Shown: piece after piece, positions 1 to 64,000 of the stretch
Layout of the letters: each line of letters begins with the position of its first letter
How positions within the stretch are numbered: the first letter of the stretch is position 1
From: Heliocidaris erythrogramma
Taxonomy: Eukaryota; Echinodermata; Echinoidea; Camarodonta; Echinometridae
Assembly (NCBI GenBank): GCA_025617745.1
Contig: CM046873.1
Location: 31,465,101-31,529,100, forward strand
Direction: 5' to 3'
Length of the DNA stretch: 64,000 nucleotides
Position numbers and translations under genes: made by a program
Notes under the pieces: generated by a model
The model's input: only the letters and a program-made list of their open reading frames with translations
Database searches by the model: none
Told to the model about the DNA's origin: nothing

Positions 1-1
1 A

Positions 2-1567
2 TCTCTAATGTCTACCATTAGTTCACCGTTTACCACTTCAACTGATAGTACGTCTACCATGTCTAACACTAGTTCACCTTTTACCACTTCAACTAATAGT
101 ACATCTACCATGTTTACAAATAGTTCACCTTCTATTACTTCAACTGATATTACATCTACCGTATTAACCACTAGTTCACATTCTACCAATTCAACTTATA
201 CTACATCTACCACATCTAACACTAGTTCACCATCTACCACTTCAACTGATACTACTAGTTCACATTCTACCACTTCAGCTTATGATACATCTCTAATGTC
301 TACCATTAGTTCACCGTTTACCACTTCAACTGATAGTACGTCTACCATGTCTAACACTAGTTCACCTTTTACCACTTCAACTAATAGTACATCTACCATG
401 TTTACAAATAGTTCACCTTCTATTACTTCAACTGATATTACATCTACCGTATTAACCACTAGTTCACCTTCTACCAATTCAACTTATACATCTACCACAT
501 CTAACACTAGTTCACCATCTACCACTTCAACTGATACTACTAGTTCACCTTCTACCAGTTCAACTGATATAACACCTACCGTATTAACCACTAGATCACC
601 TTCTGTCACCTCATCTGATATTACATCTAACGTATTAACCACTAGCTCACATTTTACCACTTCAGCTTATGATACATCTCTAATGTCTACCATTAGTTCA
701 CCGTTTACCACTTCAACTGATAGTACGTCTACCATGTATAACACTAGTTCACCTTTTACCACTTCAACTGATACTACATCTACCGTATTAACCACTAGTT
801 CACCTTCTACCAACTTAACTGATATTGCATCTACCACGTCTAAGACTAGTTCACCTTCTACCACGTCAACTGATAGTACATCTACCATGTCTACCACTAG
901 TTCACCTTCTATCACTTCAACCGATAGTACATCTACCATGTCTACCACTAGTTCACCTACCACTTCAACTGATACTACATCTACCATGAATAATACTAGT
1001 TCACCTTCTTCCACTTCAACTGATAGTACATCCACCATGTTTACCACTAGTTCACCTTCTACCATTTCAACTGATAGTACATCTACCATGTCTACTTCTA
1101 ATTCATCTTCTACCACTTCCACTTCCACTAATATTACATCTACCATGTCTCTCACTACTTCACCTTCTACTACGACAACTGATATTACATCTTCCGTGAC
1201 TACCACTTCAGTTGATGATACATCCACCATGTCTACTACTAGTTCACCTTCTACCACTTCGACTGATAATACATCTACCGTATTAACCACTAGTTCACCT
1301 TCTACCAACTTAACTAATATTACATCTACCATGTCTACATGTAGTTCACATTCTACCACTTCAACTGATAGTACATCGACCATGTCTACCATTAGATCAC
1401 GTTTTACCACTTCGACTGATAATACATCAACCGTATTAAACACTAGTTCACCTTCTACCGCCTTAACTGATATTACATCTACCATGTCTACCATTAGTTC
1501 ACGTTTTACCACTTCGACTGATACTACATCTACCTTATTAACCACTAGTTCACCTTCTACCACTTAA
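2..1567 (+). CDS. Mucin-like Ser/Thr/Pro repeat domain, partial
   Basis: One frame stays open from the window edge to a TAA at 1565-1567 and encodes about 30 imperfect copies of a 17-residue unit close to TSTMSTTSSPSTTSTDS. Nearly every residue is Ser, Thr, Pro, Asp or Met, with almost no Cys and some Asn-Thr-Ser sequons. Such domains are usually extended, heavily O-glycosylated stalks of secreted or membrane mucins. There is no signal peptide, because the 5' end lies outside the window. The stop is one C-to-A change (TCA to TAA at 1566) and the same frame continues with the same repeat beyond it, so it looks premature rather than a natural end. Units of 16 codons also occur. The gene itself is not recognised; mucin-like character is clear from composition. 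Confidence 0.6.
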   Translation, partial: SLMSTISSPFTTSTDSTSTMSNTSSPFTTSTNSTSTMFTNSSPSITSTDITSTVLTTSSHSTNSTYTTSTTSNTSSPSTTSTDTTSSHSTTSAYDTSLMSTISSPFTTSTDSTSTMSNTSSPFTTSTNSTSTMFTNSSPSITSTDITSTVLTTSSPSTNSTYTSTTSNTSSPSTTSTDTTSSPSTSSTDITPTVLTTRSPSVTSSDITSNVLTTSSHFTTSAYDTSLMSTISSPFTTSTDSTSTMYNTSSPFTTSTDTTSTVLTTSSPSTNLTDIASTTSKTSSPSTTSTDSTSTMSTTSSPSITSTDSTSTMSTTSSPTTSTDTTSTMNNTSSPSSTSTDSTSTMFTTSSPSTISTDSTSTMSTSNSSSTTSTSTNITSTMSLTTSPSTTTTDITSSVTTTSVDDTSTMSTTSSPSTTSTDNTSTVLTTSSPSTNLTNITSTMSTCSSHSTTSTDSTSTMSTIRSRFTTSTDNTSTVLNTSSPSTALTDITSTMSTISSRFTTSTDTTSTLLTTSSPSTT

Positions 1568-2859
1568 ACTGATATTACATCTACCACGTCTAACACTTGT
1601 TCACCTTCTACCACTTCAACTTATGATACATCTACGATGTCTACATGTAGTTCACGTTCTACCACTTCAACTGATAGTACTTCGACCACGTCTACCATTA
1701 GTTCACGTTTTACCACTTCGACTGATACTACATCTACCGTATTAACCACTCGTTCACCTTCTACCACTTCAACTGATATTACACCTACAACGGCTAACAC
1801 TAGTTCACGTTCTACCACTTCAACTTGTGATACATCTGTAATTTCTACATCTAGTTCACCTTCTACCACTTCAACTGATAGTACATCTACCATGTCTACC
1901 ATTAGTTCCCTTTCTACCAATTTAACTGATAGTACATCGACCATGTGTACCATTACTTCACTTTCTACCACTTTAACTGATACTACATCTACGGTATTAA
2001 CCACTAGTTCACCTTCTACCACCTTAACCGATATTACATCTACCATGTCTACATCTAGTTCATTTTCTACCACTCCAACTGATAGTACATCTACCATGTC
2101 TACCATTAGTTCACCTTCTACCACTTTAACTGATAGTACATCGACCATGTTTACCATTAGTTCACGCTTTACCAGTTCGACTGATACTACATCTACCGTA
2201 TTAACCACTAGTTCACCTTCTACCAATTCAACTTATGGTACATCTCTAATGTGTACCATTAGTTCACCTTCTACCAATTCAACTTATGGTACATCTCTAA
2301 TGTCTACAATTAGTTCACCTTTTACTATTTCAACTGATAGTACGTCATCCATGTCTAACACTGGTTCACCTTCTACCAGTTCAACTGATATAACACCTAC
2401 CGTATTAACCACTAGATCACCTTCTGTCACCTCATCTGATATTACATCTAACGTATTAACAACTAGTTCACCTTCTACCACTTCAACTTATGATACATCT
2501 CTAATGTCTACCATTAGTTGACCGTTTACCACTTCAACTGATAGTACGTCTACCATGTCTAACACTAGTTCACCTTTTACCACTTCAACTAATAGTTCAT
2601 CTACCATGTTTACAAATAGTTCACCTTCTACCAATTCAACTTATGATACGTCTACCACATCTAACACTAGTTTACCTTCTACCACTTCAACTGATATTAT
2701 ATCTAACGTATTAACCACTAGTTCACCTTCCACCACTTCAACTTATGATACATCTCTAATGTCTACCATTCGTTGACCGTTTACCACTTCAACTGAGAGT
2801 ACGTCTACCATGTCTAACACTAGTTCACCTTCTACCAGTTCAACTGATAGTACACCCAC
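1568..2859 (+). pseudogene. Continuation of mucin repeat with in-frame stops
   Basis: The 17-codon repeat continues in the same frame but is broken by TGA at 2519-2521 and again at 2774-2776, both replacing the usual TCA in the unit CCATTAGTTCACCG. There are no frameshifts here, only single-base nonsense changes. The segment ends exactly at a transposon insertion at 2860. It may be a dead extension of the array, or exonic sequence whose stops are assembly consensus errors. The recurrence of the same nonsense change in several units favours real decay. Confidence 0.5.
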
Positions 2860-3993
2860 CAGTGGCGTATCCAGGGGGGCGCAACAGGCGCCCCCCCCCC
2901 CCTATTGGCCGTCGTAAAAAAAAAAAAAAAAAAAAAAAAAACCCTACCAATTTAAAATATTGTTCATTTCTAAAATAGGCTTCAAAATGGGTCACATATA
3001 GCACTATTTTGCATCTCAGCCCTTCTACAGAAGCAAAAATTTTCCAAAGACCCTTCCCCCATGACGGCCCATGTCAATAAGTTTCGCCTACTTTGTTGCA
3101 TCCGCGTACTTGAAGGCCACCTGAATGACAAGCATCGACGCACTATACGAGCACACGCACAGATCTGATTATTGAGTGATCAGTCTACAAACACAAGAGA
3201 TCTTCTAATTTTCAGGGAATCAGATATCGATAAATAATTTTCTTTCACAATTTTTCAGTTGAATAATAGTTGTTAGTAATTACACATAGGTAATATATGT
3301 AAGGAGACAAACAAATATCTTTTTCAATTAATTATTCATCATTTGGAAACATTTGCGTAAAATTCAAATTGGCAACAAAAAGTAGTTCTGCTTCTGGGCT
3401 TTTCCGCTCATTAGGCAAGGTAATTTATTCATGAAATTGGATGGCCAGAATTCCATGCAGCCAATCGAAAGCCAGAATAGAAAGGTCAAAGCTGGACCTT
3501 GTATTCTTTTAAGAAACCATTTAACTGGTTAATTTCCGCCATCAGAAACACTTCGAACCAATCACCAAAGAAACCCTTGTCAACGTGCATGGACGTACTT
3601 TCCCATAGAAACGTGTGTAAATATGGTGTTTCGGCTTGTGTTTAACATCAATAAACAGGCCGTTTTGAAACAAAATGGGCCAGAATTCTACAAAACAAGC
3701 AGTCATACTCATAGTTTCATGTACAGCAGAACCTTTGGGTTTTCTATATATATTTTCCTTTTTAACTGAATTAAACCAGTGTAAACTAAAAAAGATAAAA
3801 ATTAATGGTTTTAAAAGTTGAGATTTATGGACTTTCATGATTAATGTACATGGTTCTATGGTGGAAATTTGTGGTGGGTGATGCGCGCGCGCGGAAAGTT
3901 AAACTCGCGCAATGCAACCCACTTTTTGGTATGATCAATAATTCCTGGCCCCCCCCCCCCCCGCCCTATTGGGAAATCCTGGATGCGCCCCTG
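2860..3993. mobile_element. hAT-like non-autonomous element in mucin array
   Basis: The left end reads CAGTGGCGTATCCAGG and the reverse complement of the right end reads CAGGGGCGCATCCAGG, two differences in 16. The mucin repeat is cut precisely, and CACCCAC is duplicated at 2853-2859 and 3994-4000. Removing the element plus one duplication (1141 bp) joins the upstream frame to the frame open downstream from 4001. The interior has poly-C and poly-A runs next to the left terminus, poly-C next to the right, and no convincing transposase. CAG...CTG ends fit hAT-type elements, although the visible duplication is 7 bp rather than the usual 8. Confidence 0.8.
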
Positions 3994-4000
3994 CACCCAC

Positions 4001-5457
4001 AATGTCTACCATTAGTTCACCTTCTGCCACTTCAACTGATGGTACATCTACAATGTCTCTCACTACTTCACCTTCTACCACGACAACTGATAGTACATCT
4101 TCCGTGACTACCACTAGTTCACTTTTCACCACTTCAGTTGATGATTCATCCACCATTTCTACTACTATTTCACCTTCTACCACTTCAACTGATAGTACAT
4201 CTACCATGTATACCACTACCTCCCTTCTACCACTTCAACTGATAGTACATCGACCATGTCTACCATGAGTTGACCGATTACCACTTCAACTGATAGTACG
4301 TCTACCATGTCTAACACTAGTTCACCTTTTACCACTTCAACTAATAGTACATCTACCATGTTTACAAATAGTGCACCTTCTACCAATTCAACTTATGATG
4401 CATCTAACGTATTAACCACTAGTTCACAATCTACCAATTCAACTTATGATACATCTACCACATCTAACACTAGTCCACCTTCTACCACTTCAACTGATAT
4501 TATATCTAACGTATTAACCACTAGTTCACCTTCTACCACTTCAACTTATGATACATCTCTAATGTCTACCATTAGTTGACCGTTTACCACTTCAACTGAT
4601 AGTACGTTTACCATGTCTAACACTAGTTCACCTTCTACCAGTTCAACTGATAGTACATCCACAATGTCTACCATTAGTTCACATTCTGCCACTTCAACTG
4701 ATGGTACATCTACCATGTCTCTCACTACTTCACCTTCTACCACGACAACTGATAGTACATCTTCCCTGACCACCACTAGTTCACTTTTACCAGTTCAGTT
4801 GATGATACATTCACAATTTCTACTACTAGTTCACCTTCTACCACTTCAACTGATAGTACATCTACCATGTCTACCATTAGTTCACATTCTACCACTACCT
4901 CCCTTCTACCACTTCAGCTGATACTACATCTACCGTATTAACCACAACTTCACCTTCTACCAACTTAACTTATATTACATCTACCATGTCTTCATGTAGT
5001 TCACATTCTACCACTTCAACTGATAGTACATCTACCATGTCTACCATTAGTTCACTTTCTACCAATTTAACTGATAGTACATCGACCATGTCTACCATTA
5101 ATTCACTTTCTACCACTTTAACTGATACTACATCTACGGTATTAACCACTAGTTCACCTTCTACCGCCTTAACCGATATTACATCTACCATGTCTACATC
5201 TAGTTCATTTTCTACCACTCCAACTGATAGTACATCTACCATGTCTACCATTAGTTCACTTTCTACCAATTTAACTGATAGTACATCGACCATGTCTACC
5301 ATTAATTCACTTTCTACCACTTTAACTGATACTACATCTACGGTATTAACCACTAGTTCACCTTCTACTAATTCAACTTATGATACATCTAATGTCTACC
5401 ATTAGTTCACTTTTTACCATTTCAACTGATAGTACGTCCTCCATGTCTAACACCGGG
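4001..5457 (+). pseudogene. Decayed mucin repeat, downstream half of array
   Basis: Mucin units resume directly after the insertion. The first 230 bp are open, then a 1-bp deletion in the motif CTACCTCCCTTC near 4230 shifts frame. TGA codons follow at 4271-4273 and 4577-4579. The same deletion-bearing motif recurs near 4900, and a 2-bp deletion near 5390 closes the last open stretch. The last unit ends in CACCGG followed by GTTTGT at about 5458, which could be a remnant donor site or simply the array edge. As it stands it cannot encode a continuous protein. Confidence 0.6.
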
Positions 5458-5956
5458 TTTGTGTAGCAATTTATATTTTTCCTTTTGATCATGTAATCAA
5501 AGCTAATAATGTTATAATAATAAATATATTTCAAAATTAGTGTATGAACACATTATATCCCTTTATTTGGTCATCATTTCATACACATGTGATGGTAATG
5601 AAATGAACAGGAAGTGTTTGTGTGTGTGTGTGCGAGAGATTACGAGAGCGAGAGACAGCAAGTGAATGAGAGAGAGAGAGAGAGAGAGAAGGAGAGAGAG
5701 CGAGGTGAGATACATTTTCGGGTCAGTCAAATCAGGTTCAAAATAATGTTAAGAGGATAATGGCCGAGTTTATGGGGCTAGGCGCAGACGTTCCTGTTTG
5801 TTTATAGAATGGATGGATGGTGTAGTCCTTAATCCCATTCCTCGCACCTTAAAGCTTTCGTTCACTTTTTGCTGACAATAGTCAGTTAAATCACCTTTTA
5901 TGGTTATAGCAAGTGAGCTAAGTGAGCAAGAAGTAGTGGCATTCAAATGGGGTCAT
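5458..5956. other. AT-rich spacer with GT and GA microsatellites
   Basis: No coding sequence is seen. A (GT)n tract near 5618-5632 runs into (GA)n-rich sequence at 5634-5705. Confidence 0.6.
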
Positions 5957-6315
5957 CCCTATAGCTAGAAGGTCCGATAGTTAGCGGGTCCGATAGACCG
6001 ACACCCAATAGAAAGAAGGTTCGATAGACCGAATGTGCGAGAGGGTCCAGTAGACAGAAGGTTCTATAGACCGAATCGGCAGGAGGGTCCGATAGTCCGA
6101 AGGTTCTATAGATCGAATGATCAACGGGTCCGATACTCAGAAGGTCCGATAGATAGAAGGTTCGGTAGACCGAATGTACGAGAGGGTCCAATAGACAGAA
6201 GGTTCTATAGACCGAATCGGCAAAAGGGTCCGATAGTCCGAAGGTTTAGTAGGGGTCCGATAGTTAGAAGGTCCGATAGACCGACAATAAATACGTAAAA
6301 ATGGTAAAATAGTGG
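5957..6315. repeat. Left foldback arm, 16/42-bp units
   Basis: Units of the form GGTYCKATAGWCCGAA are repeated about a dozen times with variants. The arm is the reverse complement of 7771-8081. Confidence 0.75.
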
Positions 6316-7770
6316 ATAAAATGATAAGTGGTTAAAAAATAAGTTGTTAAAATAGGTTGGGGCGTTCCAACCAAAGAAAAAGCAAAAAAGGAAGAGGTTG
6401 AAAAGGAAAGAAGAAAAGAAAAGAAATGAAAAGAAGAGAAAAAGAAAAGAAAGCGGAAAGGAAAGAGAAGAAAGCAAAACTTCAAAAACTTCGCTCACTA
6501 GCATTATTAGGGTTATTTTCCAATGCCCATTATAGGCCTATTTTCACTATTGATATTAATTAGTTATTAATATAATCGCCATATTTATGTATATAAACCA
6601 ATGCCAATTATATTAATAAGTCATATTCTTATGGTTATTTGGTTTGCATCTTGAATCTCTAGCTAATGTTATGCTATTTTCAAAGAATGTTAGCAACATA
6701 ACTGAAAAGAATCGAGCGGCAAATTGACCTAAAGGGGCTAAAGAGATGAATTTTCAGAAATAATGGCCTGTGACCAATAGTCTCTTCCCAATATGAGAAC
6801 GGAAGATGCCGATAACATGTTACACAGATTGTGAGAACGGAATAACAATACGATAGAACCTATTCGCAGGATACAAAATTCTTTTTTTTCTCTCTCTCTC
6901 TCGTTCGCTCGCTTTGCTCGCTCATACAATCAAGAAACTAGGCCTAGATTGTTTATTGCAGCAAGCACCTCTTACGTCCTGCAGCAACAAGAAGCCCGAA
7001 TATCATAATATACCCCCACCCCCCCCCCCCCCAAAAAAAATGGTATAATTTACCCGACAGAGTCCACAGACTAAAATTTGCCAAAAGGTAGTAGTATGGA
7101 TGTAGTCGGTGAACATTCAAAAAAGTATAAAAGTTGACATCATAGCTGGTAGGAAAATATCATCTGACAACCCTAAAAAAAAAAAAATGGAAACGCCCCC
7201 CTCCCAAGAAGGTGGTAGGGCCTAATTGAAACAATTTCATTTTTATCAGACAGGATCTTTTGTTGTCAGAAGCTTATCTTTTGTTACATTTAATGAAAAT
7301 TCAACTATAAAGTGTGCCCCCATAAGATTTCTTTGTTTAAAAAATAACACTTGTGTTTGAAGGGGACGCCCTTTCTTCAGCTTGCTCCAATAGAAAAAAT
7401 GCTTCGGGGCTTTAGTGTGCACCATATAATTAGATTTCCATGTTTCAAACAATGGTCAGCGTTCCCCAATGCCAATACATCGGTTTAGTGGCAAACTTAA
7501 CACGGGGGGGGGGGGGGGGGGGCTGAGCTGCATGGGTGGACCACCCCCGCCCCACGGTGATGATAATGATGATGCTCTGATAAAAATACTTTTAACATGT
7601 TGAAAATGTATAAAACAAAACTTTAAAGTAAGTTCCCCATTTTTTTTGGGGGGGGGGAGGGTGGGCTTACAGACATAGTGCATCGGTTTATTACAATACG
7701 CATAGAAAAAGATAAGGCATTACCCTTTTCCTTTTATGAGATAAAACTATTAAAAACATATTGTATTCAC

Positions 7771-8081
7771 TTATTTTACCGTTTTTACGTTATTGTCGGT
7801 CTATCGGACCTTCTAACTATCGGACCCCGACTGAACCTTCGGACTATCGGACCCTTTTGCCGATTCGGTCTATAGAACCTTCTGTCTATCGGACCTTCTG
7901 ACTATCGGACCCCGTTGGACATTCGATCTATAGAACCTTCGGACTATCGGACCCTCCGCCGATTCGGTCTATAGAACCGTCTGTCTATTGGACCCTCTCG
8001 TACATTCGGTCTATTGAACCTTCTATCTATTGGGTGTCGGTCTATCGGACCCGCTAACTATCGGACCTTCTAGCTATAGGG
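7771..8081. repeat. Right foldback arm, 16/42-bp units
   Basis: This is the inverted partner of 5957-6315. The inner boundary also matches, through TACCGTTTTTACG-like sequence on both sides of the loop. It is about 50 bp shorter than the left arm, so some units differ in number. Confidence 0.75.
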
Positions 8082-8100
8082 CTGTAACCGTTCAAACAAC

Positions 8101-8298
8101 CTGTTGCAGTAGTACCAGATGCGATTGTGGAATCATTCGTTATACTGATACTAGTTTCCGACATAGAGGATGTACCATCAGTTGAAGTGATAGAAGGTAA
8201 AGTAGATGTAGACATGTCACATGTACTATCAGTCGAAATGGTTGAAGATGAACTACTGGTTGACACGGTAGATGTATCAACAGTTGAAGTGGTAGTGG
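8101..8298 (-). pseudogene. Inverted fragment of the mucin C-terminal exon
   Basis: Read on the minus strand this encodes mucin units ending in GTSSMSETSISITNDSTIA, almost the same as the 3' part of the mucin exon ending at 48942. The homology continues past the equivalent exon end: GCAACAG is followed by GTTGTT in the donor position, so exon plus some intron was copied. The fragment begins 20 bp from the end of the foldback element and is opposite in orientation to every other mucin segment. It is too short to be a gene and is best read as a rearranged copy. Confidence 0.7.
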
Positions 8299-8304
8299 AC
8301 CCGA

Positions 8305-8510
8305 CCTAGCTCACGGCAAATTGTAAGAGTGGAGGAAAATGAATAATGTTAGACCTTCAATTAACCCTAGCCCCACCCACCTCTCAATCGTGTTTATTTT
8401 CTGTACAAAACTAGACTAGATCAGGGCTAGGTCTAAGACGGAATAAACTCCAGGTCTACATCTAACTTAGATAATCGTTTTCTTCAACACCAAACTGCTA
8501 AACCTAGACC
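8305..8510. repeat. Dispersed repeat, copy 1
   Basis: The sequence from AGCTCACGGCAAATTG through a TCTACATCTAACTTAGATAA block matches 9471-9680 in the same orientation with indels. The second copy leads into the Penelope-like remnant, so this may be part of that element's 5' region. Confidence 0.55.
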
Positions 8511-8944
8511 CTAGATCTGTCTTTTCTTAGCTCACCTAATGTATATCTATATCTAAGTATATCTAGTTCTAAATCTATACCCCAAGAGTCTGCTTACATG
8601 ACAAGTATACATATACATGTAGTTGGTGACTGATGGTAGATCTCCGACTTCTTCACTGCAGTTAGAATATTTCATCCCATGACCAAACTTTCCAAATTCC
8701 AAATTATTTAGTATTCTGTGGATCTGGAAATAACAAAGTTAGAAATAATAAATGTTCCATTCAGGAATTTGTTGTTTGAATAGATTCTTGCGCCACTCCC
8801 CCCCCCCCCCCCCCCATGGGGCTATCCATGTTTTTTACCGTACCGCTAATGCATCAAATTCAGTCAGGACTTGTCGGCATGAATATTCAAGAAAACGAAC
8901 TGTAGGGATATGATAAAACGAGCAAGGACATTGAGCAGCTGATT

Positions 8945-9020
8945 TGTTTTGCGCAATCGGATAATCTGGTGCTCTATCGATGAAAGTACCGCGAGTTCGA
9001 ATCTCGGCAGAAGAATATAT
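8945..9020 (+). repeat. tRNA-like SINE fragment
   Basis: A 3' half with GAGTTCGAATCTCGG resembles a Pol III B box and T arm. The upstream A-box region is poor and no cloverleaf closes, so it is read as a SINE remnant and not a tRNA gene. Confidence 0.4.
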
Positions 9021-9470
9021 TAAGAAACTTTCTTTTGCTGATTTAAAAATAAGGTGATACTGAGTAAGAAAATACGATACTTGTAGTCTCTTTCAAAGTC
9101 TTCATATTGGATAGCCCCAAAGGTAAGGAAAAAAAGATTCGCCACCGGCCCTGCCTTAAACGTATTTTCATCGTGCTTCCCTTGGCTTTTTCCCACTCAA
9201 TGTTTGTTTCATTGGCCCCAATCATTTGTTTTTAGGCCAAAACAAATCGATTCCGAACAGATCCCGATAATAAATAAGTATAGGACTGGATTGAAAAAGA
9301 TGTAGATTATGATTATTATACAACCCCCCCCCCCCCCCCAACAGTTAATCAGTCTAATAAACTTTAGTGACGCTTTAAATAGTTTGGAAGCTCTGTAATA
9401 AATAGACAAATCAATTCTTTTATAGAGAAGCACTGTTAAAATCTGGTCGGGCAGTGTACATATACATAAG

Positions 9471-9680
9471 CTCATGGCAAATTGTAATTGTGGGGGAAAA
9501 AACGCGGGTTTTAATTGACCTTCAGTTAACATATTAGTTTTTGTGAAAAACTAGACTAGACTAGATCTAGAAGTAGAAGTAGGGTCTAGATCGGGGGCTA
9601 ACAGTAACAGGTCTAAGAAGAGGTAAACTCCAAGTCTACATCTAACTTAGATAACAGTCTTCCTCAACACCAAGCTTATA
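9471..9680. repeat. Dispersed repeat, copy 2
   Basis: This is the direct-orientation partner of 8305-8510, ending just before the Penelope-like coding remnant. Confidence 0.55.
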
Positions 9681-9701
9681 ACCTATACGGACCAGTACCT
9701 A

Positions 9702-10313
9702 CTGTTTGCCTCCCATCACCCCCTTATCCACAAACTGAGAGTGGTAAGAACATTGTTTCACAGGGCCTCATACATTCCTTCTTCTGAGGAAACAAAGAAG
9801 AAGGAACATAGACATCTTCGGAAAGCACTTTGCGTGTGTAGATACCACGATTGAGTATAGAGAAGACCATCCACCCACGTAAAAATCAACGCCAGGACAA
9901 TAAGCCACGTCCATCTGTACAACGCCGGGGCATAGTGTATCGGTGCCTTATATTATTGGACTTTCTGAGAAAATCCAACGGATCCTTTCAGGCTACCGCA
10001 TTCCCGTCTACTTCAAACCGGCAAGTACGGCAAAAACAGAAATTTGTCCACCCGAAGAAAAGGGTTGTCAAGAAAACTATATTGGTGAAACTAAGCAGCC
10101 TCTGCACAAGCGTTTGTATCAACATCGCAGACCGGGGACATTAGGAAACGATTCTGATGTCTACTCCCACCTGAACACATCCAAACATAATTTCGAAGAC
10201 GAGGATGTACTCATTCTAGACAAAGAATTTCGGTGGTTTGAGAGGAGGGGGGGGGGGGGGGGGGGGTTCCGTGAAGCTGACTACGTCAACGCTGAGAACC
10301 CCTACTCTCAATA
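9702..10313 (+). pseudogene. Penelope-like retroelement, C-terminal fragment
   Basis: Three frames together give the end of a Penelope-like element protein. First comes the linker HPLIHKLRVVRTLFHRA with a following KKKEHRHLRKAL block, then YIIGLSEKIQRIL, then the GIY-YIG endonuclease part with YIGETKQPLHKRLYQH, SHLNTSKH and a closing FREADYVNAENP. Frames change near 9852 and near 9943. The reverse transcriptase core is missing, so the copy is 5'-truncated. A run of about 20 G at 10247-10266 has expanded inside the codons before FREADYV. In intact elements the nuclease helps integration; this copy cannot function. Confidence 0.85.
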
Positions 10314-10627
10314 AGGGTGTATAGCGCATAATGCTAAGTCTACAGTAACACTGATTCTAATGTTAGATCTAACGTTAGACTTAGAGGTCTTACTTATTAG
10401 CGTCGATTCTGGTCGGTAACGTAATTGACACCTTTAGTCTACTTTGTGACGCGAAGCCTCAGCCTCGGTCTCAGTCTCAGGCTCAGGTTAACTTCAATTC
10501 ACGGGTACAGCTTACCATACAGGCAGATGCCGTAGTATAGCCATAGCCACGCCGTGCGCAGCAGGGGAAGGATCCAGTAGAAACGTCATCTAGCCAACCA
10601 GCCAGCCAGCCAGTGAATTAATTATGA
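10314..10627. other. Spacer, no gene seen
   Basis: Contains short CTCAG-rich reiteration near 10450-10490 and a CAGC run at 10597-10612. No coding sequence or element boundary is evident. Confidence 0.5.
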
Positions 10628-10904
10628 GCCCTTTCACACTCACTTCGTTAGAGCGCACTAAGAACGGTTCCTCAGGAGCAGTTCTCAGGTGAGTGTGAAT
10701 GCTCAAGTGGTCCAGGAACCGTTCTTCTGGAGCGCTCCAGGAGACCACCTTGCGAGGTGGTCTTGAGGAACGGTTCTTAGACCGCTCCAACGTGGCAGTG
10801 TGAAAGCAAAGCGATGGCAGTGTGAAAGCAAAGCGAGTGTGTGTGTTGCGCGGGAAATTTCGTGTGATTTTCCTTGATTGTCTTGTTAGTGCAGGCAAAC
10901 ACAA

Positions 10905-11420
10905 GGAAAGATGGAAGAGGAAATGATAGAAGATAGAAAGGGAAAATTATAGAATGAATAAAAACAAAGAAAATCATAAGAAATTTAAAGAAAGAGAAGA
11001 CGATAGAAAGAAAACATAAGGAATGATAGAAAGAGGAAATGATAGAATGATGAAAGAAAGAACAGACAAAAGAAAACAAAGGAAGATAGAAAGAGAAAAC
11101 GATAGAATGAAGAAAACAAGGAAAGATAGAAAGATGAAATGACAGAATGATAAAAACAAAGAAAAACAAAGGAAAACAGGGAAAGATTGAAGAGAAAATT
11201 ATAGAATGATAAAAACAAAGAAAAGCAAAGGAAAACTAGGAAAGATAGAAAGATAACTGATAGAATGATAAAAACAAAGAAAAAAAAAGAAACAAGGAAA
11301 GATAGAAAGATAAAACGATAGAATGATAAAAACAAACAAAAACATAAGAAATCTAAAGAAAGAAAAGACAATAGGATGATGAAAACAAAGGGGGGAAAAA
11401 ATCCTTGGAAAGATATAGAG
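10905..11420. repeat. A/G-rich GATAGAAAGA tandem tract
   Basis: Imperfect reiteration of GATAGAATGATAAAAACAAA and shorter variants fills this interval. The Phe/Ser-rich frames on the other strand are by-products. Confidence 0.75.
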
Positions 11421-11501
11421 ATAAATGCATCAGGTAGGAAAGTATACGGTTTGATTTCCGTGCGAAAAAATTGCCCCGCTTACCTGAGTGTGAAAGCAAA
11501 C

Positions 11502-11745
11502 AATCGAACCACAAACCACAATTAGCCCATACAATGTTAATACGCTACAACATAGCGTAGTATATAACAGGAATAAAGTTGCATAAGGTAGAAGAAACTT
11601 TAGCTTGGAAGTTATACCAATTCTTTTAGAAATGCACATTATTACGTGGTGTAAATGGTCATTCCAAGTCAAAGTTTCATCTATAATTACTCCCAAAAAT
11701 TTGGACTTAGTTATCTTTTCTACTGGCATATCATCGATTCTAATA
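11502..11745 (-). pseudogene. Non-LTR reverse transcriptase fragment (3' piece)
   Basis: The minus strand encodes KFLGVIIDETLTWNDHL followed by a KRIGITSKLKFLLPYATL segment, the thumb-adjacent part of a CR1/Jockey-type reverse transcriptase. It aligns with the fuller copy at about 15455-15712 and is cut at 11747 by the Tc1 element. The two halves of the fragment are 11502-11745 and 13247-13574. Confidence 0.75.
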
Positions 11746-11747
11746 TA

Positions 11748-13246
11748 AACCCCTCAAAAAAAGTTCTGCAATTAAAGTTTAAGCATTTATATCTCTCTAG
11801 TAACTGTATGATCATCATCAAGTTTGATATCATTGTAAAGCTTGTTTATTCACCTTCACAATGATACCACATTTGTATTGATTATGTAATCACGGAATTT
11901 GTAGTGCACCTAAATATAGGGCAAAGTCAAAAGTGAAAAGTTGCAGAATGCATTGTTATTGTTCACACTGAGTTCTTAACTGGAATGAAAGGTTTTGTTT
12001 CTTTGTTTTTGTTCCTTTTGGTTTGTTTAATTTTGTATTAGGTGTGCATGTTTCTGCTGTAATCCCTTGTTTGGTGGACAAATATTGTTTTCAGTAATTT
12101 TGAAGTGGAATTATTCTTTTGTTTTAAGATGGAATGTGTTTTAATCAGCAACTGATTGTGATAACATTAATATTGTGTTTTGGTTTCATGCAGAATATTG
12201 CAAGTTTCCACCTTAGCAGTACACAACTGCGGTGGGGAAAAAAATCTCACCTCAGCAGATTAATTCATTTTCAGCCATGTAACCCTATCACAGAAACATA
12301 AGCAACACAAACTCTCCTCTTCTCTTGGATTGCTTTTCACTTCAACAAACACATTCCCCTTTCTTGATGTGAACTCATGTTCTTTAACTCTCTCTCCCCC
12401 TCTCTAACGAAACAAAAACAAACACAAATACACACATTTGCAAATGACAAAATGTTTGGCACTTTTTATTGAGTGGAATTGAGTGGAATAGAAGGATCAG
12501 AAGTTCAGTAGCGAGTAGAAGATCCGAATACAGCTACGACAGACTGGCATCTCCTCCTCATGCTTGTCACCAGCCTGGTGATGCGTTGCTGTGGGATGAG
12601 GTTCCACTCTTCGATAAGGATCTGTCGCAACTCAGCCAGTGTAGTGTGATCTGTCACTCTGGCGCGTACAGCACGGCCAAGCTGGTCCCACAGGTGCTCG
12701 ATTGGGTTCAAGTCAGGGCTGTTCGCAGGCCAATCCATCCTCGTCACTGCCTCCTCCTGCAGGTATTCGGTGATGATCCTTGCTCTGTGTGGGCGGGCGT
12801 TGTCATCTTGGAAGATGGCGTTTGGTCCAAGATTGCGCATGTATGGGATGACCTCTGGCCGAAGAATGTTGTCTCGGTATCTCTCTGCTGTCAGGTTTCC
12901 ATCAACGATGATAAGCTGTGTCAACAGATATGCCACCCCACACCATAACACTGCCTCCTCCAAACACTATTACCCGTTCAACATCATTCACACACACACC
13001 CGACATTGCAACAAAAGCAATAGACAATAGCCAAGATAGCCATTCAATTTGCAACTTTTCACTTTTGACTTTGCCCTCTATTCAGGGGTGCTGTGCATTC
13101 AAGGATGACATAACCATTACAAATGGGGCATGGATGTGAAGGGGGATAAATGAACTTTCCAATGATCCAAAAATCAAGAATGATTAAAAAGCCGCCAAAA
13201 AGATATCAAGGCTCAAAGTTGAATTGCAGAACTTTTTTGAGGGGTT
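11748..13246. mobile_element. Tc1-like DNA transposon (1499 bp)
   Basis: Inverted ends start AACCCCTCAAAAAAAGTTC and extend at least 40 bp to a GATATC motif. TA flanks both ends (11746-11747 and 13247-13248). The related non-LTR copy at 15700 preserves the uninterrupted target (AATATATATTGG), so removing the element and one TA restores it. A broken transposase gene runs inward on the minus strand. Confidence 0.9.
12505..12966 (-). pseudogene. Tc1-like transposase, C-terminal catalytic half
   Basis: The frame contains FQDDNARPH, WPANSPDLNPIEHLWD and a closing SMRRRCQ motif. Exactly 34 residues separate the D of QDD-N from the E of PIEH, giving the DD34E signature of Tc1-type transposases. Just upstream, GGGSVMVWGGIS is found in another frame, so a frameshift lies near 12905. 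The N-terminal DNA-binding helices and the first catalytic Asp are not recognisable. The intact enzyme would cut and paste its element at TA sites; this copy cannot. Confidence 0.9.
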
Positions 13247-13574
13247 TATATTGGTGTGTCTGTATTATGAGAATGATGTTTAAAATACATGAAGTGAGTC
13301 TTTTTTTTATATTAAGAGAAAGTTTATTGCACCAGTTTGATACTTTGTTAATTTCATAATTCAAAGTATTGGTTAAAGAATTAAGGTCTTTGTGAGAACA
13401 AAAGATATTTGTGTCGTCGGCAAATAAGACAAAAGTAATAACAGAGGATGTATTAATAATATCTTTGACATAAAGAAAAAATAGTAGTGGGCCTAAGATG
13501 GAGCCTTGGGGGACACTGCATTGAACTAAAAGGGGATCAGAATCATATCCATTGAATGTAACATATTGTTATTG
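13247..13574 (-). pseudogene. Non-LTR reverse transcriptase fragment (5' piece)
   Basis: This is the other half of the fragment split by the Tc1 element. The minus strand gives the GVPQGSILGPLLF motif and an FADDTNIF-type catalytic box as in 15820-16036, with small indels. It ends near 13574 at the same point as the internal deletion junction of the 15-17 kb copy, ATGTAACATATTG. Confidence 0.75.
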
Positions 13575-13799
13575 TTTGGAAAGTAGGATCAGGCAGGCAG
13601 TATACGGTTTGATTTCCGCGTGAAAAAATTGGCCCGCTTACCTGAGCTGCCATAGCAACAAGACCACTTTGACTCGTTGAGCGATTTGAAACATAAAAAA
13701 TGCGCGGAGTGTGAAAGCAAACAAAGCGTTCTTCAAGAACCGTTCCTCTAAAGCGGTCTAACTTGGAACGGTCCAGCAGGGAGTGTGAAAGGCCTCTAT

Positions 13800-15058
13800 G
13801 TTAGTGTTACCGTAGGCCTAATTATGCTTTCATATTAGATTTCCTAGACCTAAAAACAGTTTTAATGCTAGATCTTTAGGAAAAATGAGAATTTTGTAAG
13901 GTGATGAAATATTGGTATGATGTTAAGATAAAACTAAGACTAAGACTACGGTTTACGACTAAGTTAAGCTACGAATTTTGATGGCGACAATAAATAAGAA
14001 TACCATACCAAAAGTAGTTCCTTTTCTTTCTTTTTTTATTATGATATTAGCTCTGAAGCTTGACAACGCAGTGTCAGTGACGGTGATAATAAAATATTGC
14101 ACAAATGAAATACGAGAACGGTAAATGAATTGACATGTCAATAGATTGATCTTTTACATAGAAATAAAAAAATATACTAGACATATATGACTAAAAGTGC
14201 ACGAAAGATTGCTTCGGTTAACTTGGAGTTCAGAGTTCAATTAAAGTTCAGAGTCTAAAAATGGCTGGCTGTAACTTACGACTGGCGTAGCGAGCTCATG
14301 AAGACTTGTAAGTGAAGAATACTTAAGGGCGCTCGACGACGAGTGTCGGAGACGAAAGGGGCTCGCGAGATGTTCGCTCGATCGGAGGTGTACTGATTCG
14401 GGACTAAAGATTCGCAGGTCCATGATGGATGAATCGATAGATGAATTGATGAATCAATAGCTGCAGGTCCGCGGGACGGTGAGTTGCCCGAAGATGGACT
14501 GAGAGATGAGACGTTCTGAGAGCCAGTGAGTCGGGACTCGGAACTGAAGAATAGCATGAGTTCAGAAGACGTGACGAAGCAGTGAGTCGTTGGCCGCCGA
14601 TGAGGAACAAAATCATGCTGATGATGAGGAGCTTGTAACTATAGCTACGGCCACCAAACAGATCAGTCTTGAATGTAGACTGAAACTACTGCCGAAGGTA
14701 AACCACAACCAGAGAAGCTTGACTCGACCAGAAGACGACGGGAGATGCTGCCTCGACCGTAGAAAAACTGGGAGATGATAAGAAAGTTTAAAAAAATCAT
14801 AAACAATAATAGTATACAATAAACATAAGACAAAGCATACAAAAAGATTAAGGAATATAATAGACCTATGTAAATATTTTTCTCCAATAAACTAGAGATG
14901 TAATTTAGAACGCAGGAGACCGCCATCGTGAGCGGTTAGGCTGGAAATGGATGGCGGCCTCGTAAAAATGATTAGGCGACATAACTCTCTTGGTAAAACT
15001 GAGTGATGAAGTGGGTGCAGTGCAATTGCAGGTGCGGGTGCAAATAGTAGATACTAAT
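13800..15058. other. Region without recognisable gene
   Basis: AT-rich to about 14250, then a more GC-rich stretch at 14280-14770 with short frames on both strands and no family resemblance. The last 250 bp before 15059 are probably the 3' untranslated part of the minus-strand non-LTR element. Confidence 0.5.
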
Positions 15059-17440
15059 TTAAAGCGTGGGCACGTATGATTGTAGTATCTTTCTTTTACG
15101 TGCAGCTTTTAAAGAGTAGATGGTTGAACAAGATTTTATGTTATTGGGAAAATTATTCCAAATGTCCGGACCAGAATGTCTTACAGATTTGTGTGTTATT
15201 GATAATTTGGGATTTGTAAGATGGAAATTTCCAGAAATGCGATTAGGGTAGGAATGAACAGAACTATTAAACTTATACATGTTATCAAAGAATGGGGGAA
15301 GTTGATTATTAATGTACTTGAACATTATGACTGCTACTTGAATAGTATTCAAGTCGAAAATTTTTAGCGTTTTAAGTTTATGGAATAAGGGGTCAGTGTG
15401 AGTTAAGAAATGCGGTGCAAATACGTATTGATCTCTTTTGTAGTTTAAAAATAGAATAGTCGAACCACAATTAGCCCATACAATGTTATAATATGTTATA
15501 TACGGGAGAAGTAGCGTATTATATAACCAGAATAAGGTTGCATAGGGTAGAAGAAAATTTAGCTTGGAAATTATACCAATGCTTTTAGAAATGCACATTA
15601 TTACGTGGTGTAAATGGTCATTCCAAGTCAAAGTTTCATCTATAATTACTCTCAAAAATTTGGACTTAGTTTTCTTTTCTACTGGCATATCATCGATTTT
15701 AATATATATTGGTGTGTCTGTATTATGAGAATGATGTTTAAAAACGTACATGAAGTGAGTCTTTTTTTTATATTAAGAGAAAGTTTATTGCACTTAAACC
15801 AGTTTGATACTTTGTTTATTTCATAATTCAAAGTATTGGTTAAGGAATTAAGGTCTTTGTGAGAACAAAAGATATTTGTGTCGTCGGCAAATAAGACAAA
15901 AGAAAGAACGGAGGATGTATTAATAATATCATTGACATAAAGAAGAAATAGTAGTGGGCCTAAGATGGAGCCTTGGGGGACACCGCATTGAACTAAAAGG
16001 GGATCAGAATCATATCCATTGAATGTAACATATTGCTTTACTTAAGTCACAGAATATACCAACAACATGTTCTTTGTTAGCTATGGCATTTGTAATTTTG
16101 TCATAAATTTGAATTAATGCTAGGTCAGTTGAGTAATTTTTCCTGAAACCATATTGATTTGAACTGAGTATATTGTGTTTATTGATAAATGTATGTAACC
16201 TATTATAAACGATTTTTTTTCTAAGACTTTGGATATACTTGGAAGTAAGGAAATGGGGCGATAATTACTTATTTCGTGCGGATCGTCTTTTTTGAAAATT
16301 GGATTGACTTTAGCTATTTTGAATGGATCAGAGAAACACCTTGTGATAACGAGTGATTAAAAATGTGAGTTAAAGGCTTTGCAAGTGGGTGGAGTATTTC
16401 TTTTAAAAGAGACATACTTATTTCATCGAAACCATGAGATTTTGAGCTGTTAAGAGATTGGGTAATATTAACAATTTCGCTGGGATGTGTTGGGTTTAGA
16501 AAGAGAGACTTTTGACTTTGTTTGGAAAGATAGTCTGTAAAGTGAGCGTTAGGGCTATTAATTTTGCTGGCGAGTTCAGGGTCGATATTCGTGAAAAATT
16601 AATTAAATGAATTTGCATAAATACTAGGATCATGTATGTTAGTACCATTTAGTGTGGTATCATCCGTGGGTGGGGGATCTGTCTGTTTCCCCATAATCTC
16701 TTTGATGATTTTCCGAGTTGCAGTAGTGTTTGAACTGGCCTTTTAATTATATTAGAAAAGTGTAATTTACGGGATATTCGGATCAATTTTGTTAATTTAT
16801 TGCGGTAAATTTTATATGTCTTTAGGTTAGTGTCAGTTGGATGGCGTAAATGTGATTTATAGAGGCGGTTGCGTGTTTGTATTGACTTCAATAAACTTTC
16901 GTTATCCAAGGATTCCTTCGCTTGTTTTTAATTTTGCCTAGAGGGATATTCTTTTCATAATAATATTGTAATTTGTTATTGAAATGTTTGTTTGTATTGA
17001 CATCATTTACATTGTAGACATCTTCCCATCCCTCTAAAACTAAATCCTGTTTCAGTAATTCTACATTACGTTTGGATTCTTTGCGATATAAAAATTCATC
17101 AAATGATTTAGGGCAACATAGTTTGCATTCACAAGTTAAAAATAAGTGTAGGTGATCGGAAACTTCAGAGCATAATATCCCCCCGATGATTTTGTTATAA
17201 TGTACGTTGTCAATCTGAGTTGAAGAATGTGAATTTATTCTGGTGGGTTTTCGAAATCGAAATTAAGCCATATTAATACATTAGTTGCATAAAATTGGTT
17301 GAATTACTTCTGTCAGATGAGGGCAGGAAGTTGATGTTGAAGTCACCAAGCATAAAGATATGTCTGTTTTCATCGCCTATTTTATGAAGATATGAATCCA
17401 TTTCATCACAGAATAGTTCAAAATTAGAGTCGGGGGTCAG
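15059..17440 (-). pseudogene. CR1/Jockey-type non-LTR retrotransposon, broken
   Basis: Reading leftwards the motifs appear in order: endonuclease MLGDFNINFLP near 17340, an inter-domain region (16649-17160), the reverse transcriptase fingers NYRPISLLPSISKVLEK near 16240, YGFRKNYSTDLAL, motif A as FCDLSKA at 16035, GVPQGSILGPLLF, the FADD box near 15870 and the C-terminal domain with TKSKFLRVIIDETLTWNDHL and SGPDIWNNFP. About 35 residues that normally follow motif A are deleted at 16035. A frameshift sits at a poly-A tract near 15760, and others lie upstream. The 5' end is truncated within the endonuclease. In active copies the protein nicks the target and copies its RNA there. Confidence 0.85.
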
Positions 17441-17452
17441 TCAGTGTGATGT

Positions 17453-18086
17453 AGTGGCGGACAGCTCCCCTATTTGCTCCAACACACAAAAAGACAAAAA
17501 TGTCGTGTTTATAAAATGTATTGCTATCTTGTTAAATGAGGACCTATAAAAATATGCTATCTGTAATACATTTTTTGTAATGCCCCGAGGGAAAGGCGCT
17601 TAGGAGTAAACTGCAAATTAATGATATTTTAGTGTACGACAAACGGGAGAGTTGACCGCCAATAATTCATATGTCACAATCGACTCACCAAATTGCGAAT
17701 TTGAGATTCGCATAGGCATCATCATCTCATTTTTCAAACATTCATAACTCTCTTATTCCTTGTCCAATTTCTTTCAGACTTTCACCATCCAGCTTTTGTA
17801 TTATTTCTGCTTCGGAACCACATAAATCATTGTTATTTGAGACGTTTTAGAAAGAGGAATTTATTTACATCCGTTCGTGAGGTGTTTAGTGACGTCTAAA
17901 AAGCTTCATTGCATGAGTAACATTGTTTCAATCTATGGAGGAAAAATGTAAATCTGCCAATTCTCAATGCAGAATATGCAAAATATATAATATACGCCGA
18001 ATTCGACGAATTCATTATGAGGTGGGCTGTAACTTGTTTTCAGGAAGAAGTTCACCAGCTTCACCCAATTGCTGGATACGCCACTG
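17453..18086. mobile_element. Possible hAT-like element, weak
   Basis: AGTGGCGGACAGC at the left and the complement CAGTGGCGTATCCAGC at the right resemble the termini of the 2860 element. The right end is followed by poly-C, as is common for this family here. No target duplication is visible, so the pairing is uncertain. Confidence 0.35.
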
Positions 18087-18998
18087 CCCCCCCCCCCCCT
18101 CCACAACTGCCATCACCATTGCAGCATAAATCATCTGCATCATTACACATTTTTGCCTGAAAAGTTTTGGAAAAATTGAATGAAATAAGGGAAGGAGAAC
18201 CCTAACATTTACATAATTTCTTCTTCGTATTTCTAATTCCTCTTCAAACTTACAAGACCCCATAAACAACGTCTTGTATGACAAATAATATGCGAAATTT
18301 TTTTTTAATCAAAATAATGTTTAACATTTCTTCAAACATGTAAATCAAAAAGATATCATCATACAAAACAGTGCATCCTTTCGACATGCTCGAAGCAGTG
18401 ATGCATCCTCAACTGATTGAAAGAGATGGGGCAAAGAAAGGAACAAAATACACTGTTCAAAACCAGATTCATTTCTCTCTCCCTTCTTGAAAATTGAACA
18501 TTTGAGGTCCATCTTCAAGTAATGCATTGCAATTTCCATCCTTTCGACATGCTCCAGTTGAAAGTGGAATTGTGTGCAAGAAGACATAATCTGCGATGTT
18601 TTGGGTAGGCCTGGGTGAGTGTGTCTGTGTATCAGGGTGTGTGTGTGTGTGTGTAGGGGAGGGGTGGGAGGATGCGGATAAGTGTAAGACTAATGATTAA
18701 ATGATTGTCCAAATCTATTATTAATACTTAACAGAGAACGTGAAGTTACTGCCAGATAGACACTTTGATGAAATTCAAGAATGAGGCATGTTTGCGCAAA
18801 CTAATATCTGCGAGTTTTACAAAAGCAGCCAGTACTCACTCAAGCGTAAAATATTGTCAGTACTCATAGTGTCATCCGACGGAACAGACCCTCACCCATA
18901 ATTGTATAAGAAGAAACTGTATCGATATTGAAGTGTTTCCTTTTTTGATACGCACTGTATGTGTTTGAAACACTCTTTTTTTATGTTTCTTTCTTCAG
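18087..18998. other. Region without recognisable gene
   Basis: AT-rich, with a (GT)n tract at 18636-18654. The sequence CATCCTTTCGACATGCTC occurs twice (near 18375 and 18536). Nothing else is recognised. Confidence 0.5.
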
Positions 18999-19114
18999 AT
19001 GATATAATACTAGCAAGTTATGTTATGAGCATATCTTATGAAGATACGACCAGACGCAGGAAACGTGCAGATATTGATATCGGGACACCTATGGTACAAA
19101 ACCTTGTGAATTCC
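18999..19114 (+). CDS. Candidate internal exon with furin-like site
   Basis: A pyrimidine-rich acceptor TTTCTTTCTTCAG precedes an open 116-bp stretch, and a strong donor GTAAGTGT follows it. The single open frame starts in phase 1, ends in phase 0 and contains YEDTTRRRKRADIDIG, where RRRKR-A is a good proprotein-convertase site. The product is not recognised. It lies on the same strand as the mucin/SEA/EGF exons and could be an upstream exon of that gene, or of a host gene disrupted by the surrounding elements. Both splice sites and the open frame are seen; function and gene membership are guesses. Confidence 0.4.
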
Positions 19115-19510
19115 GTAAGTGTGGTTCTGTTTTATAAATTCTCCATGAAAAAATGATTTGAGAAATGTACTCATGTATGTCCTACAGTTTTCCCCTAGTG
19201 TTCACACTGACGTAAAGAGGGGGCTTCATAAAAAGCACAAGTGTGAAGCAAACGAAAGACTTGACGGCTACTAACCATTTTTCTACTCAGCTGGTCAAAT
19301 CCACAAGTTCCAAGGTTTTTTTTTTTTGGAATAACCCTGTGGCCTACCCCAAACAGCTTTTCCTTTGGGACTTCCTACAATAGGTATTGCATGGATTACC
19401 GACTTTTTCCTCGGCAGACCATACATGAGGGAGAGGAAAATGAGGATTTTAGGCCTGTATAACGTACGTTAGATCCCGGTTGGATTAAATATTGGTGTTC
19501 TTTTAAAGGT

Positions 19511-19715
19511 CCACTGCAACCCAAATGCAAGTTGATTCTTGTTGATGTGAAGGGATGCATACAACTTATATTTTGTTATTCAGACATCTGAGTATGTTTC
19601 ATAATGTTTTGAAATATTTTTAAAATAATTTTTCTCAAACATGCTAAGCTCTACCCTAAAAAAAAGCCCCAGATCTCATTCCTGCAAGGATATCCATCAT
19701 CTGTCAATCATTAGT
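19511..19715. repeat. Inverted-repeat arm, unique part (left)
   Basis: About 200 bp starting near CCACTGCAACCCAAATGC is, with roughly three-quarters identity by eye, the reverse complement of 35400-35612. A 15-bp array follows it directly on the inner side. Confidence 0.65.
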
Positions 19716-19734
19716 GAGCGGGCTCGGTGTAAAA

Positions 19735-19935
19735 ATGCCAGTGGTAAAAATGCCAGAAGAATAAATGCCAGAGGTAAAAATGCCAGAGGTAAAAATGCCA
19801 GAGGTAAAAATGCCAGAGGAAAAATGCCAGAAAAAAATGCCAGAGGTAAAAATGCCAGAGGAAAAAATGCCAGAGGTAAATATGCCAGAGGTAAAAATGC
19901 TAGAGGTAAAAATGCCAGAGGTAAAAAATGCTAGT
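19735..19935. repeat. 15-bp tandem array GCCAGAGGTAAAAAT
   Basis: About 13 copies of GCCAGAGGTAAAAAT with 14- and 16-bp variants. The apparent MPEVK-repeat proteins are a by-product of the period being five codons. The inverted partner is at 34505-34855. Confidence 0.85.
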
Positions 19936-20029
19936 GACGACCTGTACATTTGTTGAAGAAGGGAGAACTGAAAAAGAAAAAAAAAAGTGCAGGTACAAGT
20001 ACAGATAGCGAAAAGCACGTCAAGCAAGT

Positions 20030-21030
20030 CAATATCATTTGGTACAAGTTATTTTTTGCGTGTTTTTAGTCCGTACGTGTTCTGCGGAGGCCACGTCCGC
20101 CACGTGTTTTTGAAAACGTGGGGAGGGAGTAGCAAGAGCAGGGAAGGAGTACGTCAACGCACTTCACACGCACTACAACACAAAGTGTAAGCATAGGGTG
20201 TAAGTACGTGGCCCGCACGCCACGACTGGACGTGAGTGGTTGTGTGCATCGTACGTTGCGCACCTGGTAAGTGAGTTGTACGTGCTTACAACGTGCTTAC
20301 AACGTACGATCGCCGTGCGGTTGCCTCGTTATCGTACGGAGGCCGTACTTTCGCGTACGTTGTCCTTACTGACTTGCAGGGAGTAAGTGCGTGCAAGTGC
20401 GATAAACGTGAGTTTTTTCCCGTCACCATCTGCCGAGTCTCCATCGCTCCTCATCTGTTCGTCTCCTGCCTTTACATCATCTACGGCCCGTTTCTGTTGG
20501 GCCTCTCTGGCCCTATTAGCTCGTCAGTCTGCTCGGCTTTTATATATCCTGCAGAAATCAGCGCGCACAACGTGCGTTTCAAGTGGATAGCACGTACTTC
20601 TTCGGGTGCGGTTTACGTGAGTTCTGCGTGCTCACTGGACAGTTGAACTGGAGAAGCGCCGAATAAGCACGGACGGTGCGGAACATGCCCGTGCTTAGGT
20701 GCGTTGTTCGTAGAGCAAGTAACTGTGGGAAAGTTTTCAAAAACTCGCGGAGTCCGTACGTTGTGCGCTCGTTAGCAGCAGAGGGCACGCGGGTCAACGC
20801 ACGTCACCCGTACTGGGGGTGAATCTGTAGACCGCCCGCAGCCTGAACGCAGCGAAAGTTCCTCGTGCACTAAAAGTGCTACGGCGTGTCTGCGTGCTCC
20901 CAAATCCGTACTGATGCGGTACTCACCACGTACGGATCCCCAAATTTTTCCTACGTTTTTGCAAGTAGACAGCACGCACTTGCAAGTACGGCGGGTTGGG
21001 ACCATGCCTTAAGTTATACAGTTAGTATCA
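20030..21030. other. CpG-rich segment with CGTACG-like motifs
   Basis: This kilobase is clearly richer in CG than its surroundings and full of GTACG, ACGTG and GCGTGC words. One inverted pair is GTGCGTGCAAGTGCG near 20385 and CGCACTTGCAAGTACG near 20970. Short frames occur but none resembles a known protein. It could be a CpG-rich repeat element. Confidence 0.4.
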
Positions 21031-21037
21031 TGATACG

Positions 21038-21171
21038 GGGGCATCTCGTTTTTCCGAAGGTTCGTATTTCCGAAACACTAATTTCCTATGCCTAGGGGTT
21101 CAAAATTCCGAACATTTGTTCCATTATTCCGAAGGTTCGTTATTCCGAAGGTTCGTTTATCCAAAGGTTCA
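21038..21171. repeat. 16-bp array GGTTCATAATTCCGAA, interrupted
   Basis: Six or more variants of GAAGGTTCGTTATTCC are visible. The array resumes for one unit after the next element, at 21955-21985. The same array family is at 51.4-52.6 kb and 63.8 kb. Confidence 0.75.
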
Positions 21172-21173
21172 TA

Positions 21174-21952
21174 CCCTGATAGCAGAAAGAGGAAAAAATG
21201 ACGTGATATTTACGTCGTCGTTTACGTCTTTTTTACGTCCTGTAATTACGTCAATAAGACGACAACTTGCACCAACGCAAGACGTCATGAGGACGTCTTA
21301 TTTTGACGTCATCTCTACGTCTTGTACACTGTAAAAACTAAAGTGCTACTTTTAGGGGCATGTATAGTGACTGCACCTGAAATGCTGTTTATAGCACTTG
21401 TAGTGTGCTAATTTACCAGCAAAAAAAATGTGACCGTGGCAAGCCTCGAACCAGGTTCCGCTGATTGAGAGGCGCTGACGTTACCGATGGACTAACGAAT
21501 GCTTCTTGCAATCCAGTTTAGTCATGGGAGTCAAGTAGATAACATGAACTATGTGGTGTCGTAAATTCACTATGTAACAATATGATCTGCTCTAAATCGT
21601 ACGATGTGAGTTAGTCTAGCGGTAATGCCAGCAATTATCGATCAGCGGACTCTGGTTCGAGGCTCTACAAAATCATTTTTTTATGAATGTTTAGCAGTTT
21701 AAGGAGCCGGTCCAGCTCCCGTGAAAGTGCTGAAATAGCACGCTGAGTGCATTCAATAGCACTCTGAGTGCAGTCCTTATGCAAAAAGCACTTCAGTTTT
21801 TACAGTGTACAGATGACGTCAAAATAAGACGTCCTCTTGACGTCTTGCGTTAGTGCAAGTTGTCGTCTTATTGACGTAATTACAGGACGTAAAAAAGACG
21901 AAAACCACGACGTTAATATCACGTCATTTTTAACACTTTCTGCTATCAGGGT
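21174..21952. mobile_element. MITE with TA duplication and CCCTGATAGCAG ends
   Basis: Inverted ends CCCTGATAGCAGAAAG extend about 150 bp through GACGTC-rich arms. TA is duplicated at 21172-21173 and 21953-21954. Removing the element restores GGTTCATAATTTCGAA, matching the surrounding 16-bp array, so the boundaries are firm. Its centre is filled by a second element. Confidence 0.85.
21327..21807. mobile_element. Nested MITE, CACTGTAAAAAC ends, tRNA-like arms
   Basis: Ends are CACTGTAAAAACTAAAGTGC and its imperfect complement, with TA at 21325-21326 and 21808-21809. Each long arm carries a tRNA-like module: on the minus strand near 21430-21505 and on the plus strand near 21609-21672, each with an A-box-like TAGTCTAGCGG or TAGTCCATCGG and a B-box GGTTCGAGGCT. 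This looks like one SINE-derived sequence captured in both arms. Confidence 0.75.
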
Positions 21953-21984
21953 AATTTCGAAAAGGCTCATATTTACCCACAAAA

Positions 21985-22755
21985 GGACTGTCACACATTA
22001 GGGTGATGTCATTTTTGCATACCTCCTTTCCCTTTTCTAAATCTAAAAATCAGTTGCAGACTTCCTTCTCGTTCCAAATTCCATTCGGGATAATGAAATC
22101 GTACGTCGATTTAAAAAAAGCCAGGTCTACGATCTGGAGTCCAGAGTCTAACCCCGGGGGAAACGAGTAAAAAAAGTTGTTTTTCAAAATCAGACGGGTA
22201 ACCCGGGTATCTCGTTTAGGGTATCAAAAAAAAAAGGAAAATCCTGAAAAAAAGGTTATCAAATTCACGAGTGATGAGAAAAGATCCTCGAAAAGGGTAG
22301 AAAATTTAAATTTGACAGTATTCGGGAGCCGGTCAGGAGCCCAACGAACAGCTGCATGATTTATGCTTAACCGGCTGTCGGCCGTCAATAATCTCAGGAA
22401 TCTTCATTATTAGTTGTCTGTTTGGTGTATTTTCCGCGGGATTGGGCTCACTCGAATTCGAATTTTTACGCGGGTTTTCGCCGGGGTTTTGGCAAGATTA
22501 ACATACGTTACCCTATCGATTTCATATTGCCCTTCTGCCGTCCGCAAACTGGTTAAGTTTTTTGACTTTGTAAGAATCCATTTATTGAGGCAAAATCAAG
22601 GCAGACTGGAAAAGAAAATAATGAAAAAGGGGAAAAAATATGTGACCCTCCCCCACAAAACAACCAATAAGTCGGAAATTTGGGTTTTTTAATTCCAGCA
22701 CATTTTGAAAGCTTAGATTCGTAGCTTTAAAATGATATATAACTTAGTAAATAAA
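21985..22755. other. Region without recognisable gene
   Basis: Only short frames in mixed-composition DNA; nothing recognised. Confidence 0.45.
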
Positions 22756-22960
22756 GAAACTTAATGGGAGGAATTTTAATTTGTAAACAAATTTTTAGGT
22801 GTTACTCCCAGTGTTAAAGATCGTATGCTCGATCTGTAATGAAAATCACAAGTCAGAAAAAATTGGAACCAGCGGGATTCGAACCTGTCATCTACTGCTT
22901 GCCGGGCAGCGACTTAACCACCAGGCTATTCTGGTTCACGGCCAATTGTTATTCTCAATT
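22756..22960 (-). repeat. tRNA-derived SINE, minus strand
   Basis: This is a diverged reverse-complement copy of the unit repeated at 46231-46810, including the tRNA-like block with GGTTCGAATCCCGC and the TTTGTAAACAAAT end. The tRNA-like part spans about 22866-22937. Confidence 0.75.
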
Positions 22961-24575
22961 AAGGGGTCCGTCCATTAGATCCGTGCATTCCTGCTTTTTA
23001 TTTAAAAAAAAATTGGTATGCTCTAAAATGCAAGTTTTATAGACAGATTTGAAAAGTCCCTGGAGTGGGAGGGGGATACCCCCTCCCCCGATCGCTCGCT
23101 TCGCTTTGTGGTGTATCTAAGGGGCAGAGGGCACGTGACGCCCTTAAAGTGTAACCCAGTCTTAAAGTGTAACTCGGTGCCTAGGTATCTGAAAATTTGT
23201 CTGTGGGCACATAGCCGCACACCGTACAGTTTTCTGTGTATGGAACTTCTGTGTTGGCTTCATTACATAGAGTTCGGGGGGGGGGGATAAAGTGGAAAAG
23301 AAAAAGAGGAAGAAGAAGAAGAAAAAGAAGAAGAAGAAGAAGGAAGAAGGAAGAGGAGGAGTTGTAGGAGGAAATGGAAGGATAAAGATAGGAGTAGGGA
23401 TGAAGGGTGAGACTAAGTTGATCAAGAAGAAAAACAGAGGTGATGGGGGTACGTAAGGGAAACAGGTTTTTTTTAAAGGTTGAATAAGATAAAAGAAGGA
23501 GAAAGTGAAAAGCTATGAGAAGAAGGAATAAGATATTGATGAATGAAAAGAAGGGGGAATACGGGGAGGGAATTAGGAAGGGTAGGAGAAGGAGGGGTAG
23601 GAGTAAGATGCGGAGTAAGGGGCGGAGGAGGGGTTTAAGGACGTTCCCTAGTTATGTTTGTGCGCACCTCGGCCGCGCATCCTGGCTGGTTGTGTTACGT
23701 CATCACAACACCGGGAGAGTATTGCGCGCAGTTAAGACAATGCATACGCACATTTAACACAATGCTTAATAATGGGTAAGTGTGCGCAGTAAGAAGAACC
23801 CGGTAAATATAGATGAAAGAAATTGACACATTAGAACCGTGAAATGTAATTTCGTCATCAAAATGTGCTAATTCAGAAAAGATATAAAAAGTACAACGAG
23901 AATGCCAGGTAATTTTGATATTCTCGGGAGGGGGCTGCAACCCCCATCCCATCCCCATACACCTCCGCATACACCCGAATGCATGGCCTATCTAAGGACT
24001 GAGGAAGAATTTCAGAATACACATCCCGGTATCATAAATAATAATATTATTATCCTTATTTTTCTTTGTTTGATGATAACTCTTTGGTTTGACTATTTTT
24101 CAAATTATGCGTGGTAGGACATGCTATGATAACTCCTTGGTAGGACAGGGAACAGATAATTATGATATGCTAATTGCGAGCGAACGAAGCAAGTGAGAAA
24201 AAAAAATTGACACCTGTAATCATACCGATAGTTAGGATATTACTTAAAACTTAAGATTTTTTTTCAAATTAGATATTTTGGCGGGCCGCATGAAATCGTC
24301 TCGCGGGCCGCAAGTGGCCCATGGGCGGCACTAATTAAGAACAAGGGGTCTATGCCATTATGTCTAATGATCATTATCCATACAGTCAAAGACATGAGCA
24401 AATGATGAGTAAAATGTCACGTAAAACGACTAACAATTTCCTTCTTTTTTATACACTGGTTCAAAAGTGTGCGTTTGACTGTCACATGAACTGTTAATTC
24501 ACTCTTCGTACGTAGAATATAGACAATTGCAGGTTATGTCGTTACCGTGACATTTATGTTTGAAATAGTCGTGAA

Positions 24576-25187
24576 CAGGCGCGCCAGAAGGTTTTTTTTT
24601 TTTTTTTTGGGGGGGGGGGACTTTGAGGGCCCCACCTCACACGCTTGCTACCTGCTTACAGCCCTACAATATTTGAAGCACTGTAATCATCCATTGTTTT
24701 TCAATATCCCTCCTTACACCAGAAATGGGGTTATTTTGTTTCTACATTTTGTGTACAAATCTTTAAAAACATTTTGCTATACCGGCACCTCGCTGCCTGA
24801 ATATGATGATATTCAGGCACCTTGCAAAATTATTTTATTATAAAAATGCGGGGGCGCTGCAGCCCCGCCTCGTACACCTATGGGGCTATTCATGCTAAAA
24901 ATCCTTAGGAGAATATTGGAACTCAGCCACCAAGAGAATGTTTTAAAGCATATTAGAGAATCATTAAACATTTTTTTCTTTTCTTAAGACGGAACAGTTT
25001 TAATAGAACAGAATTTAAGCAAATTATGACTATTTTTCTTCGTATGACTACTTGTTGAGGGGCGTAGCGCCCGAGCGAAAAAGTTCCTTTCGTAATACAT
25101 GTATTGATATTTTGCATTCAATAGAAACTTTACACACAGGCAGGTCACAGCTTACTTAGAATTGTGACTTACATAACATAAAATATA

Positions 25188-25234
<47 letters not shown>

Positions 25235-26331
25235 CTAATAAATTAGATAACAATCTAGCGATAGGGTGGGAACAAAACGAGTAAAGCCCCTGCCCCACAC
25301 ATACGTGTTAATAAACACTGCATTTATTGAAATGCGAGAGATCGTAAGTATCGATTTAGATTTGGATAATTCAATGTTGAAACTACGTATTTTAGGGCAC
25401 AAAAATATTTCCATTAGTAAACTGCAAAATGATTGATGTCATATAGCATATTTTTGAGGAGGAGAATAATAACGGCATTTCCCCTTCTTTTTAGGCACAG
25501 AAAAGTACCTGCCACACCCATGCGCTTCGGGGCCTTGTAATATAGAAGAGATATTGTAAAGTCAAATGATCAATGTTGCCATTAATGTGAGAGGGAGTAT
25601 AGCGACTGAGCGAAAAAAGAGAATGTAGAGGAATTTTATATTAGAGCAAACGGCAAAGTAAATCTTGTTCTTACATTGTTTAACTTAAAGTAATATTTCT
25701 TGTCTTGCGAGGGGCCCCTCTGAGGGGACAGAACAGATTATTGCAAACAGGAAAATTAAGATTATTGCGTGTTGAAACCTTGCATTTCGCATCGCTAAAT
25801 TATTCGTTATACCCTTTCCACCCCTCCTTTAATAGTAGGAAAAATCTGCCACTTTGCTTTTGTCGCCACTGGTGGTAGACAGTATTAATACTGGAGATAC
25901 CTTGTTCCTATATATATCTGCATGTAAGGGAGCGGAGCGACCATGTGATGGTGATACCTCGCCTTTTGGAGCACTAGAAAGGTGATCGCAATACTGCAAG
26001 TTTTATTGTCTTATGGGGGGGGGGGGGTAGAGGGGAAAATATACAATAGACAGGGTTTCTAAATGTTAAGAAACATTGCGTCTATCAATATAGTAGGGAC
26101 CGTGGTGACAGAGTGCGATTTGTTAAAATTTTAAATACTGAACGTTTGCATTATTATTATATCACTGACAAGGCAGCTTATTATACAAGTCATCTTTGTC
26201 ATGGTTGTAATGCGAAATCAAGTAATTTTTTCTTCCGAGGGGATCCGGGAGAGGGGGTCCCCCTTTTTGAATGATTGGTGGGGAAAATGCCCCCTCTGCC
26301 CACCCCCTCCCCCGCGCTTCCGGTGCCTATG
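24576..26331. mobile_element. hAT-like element with perfect 8-bp duplication
   Basis: GTCGTGAA occurs at 24568-24575 and again at 26332-26339. The left terminus CAGGCGCGCCAGAAGG and the complement of the right, CATAGGCACCGGAAGC, are only roughly similar. Poly-T/G runs follow the left end. A second CCGCCTCGTACACCTATG-like terminus near 24868-24884 suggests an internal remnant. (TA)n lies at 25194-25233. No transposase is visible. Confidence 0.6.
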
Positions 26332-26399
26332 GTCGTGAATGTATATAAAAAATATCAGTTACATGGTGACATGTCTGATAACAGGCAACGAGCATTTGT

Positions 26400-28690
26400 A
26401 AGTTTAAGACTCTCCGACAAACGGGGGCGCTGCTAGCACAAAACCCATCCCCTTCCTACACTGTTTCCCATCCAGCCATGCACAGTTTTCGCTGTTTTTG
26501 TGTGTTTTTGACTTTTTCCGCCACCTAAGGTGGCATGGACCCCCCCCCCCCTTTTTTTTTTTTAATTTTCTCCTAATAGAGTATGTAATTCTCTACAAAT
26601 CTTGAAAAATTTACGAATCTGGCATGGATTTTGAATGTACAGTAGAGTTATTACGAACCCATCCCCTTCCTACACAGGTTCCCAGCCGGCAGCCATGCAC
26701 AATTTTCACTGGTTTTGCGAGTTTTTGACTTTTTCCGCCACCTGAGGGCGCTGCTAGCACAAAAACGAGTGCATGGACCCCCATTTTTTGAACTTTCTCC
26801 TTCTGCAGTATTTAATTCTCTATAAATCTGCAAAAAATTACGAATCTGGCGTGGATTTTATATGTACAGTAGAGTTATTACGAACACATCCCCTTCCTAC
26901 ACAGGTTCCCAGCCAGCCATGCACAGTTTTCACTAGTTTTGCGAGTTTTTGACTTTTTCCGCCACCTAAGGTTGCTGCTAGCACAAAAACAAGTGCATGG
27001 ACCCCCTTTTTAAAAATTTCTCCTAATACAGTATGTAATTCTCTACAAATCTTTAAAAAAGTACGAATCTGGCATGGATTTTAAATATACAGTAGAGTTA
27101 TTACGAACCCATCCCCTTCCTAGACAGGTTTCTTACCCTGCCAAGCACAGTTTTCGCTGTGTTTGTGTGTTGTGACTTTTTCCGCCACCTAAGGTTGCTG
27201 CAAGCAGAAAAAACGAGTGCATGGACCCCCCTTTTTTTAAATTTTCTCCTAATATAGTATGAAATTCTCTACAAATCTTGAAAAATTTACGAATCTGGCA
27301 TGGATTTTGAATGTACAGTAGGGTTATTTAGATCCCATCCCCTTCCTAGACAGGTTCTCAGCAAATTCTTACTAGTTTTGCTAGTTTTTGACTTTTTCCG
27401 CCACCTGAGGGCGCTGCTAGCATAAAAACGAGTGCATGGACCCCCTTTTTTAAACTTTCTCCTTCTGCAGTATATAATTCTCTACAAATTTGCAAAAATT
27501 TACGAATCTGGCATGGATTTTAAATGTACAGTAGAGTTATTACGAACACATCCCCTTCCTACACAGGTTCCCAGCCAGCCATGCACAGTTTTCACTAGTT
27601 TTGCGAGTTTTTGACTTTTTCCGCCACCTAAGGTTGCTGCTAGCACAAAAACGAGTGCATGGACCTCCCCCACCCCCCCCCCCCCCCACCCCTTTTTAAA
27701 CATTCTCCTTCTGCAGTATACAATTCTCTACAAATGTGGAAAAATTTACGAATCTGGCATGGATTTTATATGTACAGTAGAGTTATTACGAACACATCCC
27801 CTTCCTACACAGGTTCCCAGCCAGCCATGCACAGTTTTCACTAGTTTTGCGAGTTTTTGACTTTTTCCGCCACCTAAGGTTGCTGCTAGCACAAAAACGA
27901 GTGCATGGACCCCCCTTTTTAAAACTTTCTCCTAATAGAGTATGTAATTCTCTACAAATCTGCAAAAATTTACGAATCTGGCATGGATTTTGAATGTACA
28001 GTAGAGTTATTACGAACCCATCCCCTTCCTAGACAGGTTCCTTACCCTGCCATGCACAGTTTTCGCTGTTTTTGTGTGTTTTTGACTTTTTCCGCCACCT
28101 AAGGTTGCTGCAAGCAGAAAAAACGAGTGCATGGACCCCCCTTTTTTAAATTTTCTCCTAATAGAGTATGTAATTCTCTACAAATCTTGATCTGGAAATT
28201 TATGTACAGTAGAGTGGCATGGATTTTGAATGTACAGTAGAGTTATTACGAACCCATCCCCTTCCTACACAGGTTCCCAGCAAGCCATGCACAATTTTCA
28301 CTGGTTTTGCAAGTTTTTGAATTTTTTCCGCCAACTGAGCGCGCTGAGTGCATCGACCCCCCTTTTTAAACTTTCTCCTAATAGAGTATGTAATTCTCTA
28401 AAAATCTGCAAAAATTTACGAATCTGGCATGGATTTTGAATGTACAGTAGGGTTATTACGAACACATCCCCTTCCTACACAGGTTCCCAGCCAGCCATGC
28501 ACAGTTTTCACTAGTTTTGCGAGTTTTTGACTTTTTCCGCCACCTAAGGTTGCTGCTAGCACAAAAACGAGTGCATGGACCTCCCCCCCCTTTTTTTTAA
28601 AACTTTCTCCTTCTGCAGTATACAATTCTCTACAAATGTGGAAAAATTTACGAATCTGGCATGGATTTTAAATATACAGTAGAGTTATTA
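26400..28690. repeat. 224-bp tandem array, about 10 copies
   Basis: CATCCCCTTCCTA recurs near 26446, 26660, 26887, 27110, 27336, 27549, 27795, 28019, 28255 and 28465, spacing 210-246 bp. Each unit contains CCGCCACCTAAGGTTGCTGC, a poly-C/T run of variable length, and TACGAATCTGGCATGGATT. The length differences come mostly from the homopolymer run. Short frames inside are by-products. Confidence 0.9.
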
Positions 28691-28796
28691 CCTATACTTT
28701 TCTATGCGTATTTGGGCTTCTCATGGACCAAAGTAACTGTGTGCAAAATTTGGTGAAACTGACATGGATTTGACTTTAACTAGGGAACGTCCTTAA

Positions 28797-30400
28797 GAGG
28801 ATATGAAAAGGGGGCAGGAGCGGCGATGTATAAGAGAATTGTACTAAAATGAAGAAGAAGAAGAAAAACAAGAAGGAGGTGGAGGAGGAGAGATAGGAGG
28901 AAAATGAGGGTAAAGATAGTAGGAGTGGGTAAACTAAGATAATGAAGGAAAAGAAGGAAGAGAAGAGAAGAGGAGGGGTATAAAGAGTGGAGTAAAAGAA
29001 GTATTAAAATTGAAGAAGAGGAAAGAAGGAGAAAATAATGAAGATGAAGAGGAATGAGAAGAATGAAAAAGAAGATATAGAAGAAAAAGCCGGGGAGGAG
29101 GGGTAAAACGGGGTATGAAGAGTGGGAGGGGTAGGAGGGAGGAAAGGTGAAGTAGGAGAAGTACTAGAAGATGAAGAAAAAGGCAAAAACAGAAGAAAAA
29201 GGCAAAAACAGAAGAAAAAGGAGGATGAGGAAGGGTAAGAGGAGTAGGAGACTAAGGTAATGAAGAACAATAAGAGAAGAAGGGGTAGGAGGGTGGGTTA
29301 GGAGGGGTGGAGTAAGACATATAAATGAGATAAAAGGAGAAAATGTAGAAAATAAAAAGAAGTGATGAGGGAGATAAAAGGAGAAAATAAAGAAAATAAA
29401 AAAGAAAGGAGAAGAGGTATTCAGAAAGAAAAAGACCCCCCCCCCCACCCCGAAAAACGGAGAGACGGAGAGAAGAAATTGATGATAAAAGGAGGAGAAG
29501 GAGGGGGTATAATGGGATATTAAGAGGGGATGGCTAGGAGGGGCAATGCAGGAAAAGAAGTACTAAAATATGACGAAGAAGACAAAAAGGGGAAAAGAAG
29601 AAGAAGAAGAGGAAGAAGGATGAGGAGGGGGAGGAAGAGCAGGATTAAACAGGGTAGGAGGAGAAGGAGGGGGAGGATTAGGAGGAGGGGTGGAAGGAGG
29701 GGGAGGGGGTTGTTAAATTTTGCGAGGGGGCGAATCTGTACCATTCATTCTCTTCTTTTTTTTCTTCAACCTTTTTTTTTTTTTTATATTTCCCTTACTT
29801 ACCCCCATCACCTCTGTTTTTCTTCTTGATCAACTTAGTCTCACCCTTCACCCCTCCTCCTATCTTTATCCTTCCATTTCCTCCTACAACTCGTCCTCTT
29901 CCTTCTTTTTCTTGTTTTTTCTAAATTAACCCTTCTTCATATCCCGTTGTACCCTTCCTCCTCCTCTTTTACCAATTCCTTCTTCTTTCTTCTTCTTTTC
30001 TCTTCTTCTTCCCCTATTCTTCTTCTTCTCCTTAGATTTCTTTTTCTTCTAACTTCTTCATCTCCCCCTTTGTTTTTACTATGTCTCTTACCCCGCCCCT
30101 CTTACCCCCTCCCTCTCCTCCTCCTCCTCCATCTTCTTCTTTTTCTTCTCCTTAATCAACTACTTCTTCTAAATTTCTTCTTATCATTTCACTCCTTTCT
30201 TCTCCTTTATCTCTTTTATTTGTTTATTATACAGATATATATATATATATATATATTTTTTCTCTTACTCCGCCATTCTTTCCACCTTCCCCTCCTCCTA
30301 CCCCTACTGCTATACCCCCTCCTCCTCCTCCTTCTCCTGCTCCTTCTTCTTTCTCTTCTTTTCTTCTTCTTCCTCTTTTTCTTTTCCACTTTATCCCCCC
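28797..30400. repeat. Polypurine then polypyrimidine tract
   Basis: 28797-29725 is almost all A and G on this strand; 29745-30400 is almost all C and T. Together with the purine-rich start at 23288-23634 they form the arms of the inverted composite. The Lys/Arg/Gly and Leu/Ser/Phe frames are low-complexity artefacts. Confidence 0.8.
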
Positions 30401-30559
30401 CCCAACTCTATGTAATGAAGCCAACACAGTGTATTATCCGTAATGCTGTACGCCATAACGCACTGTGTGTGTGAAAGCTCCATGCACAGAAAACTGTAAC
30501 ATACGGTACATACAACGCAGACAATTTTTCAGATACCTAGGCACCGAGTTACACTTTAA

Positions 30560-32035
30560 AAGAAGACACCACTGACAAATTTTGAAAAAATATGTTGTTC
30601 TGCATGTCCCTAGGAACTAATCAGCCTACGAGTGCGTATATTTTGATATAAAAGGTATGTTTTTGCCACTCTCATACGCAAATTGACTCGTGTCGGCCAA
30701 AGCTGTGACGTCATTGCAGCACTTTGAGTTTCCACCACAATGCGTGTGCGTTACGCGTCCGTAAAAGCAGACGATATGGTGCAAATATTCACTTTGAATG
30801 AAAAGCGCCTCAAAACATAAATACACAACATTGTCATGCCATATCTGCATGACAAGAGGAGGCATGGATACACACAAACACTGGTGAGTTCTCGGAAATT
30901 TCTTATAATCTTTTTTGGATTTTTTGGTAAAAATACGTACGATCAAAAAGACATTCTAATTCTAAACGTTTTCCTAGGAGAAACGCTGTGGTGAAGGAGC
31001 TGTCGGTCGCGGGAGTTATCAGAAACGTGTTATTTCAGGGCATTTTCCAGTCCTGCTAACCCGTGCGCAATTAGATTGCTGGGTAAAGAACGCCTGGCTT
31101 CGTGATGTAGAAGGCGTATAGCCATTTTTTTTTTTTTTTACATTCACGAAGCCAATCCTGGCTAGCCGTGTGCCTGGGATACAAACCCAGGAAGCTGCTA
31201 AAGCCCGACGCTGTACCAACCATATTCTCCCACAAAATCTTTACAAGCAAGCCTCGCCCAACGATTGTAAAAAGATTGGATGTTAGAGAGCGGAGGAAGG
31301 TAAAATGTGATAGTTCCATCACTGTCACTGGCACGATCATGGCCCTGGCCACGGCGAAGACGAGGAGCAAAGTCATATGCCACTGGACCATTTCTTCGCC
31401 CAGAAAATCCCTCATTCATCTCCTTAGCTTAGATTACAAGCTTATTGAAGAATGTGATCAGATTTTACTTGAAGATTAACCAGGAATTTATGTTAATGTC
31501 GTACTTGCTATCTATATCGCGAATGTAAGAACGTAAACAATGCATGCAGGAGCTTGCTGCATTAGCTTTCCGCGCGTGCCTTAAAGTACACGTGTTAATG
31601 GGACGGCGTACGAACGATGACAAACAGTAGTGCCAATTTTAATTTTATTAATTCGATCAATTGTGAAAAAATTTTGCTAAAGCACTTTATTTTTTCAGCA
31701 GATAATATTCAAAAATACAAAAAACTGAAAAATGAATAACATTTTCTTTTTGTCATCCATAATTGTCTCACAAATAGCATTATTATAGGCGCTGTGAAAG
31801 CGATCTGTGTATTGCTCCATATCGGCATTACCGTGATTTGCCGTGGTTTTTGCAGTAGTGCTGCAGTGACATAACGGATTTTTGCGGCTCGTACTAGTAG
31901 ATATTGTAATATTTTTTTTTTTTTAATCCAGATCTATGATTTTATCGACCTGAGCGATGAGTTTTTTGGTCAATCTGACTAGTTTTATAACATTAAAAAT
32001 TGTAAAAGTGCTAAATTTGTCAGTGGTGTCTTCTT
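30560..32035. mobile_element. Kolobok-like element, TTAA duplication, THAP
   Basis: Inverted ends AAGAAGACACCACTGACAAA are flanked by TTAA at 30556-30559 and 32036-32039. Removing the element and one TTAA restores the sequence CTTTAAGACCGGGTTACAC, which is the reverse complement of the intact opposite arm at about 23150-23180, an internal empty-site proof. It encodes a THAP-domain remnant. THAP domains occur in P-element and Kolobok transposases, and TTAA favours Kolobok. At 1476 bp it lacks the catalytic region. Confidence 0.75.
30980..31479 (+). pseudogene. THAP-domain transposase remnant
   Basis: Pieces in two frames resemble a THAP zinc finger. An early AVVK-G-type start is followed by HFPVLLTRAQLDCWVKNAWL (the conserved WV region). 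After a poly-T run at 31125-31139 comes a clear C-terminal signature GYKPRKLLKPDAVPTIF. The frame then stays open to 31479 with basic residues KRLDVRERRK. AVPTIF is the hallmark end of THAP domains, which bind DNA at transposon ends. The poly-T expansion and frameshift near it destroy the first half. Confidence 0.7.
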
Positions 32036-32264
32036 TTAAGACCGGGTTACACTTTAAGGGCGTCACACACGTGCACTGGGCGGCACTTGGAGGGCGCGTA
32101 AAAATACGCAAAGGAGAGAAAGAAAAAAGAATCCGCAGGGTAAATGCACTAAAAATCTATTTTTTGAAGGTTTGAAATGCGAAAATTTTCCAAAGCATAA
32201 TTATTTTCTTTCAAGATTTCGTAATTTCGCACCCAGTAGGCTTATATAGTTCTTAAATAGCTTA

Positions 32265-32785
32265 AAGCCCTTGTTCTTAAAGTGCGGCCCGGCCTGCGAG
32301 ACGATTTCATGCGGCCCGCCAAACATATAGTAAGAAAAAATAATAATCTTGTTTCACGTACTATGTTGATGCATAATATAACATCATCCTAACTATTGTT
32401 ATGAATAAAAGTATCATTTTTTGCTCGCTCGCTAAAAGCAGTATCATATTTATCCGTTCCCTGTTCTAGCACGTACATATAGTTTAAAAACACCAAACAA
32501 GCATGAAACGAAGAAAAAATAAGGACACGGAAGGAGTATTCTAAAATCATTCAATTGTCCTTAGATGAGCCATTCGGGTATATGCGTTAACATCTGAGGC
32601 GGGGGATGGGGGCTGAAACCCTCTCCCCCGAAAATATCAAAAATTTTCCTGCATTCGGGCACCGCCATCTCATTTCCGGGCAGTGAAATGGTCTCTTTGT
32701 AATGTTTATATCTCAGATGGTCTAAATTAGCACATTTTTATGACGAAATTAGATTTTCACGATTCTAAAGTGTGATTTTTTTGCT
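32265..32785. repeat. Inverted diverged copy of 23820-24350
   Basis: Shared blocks in opposite orientation include the GCGGGCCGCATGAAATCGTC motif, ATTTCGTCAT, CCCGAATG and CAGGGAAC. Identity is roughly 70-75% by eye. It is probably a fragment of the same TTAA-element family. Confidence 0.65.
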
Positions 32786-32789
32786 CGCA

Positions 32790-34500
32790 AGCTTCCCTCG
32801 CTCACTAAATCGAAAAGCTCGAAAGCTAATACACAATGTATTCGGACAATTGAGACGTGAGCACATACGTCTTTATATGTATGTGTAACACTCAGTGGCC
32901 CGCGACGTAATTTTAAAAATATTTCTGGCCCCCTGACAAAATAATTAAGGGCTTAAAGGGGTCAAAATTTGAAAAAATAAAGATGTAAATGCTTTGTTCG
33001 CTATATCATGTAAGTTTCATATGGCTCCTGCTAAATATTGCGACCCCAATATAGGATAAAGTGTATAAAACAGCATTTGCGAAGGTTGAACTTTTGAAAG
33101 AAATCTCAACTGTAGGTAGCCTTGCTGCATTTCTCGACTCTTTCCCAAGCCTATATAGGGTTTTCGTTAGTTTTGCTTCCGATTGTAGAAGTGAGTGAAT
33201 AGAAAACCGTTTATCAATATCTAAAATTCGAGCTTCTATACCGCTCACTGCGGTTGTCAACTGCAAAATTTCGTGGGTAAAATGCACAAGATATTACCGT
33301 TTTTTACGGTTAAAACTGAAAAAATTTGCCGCTCGGTCGCTTTGTTCCCTCGCTAACGTAGTCGGGAGAGGGGGTGTAACTTCATTTTATGCCCCAGGCG
33401 CCATAATCCCGAGATACGCCGCTGGATTCGCTCCCTCGCCGGTCATCAACCCCCCCCCCCCCCCCCCCCCCCCAATCGTGAACACGGATCGGCACCCCTG
33501 GTACAGACCATTTCTTGTCATCATTCAACATAGTTCTGCCATAGGAGTGCATTCCTAACGTGTAATTTGCCCAGGAGCTTAGCATGTTTTCTTTTATTTC
33601 ATCATTAATTGAGTATATATGATTCTTGAAGCAGTGTACAAAATGATGATCATGTGTTTCAAATTTTGCTGAAATAAAAATACATAGTATTGAACTTATG
33701 TCATAAAGTGTAGCAATTATCTTTAATTTATCACATGTACATGTATATCACAACTCCAAGAAATATAAACATCCCAAAAGGCTTAGGGTAATATTGTTCA
33801 TAAAATATATATTATGCCATCTTGTCAATTTGGTTTTTGGTGACTGAACCATGGATGTATAGTGTTGAAGTTTGTGTGCATACGGTTTTTTCAAATCATC
33901 AAGTTCTGCAAGTGATTACATGAATATCCTCATGGCCCATGTTTATCATTGAATTTGAATGAGTGTTTTTTTTTGTACCCCCTCCCTATCTTTTCATTTG
34001 TTCCTGTTGTGAAAGGTCCTAATACTAGCTTTATAAACTAGCAAAATAAGCGGCATCTGAAAATCTTCCCGTGGATATTTTTGTATTAATCAAAAGAGGT
34101 TCTTTTCTATTCTTTAAATGAAAACATCATTCTGTGTTCCAAAGTAAATATTTCCTTTTTAACAAATTAAGGGCCAAGAAGAACCATCCTCGAATAGGGT
34201 GTACAATACTTTGCAAAATCTAAAAAATCTCTGTTAAGGATCTAAAAAGCTGAAAATTGTCTCGGGTTTCCCTGAATAGGGTATCAAATATCTTCCACTA
34301 AAATCCTCGTTTAGGGTACTTTTCAGAAAGTCACGGACGCGGATGCCGTACAGGCCTCAATGACACATACCCCCCCCCCCCCCCCCCCCGGGAGATGTCA
34401 GGTCTGCTTCTGAACCTTCTTTAAATTTCACCTCTTGATTTTTCACCTATATTCTCCTAGTATGCAGCTGGCATATTTTGCCTCTTTACTTTTTGTTCCT
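32790..34500. other. Region without recognisable gene
   Basis: AT-rich, with long poly-C runs at 33450-33472 and 34371-34389. The 94-codon minus-strand frame at 33006-33287 has no recognised family. Confidence 0.45.
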
Positions 34501-34504
34501 GACA

Positions 34505-34855
34505 TCACCCATCGCGTGTTTATCTCTGTCATTTTACCTCTCGCATTTTTATCTCTGGCAATTTTTGCTCTGACATTTTTCCTCTGGCATCTTTACCTCT
34601 GGCATTTTTTCCTCTGGCATTTTTACCTGTGGCATTTTTGCCTCTGGCAGTTTTACCACTGGTATTTTTACCTCTGGCATTTTTACCTGTGGCATTTTTA
34701 CCTCTGGCAATTTTACCTCTGGCATTTTTACCTCTGGCATTTTTTCCTCTGGCATTTTTACCTCTGGCATTTTTACCTCTGGCATTTTTACCTCTGGCAT
34801 TTTTTCCTCTGGCACTTTAACCTCTGGCATTTATTCCTCTGGCATTTGTACCTGG
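34505..34855. repeat. 15-bp tandem array, inverted partner
   Basis: About 20 copies of ATTTTTACCTCTGGC, the reverse complement of the array at 19735-19935. Confidence 0.85.
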
Positions 34856-34953
34856 CACCAGTAAGCTAAGGAGAAACAGTGCATGGTATGTAGCTTTGCC
34901 AGAGATGGCCATCTGTTCTAATAGACTATACAGTGCCTACAAAGGAGTTGCTA

Positions 34954-35264
34954 CACTGTAAAAAATAACTGTAGATTAACAGGTTTTTTGACCTGTAACT
35001 GTAGATTAACAGCTTTTTTACTTTTAAAATAACAAGTTTTCTGTTAATACGGTATTTTTCTTGTGAAATGGCAGGAAACAATTTTCCTGCCATTTCACAA
35101 GAAAAATACCGTATTAACAGAAATACGGCCAAAACTTGTAATTTTACAAGTCAAAAAATCCTGTTAATTTTCCTGCCATTTCACAAGAAAAATACCGTAT
35201 TAACAGAAAACTTGTAATTTTACAAGTCAAAAAACCTGTTAATCTACAGTTATTTTTTACAGTG
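34954..35264. mobile_element. Palindromic MITE, CACTGTAAAAAATAAC ends
   Basis: Ends CACTGTAAAAAATAACTG pair with their complement, TA flanks both sides (34952-34953 and 35265-35266), and internal blocks such as CCTGCCATTTCACAAG occur in both orientations, so almost the whole 311 bp can fold on itself. It splits the inverted arm 34505-35612. Tc1/mariner-type mobilisation is suggested by TA. Confidence 0.8.
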
Positions 35265-35399
35265 TATGTAAGACATAATGTAGCATCACCAGAAAACTGG
35301 TGGTAACGAGGTTTGGTTTGAAAGCATGCAATTCGATTATGAGCATGTGCTGAGCTGGGGGAAGTTACATTACACTGGATATTGTATAATGTTAGAGTA

Positions 35400-35612
35400 G
35401 CTGACTGATGAATGACAGATGATGTCATTGCGGGAATGAGATCTGGAGCTTTTTTAGGATGAAGCTTAGGAGGTTGGAAAAAATATTTCAAAAAACATTT
35501 AAAATTCTATGAAACATTTCTAGATGTTTGAATAACAGAATATCAGTTGTAATGCATCCCTGCACATCACTAGCAATAAACTTGCGTTTGGGTTGCGTTT
35601 GGGTTGCAGGGG
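35400..35612. repeat. Inverted-repeat arm, unique part (right)
   Basis: Reverse-complement match to 19511-19715, with a short internal duplication of GCGTTTGGGTT. Confidence 0.65.
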
Positions 35613-35804
35613 CCCTTGATACCTTCTTTACCACCTTTTAGATTTTACCTTCGTTCCCGTCCGTGTGAGCCTTCGACGTTTTGGGCCGCAGCGTGTTGGC
35701 CTGGCTTGGGTGCAGGCATTGCTGCATTGCAGCGATTGCGCCCTAATTTATTCCCGTAAACATGTAAAGTGCTTGATTTCCTACATGTATCTTTATAAAT
35801 GTAA

Positions 35805-36660
35805 GGTTAAAGTTTCAAGTTTATTTGTCTTTCAAATCATTGTACATGTACAATTATGAAATAACAAAACATGAAGTTTATATAGTGTAGGCACGACAAA
35901 TGAACAATGCAAAATTCTTATACTGTAGTTGAAAAGAAAGACGAGGAGACCTTGGTGAAAGCAATGCTTGTAAAATTAAGGCCCCTCATGGCATGTTAGT
36001 AACTATTTCCAATTAACACGGAAAAAATAGATGCAATAAGTGCATCTGACAGTGAGATGTATTTACAAAAGGTATTACGGGGAAAACAAGATCACTTACT
36101 GGTATAATTTAGGATACAAGTAAGTGAAAGAGGTGAAGATGGAAAAGACACAAGACAATGTGGCACATCAGTTCGACATGAAAAAAAAGAAAGGACAGGA
36201 CAGAGGACGGGATAAAATCACAAAACAACACAAGAAACACAAGCCACACAGAAACACAAGCCAGCCCAAAATGAAGGGGGAAGGGGGAAGGGGGAAGGGT
36301 CTGCTAGTACACTGTATGACAATTTAAGTATAAAAAATAACAAAACTAATTTCGTATACAAGTGCATGAACTAAATAAATTAAGGTTTCACAAATCATCT
36401 TTATATGTACTTAATAAATAAGACTTTAATCTGCGTTTAAACACAGAAATACTGGCAGCATGTGTAATGTTAGAATCAAGTGCATTCCAGAACCTGGGTC
36501 CAGTACAGACTATTGTGTCAAGAGTAAATGTTGTCCTTACACGAGATATATGGAAGGAAGTGGCTTGTCTAGTATTATATTTATGAACATCATTATTTAT
36601 TTTAAACATTTGTGCCAGTGCTAAAGGAAACTGGATTAGGTCTTTGAATTAAAACAGGAT
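35805..36660 (-). mobile_element. Non-LTR retrotransposon 3' fragment
   Basis: The minus strand at 36388-36610 encodes VHKYNTRQATSFHISRVRTT and GPRFWNALDSNI with a FKRRLKSYLLS end, the typical C-terminus of CR1/L2-type reverse transcriptases. The sequence to about 35805 is non-coding and probably the 3' untranslated region. It is heavily 5'-truncated. Confidence 0.7.
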
Positions 36661-36834
36661 ATATACAATAAACCGGTATCTACTTACTCATTTTCAGAAT
36701 CCATGATCACATGAACTCATCAGAGTCATCACTTTGCCTTTTATACTGCCACATTACAAATATTAGCTCATGCGCATGCGCTTGTAGATCGAATCTAGTG
36801 CATGTACTTCTAGGCCGCCCATATACATGTCTAA

Positions 36835-37003
36835 TGGGGTGTTGCAAGTGGGGTGTTGTAAGTTGCAACTGATCGGTACTGACCAATCGAAATCATTCTT
36901 GCAAGCGCATCTTCTTGAATGGGCAGACCCTGAATCATTCAGAATGGTTGTTCTAATTTGCTTTACAATTTGCAATTGATTGCAAATTTCTTGCAACACC
37001 CCG
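36835..37003. mobile_element. 169-bp Harbinger-like MITE
   Basis: Ends TGGGGTGTTGCAAG and CTTGCAACACCCCG pair, and TAA is duplicated at 36832-36834 and 37004-37006. A 3-bp TAA/TTA duplication is typical of PIF/Harbinger. Confidence 0.65.
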
Positions 37004-37159
37004 TAAGTCATTGTCTAGGCCTAGATCCATGCCGCGCGCACGCTGATCGGGACTAGCAAAAAAAATACATGTAGTTAGAAATTAAGCTGTTTTAAATTGT
37101 TGTTTATTAAATTTATATTGAGCTCTTTGCGCTTCACTTTTCCTTCTTTTTCCTTTGTT

Positions 37160-37360
37160 TCTTTATGACGTTTTTACGTCACCCCCCCCCCCCCTCTTTC
37201 TCTCTCTCTCGATCTCTCTCCCCTCTCTCAACTTTCTTGCATGTTTGCGTCAGTATCCATGTTTTTGTGCGCTTTTACGCTTCACGCTCTCTTGTTTTCT
37301 CTTGTTTTCTTTTCTTTATGACGTTTTATTACGTCATTCTCTCTCTCTCTTCTCCCTCAG
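37160..37360. repeat. TC-rich microsatellites
   Basis: Poly-C at 37183-37193 leads into (TC)n at 37195-37225; a second TC tract is near 37339-37353, both after TTTATGACGTTTT, so the block is duplicated. Confidence 0.6.
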
Positions 37361-37416
37361 CTTTCTCTACCATGGTTGCGCTAGTATCCATGGTTTTGTT
37401 ATATATATAAAATGTG

Positions 37417-37817
37417 ACCAGGCACCACAAAACCACAAAAAAGTCGCACTGTGTGATTTTCAGTTAGAGCTCAATCAATGTATTTTGGTTGCACTATGAT
37501 GAACAGGATATGACTAATTTAGTATCCCAAGTTTTAGGACAATCTGATAATCCCTTCATAGAAACTTTTATTGAGTTCTAATCCTCCTTTTGTCACCTTA
37601 GCACAACACCTTGCAAGTCAGAGTGCTTCAATAGACTGCAAAATCTAAACCCTTATTTCTCAGAAGTAACATTATGAGGGACTGTGCATTCTTCTCTTTG
37701 TACAGTAAGTTAGAAACATCCAATGCTAATGAGTTATATATCATTTTAAAGCTGAGAATCAGACCTTAACTAAAAATTCATATCTGGCGACTTTTTGGTG
37801 GTTTTGTGGTGCCTGGT
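37417..37817. mobile_element. 401-bp MITE with ACCAGGCACCAC ends
   Basis: The ends ACCAGGCACCACAAAACCAC and its exact complement extend to about 30 bp through AAAAAGTCGC. No target duplication could be assigned. A (TA)n tract follows at 37931-37960. Confidence 0.75.
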
Positions 37818-37931
37818 AACAGCAACAATAATAATTACTATTATTATCGATTCGAACTCCTGCATATAACGGAGTCATTTTATTCTGTGTCTCTCTCTAG
37901 TTTTAATCTCCGTCGCAGAACTTTTTAAACC

Positions 37932-37963
<32 letters not shown>

Positions 37964-38000
37964 AGATGTTTAGTAGTACAGAATGGGAAAACGGCGTTGA

Positions 38001-38612
38001 AGAGAGACTAGCCTTTTGAGAAGGCCTCGTGACTTGGCTATTTTCCTCGTCATGCTGTGCCTGAGATGAGACTAGCCGGCGACGAAAAGAATCAACACGG
38101 CCCGGGTGAACGCGCGATCGAGCCACTTTAGTCGCGAGGCCTTTTGGAACCTGGGTTTCCATCGTCCGATATGAATTATTCACGAGTTGACATTCGTATG
38201 CTAACACGCCTACCGAGGATTATCGACCAATCACAACGGTATCTGCGGGGCTTGCTTTCCATGATTGATGTACTAGTAGATTGCACGGGCCGCTGCGCCG
38301 GTGCCGAGCTTGCTACATTGTTTGTAGCTCGAGATGAAGGCGAATTTGCATACCAAATTTATGCTGACGTCATGCGAAGATACGTTCGCTGATTGGCTCC
38401 TACCTATAAGGTAGCAGATCCTCGCTAGGAACAAAGGATAACATAAGAAATACAGGCCAGGTTCCAAAAGGCCCTCGGACTCACGTCGCTTGATCGCGCA
38501 TTCACCGGGCTGGGCGGCTAGTCTTGTTATGCAGCCACTACTAGCTTACTTGCCGAGAAAAATAGCCAAGTCACGAGGGCCTTGTCAAAAGGCTAAAGAG
38601 AGACATACTGAA
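38001..38612. mobile_element. Foldback MITE, about 600 bp
   Basis: Long arms match in inverse: GACTAGCCTTTTGAGAAGGC, CGTGACTTGGCTATTTTCC, GCGCGATCGAGC and GGCCTTTTGGAACCTGG on the left return as complements on the right. Arms are about 160 bp. No transposase or clear target duplication is seen. Confidence 0.7.
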
Positions 38613-38969
38613 GCTTTTCTTTTTGCACTCATCAGAGTATACTGCAAGAATGAACAGAAAGCCAAAATCGAACAATATAACCGGAAGCTAAAGGAACAAA
38701 GCGCGCGAATTATTGAACAGATTTTGATTGGCTGCCTGAAAATAACGGAAAATTAGGCTTATTACCAGCCGGTTTTGTAATAACGAGAGCTAAAAAATTA
38801 CGAGCGTCCTCATGAGCTCTTTCTGTCTGCATAGAATAGGTCGGTGAGCTGAATGTATGTGGCTTCGAGCATGCGCATATGTGTAAATTTTCTCGCTCGG
38901 CTACGAGTTTTAAACCAAGATGAAAAGTATTGTTCAGAGCACTCTTGATTGTTAAGTATTAAGTGGTAA

Positions 38970-39846
38970 TGCCTAGTTCACATTTGGCTTGCGATGTGTC
39001 TACGGAGCCCGTAAACTGCCCGTATCCCCCTTTCCGCGCGGAGGCTGTAAGATTTTCGTGCGGATTCACGGGCTCCGCAGCCTCTACGATATGCTATCGA
39101 GAGAAGTTTGAAGACCGTAGCCCGTAGACATGTCGTAGGTGACATCGCACAATTCTCGCATGGGCACCGTGCAATGGCCAAGCGTGATAGTGCAGCAAAC
39201 GCACGATTTTTGGTGGACATGGGGGCAAAAAAAATCGTAAGGAGATTGGACATTCGCAAGGCCCTTGCACAGCTATCGAAAGGTTGCCGCTCGCTGCCCG
39301 TGCAGTACCCGTAAAATCGCAAGGATATTGCACAGTCATCTTACAGCAGCCGCACCATGCCCGTGCAGTCGCCTTGAGATGGGCAACGCCTTTTTCAAAT
39401 GGGTATATTACATCGGCCATCTTGGCAGTTCTTCATCATTTGTCTCAGTTCTCAAGAGAAATCAAAGAAGACGAATAATCTCGACTTCTTGTTTCCGATG
39501 TTGCATCGGCAATTACGAACAGAAATATGAAATATGTATACATAATCCCTATTGCTGGGGATTGGGATCCTCAAACGGCACGGCGACTGCACAGTCACTG
39601 CACCACCTCCGTGAAGCCATGGGAGCCGTGCGGGCTCCGTACGGAATTTAGACGGGTCGCCCCCAAGGCCCCGAACTACAAATTGCACGATGCCCGTAAA
39701 CAATGTGAACACAAATGCCGTAGCGCTTAGCGACGTACGATGCCCGCAAAATTGCACGGAAAATCGTAGACACTTTTATCTTGATGTACTTTGATAGTAT
39801 ATTTAGCATTTATCGCACGGCGTCCGCGGCAAATGTGAACTAGGCA
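38970..39846. mobile_element. 877-bp Harbinger-like element
   Basis: Ends TGCCTAGTTCACATTTG and exact complement, with TAA at 38967-38969 and 39847-39849. The interior is CG-rich, with many variants of CCCGTGCAGT, and non-coding. The last 44 bp of the element are copied again at 40214-40257. Confidence 0.75.
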
Positions 39847-40325
39847 TAAGCGATAGCAGAATTGCCATTGTCTGCCGCGTTGCGCACATTTGTTTGTCTA
39901 CACGAGCGCGGGGGTTGTGACCGCGCGCTAGCCTGGCGACTTCGACTGATATTACATCTACCATGTCTACCATTAGTTCACCTTCTACCACTTCAACTGA
40001 TGATATATCTACCGTATCAACCACTAGTTCATCTTCTACCACTTCAACTGATAGTACATCTACCATGTCTACATCTTCTCCACTTTCCATCATTTCAACT
40101 GATGGAACATCTACCATATCTACCACTAGTTCACCTTCTACCACTTCAACTGATGATACATCTACCGTGACAACGACTACTTCAGCTTCAACCATTTGGA
40201 CTGATAGTACCTCTAGCATTTATCGCACGGCGTCTGCGGCAAATGTGAACTAGGCATAAGCGATGGCAGAATTGTCATTGTCTACACGAGCGCGGGGGTT
40301 GTGACCGCGCGCTAGCCTGGCGATT
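39803..40325. repeat. Direct repeat flanking mucin cassette
   Basis: A block starting TAGCATTTATCGCACGGCG and ending CGCGCTAGCCTGGCGA occurs at 39803-39940 and 40214-40325, the second lacking about 24 bp. It includes the end of the Harbinger-like element and its TAA. The mucin cassette lies between. GATAGTA just before both copies is a possible microhomology. Confidence 0.75.
39941..40213 (+). CDS. Mucin cassette, about five repeat units
   Basis: An open mucin stretch with STISSPSTTSTDDISTVSTT, SSPLSIISTDGTSTIS and DDTSTVTTTTSASTI, closest to the exon at 48.1-48.9 kb. It carries the uninterrupted version of the site disrupted there by a transposon. It is enclosed by a direct repeat that is not mucin sequence, and no good acceptor or donor is visible (GTGAAC at 40246 is weak), so it may be a transposed or duplicated exon piece and not a used exon. 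Confidence 0.45.
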
Positions 40326-40544
40326 CCGAATAGAGGAAGGTACGTGCACATTTGTGTAATAATGATACAAGAATCCTGAATTTTGTTATATCAGGCTGGA
40401 ATGTGAACAGATGGCTTTAAAATGATAACAAAAAATAAGATGCGCATGACATATTAAGTTTTATTCATGTGATTTTAAGCTGCTGTGTTTAAACTGACTG
40501 ATTTTATTTTCAAAATTAATATTTCCATTTATCCTGTCCGAAAG

Positions 40545-40740
40545 ATCGTTATTGCTGTCAACAATCTTTCAGAAGTAGTTTATGCAAACGGGACAGCCCT
40601 GTCAGCACATAACAATACAGGTGGCGTCATCACAGCATGGATCTTACTGGACGTCACCCCCCAGGTAAACATCTCCATTCAAGAACTGTCAACCGTCTTG
40701 ACGGATGCCATCAACAGCATCAGTGGAGTCACTCTACAAA
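40545..40740 (+). CDS. SEA-like domain exon (second half)
   Basis: A pyrimidine-rich tract ending GTCCGAAAG precedes the exon and the donor GTGAGA follows it at 40741. The 65 codons include GGVITAWILLDVTPQVNISI and ELSTVLTDAINSISG. The pattern of a Gly-Val/Ser step, a beta strand, Asn-Ile-Ser and a helix fits the C-terminal half of SEA domains, which in mucins often self-cleave near this Gly-Ser step. Here the step reads GGV, so cleavage is doubtful. The exon ends in phase 1, matching the EGF exon 6.9 kb downstream. Its first half was not found. A hypothetical extracellular exon is the alternative. Confidence 0.55.
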
Positions 40741-40790
40741 GTGAGAAAAAAACAATGATTTAAATAATAATAATAATAATAATAATAACG

Positions 40791-43700
40791 ATAATAGCAA
40801 GAATATTAATAAAAATAATGAAAAATAATAATATTAATAATGATAGTAATGATGGTACTAATAAAAATAATAATGTTAATAATAATGATAATCATAATCA
40901 TGATAATAATAATACTTAATCATAATCATAATTATAGTCCTGATAATAATAATAATAATAATAATAATCATAATAATAATAATAATAATGATCATTGTGA
41001 TAATGATGATGCAGAATGCCTGTACGAGGCTAGAATTTAAATCATTGCCCAAACACTAACCAATGCGTCTGTAAGATACTTCCCGGGAAATGTACTTCTA
41101 ATAGCATATTCCCTTCTTAGTATGAAAATTTGTCTTGCCAGTAATTGCATAGGTTTATGCACGCTTGGGCTAAAACCACTTGGTCTAATTTCCAGATGGG
41201 CTACCTGCATTCGGGCTAAACCCTTTTGGTCCACTCTTCATTTGGTCTAATTTGCACTTGGTCTAATAACCAGAAGGTCTAATGACCACTTGGGCTAATT
41301 ATCACTTGGTCTAATTACCATTTGGTCTAATTGCCATTTCACTGTTTGCCCAGGGCGTCATAATACCTATATACACCACTGCCTTTAAAAAGAAAAAAAG
41401 GCAGTGAACAAGTATAAAAAGCGGCATTTTTGTGGGTAGCAGGAGACACTTTTTGGGTGATTGGAAGGGGGGGGGGCATTGTGCCCCCTGCCAACGAGCG
41501 AGTTAATTTACGTTTTAGATGAACAAATAATAATAATAATAATAATAATGATGATAATAATAATAATAATAATAATAATGATGATAATAATAATATTAAT
41601 AGTTGCATACTCTTCTTTCTTCTTCTTTCTTCTTCTCCTTCTTTGTTTCGTTTTTCTTCTCTCTCTGTCTCTCTCTCTCTCTTTTAGGTCACTTGAAAAC
41701 TCATAGGGGGCAACCGTCCCTGCCCCCTCCCCCCTGCCCCCGCCCCTGCAAATAGCAGTTTGCATAGCTCAAAAGAATCAGAGAAGCTTAATGGCAGAAT
41801 ATTTAGTTCTTGATATGACAACAGTGTGACTTTGAGCAGGAACTTAGCGAGAGCTGGGGACACAGTGCCCATAAAACTTTAATAATATTGCAGTAATTAA
41901 GATATCCCCGAAGCTTGCTCGCTACGCTCGCTCGCACTCACTTATTGTTACCGTCATGGCAGTAACATAAAGTCCTATCTATCTCTTTTATTGAGAGATT
42001 ATGCTTGAAATTAAACGCTTTTGGGGCATGTTCGTCATGAAATCAATATAATGCACCATGCATGACCTTCAACAAGAACATGTTATTTTTGGTCGCTCGC
42101 TTGCATGTTAGGAGTATAGCAGAAAATATATTCTTAACATTTAATGCGTGTTAAGTACAATGTAGGGGTACAGCAACGTATCAAAACGCCTTTTTCCATT
42201 CTTGTCTTCACCCTTTATAATTAAGTTCCGCCTTTTCCAAAAACGGTAGGCCTACCCAATTCGTTGAAACCCCTATTGTGTGGGTCGTCTTGCCCCTCCT
42301 ATGAAAATACCCTGGCACCGCCCCTAGCTTTTATTGACTACTTGCGCAAACATTTGTACATGGGATATGAAATACGAACCATGAATAACAGATTATCAAC
42401 CCAACAAACACAATTTGAAGTGCAATACAAAATCAGGTTCTTCTACTTAAGTCATGAAAGGAAGAGAAGACCTATGAATGTTTTTCATTACTAAAAAATA
42501 ATACTAAATAATTGATTTTAATAAATTAGATAATTAATAGTAAACGAAGAAGCTTGACTGGGGAGGAATTTTTAATTTGTAAACAAATCTTTCGGCATAT
42601 ATAATAGCAAGAATATTAATAAAAATAATGAAAAATAATAATATTAATAATGATAGTAATGATGGTACTAATAAAAATAATAATGTTAATAATAATGATA
42701 ATCATAATCATGATAATAATAATACTTAATCATAATCATAATTATAGTCCTGATAATAATAATAATAATAATAATAATCATAATAATAATAATAATAATG
42801 ATCATTGTGATAATGATGATGCAGAATGCCTGTACGAGGCTAGAATTTAAATCATTGCCCAAACACTAACCAATGCGTCTGTAAGATACTTCCCGGGAAA
42901 TGTACTTCTAATAGCATATTCCCTTCTTAGTATGAAAATTTGTCTTGCCAGTAATTGCATAGGTTTATGCACGCTTGGGCTAAAACCACTTGGTCTAATT
43001 TCCAGATGGGCTACCTGCATTCGGGCTAAACCCTTTTGGTCCACTCTTCATTTGGTCTAATTTGCACTTGGTCTAATAACCAGAAGGTCTAATGACCACT
43101 TGGGCTAATTATCACTTGGTCTAATTACCATTTGGTCTAATTGCCATTTCACTGTTTGCCCAGGGCGTCATAATACCTATATACACCACTGCCTTTAAAA
43201 AGAAAAAAAGGCAGTGAACAAGTATAAAAAGCGGCATTTTTGTGGGTAGCAGGAGACACTTTTTGGGTGATTGGAAGGGGGGGGGCATTGTGCCCCCTGC
43301 CAACGAGCGAGTTAATTTACGTTTTAGATGAACAAATAATAATAATAATAATAATAATGATGATAATAATAATAATAATAATAATAATGATGATAATAAT
43401 AATATTAATAGTTGCATACTCTTCTTTCTTCTTCTTTCTTCTTCTCCTTCTTTGTTTCGTTTTTCTTCTCTCTCTGTCTCTCTCTCTCTCTTTTAGGTCA
43501 CTTGAAAACTCATAGGGGGCAACCGTCCCTGCCCCCTCCCCCCTGCCCCCGCCCCTGCAAATAGCAGTTTGCATAGCTCAAAAGAATCAGAGAAGCTTAA
43601 TGGCAGAATATTTAGTTCTTGATATGACAACAGTGTGACTTTGAGCAGGAACTTAGCGAGAGCTGGGGACACAGTGCCCATAAAACTTTAATAATATTGC

Positions 43701-46226
43701 AGTAATTAAGATATCCCCGAAGCTTGCTCGCTACGCTCGCTCGCACTCACTTATTGTTACCGTCATGGCAGTAACATAAAGTCCTATCTATCTCTTTTAT
43801 TGAGAGATTATGCTTGAAATTAAACGCTTTTGCGGCATCTTCGTCATGAAATCAAAATAATGCAAGCACCATGCATGACCTTCAACAAGAACGTGTTATT
43901 TTTGGTCGCTCGCTTGCAAGTTAGGAGTACAGCAGAAAATATATTCTTAACATTTAATGTGTGTTAAGTACAATGTAGGGGTACAGCAACGTATCAAAAC
44001 GCCTTTTTCCATTCTTGTCTTCACCCTTTATAATTAAGTTCCGCCTTTTCCAAAAACGGTAGGCCTACCCAATTCGTCGAAACCCTCATTGTGTGGGTCG
44101 TCTTGCCCCTCCTATGAAAATACCCTGGCACCGCCCCTAGCTTTTATTGACTACTTGCGCAAACATTTTGTACATGGGATATCAAATAAGAACCATGAAT
44201 AACAGATTATCAACCCAACAAACACAATTTGAAGTGCAATACAAAATCAGGTTCTTCTACTTAAGTCATGAAAGGAAGAGAAGACCTATGAATGTTTTTC
44301 ATTACTAAAAAATAATACTAAATAATTGATTTTAATAAATTAGATAATTAATAGTAAACGAAGAAGCTTGACTGGGGAGGAATTTTTAATTTGTAAACAA
44401 ATCTTTCGGCATATATAATAGCAAGAATATTAATAAAAATAATGAAAAATAATAATATTAATAATGATAGTAATGATGGTACTAATAAAAATAATGTTAA
44501 TAATAATGATAATCATAATCATGATAATAATAATACTTAATCATAATCATAATTATAGTCCTGATAATAATAATAATAATAATAATAATCATAATAATAA
44601 TAATAATAATGATCATTGTGATAATGATGATGCAGAATGCCTGTACGAGGCTAGAATTTAAATCATTGCCCAAACACTAACCAATGCGTCTGTAAGATAC
44701 TTCCCGGGAAATGTACTTCTAATAGCATATTCCCTTCTTAGTATGAAAATTTGTCTTGCCAGTAATTGCATAGGTTTATGCACGCTTGGGCTAAAACCAC
44801 TTGGTCTAATTTCCAGATGGGCTACCTGCATTCGGGCTAAACCCTTTTGGTCCACTCTTCATTTGGTCTAATTTGCACTTGGTCTAATAACCAGAAGGTC
44901 TAATGACCACTTGGGCTAATTATCACTTGGTCTAATTACCATTTGGTCTAATTGCCATTTCACTGTTTGCCCAGGGCGTCATAATACCTATATACACCAC
45001 TGCCTTTAAAAAGAAAAAAAGGCAGTGAACAAGTATAAAAAGCGGCATTTTTGTGGGTAGCAGGAGACACTTTTTGGGTGATTGGAAGGGGGGGGGGCAT
45101 TGTGCCCCCTGCCAACGAGCGAGTTAATTTACGTTTTAGATGAACAAATAATAATAATAATAATAATAATGATGATAATAATAATAATAATAATAATAAT
45201 GATGATAATAATAATATTAATAGTTGCATACTCTTCTTTCTTCTTCTTTCTTCTTCTCCTTCTTTGTTTCGTTTTTCTTCTCTCTCTGTCTCTCTCTCTC
45301 TCTTTTAGGTCACTTGAAAACTCATAGGGGGCAACCGTCCCTGCCCCCTCCCCCCTGCCCCCGCCCCTGCAAATAGCAGTTTGCATAGCTCAAAAGAATC
45401 AGAGAAGCTTAATGGCAGAATATTTAGTTCTTGATATGACAACAGTGTGACTTTGAGCAGGAACTTAGCGAGAGCTGGGGACACAGTGCCCATAAAACTT
45501 TAATAATATTGCAGTAATTAAGATATCCCCGAAGCTTGCTCGCTACGCTCGCTCGCACTCACTTATTGTTACCGTCATGGCAGTAACATAAAGTCCTATC
45601 TATCTCTTTTATTGAGAGATTATGCTTGAAATTAAACGCTTTTGCGGCATCTTCGTCATGAAATCAAAATAATGCAAGCACCATGCATGACCTTCAACAA
45701 GAACGTGTTATTTTTGGTCGCTCGCTTGCAAGTTAGGAGTACAGCAGAAAATATATTCTTAACATTTAATGTGTGTTAAGTACAATGTAGGGGTACAGCA
45801 ACGTATCAAAACGCCTTTTTCCATTCTTGTCTTCACCCTTTATAATTAAGTTCCGCCTTTTCCAAAAACGGTAGGCCTACCCAATTCGTCGAAACCCTCA
45901 TTGTGTGGGTCGTCTTGCCCCTCCTATGAAAATACCCTGGCACCGCCCCTAGCTTTTATTGACTACTTGCGCAAACATTTGTACATGGGATATCAAATAG
46001 GAACCATGAATAACAGATTATCAACCCAACAAACACAATTTGAGGTGCAATACAAAATCAGGTTCTTCTACTTAAGTCATGAAAGGAAGAGAAGACCTAT
46101 GAATGTTTTTCATTACTAAAAAATAATACTAAATAATTGATTTTAATAAATTAGATAATTAATAGTAAACGAAGAAGCTTGACTGGGGAGGAATTTTTAA
46201 TTTGTAAACAAATCTTTCGGCATATA
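40791..46226. repeat. Three tandem 1.81-kb units in an intron
   Basis: Units start at ATAATAGCAAGAATATT: 40791, 42601 and 44415, ending about 46226 (periods 1810, 1814 and 1811 bp). They differ by only a few substitutions and short indels. Each has ATT-rich microsatellites at both ends of its first 850 bp, a 16-bp GGTCTAAT array, a TC-rich tract, and a right part ending TTTGTAAACAAATCTTTCGG. The whole block lies inside the intron between the SEA-like and EGF exons. All frames within it are by-products. Confidence 0.9.
41110..41345. repeat. 16-bp array ACTTGGTCTAATTACC (in each unit)
   Basis: About 12 variants of CACTTGGTCTAATTAC in a 16-bp register. It recurs at about 42920-43154 and 44734-44968 in the other two units. 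The inverted partner is at 47016-47512. Confidence 0.85.
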
Positions 46227-46290
46227 TAATATGCCGAAAGATTTGTTTACAAATTAAAAATTCCTCCCCAGTCAAGCTTCTTCGTTTACT
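46170..46290. repeat. Perfect-looking palindrome at unit/SINE junction
   Basis: The end of the third 1.81-kb unit and the start of the SINE dimer are complementary through GAATTTTTAATTTGTAAAC and the AAGCTTGACTGGGGAGG block, around a TATATAATAT centre. Confidence 0.8.
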
Positions 46291-46841
46291 AACCATTGTT
46301 CCACGGCGGACCGTTTGAATATTAATGAGTCAGAAAGAAGAGGATCTTGGGTATTTGATTCTAGTTCGTCGTGACTTGGCCGTGAACCAGAATAGCCTGG
46401 TGGTTAAGTCGCTGCCCGGCAAGCAGTAGATGACAGGTTCGAATCCCGCTGGTTCCAATTTTTTCTGACTTGTGTTTTTCATTATAGATCGAGCATACGA
46501 TCTTTAACACTGGGAGTAATATGCCGAAAGATTTGTTTACAAATTAAAAATTCCTCCCCAGTCAAGCTTCTTCGTTTACTAACCATTGTTCCACGGCGGA
46601 CCGTTTGAATATTAATGAGTCAGAAAGAAGAGGATCTTGGGTATTTGATTCTAGTTCGTCGTGACTTGGCCGTGAACCAGAATAGCCTGGTGGTTAAGTC
46701 GCTGCCCGGCAAGCAGTAGATGACAGGTTCGAATCCCGCTGGTTCCAATTTTTTCTGACTTGTGTTTTTCATTATAGATCGAGCATACGATCTTTAACAC
46801 TGGGAGTAATATGCCGAAAGATTTGTTTACAAATTAAAAAT
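46231..46841 (+). repeat. tandem dimer of a 290-bp tRNA-derived SINE
   Basis: Units start at ATGCCGAAAGATTTG: 46231 and 46521, with a third cut short at 46811-46841. The two full copies look identical. Each contains a tRNA-like block with intact A box TAGCCTGGTGG and B box GGTTCGAATCC. A minus-strand relative is at 22756-22960. Confidence 0.85.
46384..46455 (+). other. tRNA-like block in SINE (also 46674-46745)
   Basis: 72 nt with a perfect 7-bp acceptor stem GAACCAG/CTGGTTC and a 5-bp anticodon stem enclosing loop CCGGCAA. The T stem has two mismatches and position 33 is C instead of U, so it is a degenerate tRNA-like promoter block rather than a working tRNA. Confidence 0.65.
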
Positions 46842-47015
46842 AGATAATTAATATATAAAATGTAGGAATATTGATTGACTTGATATAAGCAGCAGCAAGG
46901 GGAATAACTCTTTTAATGCACATTTACGTATAGATGACTTCTTTGAACTTTCATTTTTTAAAGTTTAATTTCCCTTTCCTTTTTCAACTTGCTACTTGCC
47001 AGAAGAATAATTAGT
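46842..47015. other. Short spacer
   Basis: AT-rich and without features. Confidence 0.5.
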
Positions 47016-47512
47016 AATTAGGCCAAATGGTCATTAGACTATATGAAAATTAGACCAAATGATAAGTAGCCTAACTGGTTATTAGACGAATTGGATATTA
47101 GACCAAATGGTCATTAGACCATATGACAGTTAGACTAAATGATAAGTAGCCCAACTGGTTATTAGACTAAATGGAATTGGACCAAATGATAGGTAGACCA
47201 TATGGTATTAGCCAAAGTAGGTGTAGTCCGAATGGATATGAGACTATGTGGCTTGTAGACAAATGACTGTTAGACTATTTGGAAATAGACGAAGTGAAAA
47301 TTAGCCGAAGTGAAAATTAGCCCAAATGGGTTTTAGACTAAATGGGGTTAGCCAAACTGTGTATTAGACGAATTGGTTATTAGGCCAAATGGAAATTAGA
47401 CGAAATGGTAAGTAGACAAACTGGTTGTAGACAGAATGAAGTTAGACCACGTGGAGTTCGACGAACTGATGATTAGACTAAGTGGTGGTAGACCAAGCGA
47501 CAGTGTACCATT
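47016..47512. repeat. 16-bp array, inverse of the GGTCTAAT array
   Basis: About 30 variants of ATTAGACCAAATGGTC. It is longer and more diverged than the arrays in the 1.81-kb units, which it faces in opposite orientation. Confidence 0.85.
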
Positions 47513-47623
47513 GCATACAGCCGTTATCTGTTTTGATATTCGCTGCAAAGAAAGTACAGATATAATTTTCACTGCCCAGTTCTCATGAAATACAACTCAT
47601 TGACTAACACTTTTTATTTGCAG

Positions 47624-47720
47624 CTTTTGGGTTGCTAGACGACCCATGTTCAGTTGTTAATCCCTGCCTAAATGGTGCTACATGTCAATTCGACATTAAC
47701 TCTGCATCGGTCTCGTGCAC
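47624..47720 (+). CDS. EGF-like domain exon (Cys1-Cys4)
   Basis: The acceptor TTTTTATTTGCAG is excellent, and the donor GTGAGT follows at 47721. The exon reads FGLLDDPCSVVNPCLNGATC, then QFDINSASVSCT, giving the EGF spacing C-x5-C-x5-C-x10-C with the usual PC-x-NGA-x-C. It enters in phase 1, matching the donor of the SEA-like exon, and a SEA-then-EGF order is common in membrane mucins. It leaves in phase 2 before Cys5 and Cys6, which must come from another exon. A TGA lies just beyond the donor, so the splice is needed. EGF identity is convincing; the rest of the domain was not found. Confidence 0.8.
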
Positions 47721-47744
47721 GTGAGTTCTCGGTTTTTTATCAGT

Positions 47745-47900
47745 TATTCGGGGCACTGTGGTATATTGATAAACGCTCTTGGCTCTCATATGAACGGTCT
47801 TGGGTTAAATGCTTGCACGCTGCTTACATCCTTGAACAAGATGTTCCCTTACGTTTGTCCCTCTCGACCCAGGTGTAATAAATGGCTACCTGGTAATGCT
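47745..47900 (+). repeat. SINE-like repeat with degenerate tRNA-like head
   Basis: The sequence GCTCTTGGCTCTCATATGAA, a decayed B box GGGTTAAATGC and a tail with ACCCAGGTGTAATAAATGG resemble a dispersed tRNA-derived family of marine invertebrates. The short frame across it is not a gene. Confidence 0.5.
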
Positions 47901-48124
47901 GGGGTAAGAATGAGTACAGGGCCCTCAGGAAGAATAGCATTGATACTGATAAGGCTACCCTTGGTAATTAAAATTAGTGAAATTATATAGTGGAAGTTTG
48001 AAAGTTTGAAGTTTGAAGTTTGAAAGCTGAGATCACTACGGATATGGGGAATCTCTTATCGGTTATGCGGTGATTATGTGTGATGCCATACATGGAAAAC
48101 TTTGCTATTTGCTGTGCATAAAAG

Positions 48125-48942
48125 TTATTCAAACTACCACTTCAACTGATAGTACATCTACCATGTCTACCATTAGTTCACCTTCTACCACTTCCACTGA
48201 TGATATATCTACCCAGGCCCGTAGCCAGAGGTGGGTCGGAGGGGTCGGACGACCCCCCTCCCCCCTTCTTGGGCTGAGGTCCGCTTTTCCATGAAAAAAA
48301 AACACACACACACACCTTTAAAAATTGTGTGTTCAAAATCATCATTCACAAGCCCTAAATTTCCCCTCGGGAGTCCTTAAATTGCAGCAGAAAGCATCTA
48401 GATTTTAAAATTTTCCGGGGGAGCATGCCAATGGACCCCCCTAGCAAGGACCTGATTATGACAAAAAGGTCCACTTTTGCCAAAAACGACCCACCCCTTT
48501 AGAAACCCTGGCTACGGGCCTGCTACCGTATCAACCACTAGTTCATATTCTACCACTTTAACTGATAGTACATCTACCATGTCTACATCTTCTCCACCTT
48601 CCATCATTTCAACTGATGGAACATCTACCATATCTACCACTAGTTCACCTTCTACCATTTCAACTGATGGAACATCTACCATATCTACCACTAGTTCACC
48701 TTCTACCACTTCAACTGATGATACATCTACCATATCTACCACTACTTCACCTTCTACCACTTCGACTGATAGTACATCTACCATGTCTACATCTACTTCA
48801 CCTTCTGCCACTTCTACTGATGATACATCTACCGTATCAACCACTACTTTGCCTTCTATCCCTTCAACTGATGGTACATCCTCTATGTCGGAAACTAGTA
48901 TCAGTATAACGAATGATTCAACAATCGCTACAACTGCAACAG
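48125..48942 (+). CDS. Mucin exon, split by a transposon
   Basis: About nine mucin units (STDSTSTMSTISSPSTT, STISTTSSPSTTSTDDT and others) end with SETSISITNDSTIATTAT and the donor GTAATT in phase 1. A 309-bp element at 48214-48522 interrupts it; removing the element and its 5-bp duplication restores one frame. The acceptor is unclear: AAAAG at 48120-48124 would give phase 1, while the preceding EGF exon ends in phase 2, so an exon between them is missing or this start is wrong. Product: O-glycosylated extracellular stalk. As assembled, the insertion would introduce unrelated residues and stops unless spliced out. Confidence 0.65.
48214..48522. mobile_element. 309-bp hAT-like MITE in mucin exon
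   Basis: Ends are CAGGCCCGTAGCCAG and exact complement. CTACC is duplicated at 48209-48213 and 48523-48527. The related cassette near 40000 has the empty site GATATATCTACCGTATCAAC. A 5-bp duplication with CAG...CTG ends is compatible with some hAT lineages, but the superfamily is not certain. Confidence 0.85.
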
Positions 48943-49329
48943 GTAATTTGAATACCACTACTTCTTCTTGCTCAACTAGCTCACTTGCTATAACTGTAAA
49001 GGGTGATTTAACTGACTATTGTCACTACTGCAAATACCCTTACGGCGCTTGGTCGTTTCGCCTCTGTATATATATGAAATCCTCGCCCATGGTATTAAGA
49101 AAAGGGTTGTTTATGCCCCTCCTCGTCAAACATGTGTCTGCCCATTCAACCACTTCACAACCATGTTAGAATATTATACGTCCAGTGTCATCGCCACATG
49201 AATCAATTCCATTACAAATTCCCAACTAAAGTTGCTTTGTATAATTTTATTACATAAAAAGGATACCCGCCGTGTTCGTTTCGTTAGGTATTTTCCCAGT
49301 CATCGTATAAATTGCTCTTTCTCTTGCAG

Positions 49330-49995
49330 CAACCAAGACAACAATGTCTCCCACTAGTTCACCTTCAACCACTCCAAGTGATGGTACATCTACCATGTCT
49401 CCCACTACTTCACCTTCTACCACTTCAAATGATAGTACATCTACCATGTCTACCACTACAACTGATAGTTCATCTACCATGTCTACCACTACAACTGATA
49501 GTACATCTACCATGTCTACCACTTCAACTGACAGTACACCTACCATGTCTACCACTTCAACTGATAGTACATCTATCATGTCTGCCATTACCTCACCTTC
49601 TACCACTTCAACTGATAGTACATCTACCATGTCTACCACTACTTCACCTTCTACCACTTCAACTAATAGTACATCTACCATGTCTACCACTACTTCACCT
49701 CCTACCATTTCAACTAATAGTACATCTACCATGTCTACCACTACTTCACCTCCTACCACTTCAACTAATAGTACATCTACCATGTCTACCACTTCAACTG
49801 ATAGTACATCTGTCATGTCTACCACTTCAACTGATAGTACATCTACCATGTCTATCACTACTGCACCTCCTACCACTTCAACTAATAGTACATCTACCAT
49901 GTCTATCACTTCAACTGCTGGAACATCCTCCTTGCCGAAAACTAGTACCAGAACAACGAGTGATTCAACAATCGCATATGCTACTACTACAACAG
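49330..49995 (+). CDS. Mucin exon, intact, phase 1-1
   Basis: Acceptor CTCTTTCTCTTGCAG, 666 open bases, donor GTGATT at 49996. It encodes TKTTMSPTSSPSTTPSDGT followed by about 13 units around TSTMSTTTSPPTTSTNS, and closes with SLPKTSTRTTSDSTIAYATT. It enters and leaves in phase 1, compatible with the 48942 donor and with the sushi exons downstream. Its last part and following intron are clearly paralogous to those of the 48.9-kb exon, so the pair arose by tandem duplication of exon plus intron. No Cys; many potential O-glycosylation sites. Likely an extracellular mucin stalk. Confidence 0.8.
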
Positions 49996-50199
49996 GTGAT
50001 TTAAATACCACTACTTCAAGCTTCTTGCTCACGTAGCTCAATTGCTATAACCATAAAGGGTAATTTAACTGACAAATACTGTCATTACTGCAGTAAAAAC
50101 AAAAAAAAAAAAAAACATCCATGTATATATGAGGAGACTAAGTGACAAGACTTGGGGTTGTTAGGTCAAAGGTCAAAGGTTTAAGTTCAAAAAGTCAAT

Positions 50200-51110
50200 T
50201 AACATGTAACCAGTCAGGGTCGATTGTAGCACTGCCGCGTATTTTTGCTGGGGAAAGTTTGAAAATCGTATCCGGGGTAAAATTTTGTGCTGATTCCCAA
50301 AATGTTAGTCTTATTGATCTCACTCGTGACGTTCTGGTCACAATGGTCACTTTTTGGCGAAAGAATGGCCAACGATATCATTCCTTCCTTGTCTGAATCG
50401 TGATCAATTTTTTATCTGAATCATTCTGTAGGTGGGTTTTGGCATTCAACTTCCAATTAGATAGGTGTTATGATTCGAGAATTTACTAGTTGGATGTACT
50501 TAAATAGTTTTGACCATTATCGCCACTTGTCCCACATTGACCATTTGGATAATTTCTATTAGAAAATCGAAAATAGTGAACTGCACGGTTGCCATTAGGC
50601 TTCCTTATCCAAAAAGAATCTTGATGGGGAAGGTTTGAAAAGCTCATCCTATGTAAAATCTGACGCTGACTCCCAAAATGTTAGTCTAATATTGACCTCA
50701 CTCATGCCATTCTGGTCATAATGGTCACTTTTTTGCTGAAAATGACCAACGATACCATTTCTTCTTTGTAATCAGAACAAATTTGCTATCTTAATATTTT
50801 GTGGGTGGGTCTGGGCATCGAAATTCTAATTGAAGATTTATTTTAATTCCAGAGCAATCTGTTAATCAGATGTATCTAAATCATTTTGAGAATTTCGGTC
50901 ATTTATTTTAATGGCAGAGCAATCTATTAATTAGATGTATCTAAATCATTTTGAGAATTTCGGTCATTTGGGTCTTTCTGACCCTCATTAATTTCAGTGA
51001 GCAGAAAGTCTTGCGGTGGGTTTTAGGTCTAATCAGAACGTTGGTGTGGAAGGTTTGGGAAGCTATTCCTTCTTAGAATATCAAACCGATTAAAATAATT
51101 ACATTCTGGT
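50200..51110. repeat. Left arm of inverted 375-bp arrays
   Basis: About 2.5 units containing GTCACTTTTTGGCGAAAG, CCCAAAATGTTAGTCTTAT and TGAATCATTCTGTAGGTGGG. The reverse complement of this unit forms 53280-54450. Confidence 0.75.
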
Positions 51111-51347
51111 CCTTCTGGTTACTTTTGCCCCCCCCCTTCCCTTTGTCACTTTTCTTTCCTTTTTCTTTCTTCCATCTTTTCTTTTTCACGTTGGAGGGGT
51201 CGAGGCGGTGGTGGTGCTGATATAATATGATAAAAGATTGAAGAATGATCGTTTGAATGGTGGGTAACGAGGATTTGATATACGCATTTCTTGTTGAAAT
51301 GTGCCTTGATTGTAGTAAAGGTGGTTTTCGTGTGTGTGTGTGTGTCG

Positions 51348-52560
51348 GGGGGGGGGGGTACTCGTTTTCAGAAGGTTCGTTTTTCCGAATGTTCATAATT
51401 CCGAAGGTTCATAATTCCGAAGGTTCGTAATTCCGAAACACAAATTTCCCATAGAGCAGGGGGTTCATAATTCCGAAAATGAAATAGGGTTCATAATTCC
51501 GAACATTTGATGCATTACTCTGAAAGTAAATGACATATATCTTTTCCAACTCGGCCAATCCATGTACAAATTAAGTAAAGACAATCTCACCGCAATTTTT
51601 TCTAATATGTTCCGCAAGAATACTTCTATATACATTACTACCCAACTAGACAACCAAACTACTATCATCTACCATTAACAAGAACTTTATTTGCAAAGAA
51701 CTCATTTGTTTACTCTGGATCTGCACACTGGAATTCTGTGCCTCATGATTTTAAAGAATCCCCTAGTATTAATGCTTTTAAACGTATGCTTTAAAAAGGT
51801 TAATCCGTCAATACTCACAGGAACAGGTCAAGTCAATACACAATTAACTTTAACATATCCATACCTATATTATACCTTCGTATAACATATTTTTTTTAAA
51901 CTGAAATCATATAAGCATGCCTAACGACCTGACGTTCCATACACGTACCCCTGCAGTCTGTCTTTTCATAATTACCTGCACCTTCTCTTTCTGCCCCCTG
52001 TTATATTTGTTATCAGTTATACTTTTATAACTTCTTGTATAATATCTTGTATATATTTTGTGTTCATTATACATTTTTTTTCATTTTCTCCCCTGGATTA
52101 AAACGTATTGAAACTAAGTTCAGGGGCTTGCCTCTTGTACAAGCTTTGCTTCTTTCTGGCAAGTCCCTCCGTTTTACACTTATTATAAGCTAAAGTGTGG
52201 TTATGTTGCTGATCCTTTTTCAAGAATTATGATATTTTCATGTATTCTATATGACACATATTCGAACAACTTTGATGTATTATATTTATTATGTCATGTT
52301 TCTTTATATTTTGTTTATGTGAAACGGAAAAAGAATAAATAAATAACAATAAAAAATAAGGTTCCGAAAATGCAATAGGGTTCATAATTCCGAAGATATG
52401 ATGCATTACTCCGAAGGTTCGTAATTCCGAAAATGCAATAGAGCCCTACATAACTTTTCGGAATTATGAACCCTATCATTCATATTCGGTATTGCGAACC
52501 GTCAGAGTGACGAACCTTCAGAAATAAGAACCTTCGGAATTATGAACCTTTGGAAAAATG
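51348..52560. mobile_element. Foldback element with GGTTCATAATTCCGAA arms
   Basis: 16-bp units GAAGGTTCATAATTCC run forward at 51358-51520 and 52356-52440 and in reverse at 52455-52560, with the hairpin centre near 52447. A non-LTR fragment (51520-52355) sits in the left arm, bracketed by near-duplicate array segments of about 55 bp. Same architecture as the element at 5957-8081. Confidence 0.7.
51520..51798 (+). pseudogene. Non-LTR reverse transcriptase C-terminus
   Basis: The plus strand encodes LKVNDIYLFQLGQSMYKL and SNMFRKNTSIY, then after a frameshift near 51672 LTRTLFAKNSFVYSG, HWNSVPHDFKESPSINAFKR and a stop. This is the closing domain of a CR1/L2-type element. The region to 52355 is its 3' untranslated part, ending in AAGAATAAATAAATAAC, a typical 3' tail. 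Confidence 0.8.
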
Positions 52561-52724
52561 TCATGTTACCATTTTCGTGACCCCATTAACAACAATGTAG
52601 TAATGGAGACCACTTTAATTTCCAATGTATAATTGTGAGGAATGAAAATGAGAGAATAATGGTTGCGTAGCTTAAATCAAAGTTCCCAAGAGCTGTCCTT
52701 TATTGTTGTATATGTTATTTCCTT

Positions 52725-52955
52725 ACAATTATATATATATATATATATATATATAAAACTCTAAAGGCTACATTAGGTGGAAAGTTTTTGTCTTATTACT
52801 ATGCTCAACTGTCCACCTAATATAGGGGGCGCTATTATGACGAAATAAACCGCAATGTTGTGTGTCCACCTAATGTACCCTTTAGTAAATATATATATGT
52901 ATATATATATATATATATATATACTTATATATATATATATATATTGTCCAAATCC
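52725..52955. repeat. (TA)n microsatellites around a MITE
   Basis: TA repeats at 52731-52754 and 52889-52943 on either side of the 117-bp element. Confidence 0.8.
52764..52880. mobile_element. 117-bp MITE, AAGGCTACATTAGG ends
   Basis: The ends AAGGCTACATTAGGTGGA and an imperfect complement are flanked by TA. A near-identical copy is at 63167-63286, also within (TA)n. Core contains TATAGGGGGCGC. Confidence 0.8.
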
Positions 52956-53279
52956 AAAATCAGGTCAAAAATCTAACAAAAATCATGCAATGATGAAGTC
53001 TGACACCCAACTTCTCAGTGAAAATGTATATTGATTCAAGGACAATCAGTCCTACATTTCACCGGTTTCGACAAGGCTATTTTTGACCAAAATGGCAATT
53101 TGTGAAAATTTAAAAAAAATGTGGCCTTGTCGATCATACTCTTTACATCTAGATCACTTTTAGCCCAAAATGAGCCCTTCGATATATTTTACATAACGTC
53201 TATGGGCAAAGCATCCACAATTTTCTGATGTAAATGAAGTTAATGTCGCACCCGAACATGGCAACATTATACAGTACAT

Positions 53280-54450
53280 ATATACACACATCTACAGTTG
53301 TAATAGAAATTATGCAAATGGTCAATGTGGGTCAAAGTTACAATAATGACGGAAATGGTCAAAATTATTTCAACACATCCAATTAATTGATTGTTCTGGA
53401 ATCTTCATAGTTTTATTAATTTGGATGCCCGCCCAAACCAAATAGAAATGATTCAGATCAAAAATTTGATATTATTTCAGAGAAGGAAGGAATGATATCG
53501 TTGGTCATTTTTTGGCTAGAAAGTGACCATTATTACCAGAATGACATTACTGACATCAATAAGACCAGCATTTTGGGGGTCAACGCAAAATTTCACATGA
53601 GCTTTTCAAACATTCCCCATTAAAATTTATATTTGATGAGGATGCCCAACCGAAACAAAATTCCGAGTTTTTAATAAAAATTATGCAAATGGTCAAAGTG
53701 GGTCACAGTGGCAAATTCACCAAAATGCCCGAAATTGTCAAAATGATTTAGATACATGCAATTAATAGATTGTTCTGGAATTAAAATTAATTTTTAATTA
53801 GAATTTCGATGCCCAAACCCATTCAGATTACAAATTTGTTCTGATTACAAAGAAAAAATAATATCTCGGTATTTTTTAGGCAAAAAGTGACCATTATGAC
53901 CAGAATGTCATCAGTGAGGTCAAAGACTAAACATTTTGTAATCAGCGTAAAATTTAACCTAGGATGAGCTTTTACCTTCCCCATCAAAATTATTTTTTGG
54001 ATAATAAAGCCCAATGGAAACCGTGCTGCTCAGCTCACTATTTTCGATTTTCTCATAGAAATTATACAAATGGTCAATGTGGGGTCAAAGTGGCCAAAAT
54101 GACCAAAATGGTCAAAATGGTTCAAATACATCTAAATAACAGAATATTTTAGAATCATAACACATATCTGAGTGTAATTTGGCTGCCAAAGCCCACCTAC
54201 AGATGATTCAGATTACAAATTTGATCATGATTTAAACAAAGAAGAAATTATATCATTGGTCATTCTTTGGCGAAAAAAGTGACCATTGGGACCAGGATGT
54301 CATGAGTGAGGTCAATAAGAGTAACATTTCTGGAACAAGCGCACTATTTTACATAGGATGAGCTTTTCAAACGTTCCCCATTGAAATTCATATTTGGGTG
54401 TGGATGCCCAATTAAAGCCTTGAATCTCACTTATTCCAAGTTTTTAATAG
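53280..54450. repeat. Right arm of inverted 375-bp arrays
   Basis: Three units marked by AATTATGCAAATGGTCAA-like sequence near 53307, 53682 and 54057 (375-bp spacing). Inverse of 50200-51110. Confidence 0.8.
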
Positions 54451-54528
54451 AAATTGATACCCCACCTGAAATACATAAGTTCCTGTGTGATAGTGTGGGG
54501 TCGATTTTTAACGGGAGATTCTCGTAAT

Positions 54529-54773
54529 GCACAGATTCACAGCAAACTTAATCTGAATCGTTCCCTGCTTCAAATACATGGTAGCTGCCAAACAAATTTT
54601 GTAAAACAAAAAGGAAAAAAAAAATAAAATTGGGGATAAAATTTTTAAGATGAAATCTTGAGATAGTGGTCTCTACTGCATGTCGAATAATAAGGGATTT
54701 TAAAGGGATTTTCAACACGTTTTCATTACTTTGAAGAAAAAGAGGAGTATTCCTGTTTTCGTTGTTCATATAG
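54529..54773. repeat. Intron segment shared with 61.3 and 61.9 kb
   Basis: CACAGATTCACAGC, TGGTAGCTGCCAAAC and GAGATAGTGGTCTCTACTGC also appear near 61340 and 61905, marking a duplicated intron-plus-exon unit. Confidence 0.8.
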
Positions 54774-54956
54774 CTGTGACATGCACCGTACCGTCATTGC
54801 AACCAAGCGTGTCTTCTTCTTGTACATCTGGTGGATCAGTAAACTACAATCAGCAATGCAACTTTTCTTGTCCGACTGGTTATAACCGTATGGGACCGTC
54901 ATCTGTCACCTGCACAAGCTCAGGGACATTCTCGTCATTGTTTCCATCTTGTCAGA
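54774..54956 (+). CDS. Sushi/CCP domain exon A
   Basis: Acceptor GTTGTTCATATAG, 183 open bases, donor GTAAGT. The 61 residues contain six Cys: TCTVPSLQPSVSSSC, then YNQQCNFSCPTGYNR, SSVTCTSSGTF and FPSCQ. The spacing C...C...C-x3-C-PTGY...C...SC matches the six-cysteine selectin-type complement control protein module. Such modules mediate binding in extracellular adhesion and complement proteins. The usual Trp near the C-terminus is replaced by Phe. Phase 1-1, so it can be added or removed freely. Exon B at 62369 is nearly identical, indicating recent duplication. Confidence 0.9.
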
Positions 54957-55186
54957 GTAAGTATGGTCAGACAAGAAATGTTATTGTAAGATTGGTGTGA
55001 TTGATAAATGCAAGTATACAGGATTATTCAAGTTTAAAAAGACATTTCATTGTAAGATAAACTACATTGGAAAGCATTTGCAAATATGAAATTAACAGTT
55101 GTGACAATTTACATTTTGCTCATCTGACAAAGATATACGAGTTTTGCTTTATATAAGGCGATATAATCATGTGTATTGAACTGTTA
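54957..55186. other. Intron, no feature
   Basis: AT-rich intron sequence up to the next element; the first 30 bp match the intron after exon B. Confidence 0.6.
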
Positions 55187-55604
55187 AGGCGGATTCACAC
55201 CAAACACGACACACGACAAACGACACGACAGCACGACATGCTACACGATAAACGGCAAAAAAACAGTGCACACCGCTCACGACATTCGCTAAAAAGTCGT
55301 GCTGGAGAGAGGGTGATGCCGTCTTTGATGATGAGAATGTCGTGATAGAATTCTTTTCAAATTCATCATTATAGTCATCAAAATAATTTTAAAGATAAGA
55401 AGGAAGTTTTATATTTTTAAATCTTGAAATCATTTATTCTTTATTTGGATGTTCTAAAAGTTGTTAAATTGGTCATGTGACTATGTTGAAGAATTACAAA
55501 AGTGATATTTGCTGTTTATTCGGAATAATCACAGCTAGGTTTTCTTTCTTCATTAATAGGCCTACATAAAATTGATGATCTTTGTTGTCTATTCGGAATA
55601 ATTC

Positions 55605-55795
55605 AAGCAATTTTCCGGGGGGGGGGGGTGGAACTAAAAAACCTCCAACATTCGCTCAGTGGGGGGCGGCGAAGGGGGGTCCAGTTCCCCTCCATAATTC
55701 TCTGACAAGCAAAGGGGGGGGGGGGCACAATACATATTTTTCTTCCAAAAGAGGGGGCACGGGCCGAATGTGCCCCTCCCCCTAAATCCGCCACT
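55605..55795. mobile_element. hAT-like terminal fragment
   Basis: The right end CCTAAATCCGCCACTG is the complement of a CAGTGGCGGATTTAGG terminus. Inside are G runs and a CTCTGACAAGCAAAG motif shared with the 58862 element. The left end is unclear. Confidence 0.55.
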
Positions 55796-55799
55796 GCTT

Positions 55800-58700
55800 T
55801 GGAACATAAATTTGGTGTGAAAATGGTGGTATTCTCCGCGGCACACACCCATCGCACACTATATGGGGAGGGGGCAGTTTTGTCTTATACATTCACTCTT
55901 TACCATATTTTATGCACAAAATGACCAGAAAAATATATTTTCTTAACTGAAAAATAGTTGTGCAGGCTTATGTATTTTATATGGATTTTGGGTACCTCCA
56001 AACATTAGGAAAGTACTTGAATTTCTTGGTGGACTAACGGAAACTTTTGTTTTCTTTTTCTATAATTATAAGTTATCTCAAACTCATGGTCGCTTCCTAT
56101 GTGTTTATATTTTAAATATTTCAGTGTATGACGGAACAACTTTTCATTGTAAAAATCCAACTGTGTTAAACCTACGTGGTTGCAATAAATAAATAAATAA
56201 ATAAAAAAAATTAAAAATCTGCTGATATTTTCTCAACAAAGCAAAAGCTTTACCCCATATTACGGTACATCTTAAAATGACTCAAAAGAACCTATTTTCA
56301 GAGTTTCATTTAAAAAAAACACAACATACTTTTAAATGTAATTCCCCATTTCTTCTCCCTCTCTCTCTCTTTCTCTCTACCCCACCCCCTCTCTCTCTCT
56401 CCATGTCCCTGCCCCTCTCTCTTTCAAAATTTTTAACAAGTTCAGTGCCTATTGTATTCTGTTTGAGAGCTGAAAAAACTGTAATTGGACGATACAAACA
56501 ATACAAAAACCAATATTTAAAAGACTAAAAAAAGGGATTTAATACTGTAATTCAAATCTTTAATGGGATAAATTACTACAAGCACCTTTAACAAATAGAC
56601 CAATATGGATTTCCCTTAAAATAGTACATTAAAAAAATCATGCAAATATGAAACCAAATAAACTAAATATCTTATCAATTATGGTATTGTAAGGTATGTA
56701 AACAAAGTTCAAGCTCCATTAGAGTGCAAATTAAATTCATCCCCCAAGAATGTATGATGTAGTAAGCAAATACAATTTGCTCTGACACCCACTCCCCTCT
56801 AAAATACTTGGGACATGCTGCAAAATGCACCTCAGTCCCGATATTAAAGCTACAATGGCCTAATGATTATGTAAGGGGGGAGAGGGGCGGACGTAACTTG
56901 ATATTCTACGACATTAACCACAGTTAGATTTTGAAATAGAGATTTGGCAAAAGTTTAAATGTCCCCACTAAAGAAATTACTTATTGCAGACGAATAACAA
57001 TCTAACCGGTGGTAATGCATAACATGTAGCAAATTAAGGAAGAGAAGTAACGTACATGTAGTTGTAGGGGCTATAAAAAGACTCTTATTCAGAAAACTGA
57101 AATGAATGGATTCTGTCAACTTCATTTTGTTATGCCTTTGGTGTGTCCTTGCACACTCCATTGTGAGATCATTTGTGGACTGAGATGGGGGGGGGGGGGG
57201 CAGGGGGTACTGGGGTCCTAGGATGGGTGTGGTGACACAGGGAGTATTGATATTAGCAGCCGATGGACTGGGGGAGACACTGCTATTTGAGAATGATGAA
57301 TGGCTTAAAGTTCATTCCCTTCGACCTCTCTTGTCCTTGAGAGCATCCTTTCAGCTACCAGGTACAATCTCTGGTAGATGTGTTCCCTACAAAATGAAAA
57401 AGGAATTAAACAATGATATAGCCTTCCTAACATCATTACATCATAGCTACAAAGTGACTAGTACAATTGTATAACATTTTTTTCACAAAACACATGCATC
57501 AAAGTAACTAAACATTTACTTGAATGAACAGAACTATAATAAGATGAGAAAACAGCACTTAACATAGCAAGGGACTATAACACAAGTATGCATGATCAGT
57601 GTTTATGTATTAACTGTTATGGGTGTGTAGGACCATGACAAAGCTTATGTTAGTAAATAGAAGATCAGGGTATAAATTATTTCCCTATTAAAACGAAGCA
57701 GATCAACTATTTGACACGACTTTGAATGAACACCCATCCCCAATTTCCATGAATTCATGCACTGGGAAACAATTGGATTGTTACATGTATTGTACCATAA
57801 ATAAAATTGTACTTACTCTCTAGGTAAGGATGTGAAATCAACAATACTAGTACGTTAGTAAGTGTTTTCCCTTGATGACGGGAATCGGGAGTGTGATGAC
57901 CTGAAATGATGATGCACCAGTTCCACTTCTCTTCCCTTGTTCTTCCTCATGTTCTTGGACTGCATGAAACAAGCCTATACATGTATGTTGACCAAACGAC
58001 ATTCAGCACTTTCTCCTGTAAATTTAGTGAGAAAGGAAATTAGATCATTATTGTATTTTTGCCAGGATAAGAAATAACAAAGCAAAATGAAAATAATAAT
58101 AATTTTCTTTAAAAGACAAAATAACAATGCTGACAATAATAATGATTTAAAAAATTAAAACAGTAAAGAAATAATTTGACCAGGTGAATTCCGACGTGCT
58201 TTATGTTTTAATTATAATAACATAATTGATGGGGATGTACTGTATGTAAAGTATCTAGATATAAAAACAACTTAGTAGTTTCCATCTCCAAACGAATCTT
58301 TAACTTCATTTTAGAGTTGAATGAAACAAAATAATTACCAGATCTTTCAAGCTTGCTGGCAATCTTTCAGCAAAAGTGTCTCGCCTTTAATATCCTCGTC
58401 TTTGTACAGCGATTTGCCTGGGTTTCCAGAAGTTCATCATGGCCCATTCTTTTATGCTGCAAAAAAATAGAGGAAGAAAATAACAAAAAATAAGGCTACA
58501 AATAAACGGGTTCATAAATATGTAAGGTTCTTTAATGTTTCTTCATGGAATGGACTTTTATTTCATCTTAGAAATCCACATGTAGTCTCATATAGAATGG
58601 GTGGTCTTGTGATGTAAATTTATATAATTATTCAACTTGAAAAAAAAAAGTGAAACATAAAATTTGACCTATTTCAATCTATCAAAAGTTTATTTAGTGA

Positions 58701-58861
58701 TATGGCAAAAGATAAATCATAATAAAGACACTAGTGATATATAATTGGATTCATAACTTGCTATGCTCCCAACAAGTGATGGGATTCGTACCTTTTTCAT
58801 AATGTAGACAGCAAGTAGAATGTACATAATACATATTGTAGATCTACATCAACTCTAGATC
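55800..58861. other. Element interior without recognised gene
   Basis: AT-rich interior of the Harbinger-like element. The sequence before (AATA)n at 56186-56202 resembles a non-LTR 3' tail. 57223-57474 is open on the + strand, starting GVVTQGVLILAADGLGETLL, with no recognised family. On the minus strand 58339-58456 has good splice borders but stops in the frames that fit. Confidence 0.4.
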
Positions 58862-59031
58862 CAGGGGTGGATCCAGGAATCAGGATTTTGTCAAGGGGGG
58901 GGGGGGGATATCTCAAAAAACTTTCTGACAAGCAAAGAAGAAAAAAAAAGGTTATCAGATTTTTTTTGATCCAGTTTCCCTTCAAATTCTCTGACAATCA
59001 AAAAGGGCATGCCTCCCTAAATCTGCCACTG
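58862..59031. mobile_element. 170-bp hAT-like MITE
   Basis: CAGGGGTGGATCCAGG at the left and the complement CAGTGGCAGATTTAGG at the right; CTAGATC is duplicated at 58855-58861 and 59032-59038. Poly-G follows the left end. Like the 2860 element, the visible duplication is 7 bp. Confidence 0.75.
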
Positions 59032-59309
59032 CTAGATCTTTGACATCCCTATTGCAGATTTATAGCCCTACTGAAAAAAAAATCTCTCTGAAAATTTTAG
59101 TTTTATTGCCTTATGTAAAATTGATCTAATGATTATTTTCTTCCTCCTTCTTTATTGTTATTGTCCTGTAACTTAGACTGCTTCTAGATCTACTGAAAAT
59201 GCTTTGATTAAAACAAAAAGAAACAAAACTACCTAAAACAAACAAATAACAAAACAAAAAATATGGAGGAGTCTAACAGTTAGACTAAAAAATGAAGCCT
59301 AAAAAAATG

Positions 59310-59520
59310 AAGTTGATTGATTGATTGATTGATTTATTGATTTTATTCGTCAGGTATATTGCAATACAAACATAACCAGGTACCATGACAGGATAGCCCA
59401 TGAAAGCCGAAATGGCTTATTTCCAATGGGGTCCTCTCTAGACTCTACACTGTACACATCATTCTTTTTTATACTAAACAATGACAAAGAAAAAGAAACA
59501 CTAGGCCTATACAAATAAGA
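59310..59520 (-). repeat. Non-LTR 3' end, minus strand
   Basis: Starts with (GATT)n at 59311-59332, the reverse complement of an (AATC)n tail, followed by TTTATTCGTCAGG-type 3' sequence without coding. Confidence 0.5.
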
Positions 59521-60682
59521 AAAAAGGCCTCTGACTTAGATCTAAGTTAAATCAACATAGTCTAGACTCTAATTAGATATGTTACCTAGTCAGGGACATG
59601 TAAATTGATAATAGGCCTAGGCCTAGATACAAATATTTTAAATTCAGAGTAGGCTAGGCCTATAGAGACTAGACGCTTGCCTAACTTAGACCGAAAGCTT
59701 CAGTCTGAGTCTCTGTTCGTCGGGTGTTCCGCTGGACTACGTCTTGCTTCACTAGGAGAAGGTAAAAAATTAAAAAAAATGTTAAAGACTCCTCCGAACA
59801 GACAGTTTTCAGCTGTCTAGCCTTACTTAGAATCTAGACCAATATTATTTGGCCTAGGCTCTAGATGTGGACCTATTAAATACCAGCTTAGTAAAGTACA
59901 AGCCCCCGTCCCCAACCCCCCTCCCCGAGGCCAAAGTAGGCCTAGCCTAGGCTTTTCATAACAAATTAAGAACTAACAATAGTGTGACTAGGCCTATGTC
60001 AATTTGATGGTCTACGTTAAAATTCAGTGACAGGTTCGAAATTTGCAGTGTTTTTGTTTTGTTTTGTTTTGTTACGTTTGTTTTGGGGTTTTGGGTTGTT
60101 TTTTGTTTGTTTGTTTTGAGGGAGGGGGTCTCTCTCTATCACTCTCTCTGTAGATTTTACAGGCACTAGGCCTAGACCGTCATATCCAGACCATAGTTAG
60201 GTCTGACTTTAAACGGATTGATGGCCATATATATGCCCCCTCCGCTTGTCAGGCCAGATACACTGCCTGGACTCCTGGACCTGGAAATGGTCTTGGGACC
60301 GGGCTTGAGTTAAGCTTTAGGCCTAGATCTAGTTTAGTTTAGTTTAGTTTTTATATGTTAATGTTAGGAATTTTATAATATCTAGAGTAGAGAGCTGGAT
60401 CTATTCTAAGTTAGATCTGGAGCCAGGGATATAGTCTTTATAGATCTAGATCTACTCATTGAATTTGCTCATAACCTAGCCTAGGCTAGGGCTAAGTAAA
60501 GTTTGGTTTAGCCACCATTTATTCAGTCTGCAGTCTTAACTTAGTTAGATCTATAGGCCTACTGTATTGTTTGTTAACGTTGGTTTTGGTCTTTGTAAAG
60601 TTGGTCAAACATTGGCCTTTGATAAGTTGGTCAAACATTTAATATACAGACCTCTCATCAAATTAGGCTTAGTTTTACTTAC
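59521..60682. other. Region rich in TAGGCCTAG words, no gene
   Basis: Short words AGGCCTAG, TCTAGA and AGATCTA are greatly over-represented, and GTTTT reiteration occurs at 60055-60115. No coding sequence. Confidence 0.45.
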
Positions 60683-60909
60683 CGAAGATAAATTTTCAGC
60701 AACCTTTCAACCAAAGGATCAATCAGACAAGTATGTATAACATGGAAATCTCGTTTTGGTTGGACTCGACGAAACATAACCAGTGCCGGAACCAGTGCTG
60801 TGTTTTTGTGTATAGCTCTATGGTACATTTTGTGCGGTGCGATAAAATAATTTACACGTAAAATCCCATAGAGATATGAGCTGGAGAAATGAAAAGTTTC
60901 TGCCATCAA
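60683..60909 (-). CDS. Candidate first exon inside Harbinger-like element
   Basis: A 75-codon minus-strand frame starts MMAETFHFSS, contains FRRVQPKRDFHVIHTCLIDP and runs to a strong donor GTAAGT at 60682, in phase 2. It lies about 270 bp inside the right terminal repeat and reads inward, where a transposon gene would start. No family is recognised with confidence, and the next exon was not found; 58339-58456 has splice sites but is not open. It may be the start of a decayed element-encoded gene or chance. Confidence 0.3.
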
Positions 60910-61183
60910 TTAGCAGCCTTGGATAGATATGACGTCACTGCAAATCCTCCACGCTAATTGGTTGGTGGCCAAAATGTCGTTTTGTCGTGCTGGGAAAATC
61001 GCTCGCTGAGCGATTTTCTGAAACGACTAAAAACCCCTAAAAACGTCGTGCACGACGTTTCGGAAAATGTCGTGGCAGTGTGCACGGTGTCATAGGGTTT
61101 GCATTAGAGCGATTTTTCAGAAAGTCGTTCATGTCGTGCTGTCGTGTCGTTTGTCGTTTGTCGTGTTTGGTGTGAATCCGCCT

Positions 61184-62313
61184 TTACTCTCATATTATGA
61201 TGATTATGACACAAACTGTGTTTTGCAGTTATCACAAATGACGTTCTAGATCAAATATACAGTTTGAATATGTTTTCAAAATCTTCTCTGCTTGTTGCAT
61301 GTTATTTATTGATAGGAAAATATGGCAAAATTATGTTTCACAGATTCACAGCAAACTCAGTCTGAATTGTTCCCTGCTTCAAATAAGTGGTAGCTGCCAA
61401 ACAAATTTTGTAAAACAAAAAGAAAAAAGACGAAAAACGATAAGAATTGTAATGATGAGAACTTGAGATAGTGGTCTCTACTGCATGTGGAATAATAAGG
61501 GTTTTAAAAGGGTCATTCAACACGTTGTCATTATTTTGAAGAAGAAAAAAGTGCGCATAAAGTGTTTTTTTTTTCATTATCAAGCTTTCAAGAACGTGCA
61601 TGTATATATATATATATTATATTCCACTTGTTTTCTGTAGTTTTTGAAATGTTTTCTGAATTCGTAGCACTCGTGATTTCTTTGTTTTGTCTTTTGAATC
61701 CAAAATAGCAAAGACCTCCTACACTTTTTAATCATGTGTGTTGGCCTGTTACTCTCATATTATAATGATTATGACACAAACTGTGTTTTGTCAGTTATCA
61801 CAAATGACGTTCTAGATTATACAGTTTTAATATGTTTTCAAAATCTTCTCTGCTTGTTGCATGTTATTTATTTATAGGAAAATATGGCAAAATTAGGTTT
61901 CACAGATTCACAGCAGACTCAATCTGAATTGTTCCCTGCTGCAAATAAGTGGTAGCTGCCAAACAAATGTTGTAAAACAAAAAAAAGAGGGAGAGAGAAA
62001 GAAAACAGACGAAAAACAATAAGAATTGGGGATTAAATTGTAATGATGAGAACTTGAGATAGTGGTCTCTACTGCATGTGGAAAAATAAGGGTTTTAAAA
62101 GGGCCATTCAACACGTTTTCATTATTTTGAACAAGAAAATAGTGCGCATAAAGTGTTTGTTTTTTCATTATCAACCTTTCAAGAACGTCCATGTATATAT
62201 ATATATTATATTCCACTTGTTTTCTGTAGTTTTTGAAATGTTTTCTGAATTTGTACGCACTCGTGATTTGTTTGTTTTGTCTTTTGAATCCAAAATAGCA
62301 TAGACCTCCTACA
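61184..62313. repeat. 565-bp tandem intron duplication
   Basis: TTACTCTCATATTAT occurs at 61184 and 61749, and about 540 bp following each is nearly identical. The left flank of the Harbinger-like element (55150-55186) is the end of a further copy. The first unit jumps from CTCCTACACTTTTT to AATCATGTGTG and lacks the sushi exon; the second continues into exon B. Confidence 0.85.
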
Positions 62314-62368
62314 CTTTTTTATGTACCGGGGTATGAATCTAGTATTCATGTTTTCGTTTTTCATATAG

Positions 62369-62551
62369 CTGTGACATGTACCGTACCGTCATTGCAACCA
62401 AGCGTGTCTTCTTCTTGTACATCTGGTGGATCAATAAACTACAATCAGCAATGCAACTTTTCTTGTCCGACTGGTTATACCCGTACCGGACCGTCATCTG
62501 TCATCTGCACAAGCTCAGGGACATTCTCGTCATCGTTTCCATCTTGTCAGA
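62369..62551 (+). CDS. Sushi/CCP domain exon B
   Basis: Acceptor TTTTTCATATAG and donor GTAAGT frame 183 bp, phase 1-1. The protein matches exon A except for a handful of residues (for example GYTRTGPSSVICT in place of GYNRMGPSSVTCT), with all six Cys kept in YNQQCNFSCPTGY and neighbouring motifs. Same selectin-type CCP module. The preceding intron is the third copy of the duplicated unit, so exon B is a recent paralogue of exon A within the same gene. Confidence 0.9.
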
Positions 62552-62696
62552 GTAAGTATGGTCAAAGCAAGATTCATTATTGTAAGTTTAGCCTAATTAA
62601 TATTTTAAATATAAATAAAATGTTTTTTTAAATATCAGATGTCCCGCCAAATGACCATTATCATTTTTTCTTTAAACCATTAAGGCGCCAGTTTTA

Positions 62697-62747
<51 letters not shown>

Positions 62748-62762
62748 CATCAATCCTAACGC

Positions 62763-62802
<40 letters not shown>
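62697..62802. repeat. (TA)n and (GA)n microsatellites
   Basis: TA repeats at 62699-62743 and 62763-62775, then GA repeats to about 62804. Confidence 0.9.
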
Positions 62803-62807
<5 letters not shown>

Positions 62808-63033
62808 ATTATACTTGATCACGGTGGACAAAGTGATATGCAAAGTCATGTCCAATATTTAGTTTTCAAGATAAACAATATATATGAACATATTCAATTC
62901 AATTTTATTAAATTCAATATTAAGATTTAACAATACAACATATAACAATACAAGAAAGAAAAACCATGAGGAAATGTCGAGACGACCAACCTTACTAAAA
63001 ATAAATTGCAATGAACATTAAATATATAGAAAG

Positions 63034-63113
63034 CAGGCGCCTGGGAACGATTTTGTTACTGGGGGTGCTGTGAGCCAAAAATGTCTGACAAGCAAAAAAA
63101 AAGTTTCTTTTAT

Positions 63114-63163
<50 letters not shown>

Positions 63164-63360
63164 GTAAAGGCTACATTAGATGGACAGTTTTTTTTTCTTA
63201 TTACTATGCTCAACTGTCCACCTAATATAGGGGGCGCTTTTATGACGAAATAAACCGCATTGTTGTGTGTCCACCTAATGTAGCTTTAGGGCTCTTTTTA
63301 ACTACTTTTTAAAGAATAAACAAATTGCAGCACCCCCGCACCCCGGCTCCCAGGCCCCTG
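63034..63360. mobile_element. hAT-like MITE with nested MITE
   Basis: CAGGCGCCTGGGAAC and complement CAGGGGCCTGGGAGC form the ends. The flanks ATAGAAAG (63026-63033) and AAAGAAAG (63361-63368) match in 7 of 8 positions, as expected for hAT. It contains (TA)n and the 120-bp MITE. Confidence 0.65.
63167..63286. mobile_element. 120-bp MITE, second copy
   Basis: Near-identical to 52764-52880, again flanked by TA and inside a TA-rich tract. Confidence 0.8.
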
Positions 63361-63807
63361 AAAGAAAGTTTAAAAGATTAAATAGAGTACATAATATAAA
63401 GGAATAAATAATTTCGAATATATGACATATTTTATTGAAAAAATACATATTACCGCACAAACCCAACACAGGACAGTACAAGGCAGTTAAACCAAGAATT
63501 CAAAATTTCAAACACTTGTGATTAAGTACGATTAGACTTTTCTTGTAAAGTTATTCATTGAGTTAAGTGACACCATTTCCAGTGGAAGATTATCCCAGAT
63601 AACAGGAGCATGATGTCTAAAAGAGAATAGTGCGTAAGTTTTTATTAACAGTCCATAGATGATATTTATTTCTGCTTCATGTGTTATGGTCGTGTGCAGC
63701 TGAATTCAAAGTAAGCATTGATGATAATGAGTTATGGAGCATATTCTGCTTATGCTTTAAAAGTAATATTGCGCAGTAGTAAGAGTTGAGTTGAAAGACA
63801 GAATGAA

Positions 63808-63850
63808 AAAGGATTCATAATTCCGAAACTGGAAAAAAGGGTTCAAAAAT
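63808..63850. repeat. Remnant of GGTTCATAATTCCGAA array
   Basis: Two units, GGATTCATAATTCCGAA and a decayed GGGTTCAAAAATGG, of the family at 21.0 and 51.4 kb. The remaining 150 bp to the window end show nothing. Confidence 0.55.
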
Positions 63851-64000
63851 GGAAATTTCGTGAGGATTTTTGGAAAAAAAAAACATTTTTAGAAAGATAA
63901 TGTTATGAATAAAACTATAAACGTTGTATCCAAATTTTATAATGGCTCTAAAGTTACTTTTCATGTGTTTATAGAATTCTGATTTTGGTCCAATTTATGA

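Follow-up and report, generated by a model that had tools for sequence, protein, structure and literature searches.

Foldback elements with a common end layout among the short inverted tandem arrays of the sea urchin Heliocidaris erythrogramma

How can tandem arrays of one short period, lying in inverted pairs within a single locus, differ in sequence from pair to pair? The question is raised by a stretch of 64,000 nucleotides of the Heliocidaris erythrogramma genome (assembly GCA_025617745.1, contig CM046873.1, positions 31,465,101 to 31,529,100; hereafter the window), in which a preliminary description had pointed out four sets of arrays with units of 15-16 bp. All of these arrays were found again at their positions, both by Tandem Repeats Finder and by a lag scan, and their units are strongly enriched over a Markov shuffle (matches with at most 3 mismatches on both strands: 23 vs 0.2 expected for U1a, 33 vs 2.6 for U2, 30 vs 1.0 for U3 and 17 vs 0.4 for U4). 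When the window was scanned at lags 10-19, with microsatellites masked beforehand, lags 15-16 gave 13 loci, ten of them being the arrays already described; no loci appeared at lags 11, 13, 14 and 17, and the 13 loci found together at lags 10, 12, 18 and 19 are, by eye, mostly GA-, TCT- or AAT-rich. Our analysis revealed that the short arrays are mostly arms of mobile DNA elements, present in the genome in thousands of copies.

Ends and insertion sites of E1, E3 and E4

The first pair of arrays belongs to a complete foldback element of 2141 bp (E1, 5949..8089), which begins with GGGGTCAT on the left and, read as the reverse complement, with GGTTACAG on the right. It is flanked by a target duplication, whose left copy ATTCAAAT (5941..5948, forward strand) and right copy GTTCAAAC (8090..8097, forward strand) agree in 6/8 positions, two bases being different. 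The left arm (5957..6322, forward) consists of 16-bp units, mostly at 16- and 26-bp spacing, and of a short inner domain; the right arm (7760..8081, reverse) has one 42-bp block fewer, and the loop occupies positions 6323..7759. Aligned in register, the arms agree in 95.9% of 320 bases; gaps take up 46 and 2 bases, mostly because of that one block. Their units also have a common order, as the observed alignment score was reached by none of 300 permutations of the units. The high likeness of the arms (about 96%) suggests copying between them, and the 42-bp difference fits ordinary unequal exchange or slippage. In the loop, six of the longer open frames (59-87 aa), not counting a low-complexity one of 71 aa, gave no Pfam match.

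The ends of E1 are fixed by an empty site. When joined, its flanks match a paralogous mucin exon at 48754..49024 (forward strand) with 84% identity over 277 bp and a second one at 49819-50073 with 77% over 273 bp, in both cases ungapped at the join; in the former, which is the empty site of E1, the reverse complement of ATTCAAAT is present once at the matching place. Together with the duplication, this places the ends at 5949 and 8089, 8 bases beyond the inverted repeat on each side. The limits 5957 and 8081, given in the preliminary description, are only those of the inverted repeat, and the element is longer by 8 bp per side. A second copy of E1 on another contig (L042) carries the identical octamers GGGGTCAT and GGTTACAG within a target duplication, GCTTATTC, that is exact in 8/8 positions; since L042 has the same pair, the octamers belong to the element and differ between its two ends. 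That L042, which is longer, might be an autonomous element was rejected: it is an E1 copy with another element, of the L014 type described below, inserted into it with a duplication CCACGGTG (8/8), and, by eye, the same site is whole in the E1 of the window.

The mucin-like sequences of the window are 51-bp (17 aa) repeats at 1-5460, 8121-8295, 39939-40219 and 48523-49917, and the block adjoining E1 is oriented opposite to the others.

E3 is a foldback element of 2737 bp (44773..47509), whose left part is tandemly triplicated. Its target duplication ATTGCATA (44765..44772 and 47510..47517, forward strand) is exact (8/8). The left arm (44773..44962, forward) consists of 16-bp units, the right arm occupies 47009..47509 (reverse), and further copies of the left arm start at 41152 and 42962 within the tandem repeat. 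When the outer 44 bp are aligned end to end, 31/44 positions match, more than at any other offset (29 at the next best); the inner units have no register, 148 of 300 permutations reaching the observed score. Despite this, we count E3 as one element because of its ends and the exact target duplication. In the surroundings of E3, at 40.8-46.2 kb and 46165-46841, a 1.81-kb segment, including the left part of E3, is present in three tandem copies, after which come a near-perfect palindrome and a 290-bp tandem SINE-like repeat (100% matches). This structure may be either a real rearrangement or an assembly error.

E4 (about 51333..52571) is likewise flanked by an exact duplication, TTTTCGTG (8/8; 51325..51332 and 52572..52579, forward strand), and has runs of GT and G at its left end; a shift by one base leaves a duplication of 7/8 and a right end in GG. 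Its units are in register, the observed score being reached by 2 of 300 permutations. The loop contains, by eye, an apparent 3' end of a LINE, and a search with a LINE protein gave 16 relatives. E4 is surrounded by a larger inverted pair (50240-50973 and 53338-54455, 79.5% identity over 679 bp in the best match), whose units, judged by eye, measure about 370 bp; this is perhaps another foldback with long units.

As to the weight of such duplications, two random 66-bp windows had an 8-bp repeat in common in 1224 of 20000 cases after masking and in 1827 of 20000 without it. With ACC right before the right copy these numbers decreased to 19/20000 and 412/20000, respectively, and 8-bp repeats at an equal offset of 0-20 occurred by chance in 163 of 200000 cases. 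The ACC control was chosen after E3 had been seen, and therefore E4 is the fairer test.

Unpaired arrays and a genome sample

The arrays of the window had been described as being all in inverted pairs. For E1, E3 and E4 this is correct, the pairs being foldbacks with 8-bp target duplications; E2 fails the tests for one element. Its left array (19727..19930, forward) has the 15-bp unit GGTAAAAATGCCAGA, which recurs inverted in the right array (34519..34859, reverse) 14.6 kb away. The two have no common unit order (123 of 300 permutations reach the score), a target duplication is missing, and a search within 20 kb revealed no matching end (at least 7/8, with GG/CC). Neither of the two arrays makes a complete element alone, as judged from the boundary search. 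That the two arrays of E2 belong to a single large foldback, about 15 kb in size, which has absorbed other insertions, is in our opinion unlikely: an outer block at 19516-19719 does match 35400-35596 in inverted order with 78.5% identity, but the duplication and the register between the arrays are missing, and the block is separated from the array by about 540 bp on the right (some 313 of them, by eye, a MITE) as opposed to 7 bp on the left. A palindromic MITE with the TIR ACACTGTAAAAAATAACTG is located at 34954-35266, near the right array of E2.

For a second arm of the U4 family (21037..21985, forward), the only inverted partner found when 3 mismatches are allowed is the right arm of E4, about 30 kb off. 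At about 21174-21951 a MITE flanked by TA splits this second arm, and the two halves of one U4-like unit can be read by eye on either side of the MITE. This MITE, with the TIR CCCTGATAGCAGAAAG and ACGTC-rich arms, was inserted at TA into the U4 array. The window also harbors a Tc1/mariner-like element (11742-13252), whose inverted repeats (11742-11959 and 13036-13252) surround a DDE_3 frame on the reverse strand (12505-12966), as well as a Sushi (SCR) exon with a Pfam match (54704-55000) and a putative second one (62299-62631) with a translation like that of the first.

In order to see how general the pairing is, 20 random 10-kb stretches (200 kb) were taken from the same assembly (1.064 Gb, 26 contigs). 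Arrays of period 10-40 with a score of at least 50 numbered 43, of which 11 were simple and 32 complex. All four loci of this sample with complex arrays of 14-17 bp (L002, L006, L014 and L020) have inverted partners, in agreement with the pairing expected, and all 7 of their rows have at least 2 inverted unit matches. For complex periods of 10-13, inverted unit matches were found in 4 of 8 rows. For periods of 20-40 this was the case in 7 of 17 rows, or in 2 of 11 if the rows inside L006, L014 and L020 are excluded, and the remaining two look like one inverted pair of 22-23 bp in L013. Chance matches come more easily with short units, and the three simple rows of period 14-16 also had inverted matches (2, 12 and 3). 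Not counted among the 14-17 bp loci were L012, which is marginal and really a 31-bp repeat lying in a TIR of 350 bp, and arrays rich in purines or AT in L001, L002, L004, L009 and L018, some of them with inverted unit matches. One more stretch of the sample, L019, consists entirely (1-10000) of a 38-bp satellite in about 266 copies.

The foldback build proposed for the window, i.e., long inverted repeats of tandem subrepeats around a variable loop, was found in E1, E3 and E4 and in the sampled loci L006, L014 and L020, the last three having duplications of 8/8, 8/8 and 7/8. At base level, L006, L014 and L020 belong to one structural class; L002 looks like another class and has, by eye, the TIR GGCCCGTATTC.

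The copy numbers of the ends are high. The 29-bp end of the L014 family has 2601 + 2570 = 5,171 matches in the genome (at most 3 mismatches), a 40-bp stretch of the E1-type end has 937 + 912 = 1,849, and a doublet of the U3 unit has 325 + 310, the reversed patterns giving 0 in each of these three counts; doubled GGTCCGATAGTCCGAA has no exact match anywhere in the genome. Among 100 listed exact matches to the E1 end, located on C1 and part of C2, neighbours no more than 10 kb apart formed 17 facing-out pairs, one facing-in pair and no same-strand pair, and the facing-out pairs among the matches listed span 1.8 to 6.5 kb. Out of ten L014-type ends (L032-L041), three (L033, L035 and L038) have a partner end within 3.5 kb, with duplications of 7/8, 7/8 and 6/8, respectively, and with a terminal segment of 7 bases in L033; for the other seven no other end was found within that distance. 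Pattern scans of viral contigs, prokaryote contigs and phage records gave nothing, which has little weight for an animal element.

These data bear on the possibility that the arrays are independent minisatellites, generated by slippage, whose pairing and periods are due to chance or to later inversion. It would agree with the lack of a common unit order in the arms of E2 and E3 and with the fact that no element boundaries were found for E2 or for the 21-kb array. However, it has to face exact target duplications, the empty site, thousands of near-identical ends and the inverted partners of all sampled loci. For E1, E3 and E4 it is refuted, to E2 it may still apply, and on the whole we consider it highly improbable.

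Terminal octamers, unit ladder and probable kinship of the units

Ten of the twelve ends of E1, E3, E4, L006, L014 and L020 start with GG, often with GGGGT; the exceptions are one end of L006, which starts with GA, and the left end of E4, obscured by its GT and G runs. The octamers are GGGGTCTG and GGGGTAAC in L014 (where a G run permits a shift by one base), GGGGTAAC and GGGGTCCG in L020, GAATGTAT and GGGGAACC in L006, and GGTTTATG and GGTACACT in E3, and the right octamer of E4 is GGTAACAT; CGGGT can be read in the right octamer of L035 and in the left octamer of the copy nested in L042. In E1, L006 and L014/L020 the terminal octamer is unlike at the two ends: in E1 and L006 the octamers match in 4/8 and 1/8 positions between the ends, and the next 16 bases in 16/16.

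The units following the octamer form a ladder. Counted from the end, they start at 22, 38, 53 and 69 in E1, at 22, 38, 54 and 70 in E4 (right), at 22, 38 and 54 in L014 (left), and at 22, 39 and 55 in both L020 (left) and L014 (right), the positions for E4 right and L014 left shifting by one base with the choice of the boundary. Some units of the ladder are weak (0.56-0.62 identity, e.g., 0.62 for L014 left at +38 and for E1 at +53). The units of E3 are in another phase, those of L006 are spaced mostly by 14-15 bp with some distances of 20-21 and 33-35, L020 right proceeds in 20-bp steps, and L014 right departs from the pattern after the fourth unit. Of 227 pooled spacings, 116 are 15 or 16, 43 are 26, 14 are 14 and 11 are 20-21. 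A fixed length of replication slip, suggested earlier as one possible cause of the common period, is not supported by these spacings (14-16, 20-21 and 26 among others) or by the 42-bp block by which the arms of E1 differ.

The units had also been regarded as unrelated, which is partly wrong: those of E1 and E4 are identical in 11/16 positions in the register set by the ends (P 0.0001 with full shuffles, 0.003 with shuffles keeping GG), and no likeness of this kind was seen for U2 and U3. In the same register and with shuffles keeping GG, the units of E1 and L014 agree in 11/16 positions (P 0.002) and those of E4 and L014 in 9/16 (P 0.09); a second variant of the E1 unit matches L014 in 8/16 (P 0.17). 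From these identities (11/16, 11/16 and 9/16) we suppose that the units of E1, E4 and L014 are probably diverged kin. The motif GGT...CC, said to be common to all arrays, is unremarkable if the freedom in choosing such a motif is taken into account: some motif of this kind is common to 12% of shuffled sets, and, by eye, GGT...CC is missing from the unit of L006. Palindromic units were also rejected as a common factor (P 0.18 to 0.95).

The idea of a common mechanism is supported by the GG ends and 8-bp target duplications, which recur across unit families, and by the unit positions, which are nearly the same in E1, E4, L014 and L020. A tentative and rather doubtful extension of this idea is that the arms represent a positional code, in which a multimeric transposase of Merlin type, or a partner of it, would read the spacing, while diverged families keep +22, +38 and +54. 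The steps of such a code, equally speculative, would be 16 and 26, the latter exceeding the former by about one helical turn.

Source of the transposase and relation to known families

We consider it likely, with a probability of roughly 0.8, that E1, E3 and E4 are non-autonomous foldback DNA transposons of a common layout, which depend on an outside DDE transposase, most likely of the Merlin type, and whose unit ladder is a set of putative binding sites. The layout consists of the 8-bp target duplication, a terminal octamer mostly with GG, arms of 14-16 bp units near the end, and the loop. Such elements were inserted as units with 8-bp duplication, presumably by cut-and-paste; a DDE transposase supplied by other elements would cut at the GG ends, and the ladder would serve as an array of binding sites for this transposase or for a helper protein, its spacing being kept while the sequence of the units drifts with the binding specificity. 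The evidence in hand comprises insertion as units, the 8-bp duplication, the empty site of E1, the same layout across families and the high copy number. As for the Merlin type, it is favored by the ends, by the duplications and by the presence of intact Merlins in the genome. According to one paper (PMC8101967), Merlin ends start with GG and their duplications are of 8-9 bp, and both features are found in the foldbacks (GG at 10/12 ends).

The genome contains 52 matches to PF12762 (DDE_Tnp_IS1595); in 20 of these the open frame is 350 aa or longer and free of internal stops. Eight of the 52 loci (L021-L028) were fetched. Among the eight, duplications of 8 bp and ends in GG were found in L024, L027 and L021 (GG was required in the search for L021), and L026 has a 9-bp duplication CTTTGTTTT (by eye) and TIRs of about 1.18 kb with tandem repeats of 80 bp inside. 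L026 (759-6424), taken with L029, is a Merlin whose open frame spans 465 aa, and its family has a second copy, L028, the flanks of which do not match; in L022, L023 and L025 no clear ends were found. In L023 a U3 foldback adjoins the Merlin domain and does not enclose it.

Intact Merlins resemble the foldbacks in that their TIRs can be long and internally repetitive (L026, L028), but these repeats are 80 or 147 bp long in this genome. The ends also differ beyond GG: the four Merlin ends GGCTAGAC, GGGAAGAG, GGCATAAT and GGCATACT have only GG in common with GGGGTCAT and GGGGTAAC of the foldbacks. Inverted pairs of 15-16 bp arrays are missing from the four Merlins with defined ends; 15-bp rows were detected by Tandem Repeats Finder in L024 (2479-2545, ATACATG-like) and in L026 (4852-4901, CCCCCAGGACAACTA, 3.3 copies), neither of them in an inverted pair. 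As none of these four shares more than GG with the foldback ends and the 15-bp rows are unpaired, we do not classify the foldbacks as Merlins. In the loops of E1, E3, E4, L006 and L014, 16 of the longer frames were scanned, those of low complexity set aside, and none of the 16 has a transposase domain; one frame of the L006 loop gave a weak match under its cut-off (PRD1_P5_C, E 0.085). The lack of a DDE_Tnp_IS1595 domain of their own is expected for non-autonomous copies, and among the foldback copies read no autonomous partner was found.

For the same foldbacks, the transposase could instead come from another of the superfamilies that make 8-bp duplications (P/Galileo-like, hAT or Mutator-like), which we regard as a serious alternative, if somewhat short of an even chance. 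Ends of hAT and P elements usually start with CA, unlike the GG of the foldbacks, and Mutator duplications are usually of 9 bp or more. The GG of the foldbacks agrees with the published ends of Merlin (PMC8101967). On the other hand, Galileo of Drosophila, a member of the P superfamily, has long, internally repetitive TIRs, and their repeats hold binding sites for the transposase (THAP) domain (PMC3688188). These repeats are long, in contrast to the short units here, and the binding site nearest to the end is about 70 bp away from it. Tetris of Drosophila virilis has the foldback build and an outer domain of tandem repeats in each arm as well, but its units are of about 220 bp and its duplications of 8-10 bp; the Tetris paper says that most foldbacks seem to belong to Mutator and lists sea urchin among foldback hosts.

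The TU elements of sea urchins, described by Liebermann, Hoffman-Liebermann et al. in 1983-1986, reportedly carry in their long inverted repeats an outer domain built of tandem units of about 15 bp, and have an 8-bp target duplication and modular heterogeneous loops. Outer units of about this length and 8-bp duplications are found in the foldbacks analysed here, which may accordingly be called TU-like in build. In the literature searched we found nothing that links TU elements to Merlin, nor the unit words in print.

Foldback elements have been known for more than forty years, and, to our knowledge, many of them still lack an assigned transposase and an explanation for the repeats in their arms. 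The end layout common to several families may come as a surprise to specialists. With thousands of copies and several unit families of the same end layout, H. erythrogramma makes the questions of the transposase and of the arm repeats testable. Elements this abundant, whose inverted arms measure from a few hundred bases to about 1 kb, are also likely to give rise to inversions and assembly errors. If the spacing of the units is indeed read as a positional code, concerted replacement of all units would let sequence and specificity co-evolve, and one superfamily could spawn many non-cross-reacting families per genome.
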